Assembly: GCA_947642555.1 (NCBI GenBank)
Contig: CANRSX010000012.1
Span: forward strand, 1 to 64,000
Direction: 5' to 3'
Length of the DNA: 64,000 bases
Source of the DNA: an uncultured Roseburia sp.
GTDB lineage: Bacteria; Bacillota; Clostridia; Lachnospirales; Lachnospiraceae
The notes below the pieces were generated by a model. That model was not told where the DNA came from. It did not search any database and saw nothing but the letters and a program-made list of their open reading frames with translations. The translations under genes were made by a program, and so were the position numbers. Positions 1-64,000 of this stretch are shown one piece after another. The first letter of the stretch is position 1, and each line of letters begins with the position of its first letter.

Positions 1-117
1 CGCTGGCAGGTTCCGATACACTCCGGTGCGATTCCGACGCGCTGGCAGGTTCCGATACACTCCGGTGCGATTCCGACGCGCTGGCAGGTTCCGACGCGCT
101 CCGGTGCGGTTCTATTC
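1..117 (-). repeat. 39-bp tandem repeat, three copies, in frame
   Basis: Copies start at 1, 40 and 79. The first two are identical and the third diverges. On the coding strand each unit encodes 13 residues (HRSVSEPASASES type), giving a Ser/Glu-rich low-complexity stretch after the TPR-like region of the DUF4062 NTPase. The array may continue beyond the window. Confidence 0.95.
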
Positions 118-2746
118 TTTCGACAAGCGTCAGTGCGCGCCGGTACAGCGTTACCGCCTGTATCAGATCCCCCGTCATCTTCGCATGATCCCCGCGGTCC
201 GCCAGATGCTGAGCCTGTTCGTATGCCAGTACCTCTTTTGGCAGCTCCTCAATCAGCCGTGCCGCCCGGTCCAGATACCGCTTCTCTCCTGCAAAATCCC
301 GCTCCGTCCGGCAGGACAGCGCATACTGTTTACAGCAGGCCAGCTTTGCCGCCGCGCTGCAGGCCGGATGCTCCAGCAGCGCATCCCAGATCTCGTGCTG
401 CGTCTCGTACTCCGGGCGGTAAGATGCGACAAAAAACTTCCGGCTCCAGAAGGCCGCCAGGGCGTCCGGCGCTTCACACGTCTTCACCATCCGGACAAAA
501 TACGGCCTGTACGTCTGACCGCTGTGCAGCAGAAGCGGAATAACCCGGTACAGCTCATCCGCGGTGCAGCATGCCGCACCGTCGGAGCCCTCCTGCCCGC
601 GGAAATCTTCCTTCCCATAGAAACCTTCCTGCCCGCCTGGCCTCCCGGCCTCCTCCGGGATCTGCGCCCCCTCCGGACATCTCCCGGCCTCCTCCAGGAT
701 CTGCGCCCCCTCCGGGCATCTCCCGGCCAGCAGATAATAGTACCCCTCCCGTTTAAGAAACTCCCGGTCTTTTTGGGCATATGTAATCAGAAGATCCTCC
801 GCGGCCCGCAGTGCAGCGGCTGCATCCGCCGGTGTATCCCGCGGCGGCTCTTCTTCCTCCCGATGCACAAATGCCGTGCGGCCCAGAAGCACAGCCTCCT
901 GGAACAGCCGGTGCGAAAAGCTCCATTTTCCGTCCTGCCGCTGGGCAAAGGTATCGTACAGATAGGAGACGATCTGCTGGAACCGCACCGGAGAAAACGG
1001 AATTTCCGTCTCCTTTAAAATGCCTTCCAGCTCCTGCTCGCTTAAGCCCTCGCGCGAAGCCGCAATCAAAGATACGATATTTGTAAATTCATCAGAGCCA
1101 AAATGACCGGCTGTCTCCGCAAGCAGATACCGTGCCATCCCCTCCGCATCCTCCGGCATCTCCTTTAACAGTCCCATCATGTACCGGTGCAGCCCCTCCA
1201 TGCCGGGAGCAAGAGCCTCCGCCGCGGCGAATTCCGCCCCGTCCATCATGAAAAACCGCTGTAAGACCATCGAGAGATACAGCGGATTGCCGCTCCCTTT
1301 TTTCTCCGCCACGGCACGGCTGACCACATCGTCTAATTTTTTCCCGCGGCGTCCCGCGGTGGCCGCGATCATCTGCCGGATCTGACCTTTCCCAAGCCCG
1401 CGGATCTCTGCCGTATCAAACAGCACCCCTGTTCCTGTCACCGCCTCCGTGAAGGGAAAAGAGGGCAGTGCGGAGATCACAAAAAACAGATGAGGGCAGA
1501 GCTTAAGCACATCCAGATATACGTCCTCCCCCTCGGGAAACAGCTGATCCGCCCCGTCGAGAAAGCAGAAAATCCGCTGCTCCGCCGTGATCCTTTCATC
1601 CAGGGTATTAAGCCTTTCCTCCGGGCTTTCCCCATGATTTTCGTGCGGCTCGCCGAGAATCTCCTCCAGCCGCCAGATCAGCACCCGTTTCAGCACCGCC
1701 GGATCCTGACAGTTCGGACTGCCGGCAAAGTAGAGGATCGTATGCCACGCGCAGCCCTCTCCGCCGCCACGGTTCTCCGCAGCGTCCCGGCCTCCTTCGC
1801 CGCCACGGTTCTCCGCAGCGTCCCGGCCCCCTTCCAGCATCCCGGCGCAGGCCGCCATCAGCGCGCTCTTCCCGGTGCCGGCCTCCCCCTGCACAAAGAC
1901 GCGCTTTCGGTCTTCAAATATCCCGGCACTGCGCTCCTCCCGACGCCCGCCCTTCTCCGGCTCCGCCATACCGAAGGAGACACATCTCTCCAAAATCGCA
2001 AGCTCCTCCGCCGGGCGGGGAATATAAGACGACAGATATCGTTCTTTTGTCTGCGCCATCTGACGGAGCAGCTGTTCCTCCTCACCTGCCGCCTTCTGCC
2101 CCGCGAATTCCTTCCGGATCATGGCCTCTAAGATCCGGTACACTTCTTCCCCGAATGTGTCAAGCCCGCACACCCGGTGCGCATCCGGATCCCAGTCCGC
2201 CGTATAGCGCAGAATCTCCCCTTTTCCCCTGTCCAGGATCGTGTTCTTTAGTGCCGCCAGCTTTTCCCTGTGGTGCGCACTCTCGGCGTCATAGATCCCG
2301 CGGTATTTGGGGTCGATCCTCTCATGGAATGACGGGTCGCGGAAGCAGAAGACGCAGCGTTCCAAAAGATCCTCACGTGCCAGGGCGCCGTAGCTGATCT
2401 CTAAGTTCGTGATGCTCATTTCCGGCTCGTAATAGCCGCTGATGCGGTCATCCCCCACCGACGTCACGATCTCTGCCCCCGGGATCCAGCCGTAGCGCTC
2501 CCCTAAGAGCACGACAAAGAATGGTTTGCACCGGTCGATCGCATCGATACAGACCTTTAGGACCGCATGGCCGCTCTCCTCCTCCGTCATGTTCGCCGTG
2601 TCCACGCCCCAGCGCAGATCCAGCTCCTGGATATCCTCGCCGTACTCCGCCATCACCCGCCTTAAGCGCGGAAAAATTCTCTCGTGGAGCAGGTCGCGCT
2701 CGGCCTGCATGTCCTTAAATGTACTGGATATAAATACTGATTTCAT
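1..2746 (-). CDS. DUF4062 / STAND-type NTPase with TPR-like tail, partial at left edge
   Basis: At least 915 codons are open from ATG 2746 to the window edge, so the C-terminus is missing. The N-terminus (about residues 1-90) carries the DUF4062 signature VFISSTFKDMQAERDLL. A P-loop (GEAGTGKSALM, about residue 285) and a Walker B-like stretch (IFCFLDGADQL, about residue 395) mark a NACHT/STAND ATPase. Helical TPR-like sequence follows near the edge (YRRALTLVERIEP). The order DUF4062-NTPase-TPR resembles nephrocystin-3-like proteins and bacterial STAND sensors, some of which act in phage defence. Three in-frame tandem repeats interrupt it. It starts 16 bp after the upstream gene's stop, as the last visible gene of a minus-strand operon. 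The defence role is inference; the domain calls are confident. Confidence 0.85.
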   Translation of the reverse strand, partial: MKSVFISSTFKDMQAERDLLHERIFPRLRRVMAEYGEDIQELDLRWGVDTANMTEEESGHAVLKVCIDAIDRCKPFFVVLLGERYGWIPGAEIVTSVGDDRISGYYEPEMSITNLEISYGALAREDLLERCVFCFRDPSFHERIDPKYRGIYDAESAHHREKLAALKNTILDRGKGEILRYTADWDPDAHRVCGLDTFGEEVYRILEAMIRKEFAGQKAAGEEEQLLRQMAQTKERYLSSYIPRPAEELAILERCVSFGMAEPEKGGRREERSAGIFEDRKRVFVQGEAGTGKSALMAACAGMLEGGRDAAENRGGEGGRDAAENRGGGEGCAWHTILYFAGSPNCQDPAVLKRVLIWRLEEILGEPHENHGESPEERLNTLDERITAEQRIFCFLDGADQLFPEGEDVYLDVLKLCPHLFFVISALPSFPFTEAVTGTGVLFDTAEIRGLGKGQIRQMIAATAGRRGKKLDDVVSRAVAEKKGSGNPLYLSMVLQRFFMMDGAEFAAAEALAPGMEGLHRYMMGLLKEMPEDAEGMARYLLAETAGHFGSDEFTNIVSLIAASREGLSEQELEGILKETEIPFSPVRFQQIVSYLYDTFAQRQDGKWSFSHRLFQEAVLLGRTAFVHREEEEPPRDTPADAAAALRAAEDLLITYAQKDREFLKREGYYYLLAGRCPEGAQILEEAGRCPEGAQIPEEAGRPGGQEGFYGKEDFRGQEGSDGAACCTADELYRVIPLLLHSGQTYRPYFVRMVKTCEAPDALAAFWSRKFFVASYRPEYETQHEIWDALLEHPACSAAAKLACCKQYALSCRTERDFAGEKRYLDRAARLIEELPKEVLAYEQAQHLADRGDHAKMTGDLIQAVTLYRRALTLVERIEPHRSASEPASASESHRSVSEPASASESHRSVSEPAS
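642..728 (-). repeat. 39-bp tandem repeat (about 2.2 copies), in frame
   Basis: Units start at 642, 681 and (partial) 720. They encode GRCPEGAQILEEA and GRCPEGAQIPEEA within the same NTPase gene. The period equals that of the array at the window edge, but the sequence is unrelated. Confidence 0.9.
1765..1836 (-). repeat. 36-bp tandem duplication, in frame
   Basis: Two near-identical 36-bp copies start at 1765 and 1801 and encode EGGRDAAENRGG twice. They lie about 20 residues C-terminal to the P-loop, so the ATPase domain itself carries a repeat-expanded insertion. Confidence 0.9.
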
Positions 2747-2761
2747 CTGCCGGTTCCATCC

Positions 2762-4475
2762 TCACTCTTTTTTCCATGTTTCAATCACACAGTGGTGCTC
2801 ACGCGTTTTCTTATCATATGCAATACCCACAAGCAGCATATTTCCTTTGTAATCTTCCAGCGCACTGCAGTATTTTTTTTCTTTTATCTGACGAATGGCT
2901 CCATCCACGTCCTGATTCCATTTCAATTCAATCAGCAGCGCAGGGCGGTGAGCATATTGCTTTTTCGGAAGAAACACCAGATCGGCAAATCCTTTTCCAC
3001 CCGGCAGCTCGCGAAAGACCGTGTAAAAATTTCTCGCCGCATAAAATGCCAGCGATACCGTATAGCTTAATGCGTTTTCATCATTATATTGCAAATGCGA
3101 AGTCTCATAATGCGCACGTTCAACCGCTTCCGCCACTTTCACGGCATCCTGATTCCAGACAGCCTCCAGCGCCTCGCGGGAAGATCGGATTGCCGTCATA
3201 TATTACGGTGAAAAGTTATCGTTCAGCCCGCGCCATTCGCAAGGACGCCTACGGCGCTTTCCCGTCGCTTTGCGACTAACCTTGCTCATATATGGGCGCT
3301 CCGCTCATGCTTCACAAAATATGCTCATTCATGCGAGCATGATTCGCCTATTTTGCGAAGCATGGCTGAACTTTTCCGCTTAAAATCTCATGGTTCGGGA
3401 TAAATACCTCTCCCGCCTCACTGTCGTACCCCAGATACCCCAGGTGCACCAGCAGCGTCAGGACATCGTCCTTTGAATGAAACGTCACCATGTCGTTCGA
3501 GAACCCGCGAACATCAACAGCAATACATTTGTCGTCATTCATCATACCTATGATATCATCCCGCAGGCCATCAAAATTCATATCGATATAGGTCTTAAGA
3601 GCCTCAAATGTTTCCGTCTGATTCCAGTAAAACTGAAATTTTCCAAACTGCATCGCAGACACAACGGACTGCGGATTATAAATGGATCCGGCGCCTTCCA
3701 GCCAGTATCCGTCATACCACTTTTTTGTCTCCTCAAAATCCATATGCCAGTTCTCACATAACAGCCGCACTTCGTCTTCCGTAAATCCCACATATTCTGC
3801 CAGCGGACCGGCAAATGTCATAGAAAATTCACTGAACATATTCAGCGCACTGTGTGTGCCGTACTTTTTGATTGGCAGAATGCCGGTCATATATGCCAGC
3901 GCAATATAAATTTTATCCTTCAGCAGCCCCCGCAGAAAATCCAGGTATTTTTTTTGCGCTTCCGCGTCCATCCTGTCTTCTCTGAATATACAGTCCCATT
4001 CATCGACAATCAAAACAAACGGCACCTGCGTCTGCTGATAAACATCCTGCATGGTCCTCATGAGATTTTTTTCATCAAAATAGCGAAATTCAGAATATTT
4101 ATCAAGCAATTCCCACAAAACGGATCGCTGTAACAAATCCAGCATCTCTTCTATACTGCCGCTCTGGCTTAAAAATTCCTGCATATTCAGAAAAATCACA
4201 TCATAGCGATTTAAATGCTCCAGATAACTTTCCCAGGAAGCAATCTCAAACTGCTGGAACAATGCTTTGGAGTCACACTCCCGGTCATAATATGCCGCAA
4301 GCATATGCGCCGTCACAGATTTTCCAAAACGGCGGGGACGGCTCATGCAGATAAATTCCTGGGCGGTATCCATCACGCTGTTACAGTATCGGATCAGACC
4401 TGTTTTATCGATATAGATCTGAGAATTTATGGTTCTCTGGAATGCTTTATTCCCGGGATTCAGATAAACGCCCAT
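2762..4475 (-). pseudogene. AAA-ATPase-like / PD-(D/E)XK nuclease-like gene split by an inserted element
   Basis: Two fragments form one ancestral protein. The 5' part (4475-3348) has the AAA-ATPase_like domain (pfam09820 type): SRPRRFGKSV as the family's P-loop and FVLIVDEWDCIF as Walker B. The 3' part (3199-2762) has the DUF1703/PDDEXK_9 nuclease-like domain (GFADLVFLPKK, LIELKWNQ). The 5' part ends after IPNHEILSGK, where it runs into the element at 3210-3376 and stops. The intact relative at 29392-31107 shows the expected order. Each half could still be translated: the 5' ATG has an AGGTG-type RBS. Family members are common, poorly characterised, repeat-associated genes. The original stop is retained. 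Confidence 0.85.
3210..3376. mobile_element. MITE-like hairpin-rich insertion (167 bp)
   Basis: Ends are imperfect inverted repeats: GAAAAGTTATCGTTCAGCC at the left, and GAAAAGTTCAGCC reading inward from the right. Inside, arms 3306-3321 and 3349-3364 pair at 15 of 16 positions and enclose a smaller TGCTC/GAGCA stem. It carries no ORF. It sits exactly where the AAA-ATPase gene is broken. Its left 34 bases (3209-3242) recur exactly at 31130-31163. No clear target duplication was seen. Confidence 0.65.
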
Positions 4476-4509
4476 GTAATCACCTGCTTTCTATATGTCA
4501 TCAAAAAAG

Positions 4510-5523
4510 TTACGGTCTGCCGCAGATCTCCTCAATCCGTGCGAGCTCCTCCGCCGTAAACCCTGCGCCTGCTGCGATCGCGGCATTCTCCGTGATCTGC
4601 TCCGGCTTCGAGGCGCCGATTAACACGGAACAGACCTCGTCGTCCTTTAACACCCAGGAGAGGGCCATCTGCGAGAGCGTCTGTCCGCGCTCCCCCGCAA
4701 GCTCGTTTAAGCGGCGGATCTGATCCAGCCGCCCGGCTGTCAGGTCGCTCTCATGTAAAAATCTGCCGTCCCGGGCGATCCTGCTGTCCGCCGGGATCCC
4801 GTGCAGATATTTATCCGTCAGCATCCCCTGGGCCAGTGGGCTGAACGCGATGATGCCGACCCCCGCCTCCTTACAGTACGCCTTCACCCCGTCCTCCTCG
4901 ATCGTGCGGTCAAAGATGGAATACCGTCTCTGATTGACGATAAACGGGCAGTGCAGCTCCTTTAGCAGGGCTACCGCTTTTTCTGTGTATTCTTTATCAT
5001 AGTTTGACACGCCCGCGTACAGCGCCTTCCCGCTCCTCACAATATCCGCCAGCGCTGTCATCGTCTCTTCCAGGGGCGTCTCTTTATCCATCCTGTGATG
5101 GTAAAAAAGATCCACATAGTCCAGTTTCATGCGGCGCAGGCTCTGGTCGATGCTCGCCATTAAATATTTCCGGCTGCCGTGATCCCCGTAAGGGCCGTCC
5201 CACATGTCGTATCCCGCTTTTGTCGTGATCACAAGCTCGTCCCGGTAGGGCCTGAAATCCTCCGTAAAAATGCGCCCGAAATTCGATTCCGCGCTCCCGT
5301 ACACCGGCCCGTAATTATTTGCCAGGTCAAACTGCGTGATCCCGCAGTCAAACGCGGTCCGGCACATGGCCTTCATATTGTCGTAATTGTCCTTTGAGCC
5401 GAAATTATGCCAGAGCCCTAAGGATACCGCCGGGAATTTCAGCCCGCTTCTCCCTACACGGTTGTAGGTCATCTGCTCATATCTGCTGTTGTCCGCTTTG
5501 TAAACATTTGCAATGTCCGCCAT
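4510..5523 (-). CDS. Aldo/keto reductase, YghZ (L-glyceraldehyde 3-phosphate reductase)-like
   Basis: A 337-aa cytoplasmic NADPH-dependent reductase of the AKR superfamily. The catalytic tetrad is visible: Asp and Tyr in FDLANNYGPVYG, Lys in ITTKAGYD and His in LFYHHRMD. The segment NMKAMCRTAFDCGITQFDLA, the GDHGSRKYL segment and the late SVLIGASKPEQI cofactor-binding motif match YghZ/potassium-channel-beta-type AKRs, which reduce small aldehydes or methylglyoxal. Start ATG 5523 has GGAGG eight bases upstream. It lies 18 bp after the GNAT gene and 34 bp before the broken AAA-ATPase gene, in one minus-strand run. The substrate is not determined by sequence. Confidence 0.9.
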   Translation of the reverse strand: MADIANVYKADNSRYEQMTYNRVGRSGLKFPAVSLGLWHNFGSKDNYDNMKAMCRTAFDCGITQFDLANNYGPVYGSAESNFGRIFTEDFRPYRDELVITTKAGYDMWDGPYGDHGSRKYLMASIDQSLRRMKLDYVDLFYHHRMDKETPLEETMTALADIVRSGKALYAGVSNYDKEYTEKAVALLKELHCPFIVNQRRYSIFDRTIEEDGVKAYCKEAGVGIIAFSPLAQGMLTDKYLHGIPADSRIARDGRFLHESDLTAGRLDQIRRLNELAGERGQTLSQMALSWVLKDDEVCSVLIGASKPEQITENAAIAAGAGFTAEELARIEEICGRP

Positions 5524-5541
5524 TTTCTTTTCCTCCTGTCT

Positions 5542-6081
5542 TCATTCGCACACCCGGCCGAAATAAACCGTGTCCACACCGTTTCCGCGGTCATTTTTTA
5601 AGACCGCAAGCCTTTGCCAGCCCCGCGCGTCCAGCTCATGCAGCTGCGCCTCGTTTAACGACCAGGTCCGCGTGGAGATCCGGTTGCAGCCGTAATGCGG
5701 CCACACCTCCGTCTCCATGCAGGTATAAAGCTCCTTCATGATTCCCTGCCCCCTGCACGCATGCCGCACGCACACCGTCGTGACATAGAGGGATATCCCG
5801 AACTCCCGGAGCGCGTCACAGATGTAATCCGTTTTAAACGTCATAAATCCGGTAATCCGCTCCCCGTCCTTTGCCACGAGAAATTCCTGTCCGATCATCT
5901 CTTTAAAATAAGTCACCGGCTTTACATCCGCCGCGCCTCCCTCATCGACAATGAGCTGCTTCTGGGAGGAACTCTCCCTCGCCGAGAGCTTCGGATAAAA
6001 TTCCCCGTCACACTCGCACAAAATCTCCCAGATCTGATCCTTTTCCTCCTGCGTCAGACGCTTTCCCCTGTATTCCGTCAT
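5542..6081 (-). CDS. GNAT-family N-acetyltransferase
   Basis: A 179-aa protein with the GNAT acetyl-CoA motif A (VCVRHACRGQGIMKEL, about residues 103-118) preceded by beta strands (ERITGFMTFKTDYI). The C-terminal part (STRTWSLNEAQLHELDARGW) resembles the Asn/Ala-rich end of single-domain GNATs. It should transfer an acetyl group from acetyl-CoA to an amine on a small molecule or protein; no substrate can be inferred. The RBS GGAAGG precedes ATG 6081. It lies 39 bp after the KAP-methyltransferase gene, presumably cotranscribed with it and with the aldo/keto reductase. Confidence 0.88.
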   Translation of the reverse strand: MTEYRGKRLTQEEKDQIWEILCECDGEFYPKLSARESSSQKQLIVDEGGAADVKPVTYFKEMIGQEFLVAKDGERITGFMTFKTDYICDALREFGISLYVTTVCVRHACRGQGIMKELYTCMETEVWPHYGCNRISTRTWSLNEAQLHELDARGWQRLAVLKNDRGNGVDTVYFGRVCE

Positions 6082-6120
6082 ATTTTATTCCTTCCTTTCC
6101 CATCCTTCAGATTCCCCGTC

Positions 6121-8295
6121 TCATCCCGCCGTCCCGTTTTTCGGCCGTCTCGCGTGAATGTAGAGCCGGTGCGACGAAAGCTCCACCTGCTCCGTCCCGC
6201 AGATCCGGAAATACTCCTGTTTGAGCAGCTGATATTCCTCGTCGCTTAAACCGACCCTCTGATAGTAGATCAGGCTGGCGTTGGCAAAATTATCCACGAG
6301 GTTTGCATTTTCCGACTCGTCGGAGTGCACGCTCTCCACCTCGACGTCCTCAAATCCGATCTCCAGCAAAAGCTCCTCCATCTCCTCGCGTTCCGGGTAA
6401 AAGACCGGGAAAATCCAGTTTTTATAGCGCTCCTCAAGCCCGACGCCGCGAATCGCCTGCCGCACAACCCGGTGCAGTCCGGCATACGTTCCGAACCCGC
6501 CCTGATGGACCGCGAGATCCCCGCCGGGCACAAGCGCCTCAAACAGCAGGCGGTAGGCGCGCTTCGGCTCCGTCACCCAGTGCAGCACCGCATTGGAGAA
6601 GACCAGATCATAGGTATTCTTCTCCTCCATCCACAGCACATCATTTACGTCAAATGTAATCTTTCCGGTACAATCCTCCGGAGCCTCGTTCTGGAGAAAT
6701 TCCTCATAATTTTTCCGCGCCGTCTCCACCTGGCTCTCCGAAATGTCAAACGCCGTGATATGCATATCCAGATTCTTCTGCCACATCTGAAGCGTCGTCT
6801 TACCCGTGCCGCAGCCCACGTCAAGCACGCGGTCATAGCCGCTGAAATCAATCGTATCGATCAGATGCCCGCCCTGCTTCATCTGCGTCTGGGAGGAACG
6901 GTCATAGGCGCTCCCCTCATAGCGCACCTCGATCTCCGGGGCCGCGCGGTGGCTGATGACATTGACGATTCCAAGCGCATCCTCGACGCACTCGCCGAAC
7001 TTCTGGCAGCGGTTCTGAACCTTCTCATAAAGCTCTAAAAGCTCTGCGATCCGGTAATAATTCTGACGGATCACCTCATCCTGGGAGACGACCAGGTAAA
7101 TAATCTCCTTCCAGGGCTCATCGAGCCGGTACTGTCTGCGGATCTGCTCCGGGATCTCGCCGCTTCCGATGTGAAAGCTCTTCTGCCACAGATCCAGATT
7201 GCTGTTCTGGCAGATCATGTCATACACCTTCGGAAACGACAGCTGCAGCGCCATAAGTAGCAGCTCCATCGTCCGGAAATCCGGGCTGTCCGCCCGGACC
7301 CTCTCCGGATCCTCCAGCTGATCCATCTGCAGCATCAGATTCATCATATTCATCAGTCGTTTGATCGCGCGCGGATTCTTATTCGTCGCGAGCCGCACGA
7401 TCGACTCGAGCATGTCCGCATATTTGGTATAATTATAGTCCCGGTCAAAAAAGCGCATCATCCGAAGGCGTCCGAGCACCATCGGCGTGATCTGATACTT
7501 CGCCATGGGAATCACATAGGGCACCTGGATGAGCTTATCAAAAAAATCCTGCTCAATATTGCGGCCGCTGACGCTCCTGGCCCCGTACTTCTGCGCGATT
7601 CCGGCGGCCACCACGTCATAATCGATCGCAAGGATGAAAATGCATTTCCGGATATCGAACAGATTCTTTAACGCCTCTAACAGCGTGACCGCAAGCGGGG
7701 GCTCCAGCCGGTCGAGATCATCGACGAAAATCAGAAACGCCCGGTCCGTCACGCCGTTTGCCTTTTCCTCAACCTCGCGGGTCAGAAATGCTTCAAACTC
7801 CATTTTCGCACGGCGGATACTCCCCGAAGAACCCCCGCCGTCAAATACCTTGTCCAGCAGCTCCTCGTAGTGGTCGCTCGCCACATTCGCCACGTTTAAC
7901 GCAATCCCGGAAAAGGTCTTTAAGCAGTGGCGCACCATCGCCTTCCGGTTTGCCGCGTTCTGTTTTGCCGCGAGCTTGTCAAAGTGCTCCTCCATCTGCG
8001 AGAGCAGTCCGAAAATCAGCTTCTGCACCGCCGCCTCATAGTCATTCTCCAGAAAAAGCTCCCAGGTATTCAGCCAGATCGACTCGTAGCGCTCCCCTGC
8101 CGGAACCGCCTCGCTGCACAGACAGTTCTCAATGATCTTCATAAATGAGGATTTTCCGCTGCCCCATTCCCCCTGAAGCGCGATCGTGACCGGCGTATCG
8201 CAGGTGCGGATAAACCTGCACAGTGCCTTTACATATGTCTCAATTCCAAACTCATCCTGTTCCAGTGTCTCCACCGGAATATCCCTGCATTCCAT
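6121..8295 (-). CDS. KAP-family P-loop NTPase fused to a SAM-dependent methyltransferase
   Basis: A 724-aa two-domain protein. Residues about 10-430 are a KAP NTPase: Walker A LQGEWGSGKSSF (about residues 40-51) and Walker B FLIFVDDLDRLEPP followed by the ALKNLFDIR segment. Residues about 470-715 are a class I methyltransferase: motif I VLDVGCGTGKT (about 487), acidic strand-2 end (HITAFDIS), post-II FSNAVLHWV, and a Tam/UbiE-like C-terminus. KAP NTPases often lie in defence or membrane-associated systems; fusion to a small-molecule-type methyltransferase is an architecture I do not recognise. An upstream TTG 8313 is possible, but ATG 8295 has GGGAG six bases upstream and is preferred. A strong promoter lies at 8374-8402. 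Confidence 0.88.
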   Translation of the reverse strand: MECRDIPVETLEQDEFGIETYVKALCRFIRTCDTPVTIALQGEWGSGKSSFMKIIENCLCSEAVPAGERYESIWLNTWELFLENDYEAAVQKLIFGLLSQMEEHFDKLAAKQNAANRKAMVRHCLKTFSGIALNVANVASDHYEELLDKVFDGGGSSGSIRRAKMEFEAFLTREVEEKANGVTDRAFLIFVDDLDRLEPPLAVTLLEALKNLFDIRKCIFILAIDYDVVAAGIAQKYGARSVSGRNIEQDFFDKLIQVPYVIPMAKYQITPMVLGRLRMMRFFDRDYNYTKYADMLESIVRLATNKNPRAIKRLMNMMNLMLQMDQLEDPERVRADSPDFRTMELLLMALQLSFPKVYDMICQNSNLDLWQKSFHIGSGEIPEQIRRQYRLDEPWKEIIYLVVSQDEVIRQNYYRIAELLELYEKVQNRCQKFGECVEDALGIVNVISHRAAPEIEVRYEGSAYDRSSQTQMKQGGHLIDTIDFSGYDRVLDVGCGTGKTTLQMWQKNLDMHITAFDISESQVETARKNYEEFLQNEAPEDCTGKITFDVNDVLWMEEKNTYDLVFSNAVLHWVTEPKRAYRLLFEALVPGGDLAVHQGGFGTYAGLHRVVRQAIRGVGLEERYKNWIFPVFYPEREEMEELLLEIGFEDVEVESVHSDESENANLVDNFANASLIYYQRVGLSDEEYQLLKQEYFRICGTEQVELSSHRLYIHARRPKNGTAG

Positions 8296-8333
8296 AACAT
8301 TCTCCCATAACAATCATTCTTTCACAAAAATAA

Positions 8334-8371
8334 AGCTTACCGAAACGCCGCCATGCAGCCTTCGATAAGCT
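8334..8371 (-). terminator. 5'-leader hairpin / attenuator-like terminator
   Basis: Arms 8334-8344 and 8361-8371 pair at 10 of 11 positions. In the minus direction a T-rich run (TTTATTTTT) follows. Because it lies directly downstream of the promoter at 8374-8402, it could act as an attenuator, make a short RNA, or terminate the operon arriving from 8420. Confidence 0.6.
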
Positions 8372-8373
8372 CT

Positions 8374-8402
8374 ATTATACGTGATCCGGCCTGCTTTCAC
8401 AA
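8374..8402 (-). promoter_or_regulatory. Sigma-A promoter of the KAP-methyltransferase operon
   Basis: On the minus strand TTGTGA (8402-8397), a 17-bp spacer and TATAAT (8379-8374). The same promoter with the same spacing stands at 31208-31236, upstream of the AAA-ATPase gene. The transcript would begin almost at once with the hairpin at 8334-8371. Confidence 0.85.
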
Positions 8403-8419
8403 CCGGTTTTCCGCCGTTT

Positions 8420-10543
8420 TTATGTCGTTTCATCCGAATCATACAGGACCGCCACCGCGGAGTGCGGCAGCAGAAGGGATTCATCGACCGGATGCTGATA
8501 CAGCAATTCTCCTTCCCTGTGTATCCGGACCGGATAGGAGGTATGATTGATCAGAATTTCACCGTTCGAAAACTCCGCGCGCTCGATTCCCTTTTGCAGA
8601 TCCGTCCGTATCCCTGCTGCCCACAGAATATCCAGAAGAATATTTTCCCGCATCAGCTCCAGCGGATACAGCTCACGGTTTTTCTGCTCCGCCGGGACGT
8701 GCGGCACGGATTTTGTGATGCCGGCATAGCCATAGCTGAAACCGAACGCATACTGCCGTCCTTTCTCACACCGGTATTCCGTCACGCAGGGACGCTGATC
8801 CGACAGGTAATACGCTACCGTTTCCCCTCCGGGCCAGGTGCAGAATTCCCTGCTTTTTATCATTCCTGCCTCCCTGTAAAAAATGGCATCCGGGCGGTGC
8901 TCACATGCCGAAACGCCAAATGTATTCTGCATCATCGCGTTATAAGGGCCGCAGAGCACGATCCCCCCATTCCTGCACCAGTCAGAAAGCTCCCGCTCAA
9001 ATTCAGGCTGCGGATCCATCGCATAGCAGTCGTCGTCCGGCAGGATCAGAACGCGGTAATGCCCGGCCTCCCTGTCCGCCAGAAATCCTGCGGCATCCGT
9101 CACATCGGCCTCCGCCCCGAGATCACGGCAGGCCTTATACCAGCCCAGCAGGTCAAGCCTTCTCTCCTTATTTCCCTCTGTGCGCATTGTCTCGCAGAGC
9201 GCCATCGCGGAGGGAAAAAGTATCGCAATCTCTGCCGGCTGCTTTTCGCCAAGCCGCGGGATCACCTGCTTTGCCCATTCATTCGCACATGCAAGCGAAT
9301 CAAGGAAACGCTGATCCATCCGGTGGAGCACCCCGCCGTCATCCAGACCGCACATTCCGTAGGAAGTATACCCGGACGCTCCGCCCGCCACGATGGAAGC
9401 CACCGTCTCGCACGGCGTAATCACGGAATAGATATCGTTGTACAGGAAACGTCCCCAGTAGATTCCGCCGATAAATTCACGTCCTCTGTTGATGCAGCGC
9501 AGCATGCTGTGATGGCAGGCTGTCACATAGACGTCCGGATCCCCGTCCGGCGTCACCGGAACCGAGAGAAAATTCGCGCAGTCCACATATTCCGCCAGAC
9601 GGTAAATGTCGATTCCGCGGGCCGCCGTATCCCAGAGATCCGCAAAACCGACGCCGGAAAGCATTGCGCCGTCCACATTCAGGAAATATCCCCACTGCGC
9701 CATGTCCGGGCAAAGATAGAGGGTTTCGTCGATACGTCGCAGCCTTCCCTGCATATCTTTAAAATAAAGCGCCAGTTCATCGCGCTGCCATCTGCGGTTG
9801 TCAAGCAGCATACGGGCCGCCGGCGCGCCCGCCTTCGCCTCCGCCTCGGAAAACGTCAGCCGGTCCGGATACCTGCAGGAGAACCAGTAATCCTCTTTTT
9901 TTAACGACTCAAAATCCGCCGCCGATATGCCGTATGCCCTGTTCAGGCGGTCAATGCTGCCCTGATATGCGTCAGAAAGCCAGCTTACATACCGGCTCCT
10001 TCCCTCCGCATCAAAGCTTGGCGCCACAATCGGATCCCACATGCTGCACAGCGGCTTTCTCACCTGCTCCCCGCACAGAATCAGGGCATAGTTTCTGCCG
10101 TAGCGCCTCATGATCCGCTCCACATGGCGCTCCATCGAATCTCTCGCACGCCCGGACCAGTAGCGGTACCATTTCCCGTCCTTCCCGTCCGGGCCTGTCA
10201 CGGACTCACCGTAGATCGGCGGGCTGAAGCGGATATTGGGGTAGAGATTATCCCCGTTCAGATAAAGCGCCAGAAATTCGTGAGACATCCCGCATTCCTC
10301 CGCCGTCTGCTGCATAAACTCCTGCATCGCGACATACGGACTGGCCTCCCCGCCCTCGCAGCGCTCCTTCACATCCTCCCACGCCTTTGTGTCCAGAAGG
10401 ATACTCTGAAAGCCCAGGCGCTTTAATAATGCGATATTTTCCTTTACAAACTCCCTGTCGTCGTATGCGGGGCAGTAAAAATTTCCGAACCATATATTCA
10501 GATACGGTTCCCCCGTCCTCTGGTCTGTTATCACGCCTGACAT
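8420..10543 (-). CDS. Putative glycoside hydrolase, GH42-like (TIM barrel plus beta-galactosidase trimerisation-like domain)
   Basis: A 707-aa cytoplasmic protein without signal peptide. The first about 400 residues look like a clan GH-A-type barrel: YLNIWFGNFYCP start, a FDAEGRSRYVSWLSDAYQG segment like GH42 enzymes, and a late SGYTSYGMCGLDD stretch. The next about 200 residues (PAEIAILFPSAMALCET, then YRVLILPDD, then GGIVLCGPYNA) resemble the trimerisation domain of GH42 beta-galactosidases. I cannot assign the exact GH family or catalytic pair. The start chosen is ATG 10543 with an AGAGGGGG RBS, overlapping the end of manA by 13 bp; a longer frame exists upstream but lacks support. It is the last gene of the sugar operon, so it probably cleaves the imported oligosaccharide. 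Confidence 0.7.
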   Translation of the reverse strand: MSGVITDQRTGEPYLNIWFGNFYCPAYDDREFVKENIALLKRLGFQSILLDTKAWEDVKERCEGGEASPYVAMQEFMQQTAEECGMSHEFLALYLNGDNLYPNIRFSPPIYGESVTGPDGKDGKWYRYWSGRARDSMERHVERIMRRYGRNYALILCGEQVRKPLCSMWDPIVAPSFDAEGRSRYVSWLSDAYQGSIDRLNRAYGISAADFESLKKEDYWFSCRYPDRLTFSEAEAKAGAPAARMLLDNRRWQRDELALYFKDMQGRLRRIDETLYLCPDMAQWGYFLNVDGAMLSGVGFADLWDTAARGIDIYRLAEYVDCANFLSVPVTPDGDPDVYVTACHHSMLRCINRGREFIGGIYWGRFLYNDIYSVITPCETVASIVAGGASGYTSYGMCGLDDGGVLHRMDQRFLDSLACANEWAKQVIPRLGEKQPAEIAILFPSAMALCETMRTEGNKERRLDLLGWYKACRDLGAEADVTDAAGFLADREAGHYRVLILPDDDCYAMDPQPEFERELSDWCRNGGIVLCGPYNAMMQNTFGVSACEHRPDAIFYREAGMIKSREFCTWPGGETVAYYLSDQRPCVTEYRCEKGRQYAFGFSYGYAGITKSVPHVPAEQKNRELYPLELMRENILLDILWAAGIRTDLQKGIERAEFSNGEILINHTSYPVRIHREGELLYQHPVDESLLLPHSAVAVLYDSDETT

Positions 10544-11586
10544 CCCCCTCTCATTCCCTCTTTCGGATCTCTCCGACGCCCCGGTGCCGCTTCCTCCCCC
10601 GGCTCCGAGGCAATCATTGTAAGTTCTCCGGAAAAAGTGAGGTCCCCGTATCCGTGCGGCACGATGAAATGGTCGCCCTTCCTGACCGGATGCCCGTCCG
10701 CCGCTCCCGCTCCGTCCACCACGGAGACGGCGAAAAACGGATGATATCCCGCTCCCAGATCCTCCGGCGACACGGTGCATTCCCCCTTTACCGCCAGACG
10801 GAAGATACGGTAGTACGCGCACCGGTATAAAAGCTCCGGCACATTTTTAAGCGGCGCGGGCGTATGGATCACGCGGCGTTTCGGCGGTGCGTCCGGGACG
10901 GTGATCACATCCATGCATTTCTCCAGGTGGAGCTCTCTTGGCCTTCCGTTCCAGAGACGGTCATAATCATAGAGCCGGTAAGTCACATCGCTGCTCTGCT
11001 GCGTCTCCAGAAGCAGGCACCCGCCGCGGATCGCGTGGACGGTTCCGGGATCAATCTGGATGAAATCCCCGGGGCGGACCGGTATCTCGCAGAGCAGCTT
11101 CTGCCACTCGCCCTTTGCGATCCGTTCCGAAAGCTCCTCTCTTGTTTTTGCCGTATGCCCGATTACAATCGTCGCATTCTCTGTACCGTCCAGGATATAC
11201 CAGCACTCCGTTTTTCCCAGCGAACCGTTTTCATGGCTCATGGCGTAAGCGTCGTCCGGATGTACCTGGATGCTTAAGTCCTCCTTCGCGTCAATGATTT
11301 TGATCAGAAGCGGAAAACGGTCCGCTGCAAAACCGCCGAAGAGCTCCGGGGCGTTTTCCCACACCGCAGAAAGCCTCTCCCCGGCATATCTTCCGTTCTT
11401 CACCGTCCCGTCCCCGGCCGGATGCGCCGAGATTCCCCAGCACTCCCCGGTGTGCGCGCCTGCGCCCTCACAGCCGAATTCGTCCCGCAGACGGCTTCCG
11501 CCCCATATATTTTCCGTGCAGACCGGGGCAGGGAAGATCAGCTCCCTCTCTCCCGGCTTATGTTTTATTTCCATCTGTTCCCTCAT
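10531..11586 (-). CDS. manA: Mannose-6-phosphate isomerase, class I
   Basis: A 351-aa type I phosphomannose isomerase that interconverts mannose-6-phosphate and fructose-6-phosphate. Zinc-site motifs are present: LSIQVHPDD (Gln, His), GKTECWYIL (Glu) and DPGTVHAI (His). The N-terminal IWGGSRLRDEF matches the family. Its start overlaps the ROK kinase stop as ATGA (11586), and its end overlaps the next glycosidase start, so translation is probably coupled. Together with the ROK kinase it channels a hexose, probably mannose, released from the operon's substrate into glycolysis. Confidence 0.95.
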   Translation of the reverse strand: MREQMEIKHKPGERELIFPAPVCTENIWGGSRLRDEFGCEGAGAHTGECWGISAHPAGDGTVKNGRYAGERLSAVWENAPELFGGFAADRFPLLIKIIDAKEDLSIQVHPDDAYAMSHENGSLGKTECWYILDGTENATIVIGHTAKTREELSERIAKGEWQKLLCEIPVRPGDFIQIDPGTVHAIRGGCLLLETQQSSDVTYRLYDYDRLWNGRPRELHLEKCMDVITVPDAPPKRRVIHTPAPLKNVPELLYRCAYYRIFRLAVKGECTVSPEDLGAGYHPFFAVSVVDGAGAADGHPVRKGDHFIVPHGYGDLTFSGELTMIASEPGEEAAPGRRRDPKEGMRGGCQA

Positions 11587-12548
11587 TTTCTCCTCATCAG
11601 CCCTGCCGCCCCGAGAATTCCGGCGTCATTTCCGTTTTCCGCCGTCACCACCCGGGGGAGATATGTCCGCGGCGCCCCGAAGCATTCCGCCGCGAGATAC
11701 CGGTTTAACGGCTCCGTCAGCTTTTCCTTCTGCGCGCTCACCCCGCCTCCGAGGACGACGATATCCGGTCGGAAGATATTCACAAGGTCAATGATGCCGG
11801 ACGCCAGATACCGGATATAGTCCTCCACAAGCGCCATGGCAGATCCGTCCCCTGCATCCGCCGCGTCAAAGACCATCTTCGCGTCGATCCGCTGTGGATC
11901 ACCGCCGCAGAGCGTCACAAGCAGCGACTCAGGGTGGCGTTTTACCGTCTTTCTGGCATCGGAGATCAGCGCCGTCGCCGACGCATAAGCTTCCAGGCAG
12001 TCTCTCCTCCCGCAGGTACAGCGCCTTCCCTCCGATCCCGCGCGAATATGCCCCGGTTCCACGCCTCCGGGATGCCCTCCCGTATACAGCGCGCCGTCCA
12101 GGACGACGCCTCCGCCCACACCGGTCCCAAGGGTCAGAAACACCGCGTTTTTACAGCCCCTGGCAGCCCCGCACAGAACCTCTCCCAGGGCGGCGCAGTC
12201 CGCGTCATTGCCGATCGATACCGGAAGCTTCAGCTCCTCCTGCAGCCGTTCTGCCAGAGGGACCATCTCCCAGTGTATATTGTTGGAATATATGACTACA
12301 CCCGTCTCGCGATCGATCGTCCCGGGACAGCCGACGCCGATCCCGACGCAGTTTTCTGCACAGCAGCCGGATTCCTCCAAAAGCCGCACCGTCTCTTTTG
12401 CCATATCACGGATCACCGCTTCCGCCGGCCGCTCCGCACCGGTCGGGAAGGCACGCTTTGCCAGAATCTCATAGTCCCGGTTGACAATCCCGATTTTGAT
12501 CCCGGTTCCCCCGAGATCGATTCCGATTACTGCCTTATCTTTTTCCAT
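11583..12548 (-). CDS. ROK-family sugar kinase
   Basis: A 321-aa ROK kinase: N-terminal phosphate loop (GIDLGGTGIKIGI), catalytic-site segment SIGNDADCAALGE, glycine-rich LTLGTGVGGGVV, zinc-binding CTCGRRDCLEAYAS, and C-terminal VVLGGGVS. It phosphorylates a hexose with ATP in the cytoplasm. The partner manA points to mannose or glucose; ROK enzymes can be broad. The preferred start is ATG 12548. A GTG at 12563 overlaps the GH88 stop but has a weaker RBS. Confidence 0.93.
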   Translation of the reverse strand: MEKDKAVIGIDLGGTGIKIGIVNRDYEILAKRAFPTGAERPAEAVIRDMAKETVRLLEESGCCAENCVGIGVGCPGTIDRETGVVIYSNNIHWEMVPLAERLQEELKLPVSIGNDADCAALGEVLCGAARGCKNAVFLTLGTGVGGGVVLDGALYTGGHPGGVEPGHIRAGSEGRRCTCGRRDCLEAYASATALISDARKTVKRHPESLLVTLCGGDPQRIDAKMVFDAADAGDGSAMALVEDYIRYLASGIIDLVNIFRPDIVVLGGGVSAQKEKLTEPLNRYLAAECFGAPRTYLPRVVTAENGNDAGILGAAGLMRRK

Positions 12549-12556
12549 GTTCTTTG

Positions 12557-13708
12557 TCACCACAAAAAGATCCCCGTTCCCGCCAGCTTACAGAGCGCCT
12601 CGATAAAATAATAATCCGCATAGCTCATGGTGATATGATGCGGACAGTCATGGTACGCCGGCGAGCAGTTCTGCACGATCGCGTCGCAGCCTTTGGTCCA
12701 GTCAGCCCGGGACGTATCGATCGCCCGAAGCAGCTTTACCGCGGCGCGGACATAGATCCCCTGTTCCGCTTCGGGGACATGGCGCGCCACCTCCAGCAGA
12801 CCGCCCGCTATGACGCAGGCTCCGCAGGAATCCTCCCATGCCGGCTCCTCTGGCTGTCTGAAGTCCACCGGCAGGATCCCGCTCTCCGGGATATTCGCGA
12901 TGCAGTAATGCGCCGCCTGCTTCGCGGTGTAAAGATACTCCTTCTTTCCCGTATGGGCATAGCTGTCTGCAAAGCCGTAAACCGCCCAGCCCTGGCCTCT
13001 CGTCCAGGAAGAGCCTTCTCCATACCCCTGGCCGCCATGGCTTTTTACGCACGCCCCGGTTTCCGGGTCAAACTCCACGATATGACAGGCGGAACCGTCC
13101 GGCCGGATAAAATGCTTCCGGACCGTATCCGCGTGCGTCACCGCGATCTGACGAAACCGCGGGTCGCCGCTCTCCTCCGAGGCCCAGTAGAGCAGGGAGA
13201 TATTCATCATGCAGTCGATGATCGCCCAGCCTCTCGTATCGCTGCCCGGAATGTCATTCCAGGCGCGGATATATCCGCCGGCCGGATTGAACCTCCCCGC
13301 AAGGAGATTTGCCGCATGCATACCGACACGTTTCGCATCCGCATTCCCGGTCAGGCGGTAATCCGCCACCGCGGTCGGAAGAAACATAAACCCGACGTCA
13401 TGGTGCAGCCCAAGGTAATCCGTGAAGCACCGCTCCATCTTCTTCCAGGATTTTCGCGCCGTCTCCTCATAGAGCGGCTCCTTCGTATCCTGCCAGAGCA
13501 GCCAGCAGATGCCGCCCCAGAAGCCGTTGGTCCACCAGTTTAACCCGTCGTCCGGCCCCCATTCCCGGTTCGGATCCGACCGGTCGTCATACGATCCGTT
13601 TTCGTCCGTGGTGTACGGAATCTTCTCTTTATTTTTTTCGATGACCCACGCCATCTTCTCTCTTACCTTCGTAAGCGTCTCTTTCGCCCATTCCTGATAT
13701 TCGTTCAT
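12557..13708 (-). CDS. GH88/GH105-type unsaturated uronyl hydrolase
   Basis: A 383-aa alpha/alpha-barrel enzyme. Motifs match unsaturated glucuronyl hydrolases: HHDVGFM and IIDCMMN carry the two catalytic aspartates, and GSSWTRGQGW lines the active site. These enzymes hydrate the C4-C5 double bond left by polysaccharide lyases and so release the uronic acid from the sugar it caps. There is no signal peptide, so it acts on imported oligosaccharide. ATG 13708 has an AGGAG RBS and lies 8 bp after the response-regulator stop. No polysaccharide lyase is in the window; it may be encoded elsewhere or supplied by other microbes. Confidence 0.9.
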   Translation of the reverse strand: MNEYQEWAKETLTKVREKMAWVIEKNKEKIPYTTDENGSYDDRSDPNREWGPDDGLNWWTNGFWGGICWLLWQDTKEPLYEETARKSWKKMERCFTDYLGLHHDVGFMFLPTAVADYRLTGNADAKRVGMHAANLLAGRFNPAGGYIRAWNDIPGSDTRGWAIIDCMMNISLLYWASEESGDPRFRQIAVTHADTVRKHFIRPDGSACHIVEFDPETGACVKSHGGQGYGEGSSWTRGQGWAVYGFADSYAHTGKKEYLYTAKQAAHYCIANIPESGILPVDFRQPEEPAWEDSCGACVIAGGLLEVARHVPEAEQGIYVRAAVKLLRAIDTSRADWTKGCDAIVQNCSPAYHDCPHHITMSYADYYFIEALCKLAGTGIFLW

Positions 13709-13715
13709 CGTCTCC

Positions 13716-15251
13716 TCATTTCTTTTTGTCACCGGCTCCTCCGGCGCGTTTCCGGTAGGAATTCGGCGTCTCATGATACACCCGCTGAAAATTTTCGGAA
13801 AACACCCGCGCGTCTCCGAACCCTACTTTTGTCGCTATCTCATAAACCTTCATATCAGAGGATACCAGCAGCGAGACCGCATGGCGGATTCTGACACGGT
13901 TTACATAATCTTTAAAATTTTCCCCCGCGTTCTTTTTAAAAAAGGAACTGAAATAATAGGGATTCATGTGAATTTCCTTTGCCAGCACCTCAAGCGTCAG
14001 ATTCTCCGCATAATGCTGATCGATATATACCTTCGCCTTCAAAAAATCCTGATTGATATGACTGGATATCGTATCGGAAAGCATCTGCAGATACTCCCGC
14101 AGGATCCCGTGAAATACCTCCTGCAGTTCCCTGTAATTCCGGCAGGACCGGCTTTTCTGCAGCAGCTCCTTCTCATCATATCCCGGGGACGGCATCGAGA
14201 GGTTTTTAAATTTTTCCTCCAGCGCCCGGGCGGTCGAACAGAGATAAAAGCATGCGTCCTCCTTTTTCCCGTCCGCCATCCTGCACAAAAGCTTTACCAG
14301 CTGTTCAAAATGTTTTTCAACGCCTTCCGCGTCCTGGGCGATCACCGCGTCGATCAGCTGCCCCTGTCTGCGCAGAAACGCTTCGTTTCCGCTCACCGGC
14401 GCAAAGGCAGGCTTCCCCTCCTGTAAAACCGGAAGCTCCATCTGATCCGCAAAATAAAAGTATTCCTGAAGGCTTAAGCAACGCTCGTAATCCAGCGGAA
14501 TCCCGCTCATATGCCCGACGGTTATCCCGATCACCAGCCCGATGGAGACGCCCAGCTTTTCGTATAATCTCTCCCGCAGGGTGATCACCGCACTGCGTCC
14601 CTCCTCCTGGCTCATTCCTTTTAGCACGATCACGATATCATTCCGCTTGTGAAACACAATCCCCATCTGATGCCGTTCCAGATAATCCTCGATAAAACTG
14701 AACACAGAGAAATGGAGCAGCTTCTTCATCTGCGGGCTCTCCTCCTGCGCAAAGACCTCCACATAGACCGGCAGATACTCCCCTTCCTCCAGAAATCCCG
14801 CATCCTGTGCGGACATCCCGTCGGGGAATCCTTCCCCGGCTCCGTCTTTCAGCGCCATGATGTCGCGCTCCAGCTCCTCCTGCCGCTGGTTGATGCATTT
14901 TCCGATCGCATGAAGCAGTTCCTCGCGGATCACCGGTTTTAACAGATACGCCACGGCGCCGTAGGAGATCCCCGCCTTCGCATATTCAAAGTCCTGAAAC
15001 CCGCTGATCAGGATAATTTTTGATTTTATTCCGAGAAGATAGCACTCCTTTAAGACCTCCACGCCGCTCATTTCCGGCATGGAGATGTCTAACAGCACAA
15101 GCTGGGGCTGATATTTCATAATCCCTTCCAGCGCCGACCGCCCGTCTGTGTACTGCCCGACGATCTCGATCCCCTGCGCTTCCCAGTCCACCAGTTTTCT
15201 GATTCCTGCAATGATCACCGGCTCATCGTCCGCCACGATCATTTTTATCAT
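13716..15251 (-). CDS. AraC-type response regulator (YesN-like)
   Basis: A 511-aa protein. The receiver domain is at the N-terminus (IVADDEPVI, phosphoacceptor Asp in LVLLDISMPEMSG, Lys in YLLKPV). The middle region of about 250 residues has no recognised motif. The C-terminal AraC double helix-turn-helix follows (LTLEVLAKEIHMNPYYFSSFFKKNAGENF, then KVYEIATKVGFGDARVFSENFQRVYHETP). The start ATG 15251 overlaps the kinase stop as ATGA; GTG 15263 is an alternative. It is expected to activate the CUT1 transporter operon in which it lies. Confidence 0.94.
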   Translation of the reverse strand: MIKMIVADDEPVIIAGIRKLVDWEAQGIEIVGQYTDGRSALEGIMKYQPQLVLLDISMPEMSGVEVLKECYLLGIKSKIILISGFQDFEYAKAGISYGAVAYLLKPVIREELLHAIGKCINQRQEELERDIMALKDGAGEGFPDGMSAQDAGFLEEGEYLPVYVEVFAQEESPQMKKLLHFSVFSFIEDYLERHQMGIVFHKRNDIVIVLKGMSQEEGRSAVITLRERLYEKLGVSIGLVIGITVGHMSGIPLDYERCLSLQEYFYFADQMELPVLQEGKPAFAPVSGNEAFLRRQGQLIDAVIAQDAEGVEKHFEQLVKLLCRMADGKKEDACFYLCSTARALEEKFKNLSMPSPGYDEKELLQKSRSCRNYRELQEVFHGILREYLQMLSDTISSHINQDFLKAKVYIDQHYAENLTLEVLAKEIHMNPYYFSSFFKKNAGENFKDYVNRVRIRHAVSLLVSSDMKVYEIATKVGFGDARVFSENFQRVYHETPNSYRKRAGGAGDKKK

Positions 15252-17089
15252 TCGCTCTTCCACGCGGTCTCCTCCCGTATCAGCGGCATCCGCACGCTCA
15301 CCATCGTCCCCACCTGCGGGGTGCTCGTCACCCGGATTCCATAGCCCTCCCCGTACAGATACCGGAGACGTTCATGAATATTTTTGATCCCGATGCTCTG
15401 CCAGTTGTATTCGTCCCGGATCCCCGGCGCGTCCCCCGACAGCAGCGCCTCAATCTTTTCCAGTGCCTGGCGGTCCATGCCGACGCCGTTATCAAACACA
15501 CAGATCTCCACGTCCTCCCCATCCTTAAGTGTCTCCACCCGGATGCTGCCGTTGCCGTTCTGGGGTTTGATGCCGTGAATATACGCATTCTCCACCATCG
15601 GCTGTAAAATCAGCTTCGGCACCATGATATTCCCAGTCTCTTCAATTGACGCGGAAAACAGCACCTTACAGGAAATCCTGCAGTTTAACAGATAAATGTA
15701 TTTGCGCACAATATCGATTTCCTTCTCCAGCGGCACCATATCCGACGCCGTACCGATCAGGTAATGGATCTGCACGGACAGCGCCTCGATCATCCGGGAT
15801 ACCCCCGGATCGTCGTTTTCCAGCGCGGTCATCCTGATAATTTCTAACGTATTATAGAGAAAATGCGGATAGATCTGGGATTTTAACGCCGTCAGCTCCG
15901 CTTCCTTCTGCCGCAGCCTGGCCCCGTAGGATTCGTTGATATATTTTTTCAGCGCCTGACTCATCTGATTAAAGCGGTCCGAGAGAATGTCGATCTCATT
16001 GGCCGAATGGACCGCGGGCTCCAGGTCAAAATTACCGTTCTCCACCTGCTCCATCTGCTTCATCATCTCATGGACCGGTCGGATCAGCGCCTTTGAAAAG
16101 AGCATGGAGCACACCACCAGCGCCGCCGCCGCAAGCGCCAGGATCAGATACATCAGGTTCTGCAGGGTCCGAAGCTCCATAAAGGCCAGCTTCGGGTCCA
16201 TCCGGACAACGACATACAGCCCGTAGTCCTCGATGCCGGTCGTGATTTTTATTCTCCCGTCCGGATCCGCCTCATCCTTAAGGAGGACGCCCAGATTCGT
16301 TCCGGGCGCCGTCCCGGTATTGCTGTAAAAGCAGTCCCCTGCGTCATTGATCACATAGAGCTCTTCCCCCGCGTGAAATCTCACCGTCCGAAAGATCTGC
16401 TCAAACCAGTGCAGATCAATGTCAAACAGCAGCGTCCCCACATATACCCGGTCCGCGATCTTCTCGCCGCGCAGGTCAAAATAATTCCTCGCAACCGTAA
16501 AGACCGGCTCGTTTACGCCGCTGTAATAATGCACCTCATGGGTGGGGATCAGGATCATCTGATTGCTTGTGAGATCCAGCTGCTGATATCCGGTCTCCTG
16601 CTCAAAGCTCTCCCCGGAAAGAAAATATCCGGAATAGGCGCGGTAATGAAAATCCCGCTGGTTCCCCTGCGCATCAAGCCCCACAAAATGAGCGGCGTTT
16701 AAATAGCTGTCCGTCCCCTCGATGTACCGGAGGAACTGCTGCATCTCTTCCTCCCTGCGCGCGTCCCGCTCCGCCGGATCATAATTATCCCCGTGCATAA
16801 TCTGACGCAGATTGTCATAGGTGCTGTATTTTCCGAGCAGCACCTCGCTGCCGTAATTATAGTCATACGGAATCTTTGAGATGGTATTATAGGAATCCAG
16901 CATTGCGTGAAGACTGCTGCTGACATAATAGGCCGCCTGCTCATACTGCACCTGCAGCATCTCATTATATTCCCGGACCATTCTGCCCGAGACAAAGACA
17001 GTCAGAAGCAGCATGGGGATCAGCCCCACCAGAATGATTGCCGCAGCAAATTTCTGAAATAATGTCAGATTCCGTAAAAAACGTTTCAT
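15248..17089 (-). CDS. Sensor histidine kinase (YesM-like)
   Basis: A 613-aa membrane kinase. A membrane segment near residues 12-33 and a second near 305-325 (LMYLILALAAAALVVCSMLF) bracket an extracellular sensor. The HAMP domain follows (LIRPVHEMMKQMEQVENGNF), then the His_kinase domain with phospho-His in QIYPHFLYNTLE and the HATPase motifs (DNGVGMD, GIGIKNIHERL-like). ATG 17089 has AGGAG upstream; GTG 17098 is less likely. It lies 30 bp after the permease gene and partners the overlapping response regulator. It probably senses the sugar or the loaded binding protein. Confidence 0.94.
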   Translation of the reverse strand: MKRFLRNLTLFQKFAAAIILVGLIPMLLLTVFVSGRMVREYNEMLQVQYEQAAYYVSSSLHAMLDSYNTISKIPYDYNYGSEVLLGKYSTYDNLRQIMHGDNYDPAERDARREEEMQQFLRYIEGTDSYLNAAHFVGLDAQGNQRDFHYRAYSGYFLSGESFEQETGYQQLDLTSNQMILIPTHEVHYYSGVNEPVFTVARNYFDLRGEKIADRVYVGTLLFDIDLHWFEQIFRTVRFHAGEELYVINDAGDCFYSNTGTAPGTNLGVLLKDEADPDGRIKITTGIEDYGLYVVVRMDPKLAFMELRTLQNLMYLILALAAAALVVCSMLFSKALIRPVHEMMKQMEQVENGNFDLEPAVHSANEIDILSDRFNQMSQALKKYINESYGARLRQKEAELTALKSQIYPHFLYNTLEIIRMTALENDDPGVSRMIEALSVQIHYLIGTASDMVPLEKEIDIVRKYIYLLNCRISCKVLFSASIEETGNIMVPKLILQPMVENAYIHGIKPQNGNGSIRVETLKDGEDVEICVFDNGVGMDRQALEKIEALLSGDAPGIRDEYNWQSIGIKNIHERLRYLYGEGYGIRVTSTPQVGTMVSVRMPLIREETAWKSE

Positions 17090-17119
17090 CCCATCCACTC
17101 CTGACTGACTGATTTTCTT

Positions 17120-17959
17120 TTATCCCTTTGCCGCCCCGGCTGTGATTCCCTTCACAAAATACTTCTGAAACGCGCAGAAAATCACAAGCGCCGGCACAAT
17201 CGAGATGACGGTTCCCGCAAACACGATATCCCATCTCGCCGTATATTGTCCTACAAACGACGCTATCTCTACCGTAATCGTCTTCGGCTTTCCGCTGGGA
17301 AGCACGAGATAAGGCATCAGATAGTCGTTCCAGATCGACAGCCCGTTTAAGATCACCATGGAACCCGTACAGGGCCCCAGCAGCGGAAACGTCACCTTCC
17401 AGAAGGTCTGGAAGGGCGTGCACCCGTCGATCATCGCCGCCTCCTCGATCTCAAGGGGAATCCCCTTTAAAAAGCTGCAGTAGAGCAGGCATCCGAAGGG
17501 CACCGCGCCGGAAACTGCGATCACAATCGGACCCGCCATATTTCCGAACAGATGAAACAGCTTCATCTCCTTAAACAGCGGAAACATGTACAGGTGGAAC
17601 GGAATCATCATCCCCGCGAGAAAATAGGTGTAGATCAGCGAGGTCATCCTTCCCTTGCGCCGCTCGATCCCGTAGGCAGCCATCGGCACGATAAAGATGA
17701 TCAGGATCTCTGAAACCACCGTTAAGATCACGGAATTGCGGATCGCGCCGAGGAAATCCGACTGCTCGAACAGATCTTTAAAATTCTGCAGGTACAGCGA
17801 TCCCGGCAGCGCCGCGGGCGCCTTTAAGATATCGCCGTTGCTCTTAAACGCCGAAAACAGCGCAAAAAACACCGGATAGATAAAGAGAAACGCCAGCGCG
17901 ACCGTGACCGCAAACAGGATAATATCCTTTGGTTTTACCTTCTTTTTTCCACGTTCCAT
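17120..17959 (-). CDS. CUT1 ABC sugar transporter permease (MalG/AraQ-like)
   Basis: A 279-aa inner-membrane protein with about six hydrophobic segments. The ATPase-contact EAA loop is visible (EIEEAAMIDGCTPFQTFWKVTFPLLGP, written here as its key residues EEAA-DG). It starts one base from the stop of the first permease (TAGATG). No ABC ATPase is in the window, as is usual for Firmicute CUT1 systems that share a genomic MsmX-type ATPase. Confidence 0.94.
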   Translation of the reverse strand: MERGKKKVKPKDIILFAVTVALAFLFIYPVFFALFSAFKSNGDILKAPAALPGSLYLQNFKDLFEQSDFLGAIRNSVILTVVSEILIIFIVPMAAYGIERRKGRMTSLIYTYFLAGMMIPFHLYMFPLFKEMKLFHLFGNMAGPIVIAVSGAVPFGCLLYCSFLKGIPLEIEEAAMIDGCTPFQTFWKVTFPLLGPCTGSMVILNGLSIWNDYLMPYLVLPSGKPKTITVEIASFVGQYTARWDIVFAGTVISIVPALVIFCAFQKYFVKGITAGAAKG

Positions 17960-18847
17960 CTACATCTGCACCTCCCTGCTCTTTAAAAATTTCTGCTGGA
18001 CCGCGTTTAAGATAATGATGATAAATAAAAGCATCACGCCCACCGCGGTTCCGAATCCCTGCCGGCCCTCGTTAAAGCCGACCTTATACAGCAGGTAGAC
18101 CAGTGTCTCGGAAGTAAATCCCGGCCCGCCGTCCGTCATGACATTGATCTCGTCGAAGACCTTTAACCCCTTGATCAGCGAGAGCGTCAGATTGATCGTA
18201 AACGCCCCGGAGATCAGCGGGATCGTGATGGATTTAAACCGCTGCCACGCGCTGGCGCCGTCGATTTCCGCCGCCTCGATCAGCTCCGGCGACACGCTCT
18301 GTAAGGACGCGAGATAAATGATCATGTAATATCCCGCTCCCTTCCAGACCATCACGATACCGATCATCAAAAGCGTCAGCGCCGTGTTTCCCAGCCAGTC
18401 CTGCTTATACTCCCCGAGCCCCGCTCCCTGCAGCAGGGAATTAAAGGTACCGAAGTTATAATTGTACATGATCTTCCAGATAAAACCGGATACGATACCG
18501 CTGATCAGCACCGGGATGTAAAACGCGCTCCGGAAAACGTTTTTGCCCCAGCGCACGTGATCCACCATCAGCGCAAGGCCCAGCGCGAAAGCATTTTCAA
18601 AAATCGAGATAAATACGGTCAGAATAAATGTATTCTTTAACGCATTGCCGAAACGCGCGCTGGTAAAGATCTCTTTATAATTTGCAAGACCGATAAAGGT
18701 CACCTTCGGGCTGACGCCGTCCCAGGATGTGAGACTGTAGTAAAAGCTGGAAATCGTCGGAACTACTACAAACACAGTAAATAATATAAATGCCGGTCCG
18801 ATAAACAGCATCGCCGTCTTATCTATTTTACCCTTTTTCTTTGTCAT
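17960..18847 (-). CDS. CUT1 ABC sugar transporter permease (MalF/UgpA-like)
   Basis: A 295-aa membrane protein with six hydrophobic helices. The EAA motif is at about residues 195-215 (EAAEIDGASAWQRFKSI). The conserved late segment VFDEINVMTDGGPG is typical of MalF-type permeases. An RBS AAGGGGG precedes ATG 18847. It lies downstream of the solute-binding protein gene, separated by a strong hairpin at 18876-18903. Confidence 0.95.
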   Translation of the reverse strand: MTKKKGKIDKTAMLFIGPAFILFTVFVVVPTISSFYYSLTSWDGVSPKVTFIGLANYKEIFTSARFGNALKNTFILTVFISIFENAFALGLALMVDHVRWGKNVFRSAFYIPVLISGIVSGFIWKIMYNYNFGTFNSLLQGAGLGEYKQDWLGNTALTLLMIGIVMVWKGAGYYMIIYLASLQSVSPELIEAAEIDGASAWQRFKSITIPLISGAFTINLTLSLIKGLKVFDEINVMTDGGPGFTSETLVYLLYKVGFNEGRQGFGTAVGVMLLFIIIILNAVQQKFLKSREVQM

Positions 18848-18875
18848 GGGAACCCCCTTTCTTCTCTCTTTTGCA

Positions 18876-18903
18876 GAGGAACCTGCGTTTCCGCAGGTTC
18901 CTC
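18876..18903 (-). promoter_or_regulatory. Intercistronic hairpin between binding-protein and permease genes
   Basis: A perfect 12-bp stem (GAGGAACCTGCG and its complement) with a 4-base loop and no following T-run. Such hairpins often protect the upstream message and lower readthrough, giving more binding protein than permease. Confidence 0.75.
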
Positions 18904-18919
18904 ACACTCTAAAACGATA

Positions 18920-20344
18920 TTATTCAATTCCGACCCCGGTCAGCGGATTAAAGCTCTCCATGCCGACCTTCCAGGTCTTGTTCAGCTCCTCGCAGGCGGA
19001 ATCAATATCTCGGGTTCCCTGCAGGACTTCGATTAAGGTCTTGTAGGTAAAGTTCCGGAAATCGGGCGGCAGCTCATTGTTTCCGACGCGCCCGTTCCAC
19101 ATCGGGGCAAGGTCGTCCGCATTGTTCGTGGCCTCCACCACTTCCTTAAAGACGTCCATCGCCTCAAGCTCCGGCTCATCCACCGTCACCGGAATCGCGC
19201 TTAACTTCTCGCAGTAAATCTTATAATTCTCCGGCGCATAGAAGAAACGGATAAACTCCTCAGCCGCCGCCTTCTTGTCCGGATCCTTTGCCGCCTCCGC
19301 GGAGATCGCAAGACCGCCGACACCGCCGCCGCCGACCAGACGCGTCTTTCCGTCCGGGCTTGGAACCGGGAACCATCCCATCTCAAAATCCGGATCCGCT
19401 GCCGCGATCTGTGAGAACATATGGGTACCGGAGTACATCATCGCCGCCATATCGTTTACCATAAAGGTCGTGATCTGAGCGTCCGGCGTGGAGGACCAGC
19501 CGTCCTGCGCATACTGCATGATCTGCTGCATCTCCTCGAAGGTCTTCTTAAAGGTCTCGTCCGAGAAATCCTTGCTGCCGTCATAGCAGTGCTCGATGAA
19601 ATCCGGATCCTGGCTTAACACCTGGTCATTGTACGCCTTGTGGAACCAGAAGCCCATATGCCAGATATCCTGTCCGCCGACTACCAGCGGAGCCATGTCG
19701 CCCTTGTCCTGAATCGTCTGGCAGAGCTCGATAAATTCGTCATATGTCGTCGGCTCTGTCAGGCCGTTCTCGTCAAAATATGTCTTGTTGTAGATGATAC
19801 CGTTCGTATTCTCTCCTGCGAACGGAGCCGTATAGACTTTGCCGTCAAAGGCTGTCGTCGTCTTAAACAGCGCCACGATGTCATCCGGCAGGGGCTCCAG
19901 CTTTCCGGCCCGGACATACACCGCGGTATCCCTCATCTCCATGACATCCGGGAACTCGCCCACACTGTCCTTCGTCTTGATGAACTCGCTGTACGCGCCG
20001 CCGTTGCCCGGCTCGATCGTCACCGTGATATCCGGATAGGTCTCGTTGAACTTATTCACGATCTCGTTCATCGCCGCCTTCGCGCCCTCGTCGCCGTCCG
20101 CAAAGATGTAGGTCAGCTCCGTGGGTGCCGATACGATGGAACCGCCTGCCGCATCTGCATCCGTATCCGCACCTGCGCCCGCGTCGTCCCCGGCTTCTGT
20201 GGGGGCCGCCGCCGCGTGATCCGCTCCGCTTCCCGCCGCGTTATACGCCGGCGTATCCGTCTTTCCCGCATCATTTCCGCATCCCGCCAGCGCGCCTGCC
20301 GTAAGCACGGCCGCTAAGAATGCTGCCATTGTTCTTCTCTTCAT
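18920..20344 (-). CDS. CUT1 extracellular sugar-binding lipoprotein
   Basis: A 474-aa lipoprotein. The signal peptide MKRRTMAAFLAAVLTAGA ends in lipobox LAGC. An Ala/Asp/Gly-rich linker of about 50 residues follows, then a family 1 solute-binding domain (ITVTIEPGNGGAYSEFIKTK, then FPDVMEM, then GIIYNKTYFDENGL). It should capture an oligosaccharide outside the membrane for the two permeases. An alternative start 12 codons upstream lacks an RBS; ATG 20344 has AAGGAGG. The gene heads the operon and follows a promoter and conserved upstream block at 20392-20454. Confidence 0.95.
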   Translation of the reverse strand: MKRRTMAAFLAAVLTAGALAGCGNDAGKTDTPAYNAAGSGADHAAAAPTEAGDDAGAGADTDADAAGGSIVSAPTELTYIFADGDEGAKAAMNEIVNKFNETYPDITVTIEPGNGGAYSEFIKTKDSVGEFPDVMEMRDTAVYVRAGKLEPLPDDIVALFKTTTAFDGKVYTAPFAGENTNGIIYNKTYFDENGLTEPTTYDEFIELCQTIQDKGDMAPLVVGGQDIWHMGFWFHKAYNDQVLSQDPDFIEHCYDGSKDFSDETFKKTFEEMQQIMQYAQDGWSSTPDAQITTFMVNDMAAMMYSGTHMFSQIAAADPDFEMGWFPVPSPDGKTRLVGGGGVGGLAISAEAAKDPDKKAAAEEFIRFFYAPENYKIYCEKLSAIPVTVDEPELEAMDVFKEVVEATNNADDLAPMWNGRVGNNELPPDFRNFTYKTLIEVLQGTRDIDSACEELNKTWKVGMESFNPLTGVGIE

Positions 20345-20391
20345 GTTTTTCCTCCTTCTGACGTCCTGTTGTACCGTCATCTTATGGTTCT

Positions 20392-20454
20392 ATTATATCA
20401 GCCGGTTTCTTCTGTAAAATTGGTTTTTTTAAGCAAAACATACGGATTTTTAAG
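20392..20454 (-). promoter_or_regulatory. Promoter and conserved upstream element of the sugar-ABC operon
   Basis: TATAAT (20397-20392 on the minus strand) is preceded by AT-rich DNA and an upstream block reading TTAAAAATCCGTATGTTTTG (from 20453 leftward) then CTTAAAAAAACC. The same block with a TAAAAT -10 box at the same distance precedes the SipW operon (29262-29323). It is a candidate activator site for the YesN-like regulator. Confidence 0.7.
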
Positions 20455-20456
20455 AT

Positions 20457-22220
20457 TTAATCCTCATCGGCATATTCAAAATAGTCAAAATCACAGTATT
20501 TCCCGAATCCGGTCAGATCCTGACAGCAGAGTCCCACCATGCCGCCCGTAAACCAGCCCTGGGTGCATGCCTCGTCCGATAAAAAGCTGCAGTCAAAGCA
20601 TTCCCCCACGGGCTCATACTCCGTCTGCTCCCCCGCGTGCCAGTAAAACTGCAGCATCTCCCGCCGCACCTGCACCTTAAAATAAATCCTCTCATGCTCC
20701 GGCGCCGGGATGTATCCCGCCGGATACGTGTACGCTTTGTTCTCCGCCCGCAGGATGCTGATGCATTTTCCCGCGTCCTCGTCCCGGCTCACGTGCAGAT
20801 ACAGATAGTTTTCCGTGTCATACATGACGATCAGCCCTGCCATCTGCTTAAAATAGTCCGGCTCAAATTCCATGCAGGTTAAGGCCGTAAAGCAAAAGGC
20901 GCTTCTCCTTCTCGCGATCAGGCTCTGCCGAAACAGCGAAGCAAGCCCCTCCCTTCCATACATCCGAAGCCATCCGGGCCGCGCCGTGAGGGAAAGGTAC
21001 TCCTCCGTCATCGGAATCCGAAGCGACTGGTACTCATTGTCAAGCCGCGGCGCGTCAAAATCATCCCGCGCCGGCTTCTCTGGGAACGGACATTCCGGAA
21101 GCGCCGGAGCCGTCACCTCCACATCCGCCAGCACAGTCCCGTTGCTTAGCTTTGGCCAGCCCTCATCCGTCCAGCGCACACGCTGGATCGCCGTCTCCCT
21201 GCCCAGCGGATAACGGCGCTCCCCGGCAAAGCGCGGCGCATCCGCCGGATTTCTGCTCTCCAAGGGGCGTCCGCACAGATGCACCATGTACCATTCTCCG
21301 GTCTGCGTCTGCACCAGATCCGCATGTCCCGCTTTCTGCAGCGGGTGATCCGGGTGATGCCTGGAGGTCAGAATGGAATAAGATTCGTCATTTGTCGTTC
21401 TTCCCGCTTTTTCACACCGGTACATCTCATAGGGACCCCAGACGGACCGCGCGCGCTGGATCGTCTGGCCATGCCCTTCCCCGGTTCCCGTGTCGGCTGA
21501 GAAGAGATAGTACCAGCCGTCCCGTTTGAAAATATGCGGCCCCTCAAGGAAAATCCGCGTCCCCTGATAGATTTCCCGCACCGGCCCCATCATCCGCCCG
21601 GCCACGGCATCATACTCCTGCAGGATGATCCGCCCTGCATATTTTTTCGGAACGCGGTGATCTGTGACCATGCTGACCATATACTTCCGCCCGTCGTCAT
21701 CGTGGAACAGGGAGGGATCAAAGCCGAAGTTGTTTAACGGTACCGGAGCGGACCAGGGGCCCATGATATCCTCCGCCGTCAGCAGATAATTTCTCGTGTC
21801 ATACATATTACAATAGAAGGAATTCACCACCGTACAAAGCAGCCAGAACTTCCCCTCCGCCCGGGTCAGGCACGGCGCCCAGATCCCCTGGGACGGGCCG
21901 ACGCCCTTTAAATCCAGCGCACCGACTACGTCCGGTGTACCGGCTGCGTTCGGTGTACCGGCTGCGCCCGGTGTACCGACTGCGTCCTGCGTGTCCGACT
22001 GCAGCCCGGTTTTTGTGGCCGGCGTCCCGGGACAGAACGCGTCCTGCGCGGTGGGCGCCGTCACATAGGTCAGCGTCTCCCAGTGCACAAGATCCCTGGA
22101 ATGGCTGATCCGGATGCCCGGCCACCACTCGAAGGTCGATGTCGCGATATAATAATCATCCCCGGCCCGCACGATGGACGGGTCGGGGTGGAAACCTCTT
22201 AAAATCGGATTCTGAATCAT
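20457..22220 (-). CDS. GH43 beta-xylosidase/arabinofuranosidase-like enzyme with C-terminal beta-sandwich
   Basis: A 587-aa enzyme without signal peptide. The five-bladed GH43 domain has the expected residues: Asp in GFHPDPSIV (base), Asp in FGFDPSLFHDDDG (pKa modulator) and Glu in IFLEGPHIF (acid). The C-terminal about 200 residues form the GH43_C2-type domain (FDAPRLDNEYQSLRIP, then LTARPGWLRM). A 24-residue insert rich in Gly-Thr-Pro-Ala (18-bp repeats, 21921-21992) sits in a loop before GIWAPCL. The start ATG 22220 overlaps the stop of the 53-aa membrane peptide gene, tying it to the surface-fibre operon. It is likely cytoplasmic and processes xylo-oligosaccharides. Confidence 0.93.
   Translation of the reverse strand: MIQNPILRGFHPDPSIVRAGDDYYIATSTFEWWPGIRISHSRDLVHWETLTYVTAPTAQDAFCPGTPATKTGLQSDTQDAVGTPGAAGTPNAAGTPDVVGALDLKGVGPSQGIWAPCLTRAEGKFWLLCTVVNSFYCNMYDTRNYLLTAEDIMGPWSAPVPLNNFGFDPSLFHDDDGRKYMVSMVTDHRVPKKYAGRIILQEYDAVAGRMMGPVREIYQGTRIFLEGPHIFKRDGWYYLFSADTGTGEGHGQTIQRARSVWGPYEMYRCEKAGRTTNDESYSILTSRHHPDHPLQKAGHADLVQTQTGEWYMVHLCGRPLESRNPADAPRFAGERRYPLGRETAIQRVRWTDEGWPKLSNGTVLADVEVTAPALPECPFPEKPARDDFDAPRLDNEYQSLRIPMTEEYLSLTARPGWLRMYGREGLASLFRQSLIARRRSAFCFTALTCMEFEPDYFKQMAGLIVMYDTENYLYLHVSRDEDAGKCISILRAENKAYTYPAGYIPAPEHERIYFKVQVRREMLQFYWHAGEQTEYEPVGECFDCSFLSDEACTQGWFTGGMVGLCCQDLTGFGKYCDFDYFEYADED
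21921..21992 (-). repeat. 18-bp tandem repeat (4 copies) in the GH43 catalytic domain
   Basis: Units start at 21921, 21939, 21957 and 21975 and encode GTPGAA/GTPNAA/GTPDVV-type hexapeptides. They lengthen a surface loop of the propeller domain. Confidence 0.93.
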
Positions 22221-22378
22221 GCTGTTTCTCCTGTTTTCTCTCTTTTTTCAAATTCCTTTTCCCGCTGTCTCTGCCGCAGGATATGTGCGGCCAGCGCCAC
22301 AGCCATGGCGACAAGCAGGATTAGCGCGGGGATATCCCACACGCAGAAGCCAAAACTGACAAGTAACATCTCTTTCAT
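22217..22378 (-). CDS. 53-aa single-pass membrane peptide
   Basis: A short gene: ATG 22378, GGAGG seven bases upstream, stop 22217-22219 overlapping the GH43 start (ATGA). The product is MKEMLLVSFGFCVWDIPAL, then a hydrophobic stretch ILLVAMAVALAAHIL, then a charged tail RQRQREKEFEKREKTGETA. One membrane helix with a basic/acidic cytoplasmic tail is predicted. The function is unknown; its place between the anchor-like 322-aa protein and GH43 suggests a role in the fibre system. Codon use and RBS make it more than a chance frame. Confidence 0.75.
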   Translation of the reverse strand: MKEMLLVSFGFCVWDIPALILLVAMAVALAAHILRQRQREKEFEKREKTGETA

Positions 22379-22412
22379 CACACAACCTCCATACGTTTAC
22401 TTTTCCCGTGAC

Positions 22413-23381
22413 CTATCTTCCGCCGGTTCTGCTTCTTCGCTCAAATTCCAGCTGCTGCGCACGCCTGCGGCTGTAAATATAACCTGCCTCCAGAAGCATC
22501 GCAAGAAGCAGCAGGATGTAGTGCAGGATACAGTGCACATGCCTGCCGGCTTTCATTCCGGCAAGCGGTACTTCCCCGTCCTTTGGATCTGTCACAAGCT
22601 CCGGAGCCCCGCCGTCCTCCTCATTCGCAAGGGGAACGCCGTTTTCATCCACATCCACGAGATCCTCACCGGTATCCCCCGCGTCCGCGGCATCCCCGGC
22701 TACGCCCCCGGCATCCCCGGCTGCACCGGGGAGAGCGTTTATGATCGCAGTCAGAAGGCCGCCTCCCTCTGCCGGAGATCCGGTGGCTGTCACCGGCTCC
22801 CCGTAAATGACCTGCTGCCCGCCAAAGACTCCTCCGCCGGTGCCGCCGGCGGGAGGATCCAGTTCTTCCACCTTAAACTGCCAGGTCAGATGTCCCACGG
22901 CATTTTGAAATTCATTTCCCATGGTAACCGGCACCTCCAGCGTCAGATCAAGGGTCACACTGGCGCCGTGGGCAAAGGTGCCCAGGCTGACCCAGTCGCT
23001 TAATCCTGCCGTGCCGGACGCCGGTCCGGTATACAGTTCGGAGCTGTCGTTCTGACGGATCGTAAGCGTCAGCTGATCCAGGAAACCTTCCGTGTCCTCC
23101 TGCACACCCGCCAGGCGCAGATATATTACTACATCCGCCTCTGTTTCTGCATTGTTTTTTACAACGATCTGATCCGTCCGCACATCCCCCGGCATGATGT
23201 CTTTCAGGCCGGAAAACAGGTCCGTGGGCGATTCCTCACTGCCGGGTGCAAAGACAAACAGCCCCGACTGTCCCTCATAGCTGACAGAGCCGCCCTCCGC
23301 CCCGTAAGCGGTGGCTGTCACGGCAAGGAATGCGCACAGCGCCGCCATCAGCACAACAATCCGTTTTCCCGTCTTTCTCAT
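22413..23381 (-). CDS. Secreted, C-terminally membrane-anchored protein of the SipW/TasA-like operon
   Basis: A 322-aa protein with a classical signal peptide (MRKTGKRIVVLMAALCAFLA, cleavage near ATAYG), an extracellular beta-rich domain (MPGDVRTDQIVVKNNAETEA typical of TasA/camelysin-type folds), a Gly/Ala/Asp-rich linker, then a C-terminal helix (CILHYILLLLAMLLEAGYIY) and a basic tail. There is no LPXTG; a PLAG segment precedes the helix. It may anchor or cap fibres at the membrane. The start overlaps the upstream stop as ATGA, so the genes are translationally coupled. Confidence 0.8.
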   Translation of the reverse strand: MRKTGKRIVVLMAALCAFLAVTATAYGAEGGSVSYEGQSGLFVFAPGSEESPTDLFSGLKDIMPGDVRTDQIVVKNNAETEADVVIYLRLAGVQEDTEGFLDQLTLTIRQNDSSELYTGPASGTAGLSDWVSLGTFAHGASVTLDLTLEVPVTMGNEFQNAVGHLTWQFKVEELDPPAGGTGGGVFGGQQVIYGEPVTATGSPAEGGGLLTAIINALPGAAGDAGGVAGDAADAGDTGEDLVDVDENGVPLANEEDGGAPELVTDPKDGEVPLAGMKAGRHVHCILHYILLLLAMLLEAGYIYSRRRAQQLEFERRSRTGGR

Positions 23382-24019
23382 GGCTGCACCTCCTCACCGG
23401 CTGCGGGCAGAGCCACACTCCAGCCCTTTTTGTCCGTATCGTACCGCATTCCCCAGGCCTCCTTTACCGCGGCCTCCGGGGTGATCTGGACGGCCTGGGC
23501 GAGGACGTCGACGCAGAGACTGCAGTCTGTCTCCCCGCTTTCCGGCGCTGCGCCCGGTGTGACGGTATAGCTGCCGAAGGGCACGGTGACAGGCACGGCT
23601 TCGCTCCCCTCCGCAGGGGCGGCCGCACCGGCCGGGTACTGATAATACCAGAAGCCGTCCGCACCCTCCTGCCAGCCGGCGCCGGGCGTAAACTCCCATG
23701 CGTCCTCCGCCGGAGCGGCCAGCACATTTCCCGCCGCGTCCTTCCAGGAGCCGGCCACCCGCGCCCGCAGGTATACGGCATAATCCGTGTTGGAAACCTG
23801 TATCGTGATATCCGTTCCGCCATCTCCCGCGCTCATGATCACCGCAGGGCCGACGGCATTTACCGGTTCAAATGTGTTCGTCGTCTCCGTCTCTTTTGTC
23901 AGATACGCCATCGTCGCTCCGGCGCTTACTCCCAGGATCAGCAGAAGGGAAACAGACAGTATGAGGGCCTTTGCCGGATGTTTTATCCGTTTCCGTTCCT
24001 GACTCTGATTGTCATTCAT
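23378..24019 (-). CDS. SipW-dependent surface protein (TasA/camelysin-like), no. 4
   Basis: A 213-aa protein with the SipW-type leader: basic start, hydrophobic LILSVSLLLILGVSAG, then ATMAYLTKETETTNTF. The mature part has a domain rich in Tyr, Trp and Gly (GFWYYQYPAG) and ends acidic. The preferred start is the second ATG (24019), with GGAGG seven bases upstream. It is probably processed by the SipW peptidase of this operon and exported as a fibre or matrix subunit. Confidence 0.85.
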   Translation of the reverse strand: MNDNQSQERKRIKHPAKALILSVSLLLILGVSAGATMAYLTKETETTNTFEPVNAVGPAVIMSAGDGGTDITIQVSNTDYAVYLRARVAGSWKDAAGNVLAAPAEDAWEFTPGAGWQEGADGFWYYQYPAGAAAPAEGSEAVPVTVPFGSYTVTPGAAPESGETDCSLCVDVLAQAVQITPEAAVKEAWGMRYDTDKKGWSVALPAAGEEVQP

Positions 24020-24035
24020 TGTCATGCCTCCTCTC

Positions 24036-26297
24036 TCAGTCGCTGCCGGCTGTGACGCCGGATAACAGCCTGCTTACGGCTTCTCCGAAAAGCCAGGATG
24101 TATTTGTTCCCCCGGCGCGGAATGCGGTTGTCGCCGACTCATTCTTTTTTACTTCGACCCTGTTTTCCTGTGTGCCATTCCAGCTCCAGGACTGTTCGCG
24201 CACCGTGTAGTTCCCGGCCGGCAGGCCCTTTACCGTCACGGATCCGCCGCCGGTGAGCATGACTTCCTTTGTATAATTGCCGTCTTCCGAATGGATCGTA
24301 TATACCGCCGTCGCGCCGCCTGCATCCTGTTCTTTCGCAATGACCAGATCGCCGACGGTTTTTTCCAGCGTGGCGGTAAATGTCAGCGTCTCACCCGCTG
24401 CCAGCGCCGGCATGGTCTCCGGGACATCCCCTGGCCAGCCGCTCCACACATAGCCGAAGGGGGCGGTGATCTCCGGTGGTGTGATCTTCGCTTCATACCG
24501 GTACTCTTCCGTCCGGTCCAGGGAATGATCCTCCGGTCTGTCGGAAATTCTCACAATCCAGTGAGCCGGATAAGAAAGTCGTTTGTAGTAAATATCAATC
24601 CTTGCCGTCCCGTCTTCGCTGATCACAGGATTTCCTGCCTCATCTTCGCTGTTACACTCTGTCTTTTCATACAGGAAACCGGCAAATTCTTTCTGCGTAT
24701 ATCGGGAAAGGTCGATCTGCGTGCCGAATTTCCCGGAGCCGGTGACCGGTTCCCCTGCCGCTTCCGTGTAGGTCCTGTCATTTTCCGGGCAGTCCGGATC
24801 CTCAAGATGGTAGTGAACGGTATAATCCTTTTCATCACGTTTGTAGTACACTTTAATGACGACCTCTCCGCCCTCCGATGTGATCATCAGCCTGTCACTT
24901 CCCGGAACGGCCGGATCAATCGGAACCTCGCGGCCTTCCTCTATCACCTGAACCGCCTGCCTTACGGTATAATTCGGATATTTATCCGTCTGATAGGAAA
25001 TGACATCTCCGGTTTTCCCTGGCTGACTCTCTGGATCCGTGTCCGTCAGTTCCGGCTCCCCGGCCGCATTGTCTTTGTAATACTGTACTGTATAAGAGCC
25101 TTCCAGGGGTTTCCACTGGGCGTAGAGGGTCAGGTTTCCGGTGGTCTGAAAGGTCTGTCCCGCCTCATACTTCGGATCCGCCACACCGGCATCCGGATCG
25201 GTGTTCCATCCCAGAAACGCATATCCTTCCCGTGATGGCCGGACGGTACTCACAGTCATACGCTGCGAGGTTCCTTCCGTGCCGGTGGTATAGCCCTCTG
25301 TAATACCAAAACCATGCTGTCCTTCCTGATCAAAGACGACCGGATTTTCTGTGCCGTCGTTCATCCGGTAGGTTACTGTGATGGGCGCTATCACATACAT
25401 TGTTACGCAATGCTTCTCGAGTCCATGCCCCGGACCTTTCGCGCTTTGTAAAACGGCATTTTCGCCTGCTGCTGCATCTGCCCTGACGCTGACCTTTGCA
25501 TGATTATGCTGATATGTATCTACCTCATTACCGCCGATCCATTTTTTATTATAAGGAAGCAGGCCTTTGTTCGCTATCAGTACCTCTATCCTTTCATCTT
25601 CAGGCGGCGTATCCCACTGCCACCAGCAATACAGGGCTCCACTATTTTCCCGTTCTACTGTATATACTGCTCCCTGCGGAACATAAATGACAATATCACC
25701 AGCTTTGTTTGTCTGAAGAATCTTATCACCCTCTACCCTGTGATATATATTGTCATCTGTTTTTGTATAAATTCCAGGATTACTTTCTGCCAACACCGCC
25801 GCATCCTTTGTCAGCATCCCGTCCGGCATTGCATCCATCTCCGGCAGTTCGTCTCCGGTCAGCTCGTCCTCTGTCCCGGGCTCTGCCACGGTGTCCTGAT
25901 TGTTTTCGTCCGTAGTCAGATCTGCCGCATCCAGGGCAGGAATTTCCGCCGCATCCGGGACAGGAATTTCCGACTCTTCCGCGTCCGGGATCTCCGACTC
26001 TTCCGCGTCCGACGTTTCCGCCGCGTCAAATGTATTCCCGTCATCCGCCGGTGGGAGCACGATTTCTTTCGTGATCTGCGAACCCGTCGCGGGCGCACCC
26101 GTCTCTAAAGCGTTTGCTTCCGTCGTATCATTCTCACGCGTATCCGTTTCTGTCCCGGACACCGTCTCATTCAGATCCTCCCCCGGCATCGGGTCCTCCA
26201 TGATCACCGCGTTTTCCTCGATTGCCCGAAGCACCGGCCACGGGAGAGCAAGCATCACTGCAAAAACCAGTACGACTGTCAATATCCGTTTTTTCAC
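24036..26297 (-). CDS. Large secreted adhesin with InlB-B/MucBP-like repeats and a CnaB-like end
   Basis: A 753-aa protein. The signal peptide (KKRILTVVLVFAVMLALPWPVLRA) is followed by about 120 acidic low-complexity residues with 24-bp repeats. Next come an InlB B-type (Listeria-Bacteroides) repeat (GYAFLGWNTDPDAGVADP, then LTLYAQW), two MucBP-like modules (YTVQYYKDNAAGEPEL, then YTVHYHLEDPDCPEN) and a CnaB/SpaA-like domain (GDLVIAKEQDAGGATAVYTI, then GLPAGNYTVREQSW). No C-terminal anchor is visible, so it may associate with the SipW-dependent fibres. GTG 26297 overlaps the upstream stop (GTGA). Confidence 0.85.
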   Translation of the reverse strand: MKKRILTVVLVFAVMLALPWPVLRAIEENAVIMEDPMPGEDLNETVSGTETDTRENDTTEANALETGAPATGSQITKEIVLPPADDGNTFDAAETSDAEESEIPDAEESEIPVPDAAEIPALDAADLTTDENNQDTVAEPGTEDELTGDELPEMDAMPDGMLTKDAAVLAESNPGIYTKTDDNIYHRVEGDKILQTNKAGDIVIYVPQGAVYTVERENSGALYCWWQWDTPPEDERIEVLIANKGLLPYNKKWIGGNEVDTYQHNHAKVSVRADAAAGENAVLQSAKGPGHGLEKHCVTMYVIAPITVTYRMNDGTENPVVFDQEGQHGFGITEGYTTGTEGTSQRMTVSTVRPSREGYAFLGWNTDPDAGVADPKYEAGQTFQTTGNLTLYAQWKPLEGSYTVQYYKDNAAGEPELTDTDPESQPGKTGDVISYQTDKYPNYTVRQAVQVIEEGREVPIDPAVPGSDRLMITSEGGEVVIKVYYKRDEKDYTVHYHLEDPDCPENDRTYTEAAGEPVTGSGKFGTQIDLSRYTQKEFAGFLYEKTECNSEDEAGNPVISEDGTARIDIYYKRLSYPAHWIVRISDRPEDHSLDRTEEYRYEAKITPPEITAPFGYVWSGWPGDVPETMPALAAGETLTFTATLEKTVGDLVIAKEQDAGGATAVYTIHSEDGNYTKEVMLTGGGSVTVKGLPAGNYTVREQSWSWNGTQENRVEVKKNESATTAFRAGGTNTSWLFGEAVSRLLSGVTAGSD
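25921..26028 (-). repeat. 24-bp tandem repeat (over 4 copies) in the adhesin
   Basis: Units start at about 25921, 25945, 25969 and 25993. They encode octapeptides of the DAEESEIP / DAAEIPAL type and form an acidic stalk. Confidence 0.85.
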
Positions 26298-26890
26298 TGG
26301 CGTTCACTCCCTTCCTCCGAATCTTCCGGCCATCCAAAGGCATCCCACACGGTGGCACCGTTGTGCTCGCTCTGCACCCCGTACGCACTTACATTCAACG
26401 TAAAATTCTTTCCCAGGTATGCATTGTCAACCTTCGGGCCATCGACGACTACCTCTGTAAAAAGTTCCGGTGTCGTCTCCCCGGCCTCCAGCACATCCAG
26501 ATAGTAGTAATATCCGTCATCCTCCCGGTAGGTCCAGGATTCCTCATTGACATCGATCTTTAAGCATTCCTTTGCGGTGGGGCTCAGCGCGTCTTCCCTG
26601 CCCTGAGCATCCGTTACGCCTGTCACGATCTTTACGCGCAGATACATTGGATGTCCGCCCGTATTCTCCACCGTGACGCTCTTTTCGATTGTCTGCCCGG
26701 GTATGACCTGCATACTCCCTGCCGGAAGCAGCTCCCCGTATACCGTCCGGTCATGGAGCTTTAAGTCAAGATTTCCCGCGGTGATCACACTGTCAGCCTC
26801 AGCCTCAGCGGTAAAATATGCCAGTGTTCCCGTGGAAGACAGCGCCAGGACGGCAATGCTTCCGAATACAGCCGCTAATTTCCGCTTCAT
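26294..26890 (-). CDS. SipW-dependent surface protein (TasA/camelysin-like), no. 3
   Basis: A 198-aa protein with a textbook SipW-type leader (MKRKLAAVFGSIAVLALSST, then GTLAYFTAEAEADSVITAGNLDL), closest to TasA/CalY of the set. The mature domain has VIPGQTIEKSVTVENTGGHP and a Tyr-rich strand (DDGYYYYLDV). It is predicted to be cut after GTLA and exported as a fibre subunit. ATG 26890 is preferred to TTG 26899 on RBS spacing. Its stop overlaps the adhesin start. Confidence 0.9.
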   Translation of the reverse strand: MKRKLAAVFGSIAVLALSSTGTLAYFTAEAEADSVITAGNLDLKLHDRTVYGELLPAGSMQVIPGQTIEKSVTVENTGGHPMYLRVKIVTGVTDAQGREDALSPTAKECLKIDVNEESWTYREDDGYYYYLDVLEAGETTPELFTEVVVDGPKVDNAYLGKNFTLNVSAYGVQSEHNGATVWDAFGWPEDSEEGSERQ

Positions 26891-26978
26891 ATTCCGCAAT
26901 ACTCCTCTCTATATATCCCCCATTGTCAAAGCAGGACGTCTTCTGTTATCCCCCTCATCCATGCCATGATCCGGTCTG

Positions 26979-27683
26979 TCATGTGTCTGGAAAGCAGATC
27001 TGAAAGATCGCGGCAGGATCCGTCGTATTTCCGTCCTCCGTACCCGTCACCGCCTGGGTCAGATATCCGTAAAAATTTATCTGCCCCTTCGCACCGGTTC
27101 CGGTATCAGAGGCGGATCCGATCACGATCTCCTGATCCTGAAGGATATTGATACGGCCCTGCTCTGTCTGATCATTCACCACACCTTTTCTGTAAAAATA
27201 TACCTGCCCTCCGTGGGGTCCTCTCGCCATCTCTTTTTCCTCTGTCAGGAGCAGGGTCCAGTTCTCCTCATCCATCCGCCAGTCCATATTTTCATTCTCC
27301 GCCGTCTGATCCACGACCTCCACATACAGGTATGCCGGAAGCTCTGTTTTTCCCGAAATCTCAATAACCGGATCCTTCGGAATCCGGATGCCGGGCACTG
27401 CAGCGTATGTCTGTCCCGTCACGGTTTTCGCATCCGGCAGTATCTCATATGCGCCGGAAGGAATCTCATTTCCGGACGCATCCCGCACCATAACCGGCGT
27501 CGCCTCATGCTCGGTCAGCGTAAAACTCCCTCCTGCCGCCAGCAGTCTTCCGCCGCCGGATGCGATAAATGTATTTTCCACTCTCCCGGCCGATTCCGCA
27601 AGATAAGAGAGACTTCCTGCGACAGATGTCATGCAGACTGCTGCCAGGGCTGTCAGTGCCAGTATTTTTTTCCTTCTGTCCAT
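26979..27683 (-). CDS. SipW-dependent surface protein, no. 2
   Basis: A 234-aa protein with a leader MDRRKKILALTALAAVCMTS, then VAGSLSYLAESAGRVENTF, which matches the SipW class although Ser replaces Ala before the Tyr. The mature part begins Gly-rich, then has a beta-rich domain (PGIRIPKDPVIEISGKTE, then LPAYLYVEVVD). The same KDP-x(n)-AYLYVEVVD pattern is seen in protein no. 1 (PKDPQLFLDL, VFVKIID), so both may belong to one family. ATG 27683 has AGGAGG six bases upstream; a longer frame upstream lies in the SipW 3' end and is unlikely. Confidence 0.87.
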   Translation of the reverse strand: MDRRKKILALTALAAVCMTSVAGSLSYLAESAGRVENTFIASGGGRLLAAGGSFTLTEHEATPVMVRDASGNEIPSGAYEILPDAKTVTGQTYAAVPGIRIPKDPVIEISGKTELPAYLYVEVVDQTAENENMDWRMDEENWTLLLTEEKEMARGPHGGQVYFYRKGVVNDQTEQGRINILQDQEIVIGSASDTGTGAKGQINFYGYLTQAVTGTEDGNTTDPAAIFQICFPDT

Positions 27684-27694
27684 TCCGTTCCTCC

Positions 27695-28297
27695 TCACAC
27701 CTGTTCTCCCGTTCTGGCTGTATCCGCCCTTTCGTCGCACCGCTTCTTACGCTCCGCCGCCTTTTTTTCCGAATCAGGCTTTATGAGCTCCGGCAGAAGA
27801 AAGAGGAGCACCAGCGCAAAAAAGACGGCAATTCCGGCATAGCGCCCCGACGCGCCTGTCAGATATGCCGAAAGATATCCCAGCTTTGGAAGGGAAAATC
27901 GCACAACGCCCACCACATTTTCATAAAGCACCGGAGCCGCATCCCTGCTGTCATTGGCATCTCCCTTTGTGTAAAAGCAGCGATTTTCCCGATCCACCTC
28001 CGCCACACGGTGGGTGACCACCGTCAGATTTTTATCCGCGGTAAATGTAATCACGTCTCCTGTTCCGATCTTCTCCGGATCTGTCTCCTTTACATAGACC
28101 AGATCGCCGACCCCGTACTCCGGCGTCATGGACGCGGACAGAACCGCATACGGCGTAAACCCGAAAAGCCTGACCCCCGCCAGCGCCACCGCCAAAAATG
28201 CGATGCAGCCGACGAACAGCCAGGTAATGCCATTCCATATGTTCCGCAAACTCCCCGTCCGCTTTTTCCTTTGCCCTCTTCCTGTTTCCTTCCTCAT
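27695..28297 (-). CDS. sipW: Type I signal peptidase, SipW (ER/archaeal) type
   Basis: A 200-aa membrane peptidase. The order is an N-terminal helix (NGITWLFVGCIAFLAVALAG), catalytic Ser in AVLSASMTPEYGVGD, box with His in VVTHRV (His replaces the bacterial Lys, hallmark of the ER/SipW class), a GDAND motif (YTKGDANDSRD), and a C-terminal helix (IAVFFALVLLFLLPEL). It cleaves the leaders of the co-encoded TasA-like proteins. ATG 28297 is chosen; a longer open frame runs upstream through the hairpin at 28388-28435 but lacks codon-like character. It stops 11 bp before the next gene. Confidence 0.93.
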   Translation of the reverse strand: MRKETGRGQRKKRTGSLRNIWNGITWLFVGCIAFLAVALAGVRLFGFTPYAVLSASMTPEYGVGDLVYVKETDPEKIGTGDVITFTADKNLTVVTHRVAEVDRENRCFYTKGDANDSRDAAPVLYENVVGVVRFSLPKLGYLSAYLTGASGRYAGIAVFFALVLLFLLPELIKPDSEKKAAERKKRCDERADTARTGEQV

Positions 28298-28387
28298 GCT
28301 GCAGCATCCCTCCATTTCGTGCCAGACCGGTGTCCTTCCACTTTCCCGGCGTTTCTGCCCCGCAGGCTTCCTTTTTCCTGCCCGTAA

Positions 28388-28435
28388 CAGGGTACCGATC
28401 AGAATCCGCTGCCGCGGGTGCTGATCGGTACCCTG
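28388..28435 (-). promoter_or_regulatory. 15-bp perfect hairpin between first fibre gene and sipW
   Basis: Arms 28388-28402 and 28421-28435 are exact complements with an 18-base loop, and no T-run follows. It probably sets a high ratio of the first subunit to the rest of the operon. Confidence 0.8.
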
Positions 28436-28466
28436 TCTCCCGTAAGAGACAGAGTATCTTCTCCTC

Positions 28467-29186
28467 TTATGGCTCCGTCGGCGCCGGTGCGGGTACCGCA
28501 TCCGGGAAGCACGCCTCAAATGCCTCTTTCGCATTTTCAAATCCGCCTGCCTGGCATACATACGCCTCAAACTTCAGCTCGCCGAGCTGCATTCCCGGGG
28601 TTGTTTCATCCACATCCACAGGATTCTGGCTGACCGTAACCATATCGTTTTTTAAAACAGAGCGGCCCGTAAATTCCACCGTCGGTTTGCCCTTTTTGTC
28701 TCCGATATGACTGTCTGGTCCGATGGTATAGATCCCCTCCAGCCCCTCTACCGGTTTCACCCACGTTTCCAGCCCATATGTAAGATTTCCCTGTGTGGTG
28801 TCAATGATTTTCACAAATACCCAGGCATCCGCTTTTGCCGCAAGATCCAGAAACAGCTGCGGATCCTTCGGCAGCTCCATCCCCGGCACAACCTGATCAT
28901 AGATATTGTCAAGGGCATAATTCTCCTCGTTCAGATAGTAGGTCGACGTACCGGGATCATAGCCGCAGGTATGCTCCACCAGATAAAACCCGTCCTGCAC
29001 CCCGTCGATCGGAGCCTTCAGTGTCGAATCCGGCTCAATCAGCCCCGCCATGCTGAATGTGTTGACCACTCCGTTTCCGTCCTTCTCGCTCTGCCTTGCC
29101 GTCAGATATGCCAGCGTTCCGGTTGTCCCGATTCCTCCGACCAGTGTAAGCGCCAGTGCTGCCAGCGCTGCTTTCTTTTTGTTCAT
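28467..29186 (-). CDS. SipW-dependent surface protein (probable major fibre subunit), no. 1
   Basis: A 239-aa protein, first gene of the operon, with leader MNKKKAALAALALTLVGGIG, then TTGTLAYLTARQSEKDGNGVVNTFSMAGL. The mature domain has IYDQVVPGMELPKDPQLFLDLA and ends Pro-rich. A strong RBS (AGGAGGAACGGAGT) and the hairpin after the gene fit high expression. It may be the most abundant extracellular subunit. Confidence 0.88.
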   Translation of the reverse strand: MNKKKAALAALALTLVGGIGTTGTLAYLTARQSEKDGNGVVNTFSMAGLIEPDSTLKAPIDGVQDGFYLVEHTCGYDPGTSTYYLNEENYALDNIYDQVVPGMELPKDPQLFLDLAAKADAWVFVKIIDTTQGNLTYGLETWVKPVEGLEGIYTIGPDSHIGDKKGKPTVEFTGRSVLKNDMVTVSQNPVDVDETTPGMQLGELKFEAYVCQAGGFENAKEAFEACFPDAVPAPAPTEP

Positions 29187-29261
29187 ACTCCGTTCCTCCT
29201 GCTTTTCTTTTTCCGAAACAGTGTTCTGCCAGCCGCATCCTCTGTTCCGTTTGATAAATCT

Positions 29262-29323
29262 ATTTTATCAGCAGATTTATGATAAAAAGTCAGTTTATTT
29301 AAGAACAAAATACGGATTTTTAG
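29262..29323 (-). promoter_or_regulatory. Promoter and conserved upstream element of the SipW operon
   Basis: A -10 box TAAAAT (29267-29262) is preceded by an AT-rich region and an upstream block CTAAAAATCCGTATTTTGTT from 29323. The block and the distance to the -10 match the element at 20392-20454 before the sugar-ABC operon, without gaps over the 39 bases nearest the -10. This is evidence for a shared activator. Confidence 0.7.
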
Positions 29324-29344
29324 TCACTTTGTACTGCAAAATCT

Positions 29345-29380
29345 AAAAAAAGACACCTGAACCCATATGGCTCAGATGTC
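29345..29380 (-). terminator. Intrinsic terminator of the AAA-ATPase gene
   Basis: On the minus strand GACATCTGAGCC-ATAT-GGGTTCAGGTGTC forms a stem and is followed by seven T (29351-29345). It lies 12 bp after the stop codon at 29392. Confidence 0.92.
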
Positions 29381-29391
29381 CTTTCCTATTC

Positions 29392-31107
29392 TCATTTATT
29401 TGCCGGATGCGTCTTCCCCGCGGTCTCCCCCCGCACCTCGCAGTCCTTCCGGTAAAACGCGATCCCGTAGCAGTCCGTCCTCCGGTAACCCTCCGTCCGC
29501 AGCTCCTCCCGGTAGCGCTTCTCCTCGATCTGCCGCAGAGCCCGCTCTGCGTCCTCCTCAAGATCGTCAATTGTCGCAGACACCTTTACCTCCAGGATGA
29601 AGGATCTCCCCCGCAGAGACGGGCTTTTTACCATGATGTCCGAGCGCCCGTTTCCGCTCTCGCGGTTGGACTTTACGATATAGTCCTCGCTCTGGCTTAA
29701 GATCCCGGTCAGGAACCCGTGATAAAAATTCTCGGCGCTGTCGTAAAAGCTGATCGTCCCGAAGAGCTGGCCGCTTAAGATCTCCGTCATCTTCTCCGCG
29801 TCCCCCTCCTCCATCGCGCGGTACAGATCACGGAAGTCCTGCTTCTTTATCCGGTTTTTAAACCAGTTTAAAATTGTGTTCTGGTAGATCGTCTTTACTT
29901 CGGTGTTCGGAATCCGCGCCCGTATCCAGACCGAGGACTCCTTATAATAGTCGCTCTCCTTCGTCAGATACCCGGTAAAATAGAGAAAGTTCCACAGGTT
30001 CTCCCCGCTGCCGTGCATATCCTCGTAGGTGATCTCCTCGTGCAGCTGAATATCCAGCGTCTTTTTCTGAAGCAGACCCTCGATCTGCTCCTTCGTCTCC
30101 CGGGCCGCCCGGGCGATCAGATCCTTTATGATGTCGTTGGAGCTGGTGTTGATCCAGTAGGGGCGGGGAAATGCCTCCGCATCCGTATACAGGTCGTAGA
30201 GAAACTTGATCACACTCCAGGGATTATAGACTTCCGTAACACCGAATGTGTATCCGTCATACCACTCCTTCATTGTTTCAAAGCGGTGCTCCACCCCGTA
30301 ATCTTTCATCGCATTCAGCACTTCCGGCTCAGTGAATCCGAAATGTTCACTGTATTTTTTATCCAGTACAGACACAATGTTCAGATGATTCAGTCCGTTA
30401 AAAATACTTTCCCTTGAGATCCGCAGACACCCGGTAATGACCGCAAACTGCAGGCAGTCGTTCGTCTTTAACCCGGCCTCGAACAGCGCGTGGATAAAAT
30501 CGACCATCTCCCCGTAAAATCCGCGGAAATACGCGTTTTCCAGCGGAACATCGTACTCGTCGATCAGGATGACGGTCTTCTGCCCCGTCACCTCATAAAA
30601 GCACCGGCTTAAAAATTTCAGCGCACCGGTATACGCGTCACCGTCCGCCTTACCCTCCATGATCCGCCGGTACAGCTCCCGGTCCGTTTCGCTTAAGCGG
30701 CCGCTCTCCAGCAGTCCTTTATGCCGGACGAATTCGTCCGCGATCTCTCCCCGGAGCTTGTAAAACGCCGAGTCCGCCGTCCCCTGCTTTGCGGATTTTA
30801 AGGTCAGGTTGATCACCGGATAGCGCCCCATCTGCCCGGTATACTCCTCTCCCTGCGCCATGATCTTCATTCCCTCAAAGAGCGCACGGTTGTGTGCGTT
30901 CACCGCCGCGTCCCCGGTATCCTCAAAAAAGTACCGGAGCATGCTTAGGTTTAAGGTTTTTCCAAACCGCCTGGGACGGGTGAACAGGTTGACCTTTCCC
31001 TTCAGATCCAAAAGCTCTTTGATAAAAAGCGTCTTGTCCACATAATAGTAGTCATTTGTAATCAAATCCTCAAAATTTTCCACGCCGATCGGCAGCGCCT
31101 TTTTCAT
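29392..31107 (-). CDS. AAA-ATPase-like protein with C-terminal PD-(D/E)XK nuclease-like domain
   Basis: A 571-aa protein, intact relative of the broken gene at 2762-4475. The N-terminal part has [21 protein letters not shown]-loop [14 protein letters not shown] and Walker [17 protein letters not shown]. The C-terminal part has [22 protein letters not shown] (Asp and Glu-x-Lys of the nuclease core). ATG 31107 has GGAGG eight bases upstream; GTG 31116 is an alternative. Family members occur in many copies in gut Firmicutes and Bacteroidetes; the role is unknown and may involve DNA. It has its own promoter and terminator. Confidence 0.9.
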
Positions 31108-31129
31108 CACAGTCACCTCCGGTCCTTAT

Positions 31130-31163
31130 TGAAAAGTTATCGTTCAGCCCGCGCCATTCGCAA
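31130..31163. repeat. 34-bp exact repeat shared with the element at 3209-3242
   Basis: The 34 bases from TGAAAAGTTATCGTTCAGCC to CATTCGCAA recur without mismatch at 3209-3242. Here they form the leader between the hairpin of the promoter cassette and the AAA-ATPase RBS. Confidence 0.95.
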
Positions 31164-31166
31164 AAA

Positions 31167-31207
31167 AAGCTTACCGAAATGCCGCCATGCAGCCTTCGAT
31201 AAGCTTT
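31167..31207 (-). terminator. Promoter-proximal hairpin with T-run (attenuator-like), copy 2
   Basis: Minus-strand stem AAGCTTATCGAA...TTCGGTAAGCTT followed by TTTTT and GCG. It is directly downstream of the promoter at 31208-31236, so most transcripts from that promoter might stop after about 40 bases. Confidence 0.65.
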
Positions 31208-31236
31208 ATTATACGTGATCCGGTGTGGTTTCACAA
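31208..31236 (-). promoter_or_regulatory. Sigma-A promoter, copy 2 of the cassette
   Basis: Minus-strand TTGTGA (31236-31231), 17-bp spacer, TATAAT (31213-31208). Promoter, spacing and following hairpin match those at 8334-8402. The TTGTGA also supplies the TGA that ends the DUF4143 pseudogene frame. Confidence 0.85.
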
Positions 31237-31742
31237 GCGGGGATGTTTTGTTCTGGCAATTATTTTTTTAGGATACGCATCCCGTATGCTCAAAAGAGGG
31301 GTAGTCTCCCGTTTAAACGTTTCCTCTTCGGTAATATTATTACTGACCTGAACATATTTTTTTCACTTCCACACTACGCCACAAAGTCAATTTCTTTTTG
31401 ATACAGTTTTCCCACATAGACATCAAAGCCCCTTCGGAGAAGTTCTATGCAGACAATATTTTCATATATCCGTCCATAGTCCATATTCCTGCGGTCAAGA
31501 ACCGCATAGCGGATGCCTGTGTCGCACAGATAAAATTTATCCAGAGATTCCAAATACTTCTTTCCCCTGATATCATATCTCTTAATGTCATAAAAGACAA
31601 AGGCATTACACAGATATTTAATATATTTGCCAATTGTCATATGGTTGGTAATCATTTTGTTTTCGGTCAAAATATTGCTTACCCTATTGGGGGAAGTCAG
31701 ATTGCTTACATTATCCATCCTCCCCGTAATTGACACAGGCAT
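31237..31742 (-). pseudogene. C-terminal fragment of a DUF4143-domain AAA ATPase
   Basis: The frame from 31742 reads [18 protein letters not shown], then [20 protein letters not shown] and [20 protein letters not shown], which is the DUF4143 end of ATPases that usually begin with an AAA domain; that domain is missing. A TAG follows EIDFVA (31374). Beyond it the family sequence resumes in another frame ([20 protein letters not shown], then [12 protein letters not shown]), because seven A replace six. It is thus a decayed remnant, cut at the 3' end by the promoter cassette. Confidence 0.8.
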
Positions 31743-31811
31743 ACACCGCCTTCGGCTTCTCTGCCGTCATCTGCCAGAATGGATATTTTATAATTCCAGG
31801 GGTGTTATGTT
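31720..31811 (-). pseudogene. Sirtuin C-terminal fragment, copy A
   Basis: The minus strand encodes [20 protein letters not shown], then VYACVNYGE. This matches the C-terminal end of bacterial SIR2 (SirTM-like) deacylases as I recall them. It is joined directly to the DUF4143 remnant. A related fragment lies at 33346-33504. Confidence 0.6.
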
Positions 31812-31829
31812 CTTTGCGCACCAGATTTT

Positions 31830-33216
31830 TTATATTACTTTCCACCAGCCATTCTTTTTGGAACCCATACGTTCAATTACCCCGTTTTTACGTAGAAATG
31901 AAATATTGTTTTCTATTGCCGTTTTTCCAATTCCAATCAGTATAGACAACCGTTCCTGAGTAATATTAGGATTGTTTCTCATTTCTTCTATGATTCTCTG
32001 ACGAGTTGGGTTCAATTTAACTACAGAATCTGTCGTTTTATTCCCCACTTTATTCCCCATATCAGAGGATAAAAAATGAAAAGGAATTGTTACTACTATG
32101 GAGTTTTCTCTGAACTCAAAAGCCTCCTTACCATACATAGCTGTTATTTTCGGAACACCCCGCCCGGAGCGCTCACTGATATGCAACTGTAAAAAAATAT
32201 CTGACAATTTCCGATTTACCGGAACAGATTCTCCTAAGTAAAATCCCTGTAATGTCTGCTTCGGTGCCAATGTACCCCTGGAAAGTATTTCCATACGATC
32301 ACTATAAATTGTAATCATAGGAGCATTACCGTCAATCCACAGGTTGTGAACAACCGCATTAATTACAGACTCGCGAAATGCATCCGGATCAAATAAGGGC
32401 ACTTCTTTGCGTTCCACTACCCGATTGCTCTCATCTGCCTGCATAATATTTAGCACATCGCCAAATTCCAATATTTTATCTAATGACAGCAGAAGACAGT
32501 TATTACCAAATTCCCGAACTGCATATAATGCAGAAGTTTTATCCACTCCTTTAAAAATAGATATTCGGATTGGTATCTGACTGTCGTCCGACAAAAGCTG
32601 AGCAAGCAGATTATATTTCCCCTCTTTCGTTAAAAATCCCAGGTTCTTTTTAAACGTATTCTTCTTTAGTGCAATGCCTTTGTCCTCATAATATAGAAAA
32701 AGTTTTCTGAAGGTCAATTCCTGATCGTATGCTTCCATATTCTCCATTGTCGGGAATCCATTTCTAAGAATATTAAACAACCGAGCTTCCCTTTCCGGAT
32801 ACTTGTTCAAATTCACTTTGCTCGAACCTATACGAAAATAGCGATTTCCACCATAAGCTGTCGGTATCTGAACTGCTGCCGGAATTACAAGCACTACGAT
32901 TCGTTTGCGGCTTACCATAGTCTCATGGAAACTAAAAGCAATATCCGGCGTAATCTGGCGAGCCAGATAATGCTCTAAAGGTTCGTTTTTTACATCCTGA
33001 TGATAGTCAAACTTTGTTCCGACAATTTCATGTGTGTCATTATTTACACCCCATATCAGATACGCCTGCTCTTTTCCCAACATTGCCGCTGTATTAGAGA
33101 GAGGAAATATATTCTCCCAGACCATTAGGGTCGTACCAGTTTTCTTTAAATTCAAACCACTCTTCTTCGGATGTATAGGATATCAGTTCTTTTATTATCT
33201 GCACAAAATAATTCAT
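31830..33216 (-). pseudogene. AlbA_2 (Schlafen-like) ATP-binding protein gene, frameshifted in a CT tract
   Basis: ATG 33216 has AGGAG nine bases upstream and opens MNYFVQIIKELISYTSEEEW, then FEFKENWYDPNGLGEYISSL, then TAA (33096-33094). In the next frame the protein continues SNTAAMLGKEQAYLIWGVNND, an AlbA_2 core, then RYFRIGSSKVNLNKYPE, a GHKL-type HATPase_c_4 segment (ESVINAVVHNLW) and a C-terminal winged helix (LSILIGIGKTAIENNISFL). The break falls in a CT repeat (33096-33103), where two more bases would restore the frame. The downstream 441-residue frame is otherwise intact. AT-rich composition differs from its neighbours. Phase variation is possible. Confidence 0.85.
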
Positions 33217-33251
33217 AGAAAATATCTCCTCATTCAAAATTTATTCCCCAC

Positions 33252-33290
33252 TTTATACCCCACCTGCTTATACATCAGGTGGGGTATAAA
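33252..33290 (-). promoter_or_regulatory. Strong hairpin in the AlbA_2 gene leader
   Basis: Arms 33252-33266 and 33276-33290 pair perfectly over 15 bases with a 9-base loop. It lies 35 bases upstream of the RBS. The downstream arm and next bases on the minus strand (GTGGGGTATAAAGTGGGGAA) resemble the repeat coding for GNKVGNK within the gene. Confidence 0.75.
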
Positions 33291-33345
33291 AGAAAAGCTA
33301 TTTTGAATGAAATACGAATAAAATATTTACTATCTTCCTGTTAGA

Positions 33346-33504
33346 TTAGTTGTAATAAGATTTCACCAATATCCCCATCTATGCATACGGATTGCTTCTC
33401 AATCTCCTTTGGGCAGACCGCCTCCCCATAATTGATACAGCCATACGTCGCTCTGGAGTTTTCCGCCGTCATCTGCCAGAACGGATATTTGATAATTCCG
33501 GGTC
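33346..33504 (-). pseudogene. Sirtuin C-terminal fragment, copy B
   Basis: The frame reads [20 protein letters not shown], then GCINYGEAVCPKEIEKQSVC, then IDGDIGEILLQLI and stop. It is the last about 50 residues of a SIR2-type deacylase; the catalytic part is missing. It follows the hydrolase stop by a few bases. Copy A at 31720-31811 shares the first about 30 residues. Confidence 0.65.
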
Positions 33505-33507
33505 TTT

Positions 33508-35535
33508 TTAATCCATCACCACGACCTTCACCCGGTCAAGATTTTTGCACTGCACAAAGATATCCTCCGCCGTCCCGGTACGGCTGCTCTGCACCTTTAT
33601 CACCGGATAGTAGACGCCGGGCGCATCGAAGACATGCGTCGATATCACGGATGCCCCGCCGTCCGCTGTTTGTTCCAGCGCTTCCGCAGATGACCAGTCG
33701 TTCGTCCGCTCATAATCCCAGGCAGCCCGGGTGACGCATCCGCCCCCCGCCGGCACCTCCACCGCCGCGGTAAAGGTGACCGGCTCGCCGGCCTTCACCG
33801 TCACGGCCTTCTCCCCGTTCACCGATGCATGCACCACCGGCTGTAATCCGCCGCGATCCCCGGCGTGCTTCGGCACCAGAATCTGTCCGTCCTCAAAGGT
33901 ATAATTCGTCGAGGGCGCCGGCGCAATCCCCTTCTCACACCAGGCCGCCACATCCAGAAGCGCCTGATGCAGCACCCCGAGATAATCGATCTGATGCTGC
34001 GGATCGTCCAGGTAACCCGCCCGGTCATCGTGAATACAGTTGTCGTTATAGTAGAGCCGGAAGCTTTCCTCCTCATCGATCCGCGGATTCTCCCGCACCC
34101 GTTCCCGGTACCAGTCCCCGTGCCACGGGCAGGCGCTCTCGTCCAGCAGACTGCACACCGCAATCATTTTCCCGTGAAAATCGCCCGTCGGGACACATCC
34201 CCCGCCGCCCATCGCAATGACAGGCGCCAGTAAAAACGGCAGCTGCGCCGGAATCGGATTTCCCGCCTCATCCCGGAACTGGTCGTAAACCCGGTACGTC
34301 TGATCCGGCACCTGATGGCGGTGGAAATTCTGCATCGCCAGGTAATCGCTGTTGTCAATCATGATCTGATCCCCCAGGGCGAGACCGGCGAGGGCGTCCC
34401 CGTGATTGTGCCCGTCAAAGGCGGAGCTCACCCGGATCACACCGTCCTCAATGGATTCGATCGGCGCCTCCTTTCCCGCAGCTTCCCCGCTCATCACGCG
34501 AAGACGGCAGTGGAACAGATAGGCATCCTTTGGCGGAAGCACACCCATCCGAATATCCGGCGTGTCCTGATTTCCCGTCATCGTGTTCTGCCAGCTGTTG
34601 TCTACGCTCGTAAATTCTTCCGTCGTCTCCGGCTTTTTCCGGGGAATCAGCTCCGACACCGTGGTGACAAACTGCACCCGCGCCTTCGCCTCGCTGCTGT
34701 CCGGATCCGCGCCCTCGTACCCTTCCTTTGTCCAAAAATCAGAAAAATAGGTGGGGAAAATCTGATAAATATTCGGCGCCAGCACCATCAGAGCCCCGTC
34801 TCCCATAAAGGGATGGCAGAACCAGGCCCGCTTCGGGAAGCCCATCTTCGTCGCCTCCAGAAGCGCCCGCCGCTGCTCTTCATCCAGCCCCTCGTAAATG
34901 TCGCCCGATCCGCCCGGCTCCATCGCGTCCACGACTTTTTTTAACCCTTCTTCTCCCAGCAGACGGACCGCCTTCATCCGCGGCGCAAAGACGTTCGGCG
35001 CAGCCATGGGATTTGCCAGCACATAGGGCACGGCCCCGTCCCAGACACCCTCCGTCATCTCCATGCAGCCTAAGGTCTTAAAGGAGCCGCCGCTGCCGCC
35101 GAACACGTAGCCGTAGGGCCGGTGGTCATAGCCATACACCCGCTTTGCCACCTCACGCGCATATGTAGCCGTCGCCGCGCTCGACCGGTACAGCCGCGTC
35201 CCGTCGTTTAAGATAAATCCGCCCTGGTTTGACACCACGTAATACGCGCCGTGCGTCAGGCAGAAGCTGATCTTATCGTCCTCCCCCGTCAGGTGCTCGC
35301 TCTCGTGCTCATCCTCCGGAGCCGGGGACAGATACTGGTAAAATCGGCCCTCATACGCCTCTTTTTTCGGGAAATACAGGCAGAACCGCATCTCCTGCCC
35401 CTCTTTTTCCGTCCCCCGGAATCCGCCGTGCACATAGTAGTGGGGAAGCGGGTTCTCCCGCCATTCCTCCACATCAATATACGGCTCTGCAAAATACGGG
35501 TCGCCGACCGGATCATATAATACTTTCTCTTCCAT
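33508..35535 (-). CDS. Large alpha/beta-hydrolase-like protein with PKD-like end
   Basis: A 675-aa protein without a clear signal peptide. The GGSGGS motif (YVFGGSGGSFKTLGCMEMTEG, Ser as likely nucleophile) suggests an esterase-type alpha/beta hydrolase, distantly like tannase/feruloyl esterases. A late His-containing block (NDNCIHDDRAGYLDDPQHQ) may hold the rest of the site. The C-terminus (VKAGEPVTFTAAVEVPAGGG, then VISTHVFDAPGVYYPVIKVQ) is a PKD-like beta-sandwich. ATG 35535 has AAGGAG. It lies 28 bp after the GPH symporter gene, so the imported compound is the likely substrate or product. The precise reaction is unknown. Confidence 0.65.
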   Translation of the reverse strand: MEEKVLYDPVGDPYFAEPYIDVEEWRENPLPHYYVHGGFRGTEKEGQEMRFCLYFPKKEAYEGRFYQYLSPAPEDEHESEHLTGEDDKISFCLTHGAYYVVSNQGGFILNDGTRLYRSSAATATYAREVAKRVYGYDHRPYGYVFGGSGGSFKTLGCMEMTEGVWDGAVPYVLANPMAAPNVFAPRMKAVRLLGEEGLKKVVDAMEPGGSGDIYEGLDEEQRRALLEATKMGFPKRAWFCHPFMGDGALMVLAPNIYQIFPTYFSDFWTKEGYEGADPDSSEAKARVQFVTTVSELIPRKKPETTEEFTSVDNSWQNTMTGNQDTPDIRMGVLPPKDAYLFHCRLRVMSGEAAGKEAPIESIEDGVIRVSSAFDGHNHGDALAGLALGDQIMIDNSDYLAMQNFHRHQVPDQTYRVYDQFRDEAGNPIPAQLPFLLAPVIAMGGGGCVPTGDFHGKMIAVCSLLDESACPWHGDWYRERVRENPRIDEEESFRLYYNDNCIHDDRAGYLDDPQHQIDYLGVLHQALLDVAAWCEKGIAPAPSTNYTFEDGQILVPKHAGDRGGLQPVVHASVNGEKAVTVKAGEPVTFTAAVEVPAGGGCVTRAAWDYERTNDWSSAEALEQTADGGASVISTHVFDAPGVYYPVIKVQSSRTGTAEDIFVQCKNLDRVKVVVMD

Positions 35536-35563
35536 AAATATCTCCTTTCCTTTCTCGTCAGCC

Positions 35564-36925
35564 TTACTGCACCTCACGCCGCTTCGCGATCTCCTCGCGG
35601 ATTCCCGGCATCAGCTTATCCAGCTTGTATAACAGCAGCGACAGCGCAACCAGAAGCCACAGCACCGCCGGGATCGTGGAGTAGAGATGACGTATCATGC
35701 CGATCGCGCTGTCCGGGATCAGATCCGCATCGCCGATATAACCGGAGGCGGACAGAAGGATTCCCAGCACTCCCGCTCCGAGCGCCGAACCGATCTTGGT
35801 CGCAAAGCTCGTGACGGAGCTTAAGGTGCCCTCCATGCGCTGTTTTCCCTTCCACTCGTTAAAATCCGCGCACTCGATGATCATCAGATTGATCAGCATG
35901 CTGATCGGTACGCTGCCCAGCCCGAAGAGCACCGCGGCAGCCGCAAGCAGCGCCACATTGTCCATCGCGATAAAATTAATCCCGTAGCCGATCACGCTTA
36001 AGATGCAGCCGATCAGAATCAGCTTCGAAATACTGATCCGCTTTAAAATCGCCGGGACAAAAATCATCACCGGAATCCCTAAGATCTGAACCGCACTGAC
36101 AAGCCCGAGGAGTCCCAGATCATGAACGATATATCTGAAATAGTAAGTATTGACCCCCATATTTGTCACGAAATTGCAGACAAACAGGATCAGCGCCACG
36201 ATCCAGATATAGGGATTTTTTGTGAGGACGGTTTTTACATCGGAGAGCTTCACCTTCTCCGCAGCGCCGTCCGACGCTTTCACATCAATGTCCACCGTCT
36301 CTCTGATAAAAAGAAATCTCATAATGCCGATCAGCGCCATCGGAATTGCAATGCACGCCATCAGAAGACTCCATCCCGAGGAAGACACTCCGTATTCCTC
36401 TACAAATGAAGGTATTGCAATATTAAACGCCGCCACACAGATCATGGAGAGAATCGCCCCCGTGGAGCTTAAGGATACATACTGCTCCTGATAGCGGAAC
36501 GCGCGGCACATGTACACCGTATTGTTCGCCTGTAAAAAAGTATAAAACACACTGTTCACCAGCGCATACATGCAGAGTACCCAGGCCGATTTCGCCACCA
36601 GTGAAAAGGACGGCGGGCAGGTAAACATCAGCCAGATGGACAGCCACATCCCGATGATACACCACTCATAGGGTCTGCCGCGGCCCCACTTCGTGTCCGT
36701 CCGGTCCACAATAAAGCCTGCCACCACGTCGGTCACGCCGTCTAACAGCTTACTGACCACCAGCAGCGTACCGACTAACGCCGCCGGCATATGCAGCGTA
36801 TCCGTGCAGTAAATCGACAGATACCCCAGCACCATCAGTCCGATTCCCTGGGAAATCGCACGGCTGTTCCACGCGATCACCCTGCCGAGTCCCACCTTCT
36901 TTGGATCCCTTTGTTTTTTTGCCAT
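35564..36925 (-). CDS. GPH-family (MelB-like) sugar:cation symporter
   Basis: A 453-aa membrane protein with about 12 hydrophobic helices. Family motifs are visible: DGVTDVVAGFIVDRTDTKWGR (loop 2-3 with the cation/sugar-site aspartates) and ECADFNEWKGKQRMEG in the middle loop. It imports a glycoside, pentoside or hexuronide with Na+ or H+. ATG 36925 has GGAGG seven bases upstream; a longer frame exists but lacks an RBS. It heads the transcript with the hydrolase and is divergent from the AraC regulator. Confidence 0.93.
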   Translation of the reverse strand: MAKKQRDPKKVGLGRVIAWNSRAISQGIGLMVLGYLSIYCTDTLHMPAALVGTLLVVSKLLDGVTDVVAGFIVDRTDTKWGRGRPYEWCIIGMWLSIWLMFTCPPSFSLVAKSAWVLCMYALVNSVFYTFLQANNTVYMCRAFRYQEQYVSLSSTGAILSMICVAAFNIAIPSFVEEYGVSSSGWSLLMACIAIPMALIGIMRFLFIRETVDIDVKASDGAAEKVKLSDVKTVLTKNPYIWIVALILFVCNFVTNMGVNTYYFRYIVHDLGLLGLVSAVQILGIPVMIFVPAILKRISISKLILIGCILSVIGYGINFIAMDNVALLAAAAVLFGLGSVPISMLINLMIIECADFNEWKGKQRMEGTLSSVTSFATKIGSALGAGVLGILLSASGYIGDADLIPDSAIGMIRHLYSTIPAVLWLLVALSLLLYKLDKLMPGIREEIAKRREVQ

Positions 36926-37013
36926 AACAACCTCCTGTTTTCCGCCTCTTTGTCCGGCAGTTTTCACATGCTTCCTTTGTTGTTATGATTATAGGTATTT
37001 CGACAGATTTATC

Positions 37014-37043
37014 TTGTCAGAATTTTATCCTGTATGTTAAAAT
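37014..37043 (+). promoter_or_regulatory. Promoter of the AraC regulator within a divergent region
   Basis: TTGTCA (37014-37019), 18-bp spacer, TAAAAT (37038-37043). An imperfect dyad, GACAGAT-x-ATCTTGTC (37002-37018), overlaps the -35 box. A minus-strand TATAAT (36993-36988) probably serves the symporter gene. Shared control by the AraC protein is likely. Confidence 0.65.
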
Positions 37044-37074
37044 ATTATCACTTTTTATGAAAAGAGAATTTTCT

Positions 37075-38334
37075 ATGAATGATGAATTGTTTGCAGACAC
37101 CTACTACAACGCGCACCGGATACCCGTCTGTGTTTTTTCCGGTAAAACCCTGAAATGCAGCGGAAACCACACGGTGCAGGACTACAATCTCCCTCTGTAC
37201 TTAATCGCCAGCCTGCCGGATAAGCTGCCCTTCCTGTGGTATGCCGTCACGCCGGAGCAGCTGTACTTCGGCGGGATTCTCCTGCCTGATTCCGGGGATG
37301 TGCTGATGCTCGGCCCTGTCCTTTCCCGCGTGTGCAGCAGGACCCAGGCCGCCCGGATCATCTCCCGGCTCGGCCGCGGTGAAGCGGATATCCCGGTGCT
37401 GATGCGCGGGCTGAACACCTTCCGGCAGACGGATCTGTCGCAGCTTAAGGCTATGCTGTCGCTCCTCGCTCTGCACTTTTATGATTCCGCCGGGCCAAAA
37501 CCGGTTTCCCTCGCGTTTTCCTGGGCCGACATCTTCCCGTCCCCGGCAGTGGAGATCCACGACCTTCCGGATACGGAGTATGAAATTGCGGAGGAACCGC
37601 TGCTTGCCTGCGTCGAATACGGCAAACCGGACGAGCTTCGGCAGCTTTTGAGCGAAACCGTCTATCAGGCCGGCCCAGAGCACACGCCGACGCTTGATCT
37701 TTCGGTCAAACGCCAGTATCTGGCCGGCGCAAATATGCTCTGCTCCAGAAGGGCGGCATCCGGCGGACTGCCCCTCGAACTCGCCAATGAACTCGCCGAT
37801 TTCTACCTGGATCAGATCGCCGCGGCCGAAAGCGGCAGCGAGCTCGACCATCTCTTCTACCGGCTGATCACCGACTACGCCGGTCAGGTACAGAGAATGA
37901 ACCTCGCTTCCTTTCAGACGCCGGTCGCCTCACGGGTGCACCGCTATATCTACGCCCATATCCACGAAAAGCTCTCCACCGGCAAAATCGCGGATGACCT
38001 GCACCTTTCAGAGACGCATCTTTGCCGGAGCTTTAAAAGGGAAACAAACACTACTATTGTCGATCACGTGCAGAAATGCAAGATTACAGAAGCCAGATAT
38101 CTCCTGTCTTCCGGACAGTACACCGCTTCCCAGGTCAGCGACCTGCTCTGCTTCTCCTCACAGAGCTACTTCACCAGTGTCTTCCGCCGGCATACGGGGC
38201 TGACTCCTGTACAGTATCAGAAGGACAGGAAAAATAACGGCGGCCAGACGTCGCCGGACATGCTGATGTTCACAGCAGACATCGCGCTTCGCGAGCCAGC
38301 TTATCGTGAAAAGAGGCTGTTGCAAAATGTCTGA
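37075..38334 (+). CDS. AraC-family transcriptional regulator
   Basis: A 419-aa regulator. The N-terminal about 310 residues (FADTYYNAHRIPVCVFSGKT start) are a sensory domain of unknown ligand. The C-terminal AraC domain has both helix-turn-helices (LSTGKIADDLHLSETHLCRSFKRETN and ASQVSDLLCFSSQSYFTSVFRRHTG). An unusual tail of about 35 residues follows the AraC domain. It ends in the hairpin-encoded LLQNV. ATG 37075 with AAGAGA upstream is preferred. It probably controls the divergent symporter-hydrolase pair. Confidence 0.9.
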   Translation: MNDELFADTYYNAHRIPVCVFSGKTLKCSGNHTVQDYNLPLYLIASLPDKLPFLWYAVTPEQLYFGGILLPDSGDVLMLGPVLSRVCSRTQAARIISRLGRGEADIPVLMRGLNTFRQTDLSQLKAMLSLLALHFYDSAGPKPVSLAFSWADIFPSPAVEIHDLPDTEYEIAEEPLLACVEYGKPDELRQLLSETVYQAGPEHTPTLDLSVKRQYLAGANMLCSRRAASGGLPLELANELADFYLDQIAAAESGSELDHLFYRLITDYAGQVQRMNLASFQTPVASRVHRYIYAHIHEKLSTGKIADDLHLSETHLCRSFKRETNTTIVDHVQKCKITEARYLLSSGQYTASQVSDLLCFSSQSYFTSVFRRHTGLTPVQYQKDRKNNGGQTSPDMLMFTADIALREPAYREKRLLQNV

Positions 38335-38350
38335 TTTTGCAACAGCCTCT
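38312..38350 (+). terminator. 17-bp perfect hairpin overlapping the AraC stop codon
   Basis: AGAGGCTGTTGCAAAAT and its exact complement flank a 5-base loop containing the TGA. It can act on both strands, between the convergent AraC and chemoreceptor genes. No long T-run follows on either side. Confidence 0.75.
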
Positions 38351-38379
38351 CTGATCAGCGATATTATGTACAGCGAATC

Positions 38380-39783
38380 TTACGCCTGACGCTCCAGGAT
38401 TCTTTTCATCTTCTCGAGATCGGAGATCAGCTCGCGGGAATACTGCTCCGCCTCGCGATAAATCTGATCCGCACGGGTATAGTCCTCGGCCATAAGCGCT
38501 TTGATCACATCCGAACCGAAGCCATGGAACTTGCGGTGCTTTGCGTTCATCGCATCCCAGATCGGTCTGGCCTCCTGATTGCGCGGTGTCATGGCGTTGT
38601 AGAAATGTCCGAATCCGCACTTCGATGCATCTAACTGCAGCGGAAGTACCGTCCGCTCGTCCACCATTCTCTTTAAGTTCGCCAGCCAGTTCTGGTGCGC
38701 CGTGATCGCATTGCTCACGTACTTCGCAAAGGTCACACCATCCATGCGGTAGAACGGATCCTCCGTCATGGCTCCCATCTTCTTCGCCACATCGTCAAGC
38801 GTTTTCTCGATCGTCTGGATCGGCTGCGTCACCTCTTTTAACTGATTGCTGACCTCACGCATGTAATTTGCATTGTCCTTCAGTTCATGGCAGCGGTCCT
38901 CTATATTCGCCGCCTGCGTCTCAAGCTCTGCCATGGAGCTGCTGAGCTCCTCGCTGACAGCCGCCAGAGAGCTGATCGACTCGTTTACTCTCGAGACATG
39001 CTGCTGGTTCTCATCATTGATCTCCCATACGGTACTGATCTTCTCGGTCATCTCCCCGAGCGCCTCGATCGTGCTGGTCGCGCTCTTTGTACTCTTCTGG
39101 GATGCGTTGCGGATACCCTCTACAAATCCGCCCATATTGCCGGTCAGCTTCTGTGTCTCTTCCGCCAGCTCACGAATCTCGTCCGCGACCACGGCAAATC
39201 CTCTTCCCGCCTCGCCGGCACGTGCCGCCTCAATCGAAGCATTCAGCGCAAGCAGATTGGTCTGTCCGGAAATCGAATTGATCCCCGCAATCACGTCGTT
39301 CATGTGATTGATCACTTCGAACAGCTCATCCATATCCTTCTGCATCTCCTTCGACACCTCGATCGTCTGGCTGGAGAGCTCCTTGATATTCGTCAGTTCT
39401 TCCTGACCCGCCTCAATCTTCTTATATACTTCCTCGGTCTCCTCGGATGCGCGGATAATGGTATTCGTCAGATCTTCATGCTGCTCATTGACCTGTCCCG
39501 CAACCGCCGCCGACTCGCCTGCCGCCTCAAAAATCACCTCTGTGGCACTCGCTACATCACTGGAAATTCCAAGCATTCTCTCTACATGATGATTCAGCGC
39601 CAAATCCAAAGAACTGATCTCCATGACCGCAGCCAGATCTCTCTCGAGAACCTCCACAAATCCTGCTCTGCTGTTACAGAGTCTCCGGTATACCTCACCC
39701 AGCTCCGGTTCTTTCGAGAAGTCTGCCGCCTGCAGCTGTGAAACTGCCATTACCAGTTCCTGTCTCTTCTTTCCAAATGCCAT
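38380..39783 (-). CDS. Soluble methyl-accepting chemotaxis protein with CZB domain
   Basis: A 467-aa cytoplasmic receptor with no membrane helix. The signalling hairpin is clear ([20 protein letters not shown], then [15 protein letters not shown]). The C-terminal CZB zinc-binding domain has His in [12 protein letters not shown], Cys in [11 protein letters not shown] and His in [13 protein letters not shown] receptors sense zinc-linked oxidants or energy state and signal to CheA. The RBS AAGGAG precedes ATG 39783, and the promoter at 39843-39871 gives it its own transcript. No other chemotaxis gene is nearby. Confidence 0.93.
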
Positions 39784-39842
39784 GTCATTTTCTCCTTTTG
39801 CGCTACGCAGTATGATTCAGAATAACAAATTCCCTGTCTCTA

Positions 39843-39871
39843 ATTTTCTCCCAAATCGACTCAATTGTCAA
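39843..39871 (-). promoter_or_regulatory. Promoter of the chemoreceptor gene
   Basis: Minus-strand TTGACA (39871-39866), 17-bp spacer, GAAAAT (39848-39843). It lies between the M23 gene's end and the chemoreceptor start. Confidence 0.6.
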
Positions 39872-39881
39872 TATCTTTTCG

Positions 39882-41081
39882 TCACTTCTCTGTATTTTCC
39901 ATGACCTTTTCCTGTTCCATTCTTTCCCTCTCCTGCACGGCTCTCTCTTCTCTCATATCATAGGTCCGCACCCATTCCTTCGTTCCCGCGGCCTTATGTA
40001 CCTCGCTGCGGTTCTTGTACAGGAAGCGGGTCAGATTATAGCAGTCTACCCAGATTTCGTTGTTTCCTTCTTTCTGCGATTCGTCAAAAGTAAGCTGAAG
40101 CCCGAAATGCAGATGTACTTCTTCTATGTTATTGACATTTTCCTTCTGGCTGTATCCGGTATGGCCCATATACCCGATCACATCGCCTGCCGTCACGATA
40201 TCTCCTTCTTTTAAACTATCCCTGTAAGGATAATTCTGCCTTAAATGCGCGTAATAATAGTACCGCTTCCCGTCAAAGCTGCGGATCCCGATCCGCCAGC
40301 CGCCGTACTGGTTCCATCCAAGCGCCTCCACATACCCGGACTCCGTCGCAATCACCGGCGTGCCCACCTGTCCCATCATATCGTGCCCCAGGTGCTGCCG
40401 TCTGTAGCCATAGCTCCGCGAGACGCCGAAATCATCATAATCACTGTATTCGAATCCTTTTGCGATCGGGAGATATGCCTTCAGACCGTATTTTTTCACA
40501 TAAGGGCCGCCCTCCGTCTCCTGGATCTCGTATTCCCCCACAAAACCGCCGAGCACCGCCTCATACGCTTCTCTGTAATAAGAAAAATATTTTAACTCCT
40601 TCGCGGTCTTCTCCACCGTAGTCTCCCCGGCAAGAAGCCGCTCCGCAAAAACGCTGATATCCTCCGTCGCATTTACCCCGAAGTCACCGCCGTTTTTTGC
40701 CGCGGCATAGGCAAGCAGGTCGATCCAGTTAAGATGCAGGTCCGTGTCATAGGTATCGATATCGTATTCATAAGCCCGGCAGAGCGCCTCATAAGACACG
40801 TTAAAATCCACCCATTTGATATATCCGTCGTCGGATACCGCAGGAATCGCTCTCCCCGGCCGCCACTTCCCGCCGACATAATTCCCGGCAAGGCTGTCGG
40901 CATAGTTCCCGGCGCCGCCGCCCGCATAGGTTCCGGCGCTCCCGTCAGCATAAATAAACCCGACCGCAAACAGCAGCGCCAGCTCCAGTATAATCGCCGC
41001 TTTTATTCTGCTGCACTTCTCTTTTCTCCTGCTACTATAATTTCCTTCCATGTCCTGCCATTTCACGGTTTTTCTCTTCAT
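39882..41081 (-). CDS. Membrane-anchored M23-family metallopeptidase
   Basis: A 399-aa protein. A membrane segment near residues 27-45 (IKAAIILELALLFAVGFIYA) serves as signal anchor, followed by a Gly/Ala/Asn-rich linker with 24-bp repeats. The LytM/M23 domain lies at about residues 225-345: zinc ligands in RRQHLGHDMM and in EVHLHFGLQ. It should cut peptidoglycan cross-links or stems outside the membrane. A basic, Glu-rich C-terminal tail is unusual. Of two candidate starts (41081, 41051) neither has a strong RBS; the longer is reported. Confidence 0.9.
   Translation of the reverse strand: MKRKTVKWQDMEGNYSSRRKEKCSRIKAAIILELALLFAVGFIYADGSAGTYAGGGAGNYADSLAGNYVGGKWRPGRAIPAVSDDGYIKWVDFNVSYEALCRAYEYDIDTYDTDLHLNWIDLLAYAAAKNGGDFGVNATEDISVFAERLLAGETTVEKTAKELKYFSYYREAYEAVLGGFVGEYEIQETEGGPYVKKYGLKAYLPIAKGFEYSDYDDFGVSRSYGYRRQHLGHDMMGQVGTPVIATESGYVEALGWNQYGGWRIGIRSFDGKRYYYYAHLRQNYPYRDSLKEGDIVTAGDVIGYMGHTGYSQKENVNNIEEVHLHFGLQLTFDESQKEGNNEIWVDCYNLTRFLYKNRSEVHKAAGTKEWVRTYDMREERAVQERERMEQEKVMENTEK
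40876..40950 (-). repeat. 24-bp imperfect tandem repeat in the M23 linker
   Basis: Three units encode AGTYAGGG / AGNYADSL / AGNYVGGK-type octapeptides between the membrane anchor and the catalytic region. Confidence 0.8.
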
Positions 41082-41126
41082 TATATGAAAAGGCAGATAA
41101 GCCTATGCTTCTTTTTCAGACATGCG

Positions 41127-41993
41127 TTAAAACGTGATCCCGGTCAGCTCGATGACGACTCCCCAGAATACGCCAAGGCCGTAGAGCGCCGCGATGATCC
41201 CGGCAGTCTGCCGTTTATCCGGATTCTGCTTAAACAGTACCAGCACCCCGACGCCGGCGTTCACCAGAAGTCCGGACATCATGGCTCCCGGCCCGATCAC
41301 CCCGTCCAGATACAGCCCGGTGATCATCACCGATGACGCGCAGTTCGGAATCAGGCCGACAAGGGCCGCGATGATCTCTCCCACCACCGGCACCCCGGAA
41401 AAAAGACCGGACAGCGCCTCCCGTCCGGCTGCGCCGATTGCGACGTTTAATATCAGAGACAGCAGGAAAATATACAGAAAAATCCGAAGCGTATGCTTTA
41501 CCGCAGACAAAAAGACACCGTCCTCGCAGTGGCAGTGCTCCTCCTCGCAGACCGCGTGGATATCCATCTCCTCCTCCTGCCGCTTTAACAGCTTCACGTA
41601 GACAAACTCCGCGAAAAAACCGGAACTTACGGCGATCAGCGCCTTAGCCGCCAGTATTTTTGCGATCGTGGCCGCCGGGACGCCCCCGCTGATTAAGACC
41701 GGCAGCATCTCGTCCGAAGTCGACAGATAAATCGCAAGAAGCGTCCCGACCGTAATGACCCGGCCTGCATACAGACCGGACGCCGACGCCGAAAATCCGC
41801 ACTGCGGCACAATACCGAGCAGGCCGCCCCAGAGGGGGCCTGCCTTTCCGGCATGATAGATCCGCTTTTTGGTCCGTCCCCCGGCATGGTGCTCCAGAAG
41901 CTCCATCAGAATATAGGTCACGAGCAAAAACGGCAGCAGCTTTACACTGTCTCCTGCCGTATCCAATAAAAGTTCCGCCACGATTTCCTCCAT
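41127..41993 (-). CDS. ArsP_2-type putative metal/metalloid exporter
   Basis: A 288-aa membrane protein with two similar halves, each with a conserved helix end: GIVPQCGFSASASGLYAGR and GLIPNCASSVMITGLYLDG. The duplicated PxC/A-A-S pattern marks the 10-TM heavy-metal exporter family (pfam11449). A His/Cys/Glu cluster (DIHAVCEEEHCHCEDG) in the central loop could bind metal. It is annotated in relatives as arsenic or manganese efflux; the substrate is not settled here. It starts 15 bp after dapL. Confidence 0.85.
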   Translation of the reverse strand: MEEIVAELLLDTAGDSVKLLPFLLVTYILMELLEHHAGGRTKKRIYHAGKAGPLWGGLLGIVPQCGFSASASGLYAGRVITVGTLLAIYLSTSDEMLPVLISGGVPAATIAKILAAKALIAVSSGFFAEFVYVKLLKRQEEEMDIHAVCEEEHCHCEDGVFLSAVKHTLRIFLYIFLLSLILNVAIGAAGREALSGLFSGVPVVGEIIAALVGLIPNCASSVMITGLYLDGVIGPGAMMSGLLVNAGVGVLVLFKQNPDKRQTAGIIAALYGLGVFWGVVIELTGITF

Positions 41994-42007
41994 TCCATAC
42001 CGGCATT

Positions 42008-43222
42008 CTACATCCTTCTGATCCGATCTAACGCCGCCCTCGTATTCTCATGGCTTCCAAACGCAGTCAGGCGGAAATACCCTTCCCCGCTTGGACCGAA
42101 TCCCGAACCCGGCGTCCCGACTACATTTGCATTCTCAAGCAGATAATCAAAAAATTCCCATGACGTCATGTTCTCTGGCGTCTTCATCCAGATATAGGGC
42201 GCATCCACGCCGCCGAATACCGTATAGCCCGCTTCCTCTAAGCCCTCCCGGATCAGAGCGGCATTTTCCATATAATAAGCGACCTGCTGCTTTAACTGCG
42301 CGCGTCCGGCCTCCGAGTAGACCGCTTCCCCTGCGCGCTGCACGATATAGGGCGCGCCGTTAAATTTCGTGCCGTGCCGTCTTGCCCACATCGCATGTAA
42401 GGATACGTCCCCGCTCTTTAATTCCTTCGGAATCACGGCATAGCCGAGTCTTACTCCCGTAAAGCCGGCGTTTTTCGAAAAGCTCTTAAGCTCGATCGCG
42501 CAGGTCTTCGCGCCCTCGCATTCATAGATCGAGTGTGCCACATCATCCTGGGAAATATACGCTTCATAGGCGGCGTCGTAAATAATCACCGCCCCCGTCC
42601 GGTTCGCATAATCCACCCAATCCTGCAGCTGTGCTTTTTTTATCGTCGTGCCGGTCGGATTATTCGGCAGGCACAGATAAATCAGATCCGGCGTCTCCTT
42701 CGGGAGCTCCGGCACGAATCCGTTCTCCATCACGCACGGCATATAAATGACATTGCTCCACCGCTCCGACGCGGGATCGTAGACGCCGGTGCGTCCCGCC
42801 ATGACGTTTGAGTCCACATAGACCGGATACACCGGGTCGCAGACCGCAATCCGGTTATCCACGGCAAAAATCTCCTGGATATTCGCGGAATCGCTCTTTG
42901 CCCCGTCCGAGACAAAAATCTCATCCTCCGCAATCTGGCAGCCTCTCGCCTGATAGTCCTGCTTCGCAATCGCACTGCGCAGAAATTCATATCCGAGATC
43001 CGGCGCATAACCGTGAAATGTCTCCGCCTTCCCCATCTCATCCACCGCGCGGTGCATCGCTTCGATGATCGCCGGCGCGATCGGCTGCGTCACGTCGCCG
43101 ATGCTGAGCTTTATGATCGGCTTTTCCGGATGAGCCGCCATAAAAGCGTTTGTCTTCTTCCCCACCGTGCTGAAAAGGTAACTCCCCGGGAGCTTCTGAT
43201 AGTTCTCGTTTACTTTAAACAT
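42008..43222 (-). CDS. dapL: LL-diaminopimelate aminotransferase
   Basis: A 404-aa PLP enzyme that makes LL-diaminopimelate from tetrahydrodipicolinate and glutamate, for lysine and cell wall. Motifs: SIGDVTQPIAPAIIEAM, YLCLPNNPTGT and PLP-Lys in SFSKNAGFTGVRLGY. ATG 43222 has GAGGA seven bases upstream; an in-frame extension of 22 codons is rejected. A TATAAT box at 43302-43297 precedes it. Confidence 0.96.
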   Translation of the reverse strand: MFKVNENYQKLPGSYLFSTVGKKTNAFMAAHPEKPIIKLSIGDVTQPIAPAIIEAMHRAVDEMGKAETFHGYAPDLGYEFLRSAIAKQDYQARGCQIAEDEIFVSDGAKSDSANIQEIFAVDNRIAVCDPVYPVYVDSNVMAGRTGVYDPASERWSNVIYMPCVMENGFVPELPKETPDLIYLCLPNNPTGTTIKKAQLQDWVDYANRTGAVIIYDAAYEAYISQDDVAHSIYECEGAKTCAIELKSFSKNAGFTGVRLGYAVIPKELKSGDVSLHAMWARRHGTKFNGAPYIVQRAGEAVYSEAGRAQLKQQVAYYMENAALIREGLEEAGYTVFGGVDAPYIWMKTPENMTSWEFFDYLLENANVVGTPGSGFGPSGEGYFRLTAFGSHENTRAALDRIRRM

Positions 43223-43296
43223 CCTGCTTCCTCGCTTTCCTGTCGTGCGGCCGTTCTGTTCGGGTATTCCCGGTTTCCGCCGCATCATTCTGCGCC

Positions 43297-43326
43297 ATTA
43301 TAGCACAGCCGTTTCCAGGACCGCAA
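43297..43326 (-). promoter_or_regulatory. Probable dapL promoter
   Basis: Minus-strand TTGCGG (43326-43321), 18-bp spacer, TATAAT (43302-43297). The -35 is only a partial match. Confidence 0.5.
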
Positions 43327-43353
43327 GCATTTTGTTTACCAGGAATCAAAATT

Positions 43354-43899
43354 TTATGTCAGAAGACTTAAGATCATCTGCGCGGTTTCCGAAAGGCCGG
43401 TCCCGTTCTCCATGCTGCGCTTCTGCAGATAGCGGTGCGCCTCCTCCTCCGACATACGGTTGCGCACCATTAAAAGAGCCTTTGCCTCCGCAATCAGCTC
43501 CAGCTCCTCCTCTGTGCGTTCCCGCTTCCCCTTCCGCGCCTCCCGTTTCCTGCGCATGAGCGAATCATCCATCATCCGTACCGTCTGCACAAGCTCATTT
43601 GCCTGAAACGGTGTGGCCAGACATACGATCCCCTCCCGCTCACGCCCCTTACAGTTGGCCGGCGAAGCCACGAGGAGCATCTCAAAGCCGGGCTGCAGAT
43701 CCTCATAAAGCTCCTCGTAAACCATATCCGCCATGCGGTAACCGCTCACCACGATCCCGCTCTGCAGTTCACCGGCGCTCTGCAGCGCCTGCGCGCCGGT
43801 CACACAGACCGCCGGTACATGAAAACCGTTCTGCATCAGTATTCTTTTGATCTGCCTGGCATTCTCCGGTCTGGGGAACACCACAATAATATTCGTCAT
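43354..43899 (-). CDS. ANTAR-domain response regulator (RNA-binding antiterminator)
   Basis: A 181-aa protein. The N-terminal pseudo-receiver (IIVVFPRPENARQIKRILMQ) lacks the usual acidic pocket and phospho-Asp pattern. The C-terminal ANTAR three-helix domain is clear (EEELELIAEAKALLMVRNRM, then SEEEAHRYLQKRSMENG). ANTAR proteins bind paired RNA hairpins and prevent termination, often in nitrogen genes. It starts 7 bp after glnA, which suggests control of glnA or other nitrogen genes in response to glutamine supply. Confidence 0.9.
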   Translation of the reverse strand: MTNIIVVFPRPENARQIKRILMQNGFHVPAVCVTGAQALQSAGELQSGIVVSGYRMADMVYEELYEDLQPGFEMLLVASPANCKGREREGIVCLATPFQANELVQTVRMMDDSLMRRKREARKGKRERTEEELELIAEAKALLMVRNRMSEEEAHRYLQKRSMENGTGLSETAQMILSLLT

Positions 43900-43906
43900 T
43901 TGTCTC

Positions 43907-45238
43907 TCACGTTCTGTACAGATAGCGGTCAATCTCCCAGCTGGTCACCTGGGCCTGATAATCTTCCCATTCCTCCCGTTTGGCTGCGGGATACTTCGCT
44001 CCGATATGCCCGCCCAGAACCTTCATTATATAAGAATCCTTCTCCAGCTCGCGAACCGCTTCCATCAGGTCCGCGGGAAGGGATTCGATGCCCAGTTCCC
44101 TGCGTTTTGCACTGTCCATCTCAAACACGTTTTCCGTCACCATGCGCGGCGGCGCAATCTGCCTGCGTATCCCGTCGAGTCCCGCCTTAAGGCATACCGC
44201 AAGCATCAGGTACGGGTTCGCGGCGGAATCCGGACTTCGCAGCTCCACCCGCGTGTGTTCCCCTCTCGTGGACGGAATGCGGATTAAGGGACTTCGGTTT
44301 GTCACCGACCACGCGATAAAACCGGGAGCCTCATAGCCCGGCACCAGCCTTTTATAGGAGTTGACAAGCGGATTCGTGATCGCCGCCATCCCTTTCATAT
44401 GGGAAAGGATTCCCCCGATAAACCAGTACGCTTCCTGACTTAATCCCAGCTCGTCCTTCGGATCCGAAAAAATGTTTTTTCCGTCTCTCGACAGCGACAT
44501 ATTCACATGCATCCCGGATCCGTTGATGCCGAACTTTGGCTTTGGCATAAAGCTTGCAAACAGACCGTGCCGTTTTGCAATCGTCTTCACTGTCAGCTTA
44601 AAGGTCATGATGTTGTCCGCCGTCTTTAGCGCCTCGTCATAGCAGAAATCAATCTCGTGCTGCGCCGGCGCCACCTCATGGTGGGAGGATTCGATCTCAT
44701 AGCCCATGTCCTCGAGCGTGAGCACCATATCACGCCTCGCGTTCTCGCCCAGATCAATCGGTCCGAGATCAAAATACCCGGCCCGCTCCGTACTCTCCGT
44801 TGTCGGACGTCCGTTCTCATCCTGATTGAACAGGAAAAACTCACATTCCGCTCCCACGTCAAACCGGTATCCCATCGCCGCCGCATCGGCAATCGCTTTC
44901 TTTAAAATATATCTGGAATCTCCCTCAAACGGCTTCTTCTCAAGGGAATAGATGTCGCAGATGATCCTCGCCACCTTCCCCTGCTGCGGTCTCCACGGAA
45001 AAATCACAAATGTGTCCAGATCCGGGTACAGATACATGTCGGATTCCTCAATCCGCACATACCCCTCAATCGACGATCCGTCAAACATGCACTCATTATT
45101 CAGCGCCCGCTCCAGCTGGCTTGACGTGATTGCGACATTTTTTAACGTTCCGAACATATCGGTAAACTGAAGGCGGATAAATTCCACATCCTCCTCCTCC
45201 ACGATACGGATAATGTCTTCCTTTGTATATCTTCCCAT
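43907..45238 (-). CDS. glnA: Glutamine synthetase, type I
   Basis: A 443-aa glutamate-ammonia ligase of the GSI-alpha length class. Signatures: DGSSIEGYVRIEESDM, NGSGMHVNMSL, and the late KRLVPGYEAPGFIAWSVTNR with RIP (ATP/glutamate sites). A Tyr-adenylylation motif is not evident, in line with Firmicute enzymes. ATG 45238 is one base after the hisA-type stop, so the two are cotranscribed. The ANTAR gene follows. The pair-wise order hisA-glnA-ANTAR is unusual but the gene itself is standard. Confidence 0.97.
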   Translation of the reverse strand: MGRYTKEDIIRIVEEEDVEFIRLQFTDMFGTLKNVAITSSQLERALNNECMFDGSSIEGYVRIEESDMYLYPDLDTFVIFPWRPQQGKVARIICDIYSLEKKPFEGDSRYILKKAIADAAAMGYRFDVGAECEFFLFNQDENGRPTTESTERAGYFDLGPIDLGENARRDMVLTLEDMGYEIESSHHEVAPAQHEIDFCYDEALKTADNIMTFKLTVKTIAKRHGLFASFMPKPKFGINGSGMHVNMSLSRDGKNIFSDPKDELGLSQEAYWFIGGILSHMKGMAAITNPLVNSYKRLVPGYEAPGFIAWSVTNRSPLIRIPSTRGEHTRVELRSPDSAANPYLMLAVCLKAGLDGIRRQIAPPRMVTENVFEMDSAKRRELGIESLPADLMEAVRELEKDSYIMKVLGGHIGAKYPAAKREEWEDYQAQVTSWEIDRYLYRT

Positions 45239-45239
45239 A

Positions 45240-46040
45240 TCACTCACCCTTCCTTTCCGTCTCCGCATTTTTCATAAACCGGATCACTTCTTCATATGCC
45301 ATCGGGCCTCCAAACAGATCAAGCGCGCTTCCGATCGTCACATCCAGCCTGCCGCGTCCCAGCGCATACAGATCCTCCAGGTCGGAAAAATCCGACACGC
45401 CTCCCGCGTAGGTGACCGGAAGTCCGCCCCAGCCGCCGAGCATGGCCGCCAGCTCCCGCTCAATCCCGGATACCTTTCCCTCCACATCCACCGCATGAAT
45501 CAGGAATTCCGCGCAGTAGCCCTTCAGTTCGTCCAGAAGCGCGGGCGTCACCTGCTCTGTCGTAAACTTCTGCCAGCGGTCCGTCACAATATAATAGCAC
45601 CCGTCGCGCTTTCTGCAGCTTAAATCCAGCACAAGACGCTCTCTCCCGACTTCGGTCGAAATTCTGCGCAGCTTCCGGTAGTCCGTGTTTCCGTCCCGGA
45701 ACACATAGGAGGTGACAATCACATGACTCGCCCCCGCATCCAGAAACGCCGCGGCATTTTCCGCCGTCACGCCTCCGCCCAGCTGCAGACCGCCCGGGTA
45801 TTCCCTTAACGCGGACAGCGCCTGCTCCCTCGTCGCCTCATAATATTCGCTGTCCGCGGCGTTTAACAGGATCACATGACCCCCGGAAAGTCCGGCATTC
45901 CGGTAAAGGCGCGCATAAAAAGCCGCATCCTGCCCGGACACAAAATTTTCCGTCACAGGATTTCTGGCATCGCTCAGACTCCCGCCCACGATCTGCTTTA
46001 CCCTGCCGTTGTGAATGTCGATACACGGTCGAAATCTCAT
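45240..46040 (-). CDS. hisA: ProFAR isomerase, eukaryote-type HisA (His6-like)
   Basis: A 266-aa TIM barrel for the fourth step of histidine synthesis. RFRPCIDIHNGRVKQIVGG with base Asp in IDIH, LQLGGGVTAENA, and VTYAGGVSDFSD (phosphate loops) fit the His6/eukaryote-type subgroup, which differs from normal bacterial HisA. AAAGGAGG precedes ATG 46040. No other his gene is nearby. It overlaps nothing and ends one base before glnA. Confidence 0.88.
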   Translation of the reverse strand: MRFRPCIDIHNGRVKQIVGGSLSDARNPVTENFVSGQDAAFYARLYRNAGLSGGHVILLNAADSEYYEATREQALSALREYPGGLQLGGGVTAENAAAFLDAGASHVIVTSYVFRDGNTDYRKLRRISTEVGRERLVLDLSCRKRDGCYYIVTDRWQKFTTEQVTPALLDELKGYCAEFLIHAVDVEGKVSGIERELAAMLGGWGGLPVTYAGGVSDFSDLEDLYALGRGRLDVTIGSALDLFGGPMAYEEVIRFMKNAETERKGE

Positions 46041-46109
46041 CACATCCTCCTTTGCTGAAGTATTTTCTGCCGTTGTCATCATATCACACCGGGCTGTGTT
46101 TGTGAATCA

Positions 46110-48866
46110 TCATTTCAGGGCGGGCGCCATAAATCTGTCATAGAATGCCCGCAGCGCCGCCGGATCCCTCCATTTTCCCGTATCCTGCGCCCAGACATAC
46201 GCCCTCATCTCCTGCAGGGTATCCGGCGCAAACTGATATGTGGCGACCGGATTGTCATTTCTGATACGGTCAAAGGTATCCGTCAGTGTCTGACGGTATC
46301 CGGCTTCCGTCCTCCAGAGCGAATTCTCTTCCAGCCCTCCGGCTTCCGCCGCGCTCTGATAGTATCCCTCGTCGATAAATCTCGTCGTCCCCTCCGGGCG
46401 CACTGCCACTGCCGCCGTGTCGACAATGTGGACCACAAGCTGCTTCTGATACGTGTTTCCCGCGCTGTCCGTCACGGTCAGATTCTCCGTACAGCTCCCC
46501 TCATGCTCAAACTGCGTAAAATCCTCCGCCGTATAATCCGGGATATAAAACGCGGTCCCGTTCTCGTGAATACCCGGTGCGATCGGACTGCCGTCCTCCC
46601 GGTCGGACGCCGCGGTATGGCTTAAAAGCTCCGCCTCCGTGATGAATCCGCCTTTCGCCTGCTCTAACGTATAGTAGAGATCCGCAGCCGTAATCCACGG
46701 ACAGTCATCCCACACCGCATAGAGCGTGACCATTCCGTGATCCTCCTCCGTCAGTCCGACCACCGGATCCCCGGCCTTCCACTGCGGGATATAGCCGGAT
46801 TTTCCCTCCTCTGTCGCCCATCCCACGAAAACAGACGGATACGCCTTCTGCGGCTCTTCCGGCTCTGTCTCCTCTTCCCCGGGCGTTTCTCCGGATCCCG
46901 GCTCTGTCTCCTCTTCCCCGGGCGTTTCTCCGGATCCCGGCTCCGCTTCCTCTTCCCCGGGCGTTTCTCCGGATCCCGGCTCGGCTCCCTCTTCCCCGGG
47001 CGTTTCTCCGGGGGGCGGCCCCGCGGCCGGCGCATCCGCTGCCGGAATCCTTCCTGCCAGGACATCCTCCGTCACATCCGCGCCGTCAATCGTGTATCTG
47101 CGATAGTGAAGAGCCCCGTCCGGCAGAATTTCTTCCTTATCATATTGCGTCACAAGGTCTGCAACCGGCGTCTCTTCCTTTCCGTCATTCGGATCAAACA
47201 CGATCGTATAGGTATTTGCCTCCCCCTCCGCTGTGAGGGAGAGACTTCCCGCCGGCATCGGGAACTGAAAGGTAAGCGCCGCAGAGGAATAGCTGCCGCT
47301 CCATCCCACCCAGTGATACCCCGGTTTTACAGATGCCTGCAGCGTCACCGTGCTTCCATAATCATACTCGCCTGCTCCGGAAACCGACGCGATACCTTTC
47401 CCGCAGCCGGCGGTAACCGTGTACCTGGGGACGCCGCGGGAATCGCTTGTCCACATCCGGTCAATCCAGTAGCCCGTCTGCACGCCGTCCGCGGCAAGAT
47501 AGCCGTGAAACGCCGCACTGTTATAAAACTCTGTGATTCCCTCTCTGCCGGCCGTACACTCAACGGTATAGCCTATGCTGCTCCCATTCATAACAGAAGA
47601 AATCCCGCTTCCCTCAAAAATGACCGTATTCCCGCTGATCTTTCCTTTTGTAGTTGTAGTTTTATCAATGACAGCCGTCGCGTCTGTCGCTGCAAGGCCG
47701 TCCGCGAGCGTCACCACCAGCTTTCCGCCGTAAATTCCGGTAGCAGGGGTCTGCGCCGTATTGGTAAAAGATCCGGTCACGGTCACACTCCCCGGCCCGT
47801 TTACCGTGGTCTTCTGTTCGCCGATGTAATCCGGGTATGCAATGTCAACCGACATCCCGAGCAGAAACGAGGTCGTCCACGCATTATTCTGCACCGTAAG
47901 CGAAATCCGTTCTGCCAGATTTCCGATCCCCGCAATGTCGGACAGACTCATCCGGATACATCCGTTTCCGCTGTCCCTGCTGTTGACCAGTGTCCCGTTC
48001 TGATACAGTCCGGGTCCACGTGTCGTGTTGGAATGCACCTGCCCGGTCAGCGTCCCGCTCCCGTCATACGCCGTCATCATCTCATGCATCGCCGCGTTCG
48101 TGGATGCATTGGAGGCGCCGAAAAACACCTGTCCGCCGGCGGTTCCGACCGACTTTGATTTCAGGCCGCTGCCGAGCGCAAGCTCCATTCCAAAGTCCTT
48201 TGCCAGGTAAAATTTTGCCCCCATTTTAAGTGTCACCGCGCGCACGGGCAGCGAATCGCCCTCCTCCACGACGATTAACTGCCAGGAGCCGGGAGACTCG
48301 CCGCCGGTGCGGTCTCCTCCCTGTCCGTACTCCCATCGCGGTATATTGCACACGGAATAAACCCCGTAGCCGGACTTATTCACAATCGACGTCACATCCG
48401 CCGCCATACAGAACATGGATGTGATCCCGGGATTGTTTCCGACGACACGGAAATCATTTACCGCGTGAGCCGCCCGCAGCGTATGCCGTCCCCCGTCCGG
48501 CGTGAGAAAAACAACGGTCTCCGTCGCCCCCTGCGGCGCTCTCGTCTCCCACACCAGAAACGCGTACCGGATCCGTTCGGCGCCCGCCGAAGGGGAGAGC
48601 CGCGCGGTGGAACTGTTCGCGTACGGCCCGTTCGTGTCATTATAGATCACGTTCCCCATCGCGATTCCGTCTGGCGTCCAGGTCGTATAGTGATTCGTGC
48701 TGCCGGTATAATTCAGCCTGTAACGGCCGACCTTTGTATCAAGAAGCGTGAGATACGTCTCCTGCGCCGCAAACGCCGTCTGTATTTTTAAGACTGTCAC
48801 AAACAACGCGCCGGCATATAAAAGGATCAGAAACACCGCTTTTCTGAAATATCTTTTTTTCTTCAT
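46110..48866 (-). CDS. Large secreted surface protein with InlB-B-type repeat and Pro/Glu stalk
   Basis: A 918-aa protein. Signal peptide (KAVFLILLYAGALFVTVLKI, cleavage near AFA), then about 420 residues of beta-rich sequence of no recognised family (YTTWTPDGIAMGNVIYNDTN, then SWQLIVVEEGDSLPVRAVTL). A middle part follows with CGKGIASVSGAGEYDYGSTV and GYHWVGWSG (InlB-B/DUF-like repeat), then a 39-bp repeated Pro/Gly/Glu stalk, a second InlB-B-type end (VFVGWATEEGKSGYIPQWKA), and a beta-sandwich with FIPDYTAEDFTQF-like strands. No LPXTG or C-terminal helix is present. ATG 48866 has AGGAGG at a long spacing, so the start is less certain. Confidence 0.8.
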   Translation of the reverse strand: MKKKRYFRKAVFLILLYAGALFVTVLKIQTAFAAQETYLTLLDTKVGRYRLNYTGSTNHYTTWTPDGIAMGNVIYNDTNGPYANSSTARLSPSAGAERIRYAFLVWETRAPQGATETVVFLTPDGGRHTLRAAHAVNDFRVVGNNPGITSMFCMAADVTSIVNKSGYGVYSVCNIPRWEYGQGGDRTGGESPGSWQLIVVEEGDSLPVRAVTLKMGAKFYLAKDFGMELALGSGLKSKSVGTAGGQVFFGASNASTNAAMHEMMTAYDGSGTLTGQVHSNTTRGPGLYQNGTLVNSRDSGNGCIRMSLSDIAGIGNLAERISLTVQNNAWTTSFLLGMSVDIAYPDYIGEQKTTVNGPGSVTVTGSFTNTAQTPATGIYGGKLVVTLADGLAATDATAVIDKTTTTKGKISGNTVIFEGSGISSVMNGSSIGYTVECTAGREGITEFYNSAAFHGYLAADGVQTGYWIDRMWTSDSRGVPRYTVTAGCGKGIASVSGAGEYDYGSTVTLQASVKPGYHWVGWSGSYSSAALTFQFPMPAGSLSLTAEGEANTYTIVFDPNDGKEETPVADLVTQYDKEEILPDGALHYRRYTIDGADVTEDVLAGRIPAADAPAAGPPPGETPGEEGAEPGSGETPGEEEAEPGSGETPGEEETEPGSGETPGEEETEPEEPQKAYPSVFVGWATEEGKSGYIPQWKAGDPVVGLTEEDHGMVTLYAVWDDCPWITAADLYYTLEQAKGGFITEAELLSHTAASDREDGSPIAPGIHENGTAFYIPDYTAEDFTQFEHEGSCTENLTVTDSAGNTYQKQLVVHIVDTAAVAVRPEGTTRFIDEGYYQSAAEAGGLEENSLWRTEAGYRQTLTDTFDRIRNDNPVATYQFAPDTLQEMRAYVWAQDTGKWRDPAALRAFYDRFMAPALK
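46861..47016 (-). repeat. 39-bp tandem repeat, four copies, in the surface protein
   Basis: Units start at 46861, 46900, 46939 and 46978 and encode SGETPGEEEAEPG with few changes. They form a stiff, acidic stalk. Confidence 0.96.
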
Positions 48867-48906
48867 CCGCTTTTACTGCGCCTCCTAAAATGATTTTTTA
48901 TATTCG

Positions 48907-48935
48907 TTGACACCGCCGATTTTTTTTGCTATTAT
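48907..48935 (+). promoter_or_regulatory. guaB promoter
   Basis: TTGACA (48907-48912), 17-bp spacer with a T-tract, TATTAT (48930-48935). A minus-strand TATAAT (48936-48931) overlaps it and probably serves the divergent surface protein. Confidence 0.88.
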
Positions 48936-48970
48936 ACATAAACTAATATATTTTTTTAACTGACGTTTGA

Positions 48971-50500
<1,530 letters not shown>

Positions 50501-50556
50501 TTCCCGCTTTTGCTGCGCAACCGTAAAACCATTCTTTTTAGCTGAGGTGAACATTT

Positions 50557-51840
50557 TTGGACTCTGGTGACATATTTGAACTAATCATCATATTAATACT
50601 GTTATTTTTATCCGCGTTCTTTTCATCCGCGGAGACTGCCCTGACCACGTCAAACAAAATCCGTCTGCGCACGCTCGCGGAGGACGGTGACAAACGCGCG
50701 GAACGGGTTCTGCGCATTACGGACGATTCCGGCAAGATGCTTTCCGCCATACTGATCGGAAATAACATCGTAAATCTCTACTCCGCCTCCCTGGCCACAT
50801 CGCTGGCCACGAGGCTCTGGGGCAGTGCAGGCGCCGGGATCGCCACGGGCGTCCTCACTCTGCTGGTTTTAATCTTCGGCGAGATCTCGCCAAAGACCCT
50901 GGCCACCATCCACTCGGAAAAGCTTGCGCTGGCCTATGGCGGCGTCATCGAATTTCTGATGAAGTTCCTGACGCCCGCCATCTACGTCATCAATAATCTC
51001 TCCATGGGCTTTCTCTTTCTGCTCCGTGTGGATCCGAAAGCCGGAGACCGGCAGATGACGGAGGAAGAGCTTCGCACCATCGTGGATGTCAGCAAAGAAT
51101 CCGGCGTCATCGAATCCGAAGAGCATCAGATGATCAACAATCTGTTCGATTTCGGCGACGCACAGGCAAAGGAGGTTATGGTACCCCGTATCGATATGAC
51201 ATTTGCCCCGGTCGACTGCTCCTATCCCGAGCTGATCCAGATCTTTCAGGAAGACAAATTCACAAGACTTCCGGTCTATGAGGATACCACCGACAATGTC
51301 ATCGGTATTCTGAACATGAAGGATCTGCTGCTCTATGAGGATAAGGAACACTTTTCCGTGCGGGACATCATGCGCGAGCCGTATTTCACCTATGAGCACA
51401 AGAACACCGCAGAGCTTTTTATTGAGATGCGAAAATCCTCCATCTCCCTTGCAATTGTCCTCGACGAATACGGCGCGACTGCCGGACTGATCACGCTCGA
51501 GGATCTGCTCGAGGAGATCGTCGGCGAAATCCGCGATGAATATGACGAGGACGAGGAGGAGCCCTTAATCCAGCTGAACGAACGCGAATTTATCGCGCTC
51601 GGCTCCGCCAATCTCGAGGATCTGTGCAACAGGCTGGATCTTGACTTTACCTCCGATGACTACGACACGATCGGCGGCTATCTGATCGGGCTGCTCGATC
51701 ATCTTCCGGAGAAAAACGAGATTATCATCACCGACGACGACGTCCTGCTCCGCGTGGAGCAGATGGATAAAAACCGGATTGAAAAGGTATATATCAAAAA
51801 ACCTGAGACACCGGTCACTCCCAGTCCGCATAATACGTAA
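50557..51840 (+). CDS. CNNM/CBS-domain protein of the HlyC/CorC family
   Basis: A 427-aa membrane protein. The N-terminal DUF21/CNNM domain has helices starting at residue 7 (FELIIILILLFLSAFFSSAE) and the motif FGEISPKTLA. A CBS pair follows (VMVPRIDMTFAPVD, then NVIGILNMKDLL), then the acidic CorC_HlyC domain. Relatives export or sense Mg2+/Co2+. The start is TTG 50557, with a strong GAGGTG RBS eight bases upstream. Its 3' end overlaps the convergent pilus gene by 26 bp. Confidence 0.92.
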   Translation: MDSGDIFELIIILILLFLSAFFSSAETALTTSNKIRLRTLAEDGDKRAERVLRITDDSGKMLSAILIGNNIVNLYSASLATSLATRLWGSAGAGIATGVLTLLVLIFGEISPKTLATIHSEKLALAYGGVIEFLMKFLTPAIYVINNLSMGFLFLLRVDPKAGDRQMTEEELRTIVDVSKESGVIESEEHQMINNLFDFGDAQAKEVMVPRIDMTFAPVDCSYPELIQIFQEDKFTRLPVYEDTTDNVIGILNMKDLLLYEDKEHFSVRDIMREPYFTYEHKNTAELFIEMRKSSISLAIVLDEYGATAGLITLEDLLEEIVGEIRDEYDEDEEEPLIQLNEREFIALGSANLEDLCNRLDLDFTSDDYDTIGGYLIGLLDHLPEKNEIIITDDDVLLRVEQMDKNRIEKVYIKKPETPVTPSPHNT

Positions 51841-52474
51841 GCCTTTGTTCCACCGGACAGGAGAAATCCGCCATATAGTCATTGATATCCTTCCACCCCG
51901 CAAAGTCTGCCCCTGCACCGGCAGGCTCTGCGGGAGGATGTATCACATCCCCTTCTCTTACGACCATACTCTTATAACAGACCCCTTCCCCCAGCATATC
52001 CGCCTTATTCCGATAGAAAGCCACCTCATAATTTACCGGCGTCTCATTCTGCTTCTTATCGTAAATCACGGTTCTCTGCCACTCCGTCCGGCCATCCGTT
52101 CCGTTCGGATGCATATAATCCGCAACTGCCTTCATGGACAACACCCCCTTTTTTACATCCGCGGCATATACCTTCACCGTCATTCCGGTATCCGCATCCA
52201 TGACGGACGCCATATACGCCACGCATTCCGCCTGTGCCAGTACCGACGCTTCTTCCGCGCTTCCCGCGGCAGGATTTCCCGGCAATGACGCCGTCTCCTC
52301 CCGCTGTCTTACTTCCTGCTCTTCCATGCTCCGCTCCAGGGTCATCTCCATCGCGGCAGACAGGTTGCTCTGCAATCCCGTACTCCTGTTCACCCTTCCA
52401 AAAACGGTCATCACAATCGCCAGTGTCAGCACTCCCATCACCGCGCTGATTAACAGCATCACTGCATTTTTCAC
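51815..52474 (-). CDS. Pseudopilin-like secreted protein of the Tad-like locus
   Basis: A 219-aa protein. N-terminal membrane helix (KNAVMLLISAVMGVLTLAIV), then a helical region (SAAMEMTLERSMEEQEVRQR), then a beta-rich domain with an InlB-B-like end (PAGAGADFAGWKDINDY, then RLTYYADWE). GTG 52474 overlaps the upstream stop as GTGA, with GGAGG upstream. It is the last gene of the locus. It resembles TadE-type minor pilins in topology, without clear family motifs. Confidence 0.7.
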   Translation of the reverse strand: MKNAVMLLISAVMGVLTLAIVMTVFGRVNRSTGLQSNLSAAMEMTLERSMEEQEVRQREETASLPGNPAAGSAEEASVLAQAECVAYMASVMDADTGMTVKVYAADVKKGVLSMKAVADYMHPNGTDGRTEWQRTVIYDKKQNETPVNYEVAFYRNKADMLGEGVCYKSMVVREGDVIHPPAEPAGAGADFAGWKDINDYMADFSCPVEQRLTYYADWE

Positions 52475-52971
52475 TCTGATCCCTCCCGCCTGTTTACCGG
52501 AATCCGTATCTCACGCGTACTTTTCCGATTACACGCATCATCAGCTGTCACGCGCAGGATGTAAATCCCGCTGTTCTCAAACAAAATCCGCTGCAACCCT
52601 TTTGTATTCTCCGCGCTCTCATTCCCGTCCGGATCCGTCACACAGCACACGCGCACAGAAAGCTCCTGTCCGTGCGCATCCACTGCTCCTACAAGTGCAC
52701 TCAGCTCATAACTGCCGGGATACAGACTTTCCGGATACCGGTAGGCAATCACAGGGGCGCTCACCCTGCTCTCGGACACAAACCGCGCAAACTCCGTCCT
52801 GTCTGTCTCCGCCTCCGTCCCGTCCGCACCGGCATAATATGCACCGATCATCTGAAATACCCCGCGGTTCCCGTCACGGTCCGTCATTCCTGCAAACAGG
52901 AGAAAAAGCAGCAGCGCAAACACCATCGCCTCCAGCAGAAATCTCCCGTATGCCCTGATCACCTGTTCCAT
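52471..52971 (-). CDS. TadE-like minor pilin-like protein
   Basis: A 166-aa protein that begins MEQVIRAYGRFLLEAMVFAL, a single hydrophobic helix, followed by an extracellular domain ending in a beta-sandwich (IYILRVTADDACNRKSTREI). The N-terminal motif MEQV-x(3)-YG is shared with the 55-aa and 48-aa peptides of this locus. AGGAGG precedes ATG 52971. It is probably a surface or assembly part of the pilus. Confidence 0.7.
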   Translation of the reverse strand: MEQVIRAYGRFLLEAMVFALLLFLLFAGMTDRDGNRGVFQMIGAYYAGADGTEAETDRTEFARFVSESRVSAPVIAYRYPESLYPGSYELSALVGAVDAHGQELSVRVCCVTDPDGNESAENTKGLQRILFENSGIYILRVTADDACNRKSTREIRIPVNRREGSE

Positions 52972-52980
52972 GCGTCCCTC

Positions 52981-53127
52981 CTATCCGCAGATCCCGTTCA
53001 GATATGACTGCAGCACAAGATACAGCACACCTCCGGGCTTTAGCATATTTCCGACGAATATCAGCATCCCCGCACCTCCTGCCAGCTGCAGAAGCACGCT
53101 TCCATACTGCTCCATGATATGTTCCAT
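52981..53127 (-). CDS. 48-aa pilin-like membrane peptide
   Basis: A short gene: ATG 53127 with GAGGAG upstream, stop 52981-52983. The product is MEHIMEQYGSVLLQLAGGAG, then MLIFVGNMLKPGGVLYLVLQ, then SYLNGICG. One or two hydrophobic segments and the shared MEHIM-x-QYG start place it with the other small proteins of the locus. It has no classical type IV prepilin cleavage site. Confidence 0.78.
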   Translation of the reverse strand: MEHIMEQYGSVLLQLAGGAGMLIFVGNMLKPGGVLYLVLQSYLNGICG

Positions 53128-53152
53128 ATTCACTCTCCTCTTTCACCGATTC

Positions 53153-53185
53153 CTGCACGCGCCCATGTCTGGCGCAGCCGTGCAG
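53153..53185 (-). promoter_or_regulatory. Intercistronic hairpin between two small pilin genes
   Basis: CTGCACG-CGCC (53153-53163) pairs with GGCG...CGTGCAG (53171-53185), with a 4-base bulge. It may adjust relative expression of the flanking small genes. Confidence 0.6.
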
Positions 53186-53192
53186 CTTCCTC

Positions 53193-53309
53193 TCATAACA
53201 GCGCCGACACGTAAGAAAGCAGCGCCAGCACCATCGCGATACAAAGGCTTCCCGCCAGAAGTCCGAGCAGCGCGCCGCCCAGCTCTCCGATCACCAGTTC
53301 CATACTCAT
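53193..53309 (-). CDS. 38-aa membrane peptide of the Tad-like locus
   Basis: A short gene with GGAGGGG just before ATG 53309 (a second ATG at 53303). The product is MSMELVIGELGGALLGLLAG, then SLCIAMVLALLSYVSALL. It is almost wholly hydrophobic and rich in Leu, Gly and Ala. Position and RBS support it as real; function is unknown. Confidence 0.7.
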   Translation of the reverse strand: MSMELVIGELGGALLGLLAGSLCIAMVLALLSYVSALL

Positions 53310-53333
53310 TTCCCCTCCTTCCGGCACATTTTT

Positions 53334-53669
53334 CTACCGCGCAATTCCTCTTGTCACCCGCTGTCCCGTGATACCAAGCAGCGGAATCTCATAGTCATAC
53401 GTCAGACACACCTGTGCTACGCACCGGTCGTAATCCGGATCATACATGCACGGCGTCACCTCCAGGGAATACCCTTCCAGCGCCGCCTGCCCGCGGCAGG
53501 CGTCAATCACATTCGGATTAAAGTTACTGTTCTCAATCTCCGCGATCATATCCGCCTTAAACTCCATGGCGGCCGCCACCCTTGCGCTGACCGACAGTAC
53601 GGCAACGCAGACGGTGAGATTTAACATCAGCACGGTCAGAATCGAAAACGCTTCAATGATATATTTCAT
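53334..53669 (-). CDS. DUF4320/TadE-like pseudopilin
   Basis: A 111-aa protein with an N-terminal helix (KYIIEAFSILTVLMLNLTVC) and a small exported domain (EIENSNFNPNVIDACRGQAA, then YDYEIPLLGITGQRVTRGIA). The layout and IPLLG strand fit the DUF4320/TadE group found in Firmicute Tad loci. Its ATG follows the T2SSF gene's stop directly (TAGATG). Confidence 0.78.
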   Translation of the reverse strand: MKYIIEAFSILTVLMLNLTVCVAVLSVSARVAAAMEFKADMIAEIENSNFNPNVIDACRGQAALEGYSLEVTPCMYDPDYDRCVAQVCLTYDYEIPLLGITGQRVTRGIAR

Positions 53670-55208
53670 CTACACACCCCCTATACTCCCCAGCACCTGC
53701 ATCATGACAACCATTCCCACCGTCAGATCCAGAAGCAGCTTCACGGTCGCCGCGATCACCGGGTAGGAAAAGATCATCTTCATCCGAAAGGCTGTGGAAT
53801 CGTTGCGGATCTGATCCGCACGATCCTCCATCTGCACCACGCGCTCCAGCAGATGATTCATCTGTACGCTCACGTTCCCCGTGCCGTTCTCCGAAAAAGC
53901 GTGCAGCATCTTCATACAGCTCGTCACCTCCGGGAGGTCAAAACCGTCGCAGAACGCCGTGTAGGACGAAAGCCGCCCCGGCAGAAGCGCAAGCCGCCCG
54001 GTAAGCGCGGAAAGCTCCCGCTGTAAAACGGGCGAAGCCCCCTCCACCGACTTTGCAAGCGCCACCTGTACATTATTGTTCTGCAAAAGCAGCGCCATGC
54101 CGAGCAGCCATTGCGGCAGCGCCAGATACATCTCCTCCGTCACATCCTTTTTTGCCAGCAGATAGCTCATTTTGTTCCAGGCGAGCAGAAGAATCACAAT
54201 CAGCAGACAGGGAATCCCGCTGACCCACCTCCCCGTTGCAAACAGAAACACCGCGAACGCAGACAGAAGCAGCGCCGGAATCAGCACATGTATCTTTAGC
54301 TTTCCCCCGTTATAGTTCATCACCATATCATAACTGCGCAGGATATAGGACTGCTCGTGCAGCACCGCATCCTCCAGCCAGTTATCCGTCAGGCTGCGCT
54401 CGCTCTTCACAAAAATATGGAGCAGCACAAGGATAAACAGCATGGAAGACACCTGTATCACCGGAATTTCAAAAATAGTCCCCACCCGCTCCGCCGCAAA
54501 CATCTGCTTCATCGCATCCAGCACATAAAGTGCGGACACGCATAACAGCGTAGCAACTACAATCGAAATCATATTGTCGGTATGACTTTTCTTCTTCTCC
54601 GCCTGGAGATGATAGCCCCGCTTCCTCCACTGTTCGATATCCTCGAGCACCAGCACGATGGAATTCTCCACCTCGCCCCCGAACTCCTCGGTATTTGCGA
54701 GCAGATTGTGCACGACCGCAAGCTTTTTACACGGGTACCGCTCCCCGACCCGGTCTAAGCTTTCCCGCAGCACCCCGCGCTCCGAGACGGGTTTTCCAAG
54801 CTCCAGATGCACGATGGCCGCATCGATGCAGCGGCGCATCTGTCCCTCGTCAAACAATTCCCGCGTCTCTTTGAGCGCGCTCACCACCTTGCCGCTCTTC
54901 TGAAACGAATAGAGCATCTGCTCCATATAGGAAGCCACATCCGAAAAGCGTTTCTGCTCGTACATCTTCTTGTACATGTCAAGCACCAGCACCGGCAGCA
55001 CCAGCACCACCGCGGCGGTGATCACCAGAAAATAAACCGTCCTCAGCCGGAACATGACTCCCACGGCGCTGATCCCAAGCAGAGCGCCGGCAATCAGCGC
55101 GATATGGGATTTCCACGCAAAATGATAGCCGTATACATGCACCTCTTTCTGCAGATTTTTCGGGTGCAGCAGCTTTAATTCCTCCCACAATTTACCTTTT
55201 CCCCGCAT
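53670..55208 (-). CDS. TadB/TadC-like pilus assembly platform protein (T2SSF)
   Basis: A 512-aa membrane protein. Two T2SSF-like modules are apparent: SYMEQMLYSFQKSGKVVSAL and later PQWLLGMALLLQNNNVQVAL, each followed by helices (VVATLLCVSALYVLDAM; IAATVKLLLDLTVGMVVMM). It may be a natural fusion of TadB and TadC, or two degenerate modules. ATG 55208 follows the ATPase stop after 3 bases. It builds the inner-membrane platform driven by the adjacent ATPase. Confidence 0.82.
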   Translation of the reverse strand: MRGKGKLWEELKLLHPKNLQKEVHVYGYHFAWKSHIALIAGALLGISAVGVMFRLRTVYFLVITAAVVLVLPVLVLDMYKKMYEQKRFSDVASYMEQMLYSFQKSGKVVSALKETRELFDEGQMRRCIDAAIVHLELGKPVSERGVLRESLDRVGERYPCKKLAVVHNLLANTEEFGGEVENSIVLVLEDIEQWRKRGYHLQAEKKKSHTDNMISIVVATLLCVSALYVLDAMKQMFAAERVGTIFEIPVIQVSSMLFILVLLHIFVKSERSLTDNWLEDAVLHEQSYILRSYDMVMNYNGGKLKIHVLIPALLLSAFAVFLFATGRWVSGIPCLLIVILLLAWNKMSYLLAKKDVTEEMYLALPQWLLGMALLLQNNNVQVALAKSVEGASPVLQRELSALTGRLALLPGRLSSYTAFCDGFDLPEVTSCMKMLHAFSENGTGNVSVQMNHLLERVVQMEDRADQIRNDSTAFRMKMIFSYPVIAATVKLLLDLTVGMVVMMQVLGSIGGV

Positions 55209-55211
55209 TGG

Positions 55212-56276
55212 TCATTTCCCCTCTCTTAAAAATCGCTGCCAGTCTGCGCAGGAAAACGGATCCGCGATCCCCGCCTGCCCGAACCGCCTGGCAATCTCCG
55301 GCGGAAGCTCCTCCGAAACGATCTCCCCGTCCTCCATCAGCATGTAAATCCGGTTCTCCTGGCCCTCCCTGCTGTAAAAGCAGAGCTGATCGATATAGCG
55401 CCGGAACATGCCGTCAGGCTGCCTGACACAGCGGATTAAAATCCCGACATTCACATACCGGTAAATCCGGTTCTCAAGGCGCGACGCGTCCCGCTCGTCC
55501 TCCATCATATTCTGAATCCGGTCCGGCAGCTTCCTGACATCGTCTAAGTGAATCGTGGTAAAGCCGCTCACACCGGTGCTCCACTGCTCGATCAGGGAGG
55601 TCACCTCCACCGACCTGGCCTCCGAGAGCATCAGCCACTTCGGATTCTGCCGCAGGCTCGCCTTGATCGCGTCCGTGTAGGTAAATCCGTGGCCAATCCG
55701 AAGCTCAACCGAATCAGCGCCCGGATTGATCTCCCCGTAGTGCATCTCCAGAGAATCCTCAATCGTGATCACGCGCTCATTCTTCGGAATAAACTGCATA
55801 AAAAACTTCGCGCATTCCGTCTTCCCGGCCCCCGGCTCCCCGCCAAACACAAAATTCATGCCGGTCAGGACACAGTTCATCAGAAGGTGCAGAATCCGCT
55901 CAGGGCAGTAGCCCTCTTTTATCATCCGGCGTATATTGCTGCGCACGAGACACGGCGATTTGCGGATGCAGATGCTGATCCCGGATGCCGCTACGGAATC
56001 GTGGATAATGCTGATCCGAAGCTCTTTTGTGTCCGCCTCCAGCACTTTATTGGCATTGTTAAACTGTTTGTTGACGCAATTGGAAATATTGTGGGTAAAC
56101 GTGCTGATAAACGATTCCGTCAGCTCTTCGGGGGCGCGGTAGCGCCCCTTCTTTAAATCCGTAATCCAAAGCTCTCTTCCGTTGTAGTCCACATCCGTCA
56201 CCCCGGGCTGCGACACATAATTCCAAAGCACGCCGAACTGCTTTTCCGTCGGCTCAAATGTAATCATTTCTCCCAT
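55212..56276 (-). CDS. TadA/CpaF-type secretion ATPase
   Basis: A 354-aa ATPase, shorter than typical CpaF because the long N-terminal helical domain is absent. P-loop FVFGGEPGAGKTECAKFF (about residues 167-184), Asp box IEDSLEM, Walker B-like WLMLSEARS and His box GFTTIHLDD are present. It powers pilus assembly in the cytoplasm. ATG 56276 has AAAGGAGG six bases upstream; an open frame of 79 more codons upstream covers the 55-aa peptide gene and is rejected. Confidence 0.92.
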   Translation of the reverse strand: MGEMITFEPTEKQFGVLWNYVSQPGVTDVDYNGRELWITDLKKGRYRAPEELTESFISTFTHNISNCVNKQFNNANKVLEADTKELRISIIHDSVAASGISICIRKSPCLVRSNIRRMIKEGYCPERILHLLMNCVLTGMNFVFGGEPGAGKTECAKFFMQFIPKNERVITIEDSLEMHYGEINPGADSVELRIGHGFTYTDAIKASLRQNPKWLMLSEARSVEVTSLIEQWSTGVSGFTTIHLDDVRKLPDRIQNMMEDERDASRLENRIYRYVNVGILIRCVRQPDGMFRRYIDQLCFYSREGQENRIYMLMEDGEIVSEELPPEIARRFGQAGIADPFSCADWQRFLREGK

Positions 56277-56287
56277 TCCGGCCTCCT

Positions 56288-56455
56288 TTACGTCGTCATC
56301 CCGTTCATATTTGCAAAAAAGCTGGTCAGCGCCTTCTGAAATTCCGTCGCCACGTATCCGTCCGACGAGAGCGCCGCCACGATAATCGCCCCTAACGCCA
56401 GCAGGACAATCACTGCCAGAATCGCATTGCCATAATGTTTCATTACCTGTTCCAT
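56288..56455 (-). CDS. 55-aa Flp-like pilin candidate
   Basis: A short gene: ATG 56455 with GGAGG eight bases upstream, stop 56288-56290. The product is MEQVMKHYGNAILAVIVLLA, then LGAIIVAALSSDGYVATEFQ, then KALTSFFANMNGMTT. It is a hydrophobic helix with a small polar C-terminus and lies just before the ATPase, as a main pilin would. No G/XXXXEY-type Flp cleavage site is seen. Confidence 0.82.
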   Translation of the reverse strand: MEQVMKHYGNAILAVIVLLALGAIIVAALSSDGYVATEFQKALTSFFANMNGMTT

Positions 56456-56484
56456 ATAAATTCCTCCTTGTCAGAAATCTTCTG

Positions 56485-57159
56485 TTATCCTGTTTTTCCT
56501 GTTCCCGCAGCACCCGATGCGGTCCCTCTGCCGCTATATACCCTTCGCGCTGTTTTTGCCGCCTTTCTGGCCTTTAACCGCTCCTCCTGCTGCCGCAGTC
56601 TCTGCCGGTCCCGCTCCGCTTCGTCCGCGAGCCGCTCGATCAGCAGCGCGATACGCCGCAGCTCCTGCAGCAGAGCCCCGCTCTGTCCGCTCCATCCTGC
56701 CGCGGATGCAAGCTCCCTGCGCAGATATGCTTCTCCCGCGCCTTTTTGCAGCGCGTCATAAAAACCGTTGCAGAACGGAATCTCGCCGATATACTCCGGA
56801 TCCACCCGGTATACGCGCTCCAGATAGCGCCGGTCCACCGCTTCCTTCTGCGGATATCCGCCCAGCAGATAGATCAGCCGGTCCGAGATGTGAAAATCCT
56901 GCATGAAAAACTGCTCCACACACCGTCTCTCCCGCCGCAGGCTCACCACCACAAGATCCGCATGCCAGAGCACATGTCTCTTGCGCGCGGAAAACCCGCT
57001 TCCGCAGTCAAAAAAATGGATCTCGCCGTCTCCGCCGCTCAACGTCCCCCCGGACATGAGCTTCTGCTTTGGGCAGAGCACGGACATGACCTCTGTAATG
57101 GCGCGCAGATGCGTCGTCGTCCCGCTCTGATGCTCCTCACTCCAAAATGCTATATTCAT
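56485..57159 (-). CDS. TadZ/CpaE-like protein with degenerate P-loop
   Basis: A 224-aa protein. It begins MNIAFWSEEHQSGTTTHLRA, a MinD-type deviant Walker A in which the signature Lys is replaced. A receiver/MinD-like core follows (DLVVVSLRRERRCVEQFF, LIYLLGGYPQKEAVDRRYLE) and then a Glu/Arg-rich coiled tail (EAERDRQRLRQQEERLKARK). TadZ proteins localise the pilus machine. It is the first gene of the locus. Loss of the Lys suggests it binds but may not hydrolyse ATP. Confidence 0.78.
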   Translation of the reverse strand: MNIAFWSEEHQSGTTTHLRAITEVMSVLCPKQKLMSGGTLSGGDGEIHFFDCGSGFSARKRHVLWHADLVVVSLRRERRCVEQFFMQDFHISDRLIYLLGGYPQKEAVDRRYLERVYRVDPEYIGEIPFCNGFYDALQKGAGEAYLRRELASAAGWSGQSGALLQELRRIALLIERLADEAERDRQRLRQQEERLKARKAAKTARRVYSGRGTASGAAGTGKTG

Positions 57160-57176
57160 CTGTCACTTTCTACCAT

Positions 57177-57228
57177 GCCGCACAGCACACGCCGCATGAC
57201 AAAACGCCGCATACGACTGCTGCCGCAT
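57177..57228 (-). repeat. Four heptamer repeats in the pilus operon leader
   Basis: On the plus strand GCCGCAY heptamers start at 57177, 57191, 57206 and 57222, 14-16 bases apart. On the mRNA they read (A/G)TGCGGC. They lie in the untranslated leader between the promoter at 57310-57338 and ATG 57159. Confidence 0.75.
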
Positions 57229-57309
57229 GAAATCACCGGAAACTATGGATGATCCTTCTGCCTCCATAAAGCACACTTGCAAGATGTGTATCTGATAAAA
57301 GATGCAACT

Positions 57310-57338
57310 ATCATACCGCTGCTCTTTACGTTTGTAAA
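57310..57338 (-). promoter_or_regulatory. Promoter of the Tad-like operon
   Basis: Minus-strand TTTACA (57338-57333), 17-bp spacer, TATGAT (57315-57310). It predicts a leader of about 145 bases. Confidence 0.75.
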
Positions 57339-57445
57339 TATGCATTTTTATTTTTGTTACATTTTGACAAAAGAAAAGCTTTCACTTTTCTTTTCCTTCT
57401 ATTTCATATATAATAGTCTCACATCATAGAAATGAGGTTTCAGCC

Positions 57446-58318
57446 ATGAAAAATTTTGTTATCACAACCGATACGACCGCAGATCTGCCGGCGGATTATG
57501 TAGAGAAACACCAGCTTGGCATTTTGTCCTTAACCTACACGCTTGCGGATCAGACCTACACCTGGGAGAATCCGCTCCCCGTGAAGGATTTTTATAACTA
57601 TATGCGCGAGGGCTCTCTTCCCACGACCTCACAGGTCAATCCGGAAGAGGCGGCGGCTGCCTTTGAGACTATCATCCGGCAGCAGGACGCCGACATTCTT
57701 CATATCGCCTTCTCCTCCGGCTTAAGCGGAAGCTGCGGCAGCTGCCGGATCGCTGCCGCGGAGCTCGCGGAACAATATCCGGCGCACCGGATTATCGTCG
57801 TCGATTCCCTGTGCGCGTCTCTGGGCGAGGGACTTCTGGTGCACAAGGCCGTCTGTATGCGGGAGGAAGGGAAAACACTCGACGAGGTCGTCGCCTGGCT
57901 CGAGGAGCACAAGCTGAATCTGGTGCACAATTTCACCGTCAATGATCTGTTCCACCTCTACCGCGGGGGACGCGTCTCAAAGACAGCCGCCTTTGTCGGC
58001 ACACTCATCAATATCAAACCGATCCTTCACGTGGACGACGAAGGCCATCTGATCCCGCTCTCGAAGGTGCGCGGACGCAAAAAATCCCTGCTCGCTCTCG
58101 TGGACGCCATGGGCGCTCAGATGGGCTCCTGGCGTGATCAGAACGATATCGTCTTCATCAGCCACGGCGACTGTGAGGAGGACGCGCAGTTTGTCGCGGA
58201 TCAGATCCGTGCGCGTTTCGGCATTGAAAGCTTTCTGATCAACTACGTCGGACCGACGATCGGCGCGCACACCGGTCCCGGGGTCGTCGCGCTCTTTTAT
58301 ATGGGCGATTACCGCTGA
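57446..58318 (+). CDS. DegV-family fatty-acid-binding protein
   Basis: A 290-aa cytoplasmic protein of the DegV/FakB family, which holds a fatty acid for phosphorylation by FakA. Signatures: ITTDTTADLP, TTSQVNPEE, IAFSSGLSGS, VVDSLCASLG and the late GPTIGAHTGPGVVALFY. The length is normal. ATG 57446 has GAGG about ten bases upstream, and a TATAAT (57409-57414) precedes it. No fakA is in the window. Confidence 0.95.
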   Translation: MKNFVITTDTTADLPADYVEKHQLGILSLTYTLADQTYTWENPLPVKDFYNYMREGSLPTTSQVNPEEAAAAFETIIRQQDADILHIAFSSGLSGSCGSCRIAAAELAEQYPAHRIIVVDSLCASLGEGLLVHKAVCMREEGKTLDEVVAWLEEHKLNLVHNFTVNDLFHLYRGGRVSKTAAFVGTLINIKPILHVDDEGHLIPLSKVRGRKKSLLALVDAMGAQMGSWRDQNDIVFISHGDCEEDAQFVADQIRARFGIESFLINYVGPTIGAHTGPGVVALFYMGDYR

Positions 58319-58344
58319 ACGCAGCTTTTTTTTTCAATAACCGG

Positions 58345-58375
58345 TTGACTTTCCCCCTTGTGGAAGGTGTACAGT
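58345..58375 (+). promoter_or_regulatory. MerR-type promoter/operator
   Basis: TTGACT (58345-58350) and TACAGT (58370-58375) are 19 bp apart, the overlong spacing typical of MerR-activated promoters. The spacer holds a dyad (ACTTTCC...GGAAGGT). It implies that the MerR gene just downstream controls itself and the two genes that follow. Confidence 0.88.
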
Positions 58376-58441
58376 CAGTTTACAGACAGGCCGCGAACGC
58401 CGTCAGAGGAGACGGGCCAGTCGGCAGGAGGATCCGGACGC

Positions 58442-59083
58442 ATGAAAATCAATCAGGTCGAGCAGGCAGTCGGCATCACTAGAAAGAACATCCGCTTTTA
58501 TGAGGAGCAGGGCCTGCTGCATCCCTCACGCAATCCGGTAAACGGATACCGTGATTACACGGACAGCGACGTCTCCCTTCTGCTTAAGATCCGGCTGCTG
58601 CGCAGGCTCTCGGTTCCGATCGAGGAGATCCGCCAGCTACGGGAAAACCGGCTCTCTCTCACCGACTGTATGCAGCGCCATATCATCCATCTGAATCATG
58701 AGAAGCAGAATCTCTCCCTGATTCAGGAAATGTGCGAGGAGATCGGAAGCGCAGACACACCGTTTGACTCCCTGCCGGCCGCGGACTATCTGGAAAAAAT
58801 GCGGCAGCTTGAGGAAGGAGGCACACGTTTTATGGATATCGAAAAGGAAGATCAGAGAAAACGCAAATACGGAGCCGTCATCGGAGCGATGATCATGATC
58901 CTTCTGATGGGATTTATGATCGCCCTGTTTCTGTGGGGAAATACCGTTGATCCGATTCCGACCGGTATCTTCTTATTTTTTCTTGCGATACCGGTGATTG
59001 TGATTGTCTGCATTGTCGTTGCACTGTGTCAGAGATTCCGTGAGATTGAAGGAGGAGAAGAACATGAAGCTGTTAAATATTGA
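58442..59083 (+). CDS. Membrane-bound MerR-family regulator
   Basis: A 213-aa protein. The N-terminal MerR winged helix is complete (MKINQVEQAVGITRKNIRFY, then EEQGLLHPSRNPVNGYRDY). A coiled dimerisation helix follows. The C-terminal third has two membrane helices (GAVIGAMIMILLMGFMIALF and IFLFFLAIPVIVIVCIVVAL), so the regulator is membrane-tethered. ATG 58442 has GGAGG ten bases upstream. Its signal may be envelope state or a membrane ligand. The ybjQ-like gene overlaps its end by 20 bp. Confidence 0.92.
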   Translation: MKINQVEQAVGITRKNIRFYEEQGLLHPSRNPVNGYRDYTDSDVSLLLKIRLLRRLSVPIEEIRQLRENRLSLTDCMQRHIIHLNHEKQNLSLIQEMCEEIGSADTPFDSLPAADYLEKMRQLEEGGTRFMDIEKEDQRKRKYGAVIGAMIMILLMGFMIALFLWGNTVDPIPTGIFLFFLAIPVIVIVCIVVALCQRFREIEGGEEHEAVKY

Positions 59084-59375
59084 TTATATTCCCGGGAAAG
59101 AGATTGAAGCGCTGGGCATTGTAAAGGGCACCATCGTGCAGTCGAAGAATTTCGGCAAGGATTTTATGGCCGGGATCAAGACGCTTGTCGGCGGCGAGAT
59201 CACCGCGTACACGGAGATGTTAAATGAAGCCCGTCAGATCGCGATCAAGCGGATGGTCGACGAGGCCGTCTCGCTCGGCGCGGACGCTGTCATCAACATC
59301 CGGTTCGCATCGTCCTCGACCATGCAGAGCGCAGCCGAGGTCATCGCATACGGGACAGCGGTAAAGATATTATAA
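59064..59375 (+). CDS. YbjQ/UPF0145-family protein
   Basis: A 103-aa small soluble protein of the YbjQ family (pfam01906). IEALGIVKGTIVQSKNFGKD, then FMAGIKTLVGGEITAYTEML, then LGADAVINIRFASSSTM are diagnostic. Relatives form pentamers; function is unsettled, with a link to metal or envelope stress suggested. GAAGGAGG precedes ATG 59064, inside the end of the MerR gene, so translation is coupled. Confidence 0.93.
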   Translation: MKLLNIDYIPGKEIEALGIVKGTIVQSKNFGKDFMAGIKTLVGGEITAYTEMLNEARQIAIKRMVDEAVSLGADAVINIRFASSSTMQSAAEVIAYGTAVKIL

Positions 59376-59402
59376 TCAGGATTTAACTTCAGGAGGCAGA
59401 CA

Positions 59403-60215
59403 ATGGACACTGGAACGGTTACGGTATCAAACGATGTGATTATGGGGATCCTCTCGGCGATGAATATCGCCATCTTCGGCCCTGTATTTCTGCTTGTCAT
59501 ATGGAAGCTCCGCAAAAAATGTAAGCTGGCCCCCGCGTTTGCCGGTGCGCTCACCTTCATCAATGCAGCTCTGATTTTAGAGAGCATCCCGAAATACTTT
59601 TTGTTTTCCGGGACGAATCCGGTGTCCTCTTTTATCTTAAACCATGCGGCCGCCTTCACCTTAACCGGCGCTCTCTTAGCCGGCGTCTTTGAAGAATGCG
59701 GCCGCTATATCACCTTCCGCTATGTCCTGGCAAACCATACGGCAAAAGAGACTGCGGTCACCTTTGGCATCGGCCACGGCGGTATCGAGTGCATCCTGAT
59801 CACCGGCATCTCCATGATTCCGAATCTGGCCTACGCGTTTCTCATCAACGAGGGGAGCATGGCCACGATCATGCAGGAGCTGCCCGCAGCGGACGCGGCC
59901 GCGCTTCAGATGGTAGTGGACTCGCTCACGTCGGCGGATTTTATGACCTTTGCCTGGGGGATCTGGGAGCGCGTCTTCGCTCTGATCCTGCACATCTCGC
60001 TCTCCGTGCTCGTGTTTGCGGCTGTTAAAATGAAATCCAGATTTCATTTCTTATTCCCGCTCGCCATATTGCTGCACACGCTTGCGGATATTCCGGCAGG
60101 TCTGTATCAGACCGGCATACTCCCGCTGATCCCGACCGAGATGATCATCGCGACCTTCTCCTTCGGCTGCGCGGTATCTGCCTATAAGCTTTATATCAGT
60201 AATACGTTATCGTAA
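59403..60215 (+). CDS. YhfC-family intramembrane metalloprotease-like protein
   Basis: A 270-aa membrane protein with about seven helices. The family motifs are seen: GVFEECGRYITFRYVL (EExxR-like) and FGIGHGGIECILITG, then HTLADIPAGLYQTG, which together resemble the CAAX/glutamic intramembrane proteases. Substrates are unknown. CAGGAGGC precedes ATG 59403. It is the last gene of the MerR operon and overlaps the convergent phosphatase gene by 20 bp. Confidence 0.9.
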   Translation: MDTGTVTVSNDVIMGILSAMNIAIFGPVFLLVIWKLRKKCKLAPAFAGALTFINAALILESIPKYFLFSGTNPVSSFILNHAAAFTLTGALLAGVFEECGRYITFRYVLANHTAKETAVTFGIGHGGIECILITGISMIPNLAYAFLINEGSMATIMQELPAADAAALQMVVDSLTSADFMTFAWGIWERVFALILHISLSVLVFAAVKMKSRFHFLFPLAILLHTLADIPAGLYQTGILPLIPTEMIIATFSFGCAVSAYKLYISNTLS

Positions 60216-61371
60216 CCTGCTTTCCCATTTTTTCCGCGACCGCGGCAAGCTGTTCCACGAGATTCATGCGCATGCTTAAGTCAAACGTGAGCTCCGTGTC
60301 CTGGTGCGCCTCATTCATCGCGGTCCCGACAAACAGATTTAAGCCGGTACACTCCTCGATGATCAGCTTTGCAAGCCTGGACGCGCCGTTTGCGGCGTCG
60401 AGCTCGTCAAAAAAGTCGGCGTCGAACTCGTCATTTTCATACCGCTTTAAGAGCTTTAGCGCCCGGCCTAATGTCAGCACCCCCTCCGTCACCAGGTCGA
60501 GACCCTCGATCTCGGCCATGGGCGGCACATCCGGGTTCAGCCGGTCCGCTTTTGTCACGATCTCCTTGTGCAGAATCCGGGCGGCGATCAGCGCGCTGGT
60601 TCCGCCGGACACGACCTTTTTCCCCTCCGCGCGCATAAAATCGCGCATCAGCCTCTCATCGTCCTCTTTGTTCTTCGGCGGCCCGGTAAAGAGGTTGATA
60701 AGCTTCTGCTCGATCACGCGCGTCACTGCAACCGTAGTGTCATCCCCGGGCTTCTGGATATACAGATCGTCGCATGCCTTGGAAAGCAGCGCCGCAAGGC
60801 GGGAGGCCGAGAGGGTTTCCTTTGTGCATTTTAAGGTGTACTCCGCCATATTTTCCCAGGTCCACCCCTGCAGGTCTAAGATCTCACCCGCGCCGGCATA
60901 GATCACGCCGTCGCTCATCAGCACAAAACAGTCGTTTTTCTGCACCTGAAAACGGTACTCGTGCACCCGCTTCCCCGCGATCTCCCTGGTCTCGTAAGGG
61001 TATGTTACAATCCTTTTATCGCGGATGAAGACACAGTCCGGGTTGTCATATTCGACCAGGTACGCCTCCCCGTTATGAAAAATCTGCAGGATGCTGAAGG
61101 TCGCATAGGCAACCTTTCTCTCCTGACAGACCGGCAGGGTGCGGGCAATCGTATCCACACAGGATTCGATCGTGGCGCCCTCATGGAGCATCGTCGCCAA
61201 GATCTTTGAGGTCAGCGTGGCGAGGATATTCGCCTTCACGCCGCTTCCCATGCCGTCCGCAAGGATCACGATATCCGAGTCGTCCGTCCGGACAACCTCC
61301 ACCTTATCCCCGCACAGTTCTTCTTTATATTTATTCAGGCTTTTCCACGCCACATCGATACTAACGCTCAT
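60196..61371 (-). CDS. SpoIIE/PP2C-type serine phosphatase of the hydrogenase module
   Basis: A 391-aa cytoplasmic protein. PP2C/SpoIIE metal motifs: VRTDDSDIVILADGMGSGVK near the start and VLMSDGVIYAG, then PGDDTTVAVTRV. The C-terminal about 170 residues have no recognised domain (VSGGTSALIAARILHKEIVT). Orthologues sit beside HydS-type [FeFe] hydrogenases in many Clostridia and are thought to relay the hydrogen signal by dephosphorylation. ATG 61371 overlaps the sensor's stop (ATGA). Confidence 0.92.
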   Translation of the reverse strand: MSVSIDVAWKSLNKYKEELCGDKVEVVRTDDSDIVILADGMGSGVKANILATLTSKILATMLHEGATIESCVDTIARTLPVCQERKVAYATFSILQIFHNGEAYLVEYDNPDCVFIRDKRIVTYPYETREIAGKRVHEYRFQVQKNDCFVLMSDGVIYAGAGEILDLQGWTWENMAEYTLKCTKETLSASRLAALLSKACDDLYIQKPGDDTTVAVTRVIEQKLINLFTGPPKNKEDDERLMRDFMRAEGKKVVSGGTSALIAARILHKEIVTKADRLNPDVPPMAEIEGLDLVTEGVLTLGRALKLLKRYENDEFDADFFDELDAANGASRLAKLIIEECTGLNLFVGTAMNEAHQDTELTFDLSMRMNLVEQLAAVAEKMGKQVTITYY

Positions 61372-63074
61372 TCTTCCTCCAGAATCGCATCCCTAAGCTT
61401 CGTCATCGTCACCTTTGTCTCCGCCGTCGTCTCGCCGAGCAGACCGGCGATCTCCTGGGCCACCATCATCTGTTTCTCGATGACCTTCTGCGCGATCTCA
61501 AGCGCGTCCACCTTAAAGTGATAGTGCTGCTCCTTTAGCTTTTCCTCCTGGGTGATATCCTGGAAACGCACCAGCACGCAGTCGATATCCTTAATATAGA
61601 CGATGGTCTCCTCCATAGTCAGCGCTCCGTGCTCCATCTTCACCTTTTTATTGTAAATCGGCTCTTTCGTGCGGAATGTCTCTTCGATATCATCGATCTC
61701 GATAAATTCAAAGATATACCGGGAGAGCGCCTCCTCTTTTCCGACGCCAAGCAGCTCCTGCCCCTTCCGGTTGCACTCGCGGATCCGGAATTCGGAATCG
61801 ACCACCAGGAAAACATTCGGCGTCACATCCAGCACGACATTTGACATTGATTCAGACTGGATCAGCGCGTACGGCATACACATGTCATTTTCCGCGCGTC
61901 CCTGATACACGGCGATCGCCTTCTCCCGGCAGGTCTGATACCCGCACGCACCGCAGTTTAACTCATCGCTTTCGGTGTATTTTCCCGTGCCCCGCAGGAT
62001 CTTCCGGATCTCCTCCTCGTCCGGCATCTTATCAAAAAGACCGCGGTCCCCGAATTCCCTGGCAAGCTCCCGACTGGCCATATCGGGAAGGCTTCTGGCC
62101 GGTTTGTGCGACGCGTCCCGCTCCATCTTCACTTTTGCGCGGACATACGAGGTATTCCAGCGCGCCGACGCCGGCCCCTTCACACAGCCCCCGTCGCAGA
62201 CGTTCGCCTCGATAAAGCAGTGGGTGAGTTCCCCCCGCTTTAAGCATTCGAGCAGCTCCATGCAGTGTTCCAGGCCGTCCACATGCACCTTCTGATAAAA
62301 ATCGTCCCCTTTTTCCGCCATCACGGACAGGATCACGCCTCCGCTCACCGGATAGAGACGGTTTACCTCCGGATCCGGATTGCCAAACGGCGCTTCCTCC
62401 AGAGAAGCGGGGTCGATTCCCTCCTGCTTCATCCAGAGCGCAAGCTCCTCAAACGTTAAAATCGCGTCGATCGCCCCCGCGATCCGCTCGTCTCCCTCCG
62501 CCTCCTGCTTTTTGGCAATGCACGGGCCCAGGAATACTACTTTTGTCGCATCCCCGTACAGCTTTTTGATGTACCGCCCGTGGGCAATCATCGGCGACAC
62601 CACAGGCGCCATGAGAGACGCGCATTCCGGATAATACTTTTCCACGAGATCATTCATGGCCGGACAGCAGGTCGTGATGATATTCGGCATCTTCTTTTCA
62701 TCCAGAAGCTTCTGGTATTCAGCCGTCACCAGCGCCGCCCCCTCGGCCGTCTCGCGCACCTCCGAAAATCCGAGTGAAAGCAGCGCGGAGACGATCTGCC
62801 CGGGCGTTCCCGCCTCGATCACGCCGAGATAGGACGGCGCGATCGAGATCACGGTTTTTGCCCCGGAGGCGAGATAGCCCTTTACCCTGGAAAGATCGCT
62901 CGCAAAGGTCTTGGCATTCTGCGGGCAGACCTCAAGGCAGTGGCCACAGTGAATGCAGTGATCGTGCAGAATATGCGCCTGCTCATTTACGACCGCAATC
63001 GCCTTTACCATGCAGTGGCGCACACATTTATAACAGTGGCGGCATTTTGCATCCTTAAAATCAATTACGTTCAC
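61368..63074 (-). CDS. HydS-type sensory [FeFe] hydrogenase with PAS domain
   Basis: A 568-aa protein. Order: two 4Fe-4S ferredoxin sites (CRHCYKCVRHCMVKAI, CIHCGHCLEVCPQNAK); an H-cluster domain with L1 TTCCPAM, L2 GPCIAKKQEAE and L3 EANVCDGGCVKGP, all four cysteines kept; an Fe-S site (CGACGYQTCREKAIA); and a C-terminal PAS domain (NVFLVVDSEFRIRECNRKGQ). The altered loops and PAS domain mark a hydrogen sensor rather than a bulk enzyme. The start is GTG 63074, with GGAGG six bases upstream; ATG 63107 overlaps the upstream gene and is less likely. Confidence 0.93.
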   Translation of the reverse strand: MNVIDFKDAKCRHCYKCVRHCMVKAIAVVNEQAHILHDHCIHCGHCLEVCPQNAKTFASDLSRVKGYLASGAKTVISIAPSYLGVIEAGTPGQIVSALLSLGFSEVRETAEGAALVTAEYQKLLDEKKMPNIITTCCPAMNDLVEKYYPECASLMAPVVSPMIAHGRYIKKLYGDATKVVFLGPCIAKKQEAEGDERIAGAIDAILTFEELALWMKQEGIDPASLEEAPFGNPDPEVNRLYPVSGGVILSVMAEKGDDFYQKVHVDGLEHCMELLECLKRGELTHCFIEANVCDGGCVKGPASARWNTSYVRAKVKMERDASHKPARSLPDMASRELAREFGDRGLFDKMPDEEEIRKILRGTGKYTESDELNCGACGYQTCREKAIAVYQGRAENDMCMPYALIQSESMSNVVLDVTPNVFLVVDSEFRIRECNRKGQELLGVGKEEALSRYIFEFIEIDDIEETFRTKEPIYNKKVKMEHGALTMEETIVYIKDIDCVLVRFQDITQEEKLKEQHYHFKVDALEIAQKVIEKQMMVAQEIAGLLGETTAETKVTMTKLRDAILEEE

Positions 63075-63096
63075 TCTGCTCCTCCCTGTATGGCGG

Positions 63097-64000
63097 TTAT
63101 ATTTCATTCACGCTTCTCTCTACATACGTGGTATGCAGAAGATGATGCGCCTTCTCACTCCCCGGCTCGCCTAAAAATTCCTCATACAGCCGTCTGATCG
63201 ACGGGTTCTCGTGCGATTTGCGCAGCGTCTTCGCCGCGTCGTTGTCGTAGAGGACCTTCGCGCGGATGGCACGCACATCCGTGAAATTGCGCACATTTCC
63301 GTGCACCTGCGGCTGTCCGCCTCCGTTGACGCATCCGCCCGGGCAGCACATGATCTCCACGAAATGATACTGCGATTCGCCGGAGCGGATCCGGTCCATG
63401 ATGATCTTCGCGTTCGACAGCCCGGACGCCACCGCGACATGGATGTCCATGCCCGCGACGTGATAGGTGGCTTCCTTGATGCCCGCCGTGCCGCGCACTT
63501 CCGTAAACTCCACGCTCGCAAGCTCCTCTCCCGTGAGCGTCTCCACCGCGGTGCGGAGCGCCGCCTCCATCACGCCCCCGGTCGCCCCGAAGATCACGCC
63601 TGCGCCCGTCGATTCGCCTAACGGATCGTCAAAGCCCTCTTCCGGCAGACTGCAAAAATCAATGCCGAGCTTTCTGATCAGCCGCGCCAGCTCCCTGGTC
63701 GTGATCGAGATATCGACATCCGGCACGCCCGCCGCGTCCTCGTCCTCCCTCGTGAGCTCGAACTTCTTCGCCGTGCAGGGCATCACGCTGACGCAGACGA
63801 TGTTCTTTGGATCGATCCCCATCTTCTGCGCGTAGTAGGTCTTCGCTATCGCCCCGAACATCTGCTGCGGCGATTTACAGCTCGAGAGATGCGCGATCTG
63901 ATCCGGGTAATAGTGCTCGCAGTATTTGACCCAGCCCGGCGAGCAGGAGGTCATCAGCGGGAGCACGCCCCCGTTCTTCACGCGGTCCAGAAATTCGTGC
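63097..64000 (-). CDS. [FeFe] hydrogenase catalytic subunit, C-terminal part (partial at right edge)
   Basis: At least 300 residues are open to the window edge; the N-terminus is missing. H-cluster motifs are the active-enzyme type: L1 MTSCSPGWVKY, L2 VMPCTAKKFE, L3 EIMCCPGGCVNGGGQP. A C-terminal small-subunit-like end follows (YEEFLGEPGSEKAHHLLH). It reduces protons or oxidises hydrogen with ferredoxin or NAD(P)H, depending on missing domains. L3 has Cys where Ala is usual (MCC for MAC). It ends 22 bp before the sensor's GTG. Confidence 0.95.
   Translation of the reverse strand, partial: HEFLDRVKNGGVLPLMTSCSPGWVKYCEHYYPDQIAHLSSCKSPQQMFGAIAKTYYAQKMGIDPKNIVCVSVMPCTAKKFELTREDEDAAGVPDVDISITTRELARLIRKLGIDFCSLPEEGFDDPLGESTGAGVIFGATGGVMEAALRTAVETLTGEELASVEFTEVRGTAGIKEATYHVAGMDIHVAVASGLSNAKIIMDRIRSGESQYHFVEIMCCPGGCVNGGGQPQVHGNVRNFTDVRAIRAKVLYDNDAAKTLRKSHENPSIRRLYEEFLGEPGSEKAHHLLHTTYVERSVNEI

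Follow-up and report, generated by a model that had tools for sequence, protein, structure and literature searches.

Fibre operons built around a SipW-type signal peptidase are the closest described relatives of the locus analysed here. In Bacillus subtilis (tapA-sipW-tasA) and B. cereus (sipW-tasA/calY), SipW processes subunits of the TasA/camelysin type; control of the B. subtilis fibre operon is reported to lie with SinR (PMC13082335). The sipW-bsaABCRSD operon of Clostridium perfringens is reported to be temperature-responsive, being up at lower temperature, and to need its own two-component system, BsaRS (PMC7395162). A regulatory parallel is XydS/XydR of Clostridium cellulolyticum, a histidine kinase and AraC-type response regulator that responds to straw and controls separated extracellular hemicellulose-related genes; two upstream regions bound by XydR show common features, and the authors report no site upstream of the system's own genes (PMC3572039).

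Here we describe a SipW/TasA-type cassette, in a 64,000-nt stretch of DNA from an uncultured Roseburia sp. (the window), that lies beside a sugar-import operon and has a proposed promoter similar to that of the operon. Its predicted subunits, SipW-processed and of the TasA/camelysin type, resemble those of the Bacillus operons. The sipW-tasA operons of B. subtilis and B. cereus are not known to include a large adhesin, an LPxTG-type anchor or a sugar operon. As in sipW-bsaABCRSD, the operon combines a SipW-type peptidase with a BsaA protein (T3 below passes TIGR04090), whereas the two-component genes, internal to the fibre operon in that system (PMC7395162), lie here in the importer operon with a similar promoter. 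The window shares with XydS/XydR a histidine kinase with an AraC-type response regulator and separated target sets, but the XydS/XydR targets are CBM6-containing enzymes (PMC3572039), whereas the proposed target here is a fibre. A two-component-controlled SipW fibre operon is of a known kind; a glycan-sensing importer system as its controller would, judging from sequence, be a new variant. Among the matches listed in a partial coverage of the literature, we recognised no SipW fibre operon with a promoter common to a sugar importer. The features of the locus are these:

29341..29383, minus strand: intrinsic terminator closing the AAA-ATPase/PDDEXK gene upstream, which would insulate the fibre promoter (stem, then T run; dG -22.4 kcal/mol, z -7.45)
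29253..29323, minus strand: proposed fibre promoter/operator TGATAAAAT, a TAAAAA-type direct repeat ~21-22 bp apart plus an extended -10, proposed from similarity to the importer promoter
28467..29186, minus strand: T1, secreted TasA/camelysin-like protein with SipW-type leader (TIGR04088 16.4 bits, under cut-off 19)
27695..28297, minus strand: SipW-type signal peptidase (TIGR02228 99.5 bits, cut-off 51.85; PF10502 31.1 bits)
26979..27740 (start perhaps 27683), minus strand: T2, secreted protein with SipW-like leader, read by eye
26294..26899, minus strand: T3, BsaA/TasA/camelysin-family protein, three family models over cut-off (TIGR04090 61.7, cut-off 60; TIGR04088 30.1, cut-off 19; PF12389 30.5, cut-off 22.5)
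24036..26297, minus strand: ADH, 753-aa modular adhesin-like protein with WLxG tail (PF09479 39.8 bits; PF17802 23.0)
23378..24025, minus strand: T4, secreted protein with SipW-type leader (TIGR04088 17.8, under cut-off 19)
22413..23381, minus strand: ANC, the predicted anchor, a secreted beta-rich protein that ends in a membrane helix (NF033073 18.9, under cut-off 48)
22217..22381, minus strand: MP54, small one-helix membrane peptide, no family over cut-off
20457..22220, minus strand: GH43 beta-xylosidase-type enzyme, no leader seen (PF04616 275.5, PF17851 202.9 bits)
20383..20453, minus strand: proposed importer-operon promoter/operator, resembling the fibre promoter by sequence comparison
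18920..20344, minus strand: sugar ABC solute-binding protein, SBP (PF01547 115.1 bits)
17960-18847 and 17120-17959, minus strand: two ABC permeases (PF00528 59.2 and 67.6 bits)
15248..17098, minus strand: histidine kinase, HK, which we take to be of the YesM type (PF06580, HAMP and HATPase_c over cut-off)
13716..15263, minus strand: YesN-type response regulator, RR, with AraC HTH (PF00072, PF12833), proposed activator of both promoters
12557..13774, minus strand: GH88 unsaturated-glucuronyl-hydrolase relative (PF07470 47.5 bits; nearest solved 1vd5, E 1.9e-60)
8420..12563, minus strand: rest of the run by profile search, a ROK protein, a phosphomannose-isomerase-like protein and a protein of 800 aa with weak similarity to GH42 (neither GH42 model reaches its cut-off)

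The preliminary description of this DNA had counted four proteins with SipW-type leaders. T3 alone carries such a leader over a curated cut-off; T1 and T4 fall just short, and the T2 leader stands by eye alone, profile searches giving T2 no family match. T3 itself is far under the cut-off of the TasA equivalog NF046066 (15.7, cut-off 450). T1 has 17 homologues besides itself, T2 is weakly matched in loci L188 and L189, and a 32.7% identical counterpart of T4 in L187 adjoins homologues of ADH and ANC. The signal peptidase, earlier described as of the Ser/His type, matches the archaeal/SipW class by TIGR02228, with its Ser/His pair read by eye; against the Bacillus-specific SipW equivalog NF046067 it scores 81.4, under the cut-off of 190. 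Its frame is open to 28570 and the start near 28297 was set by eye; the protein was profile-scanned as 27695-28453. The adhesin, formerly assigned to a MucBP/CnaB type, is indeed large and has the List_Bact repeat (PF09479) over cut-off. Its SpaA domain (PF17802) lies just below (23.0 vs 23.1), and the MucBP assignment was rejected, Pfam giving no match to it at E<=0.1.

WLxG stands near the C-terminus of all five adhesins compared, ADH among them, and the last 80 residues of ADH contain no LPxTG. P-x-T-G precedes the membrane helix in 10 of the 15 other rows of the anchor alignment; the ANC tail is a variant that departs from PxTG. No sortase was matched among the scanned proteins of the run, to which that search was confined within the genome, and the run as scanned shows neither the sortase gene nor the LPxTG substrate of a sortase-anchored pilus. 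MP54, previously given as 53 residues, has that length from the next ATG and 54 from its GTG; no similar peptide was recognised behind the anchor gene in 6 cassette loci. Predicted structures are of low confidence (mean pLDDT 62.6 for ANC and 65.5 for T1). A fold search with the T1 model returned nothing significant, and the TasA match of ANC (5of2), at rank 21 with TMt 0.40 and below unrelated entries, was set aside.

The eight fibre-side genes run on the minus strand from 29186 to 22217, with GH43 next at 22220-20457; the coordinates thus bear out the single run reaching GH43 that had been reported. Three junctions carry 4-nt overlaps (T3/ADH, T4/ANC and MP54/GH43), among them the ATGA that had been noted as tying the small peptide to GH43. 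A promoter and terminator isolating GH43 would have spoken against the preliminary description; two terminator scans revealed no minus-strand terminator-like site between the fibre genes and GH43, and a weak promoter-like match (9/12) lies inside the ANC gene at 22504-22476. Such matches occur in the region at chance level (11 found vs a shuffle mean of 9.7 in a sigma-70 scan). A single transcript probably covers the fibre genes and GH43. The terminator at 29341..29383 comes from a dedicated scan and is missing from a simpler one; it is the sole intergenic minus-strand site that the dedicated scan shows between 8.0 and 33.5 kb, and the window has no Rfam matches. The importer operon starts 109 bp past the end of GH43. 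The stretch covered by the preliminary description ends short of it.

An ungapped comparison of the proposed fibre and importer promoters gives 51 identical positions out of 71; across both strands of the window plus 155 loci (2.45 Mb), the runner-up match reaches 39/71. A search box built from the two sites, and left open where they differ, occurs exactly at just these two sites in the 4.99 Mb genome, and the reversed control at none. A third site differs by 2 mismatches and falls within the coding sequence of an MBOAT gene; it was attributed to chance, as was the one inverted repeat at the fibre promoter, an 11-nt pair. In a repeat-offset scan the window repeats were weak (11 and 10 of 14), that of the importer promoter tying with another offset, and neither promoter is among the hits of the sigma-70 scan. 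Repeat spacing and -10 are kept in both promoters although 20 of 71 positions differ, which suggests a maintained function. A glycan-responsive fibre had been put forward earlier; the proposed common promoter, unseen at that time, now supports it.

SBP, two permeases, HK and a REC-AraC RR in a single run correspond to the layout of a YesM/YesN-regulated sugar ABC operon. Close homologues occur in five loci (L077, L080, L081, L082 and L089), with identities of 71-80% for SBP, 74-84% for the permeases beside it and 64-71% for the RR HTH. In 2.50 Mb, a pattern of an AT-rich direct repeat ~21 bp apart followed by an extended -10 has six occurrences, one at the window's importer promoter and one at that of each of these five loci, and none elsewhere; the pattern was hand-made after those sites had been seen, and the fibre promoter fails it by its first letter. 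A search of four relatives' genomes for the relatives' own box gave a single occurrence, upstream of the importer, in three of them; the box has no match in the genome of L089, and no such box was seen upstream of the importer of L098. Plain identity to the relatives' promoters (30-37/71) is no better than that of unrelated sequence (39/71) and was discarded as evidence, so the tie to the relatives rests on layout.

GH43 has both the GH43 catalytic and GH43_C2 domains, and its closest solved relatives are named beta-xylosidases, the nearest being 1yrz, a xylan beta-1,4-xylosidase (E 2.2e-158); by domains and homology it is predicted to be a beta-xylosidase, as the first reading of the locus had it. 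Because the operon also encodes the GH88 relative, ROK and phosphomannose-isomerase-like proteins, its substrate may be a glycan other than plant xylan that contains glucuronic acid.

We then compared the neighbourhoods of both gene sets in other genomes. Among 80 GH43 loci, 21 have GH88 as a flanking gene, and 6 have an ABC sugar importer with a YesM/YesN-type two-component system. The 80 loci contain no SipW, TasA-like or anchor match; an ADH-repeat match near GH43 occurs in one, L153 (Paenibacillus), and is weak (best E 8.5e-6). GH43 is near none of the 32 fetched peptidase or anchor loci, and the fibre module recurs in other loci without it. The conserved neighbourhood, whose absence the preliminary description had named among the results that would refute it, was not found in either set of loci, and a conserved fibre-GH43 unit is rejected on these searches. 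On these comparisons GH43 by ancestry belongs to the sugar-import operon, not to the fibre set. From GH43 onward the sugar operons of L080, L081 and L082 repeat the gene order of the window with homologous genes, and they have a similar promoter layout upstream of SBP; unlike the window, they have no fibre genes, and GH88 stands ahead of GH43 rather than after RR. The cassettes of L188, L189 and L190 keep SipW, TasA-like proteins, adhesin, T4 and anchor in the order of the window, but all three have a tyrosine recombinase-like gene upstream (under equivalog cut-offs), and behind the anchor two of them have a sortase-like gene, under cut-off in L189 and over it in L190. L188 and L190 have inverted repeats of 20-24 bp between the cassette and the recombinase-like gene; in L189 none was found there.

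We consider it probable that the fibre cassette, with GH43 as its last gene, is governed by a glycan-sensing two-component regulator through a promoter copy of the neighbouring importer operon. The cassette would be transcribed from its own copy of that promoter, and the importer-encoded YesM/YesN-type system most likely activates both in response to a particular glycan, probably containing glucuronic acid and xylose, although the box common to the promoters could be bound by another regulator. The fibre transcript would end in, or read through, GH43, so that production of the assembled fibre, by which the cell would cling to the glycan, would go along with that of the cytoplasmic enzyme trimming the imported oligosaccharide. 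More tentatively, and with slightly less than even confidence, we suggest that a cassette found elsewhere beside a recombinase, and maybe phase-variable there, was captured by the glycan-sensing regulon via a second operator copy, the fibre being deployed only when the glycan is sensed and imported.

Because the fibre-GH43 arrangement appears in one genome only among the loci examined, a recent chance juxtaposition is conceivable: a mobile cassette would have landed upstream of GH43, the box being a remnant or second copy of the promoter that originally served GH43 and the importer, and selection would not have tied the fibre to the sugar. The empty searches of GH43 and of peptidase or anchor loci, the recombinase beside the cassette in L188, L189 and L190, and the lower GC3 of most fibre genes (0.55-0.64, T4 0.71) than of the sugar operon (0.65-0.74) fit such an event; the retained repeat spacing and -10 amid the differing positions, with intact reading frames and GH43 overlap, speak against it, and we hold it to be rather unlikely. 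A general biofilm-matrix operon, whose box would bind a regulator of wider scope that has nothing to do with the sugar, has a precedent in the temperature response of sipW-bsaABCRSD under BsaRS (PMC7395162), but a global site should recur, whereas the box is exact only twice in the genome, and the gene list and profile searches show no recognisable regulator gene within the fibre run 29186 to 22217; we judge this improbable. Least credence goes to the original proposal of a dedicated xylan-binding fibre operon ending in a beta-xylosidase and conserved as a system. The MP54/GH43 overlap and the xylosidase names of the nearest solved GH43s agree with it, but the unit recurs in neither set of loci, GH43 recurs together with GH88 and, more rarely, with the importer, and GH88 is closest to unsaturated glucuronyl hydrolases.

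If the suggested capture by the regulon is borne out, a Gram-positive-type bacterium would have its surface capture of a glycan coupled to uptake, and the locus would represent the regulatory capture of an adhesion cassette. Control by the glycan-sensing importer system, if true, would offer a simple experimental handle, with one regulator, two similar promoters and one inducer to find. A TasA/SipW-type fibre would then be tied to the sensing of one glycan, giving it a testable purpose, holding food, beyond biofilm structure.

A continuous run of minus-strand genes extends from 29186 to 20457, encoding T1, a SipW-type signal peptidase, T2, T3, a 753-aa adhesin (ADH), T4, an anchor (ANC), a 54-aa membrane peptide (MP54) and GH43, a beta-xylosidase-type enzyme; T1–T4 are predicted secreted proteins and candidate TasA-like subunits. 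Overlaps of 4 nt join T3 to ADH, T4 to ANC and MP54 to GH43. A 109-bp gap separates GH43 from an importer operon comprising a sugar solute-binding protein (SBP), two permeases, a histidine kinase and a response regulator (RR), whose domains are seen in the window's proteins and which we take to be of the YesM and YesN types. GH88, a ROK protein, a phosphomannose-isomerase-like protein and a weakly GH42-like protein follow RR in the same run. The gene run itself, reported in the preliminary description, is real.

29383-29341, minus strand, terminator closing the upstream gene
29253-29323, minus strand, proposed fibre promoter upstream of T1
24036-26297, minus strand, ADH
22413-23381, minus strand, ANC
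20457-22220, minus strand, GH43
20383-20453, minus strand, proposed importer promoter upstream of SBP

The strong terminator ahead of the fibre promoter was identified by folding and by our own scan, which required perfect stems of at least 7 pairs; a simpler terminator scan did not list it. Down to 8.0 kb, our scan placed no further terminator between genes on the minus strand; it gave one match within GH43. From this arrangement, the predicted fibre transcript can therefore include GH43 and may continue into the importer operon. Elsewhere in the window, two AAA-ATPase-like proteins (PF09820; 3348-4475 and 29392-31116) flank the region, a PDDEXK_9 nuclease domain being present in the second, and an open frame at 6121-8313 fuses a KAP P-loop NTPase domain to a methyltransferase domain. 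A second small sugar locus lies nearby (35564-38334), where the genes for an AraC-type regulator and an MFS sugar transporter diverge.

Reading of the sequence revealed the same box upstream of T1 and of SBP. The two promoters are identical at 51 of 71 ungapped positions, while the next-best 71-bp match reaches 39 in a search of both strands of 2.45 Mb, made up of the window plus 155 loci. A 24-nt box taken from the importer site matches the window twice at up to three mismatches (0 and 2), with none expected from 100 shuffles. When left open at the positions that differ between the sites, the box occurs exactly twice in the whole genome (4.99 Mb), and the sole other genomic box within two mismatches sits in an MBOAT gene. 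The earlier proposal of a glycan-responsive fibre thus gains support, at the level of sequence, from a second, similar promoter. Neither promoter was listed by a sigma-70 scan, as expected if both lack a good -35 element and depend on an activator, yet this also counts against them.

Direct repeats spaced about 21 bp apart suit an AraC-type activator. An offset scan found a 21-bp repeat (11–12 of 14) at the importer promoters of L080, L081, L082 and L089, related loci from other genomes; in the window, the fibre promoter scores 11/14 at 22 bp, and the importer promoter 10/14 at 21 bp, tied with 19 bp. A hand-made layout pattern (an AT-rich direct repeat of ~21-bp spacing followed by an extended -10) gave six matches in 2.50 Mb, namely the importer promoters of the window, these four loci and L077; because the pattern was written after the matched sites had been seen, only the lack of other matches is informative. 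The fibre promoter misses this pattern, its first half-site starting with C, and no such box lies upstream of the L098 importer. Compared base by base with the window's promoters, those of the relatives agree at 30–37 of 71 positions, inside the background; relative to L081, those of L080, L082 and L089 match at 52–63 and that of L077 at 38. The relatives' own box was found once, at the importer, in three of four relatives' genomes, and was not found in a search of the L089 genome. The RR helix-turn-helix domain is 64–71% identical in the five layout-matching relatives and 52% in L098.

Thirteen aligned GH43 sequences then served as the query for a scan of a genome collection, from which we retrieved the best 80 loci with flanks of up to 10 kb per side (11 loci being shorter than 15 kb). 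GH88 occurs in the fetched flanks of 21 of these, 8 kb from GH43 in L089, and SBP (at least 60% identity) in six (L077, L080, L081, L082, L089 and L098), all also holding the permeases, kinase and RR. Gene order in L080, L081 and L082 is GH88-GH43-SBP-P1-P2-HK-RR (P1 and P2, permeases; HK, kinase). None of the 80 matches T1, the peptidase, T2, T3, T4, ANC or MP54 (tblastn, E≤1e-3), and a single Paenibacillus locus (L153) weakly matches the ADH repeat region (best E 8.5e-6). Since GH88 and the importer recur near GH43 and fibre genes do not, GH43 most likely arrived with the sugar operon. The nearest sugar-operon loci are from Hungatella, Lachnospiraceae or an uncultured bacterium, and the best same-genus GH43 by E-value outside the window's genome is 42% identical (62 genomes, window's included).

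SipW-type peptidases occur in 19 of these 62 genomes, the window's included (E≤1e-10), and the anchor family in at least 30 of 397 family genomes, the window's included (E≤1e-8), a lower bound as up to seven first-look candidates were scored per genome. No GH43 match (E≤1e-3) was found in 32 fetched stretches: 20 around peptidases (two from the window's own genome, five listed places left out) and 12 from 12 of the 30 anchor-bearing genomes. L197 among them has a receiver-domain match, and in L063, from the window's own genome, a distant homologue of SBP (26.5%) lies ~8 kb away from the peptidase. The fibre genes and GH43, read at first as one system, are not borne out as a conserved unit in these 80 loci and 32 stretches. 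Most fibre genes have a GC3 of 0.55–0.64 (T4, 0.71) and the sugar operon 0.65–0.74, consistent with different origins.

The order SipW, TasA-like proteins, ADH, T4, ANC recurs in L188, L189 and L190, and ADH-T4-ANC is retained in L187, which ends at a contig end. A tyrosine-recombinase-like gene lies upstream of the three full cassettes (E 4.5e-27 to 1.4e-40, under equivalog cut-offs). Between it and the cassette, L188 (17930-18281) and L190 (17409-17719), from two different genera, carry similar inverted repeats of 20–24 bp (ACATAATTCA..ATGT type), 263–312 bp apart, and L189 carries none; the segment looks like an invertible, phase-variable promoter. The gene after the anchor is sortase-like in L189 (slightly below cut-off) and L190 (above cut-off), and SpoIID-like in L188.

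The peptidase is well supported by TIGR02228. T3 exceeds the cut-offs of the BsaA-family, SipW-leader and Peptidase_M73 models, T1 and T4 score slightly under the SipW-leader cut-off, and T2 matches no family model. ADH has a List_Bact repeat above cut-off and a SpaA domain slightly below; no MucBP domain was found. LPxTG is absent from the last 80 residues of ADH and of the L187–L190 adhesins, and all five share a WLxG tail, possibly a signal recognised when the adhesin assembles with T4 or ANC. Two features set ANC apart from most aligned relatives: a long spacer rich in Gly, Ala and Asp, and a variant non-canonical anchor tail, common to its homologue P0121; 10 of 15 other aligned sequences carry P-x-T-G ahead of the final helix. 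No sortase match was found among the scanned proteins of the window's run.

The nearest solved structures to GH43 are beta-xylosidases, and the nearest to GH88 are unsaturated glucuronyl hydrolases; the imported sugar is therefore likely to be an oligosaccharide whose ends are xylose-type and unsaturated uronic residues. Xylan is a candidate, although these matches do not single it out. No leader was seen in GH43 by eye. A Gly/Ala/Thr/Pro-rich insertion (approximately residues 55–100) adjoins its catalytic domain; 11 of 12 aligned homologues are shorter (544–568 aa), and the twelfth, P0001, is 98% identical.

Chance could have juxtaposed the fibre cassette and the sugar operon, which we consider unlikely, at around one case in four. 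Because the relatives' promoters share layout and not letters, our estimate of this chance rose marginally, and confidence in a cassette placed on the promoter of a glycan-sensing regulator fell as slightly. The latter is nonetheless the best reading from this one genome, and we hold it with reasonable though qualified confidence. Two described systems can be compared. Expression of the SipW fibre operon sipW-bsaABCRSD of Clostridium perfringens depends on a two-component system, but the kinase and regulator genes are internal to that operon and its expression varies with temperature (PMC7395162). In C. cellulolyticum, the AraC-type response regulator of XydS/R responds to straw and serves targets that lie apart from one another (PMC3572039). 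Within partial literature coverage, we recognised no paper combining the two.

On the regulator-promoter reading, the kinase would detect extracellular glycan, intact or in fragments, and RR would activate both the fibre and importer promoters. The importer, GH43 and GH88 would take up and trim the sugar, and SipW would process the TasA-like subunits; together with ADH and ANC, these would build a surface structure that might keep the cell attached to the glycan.
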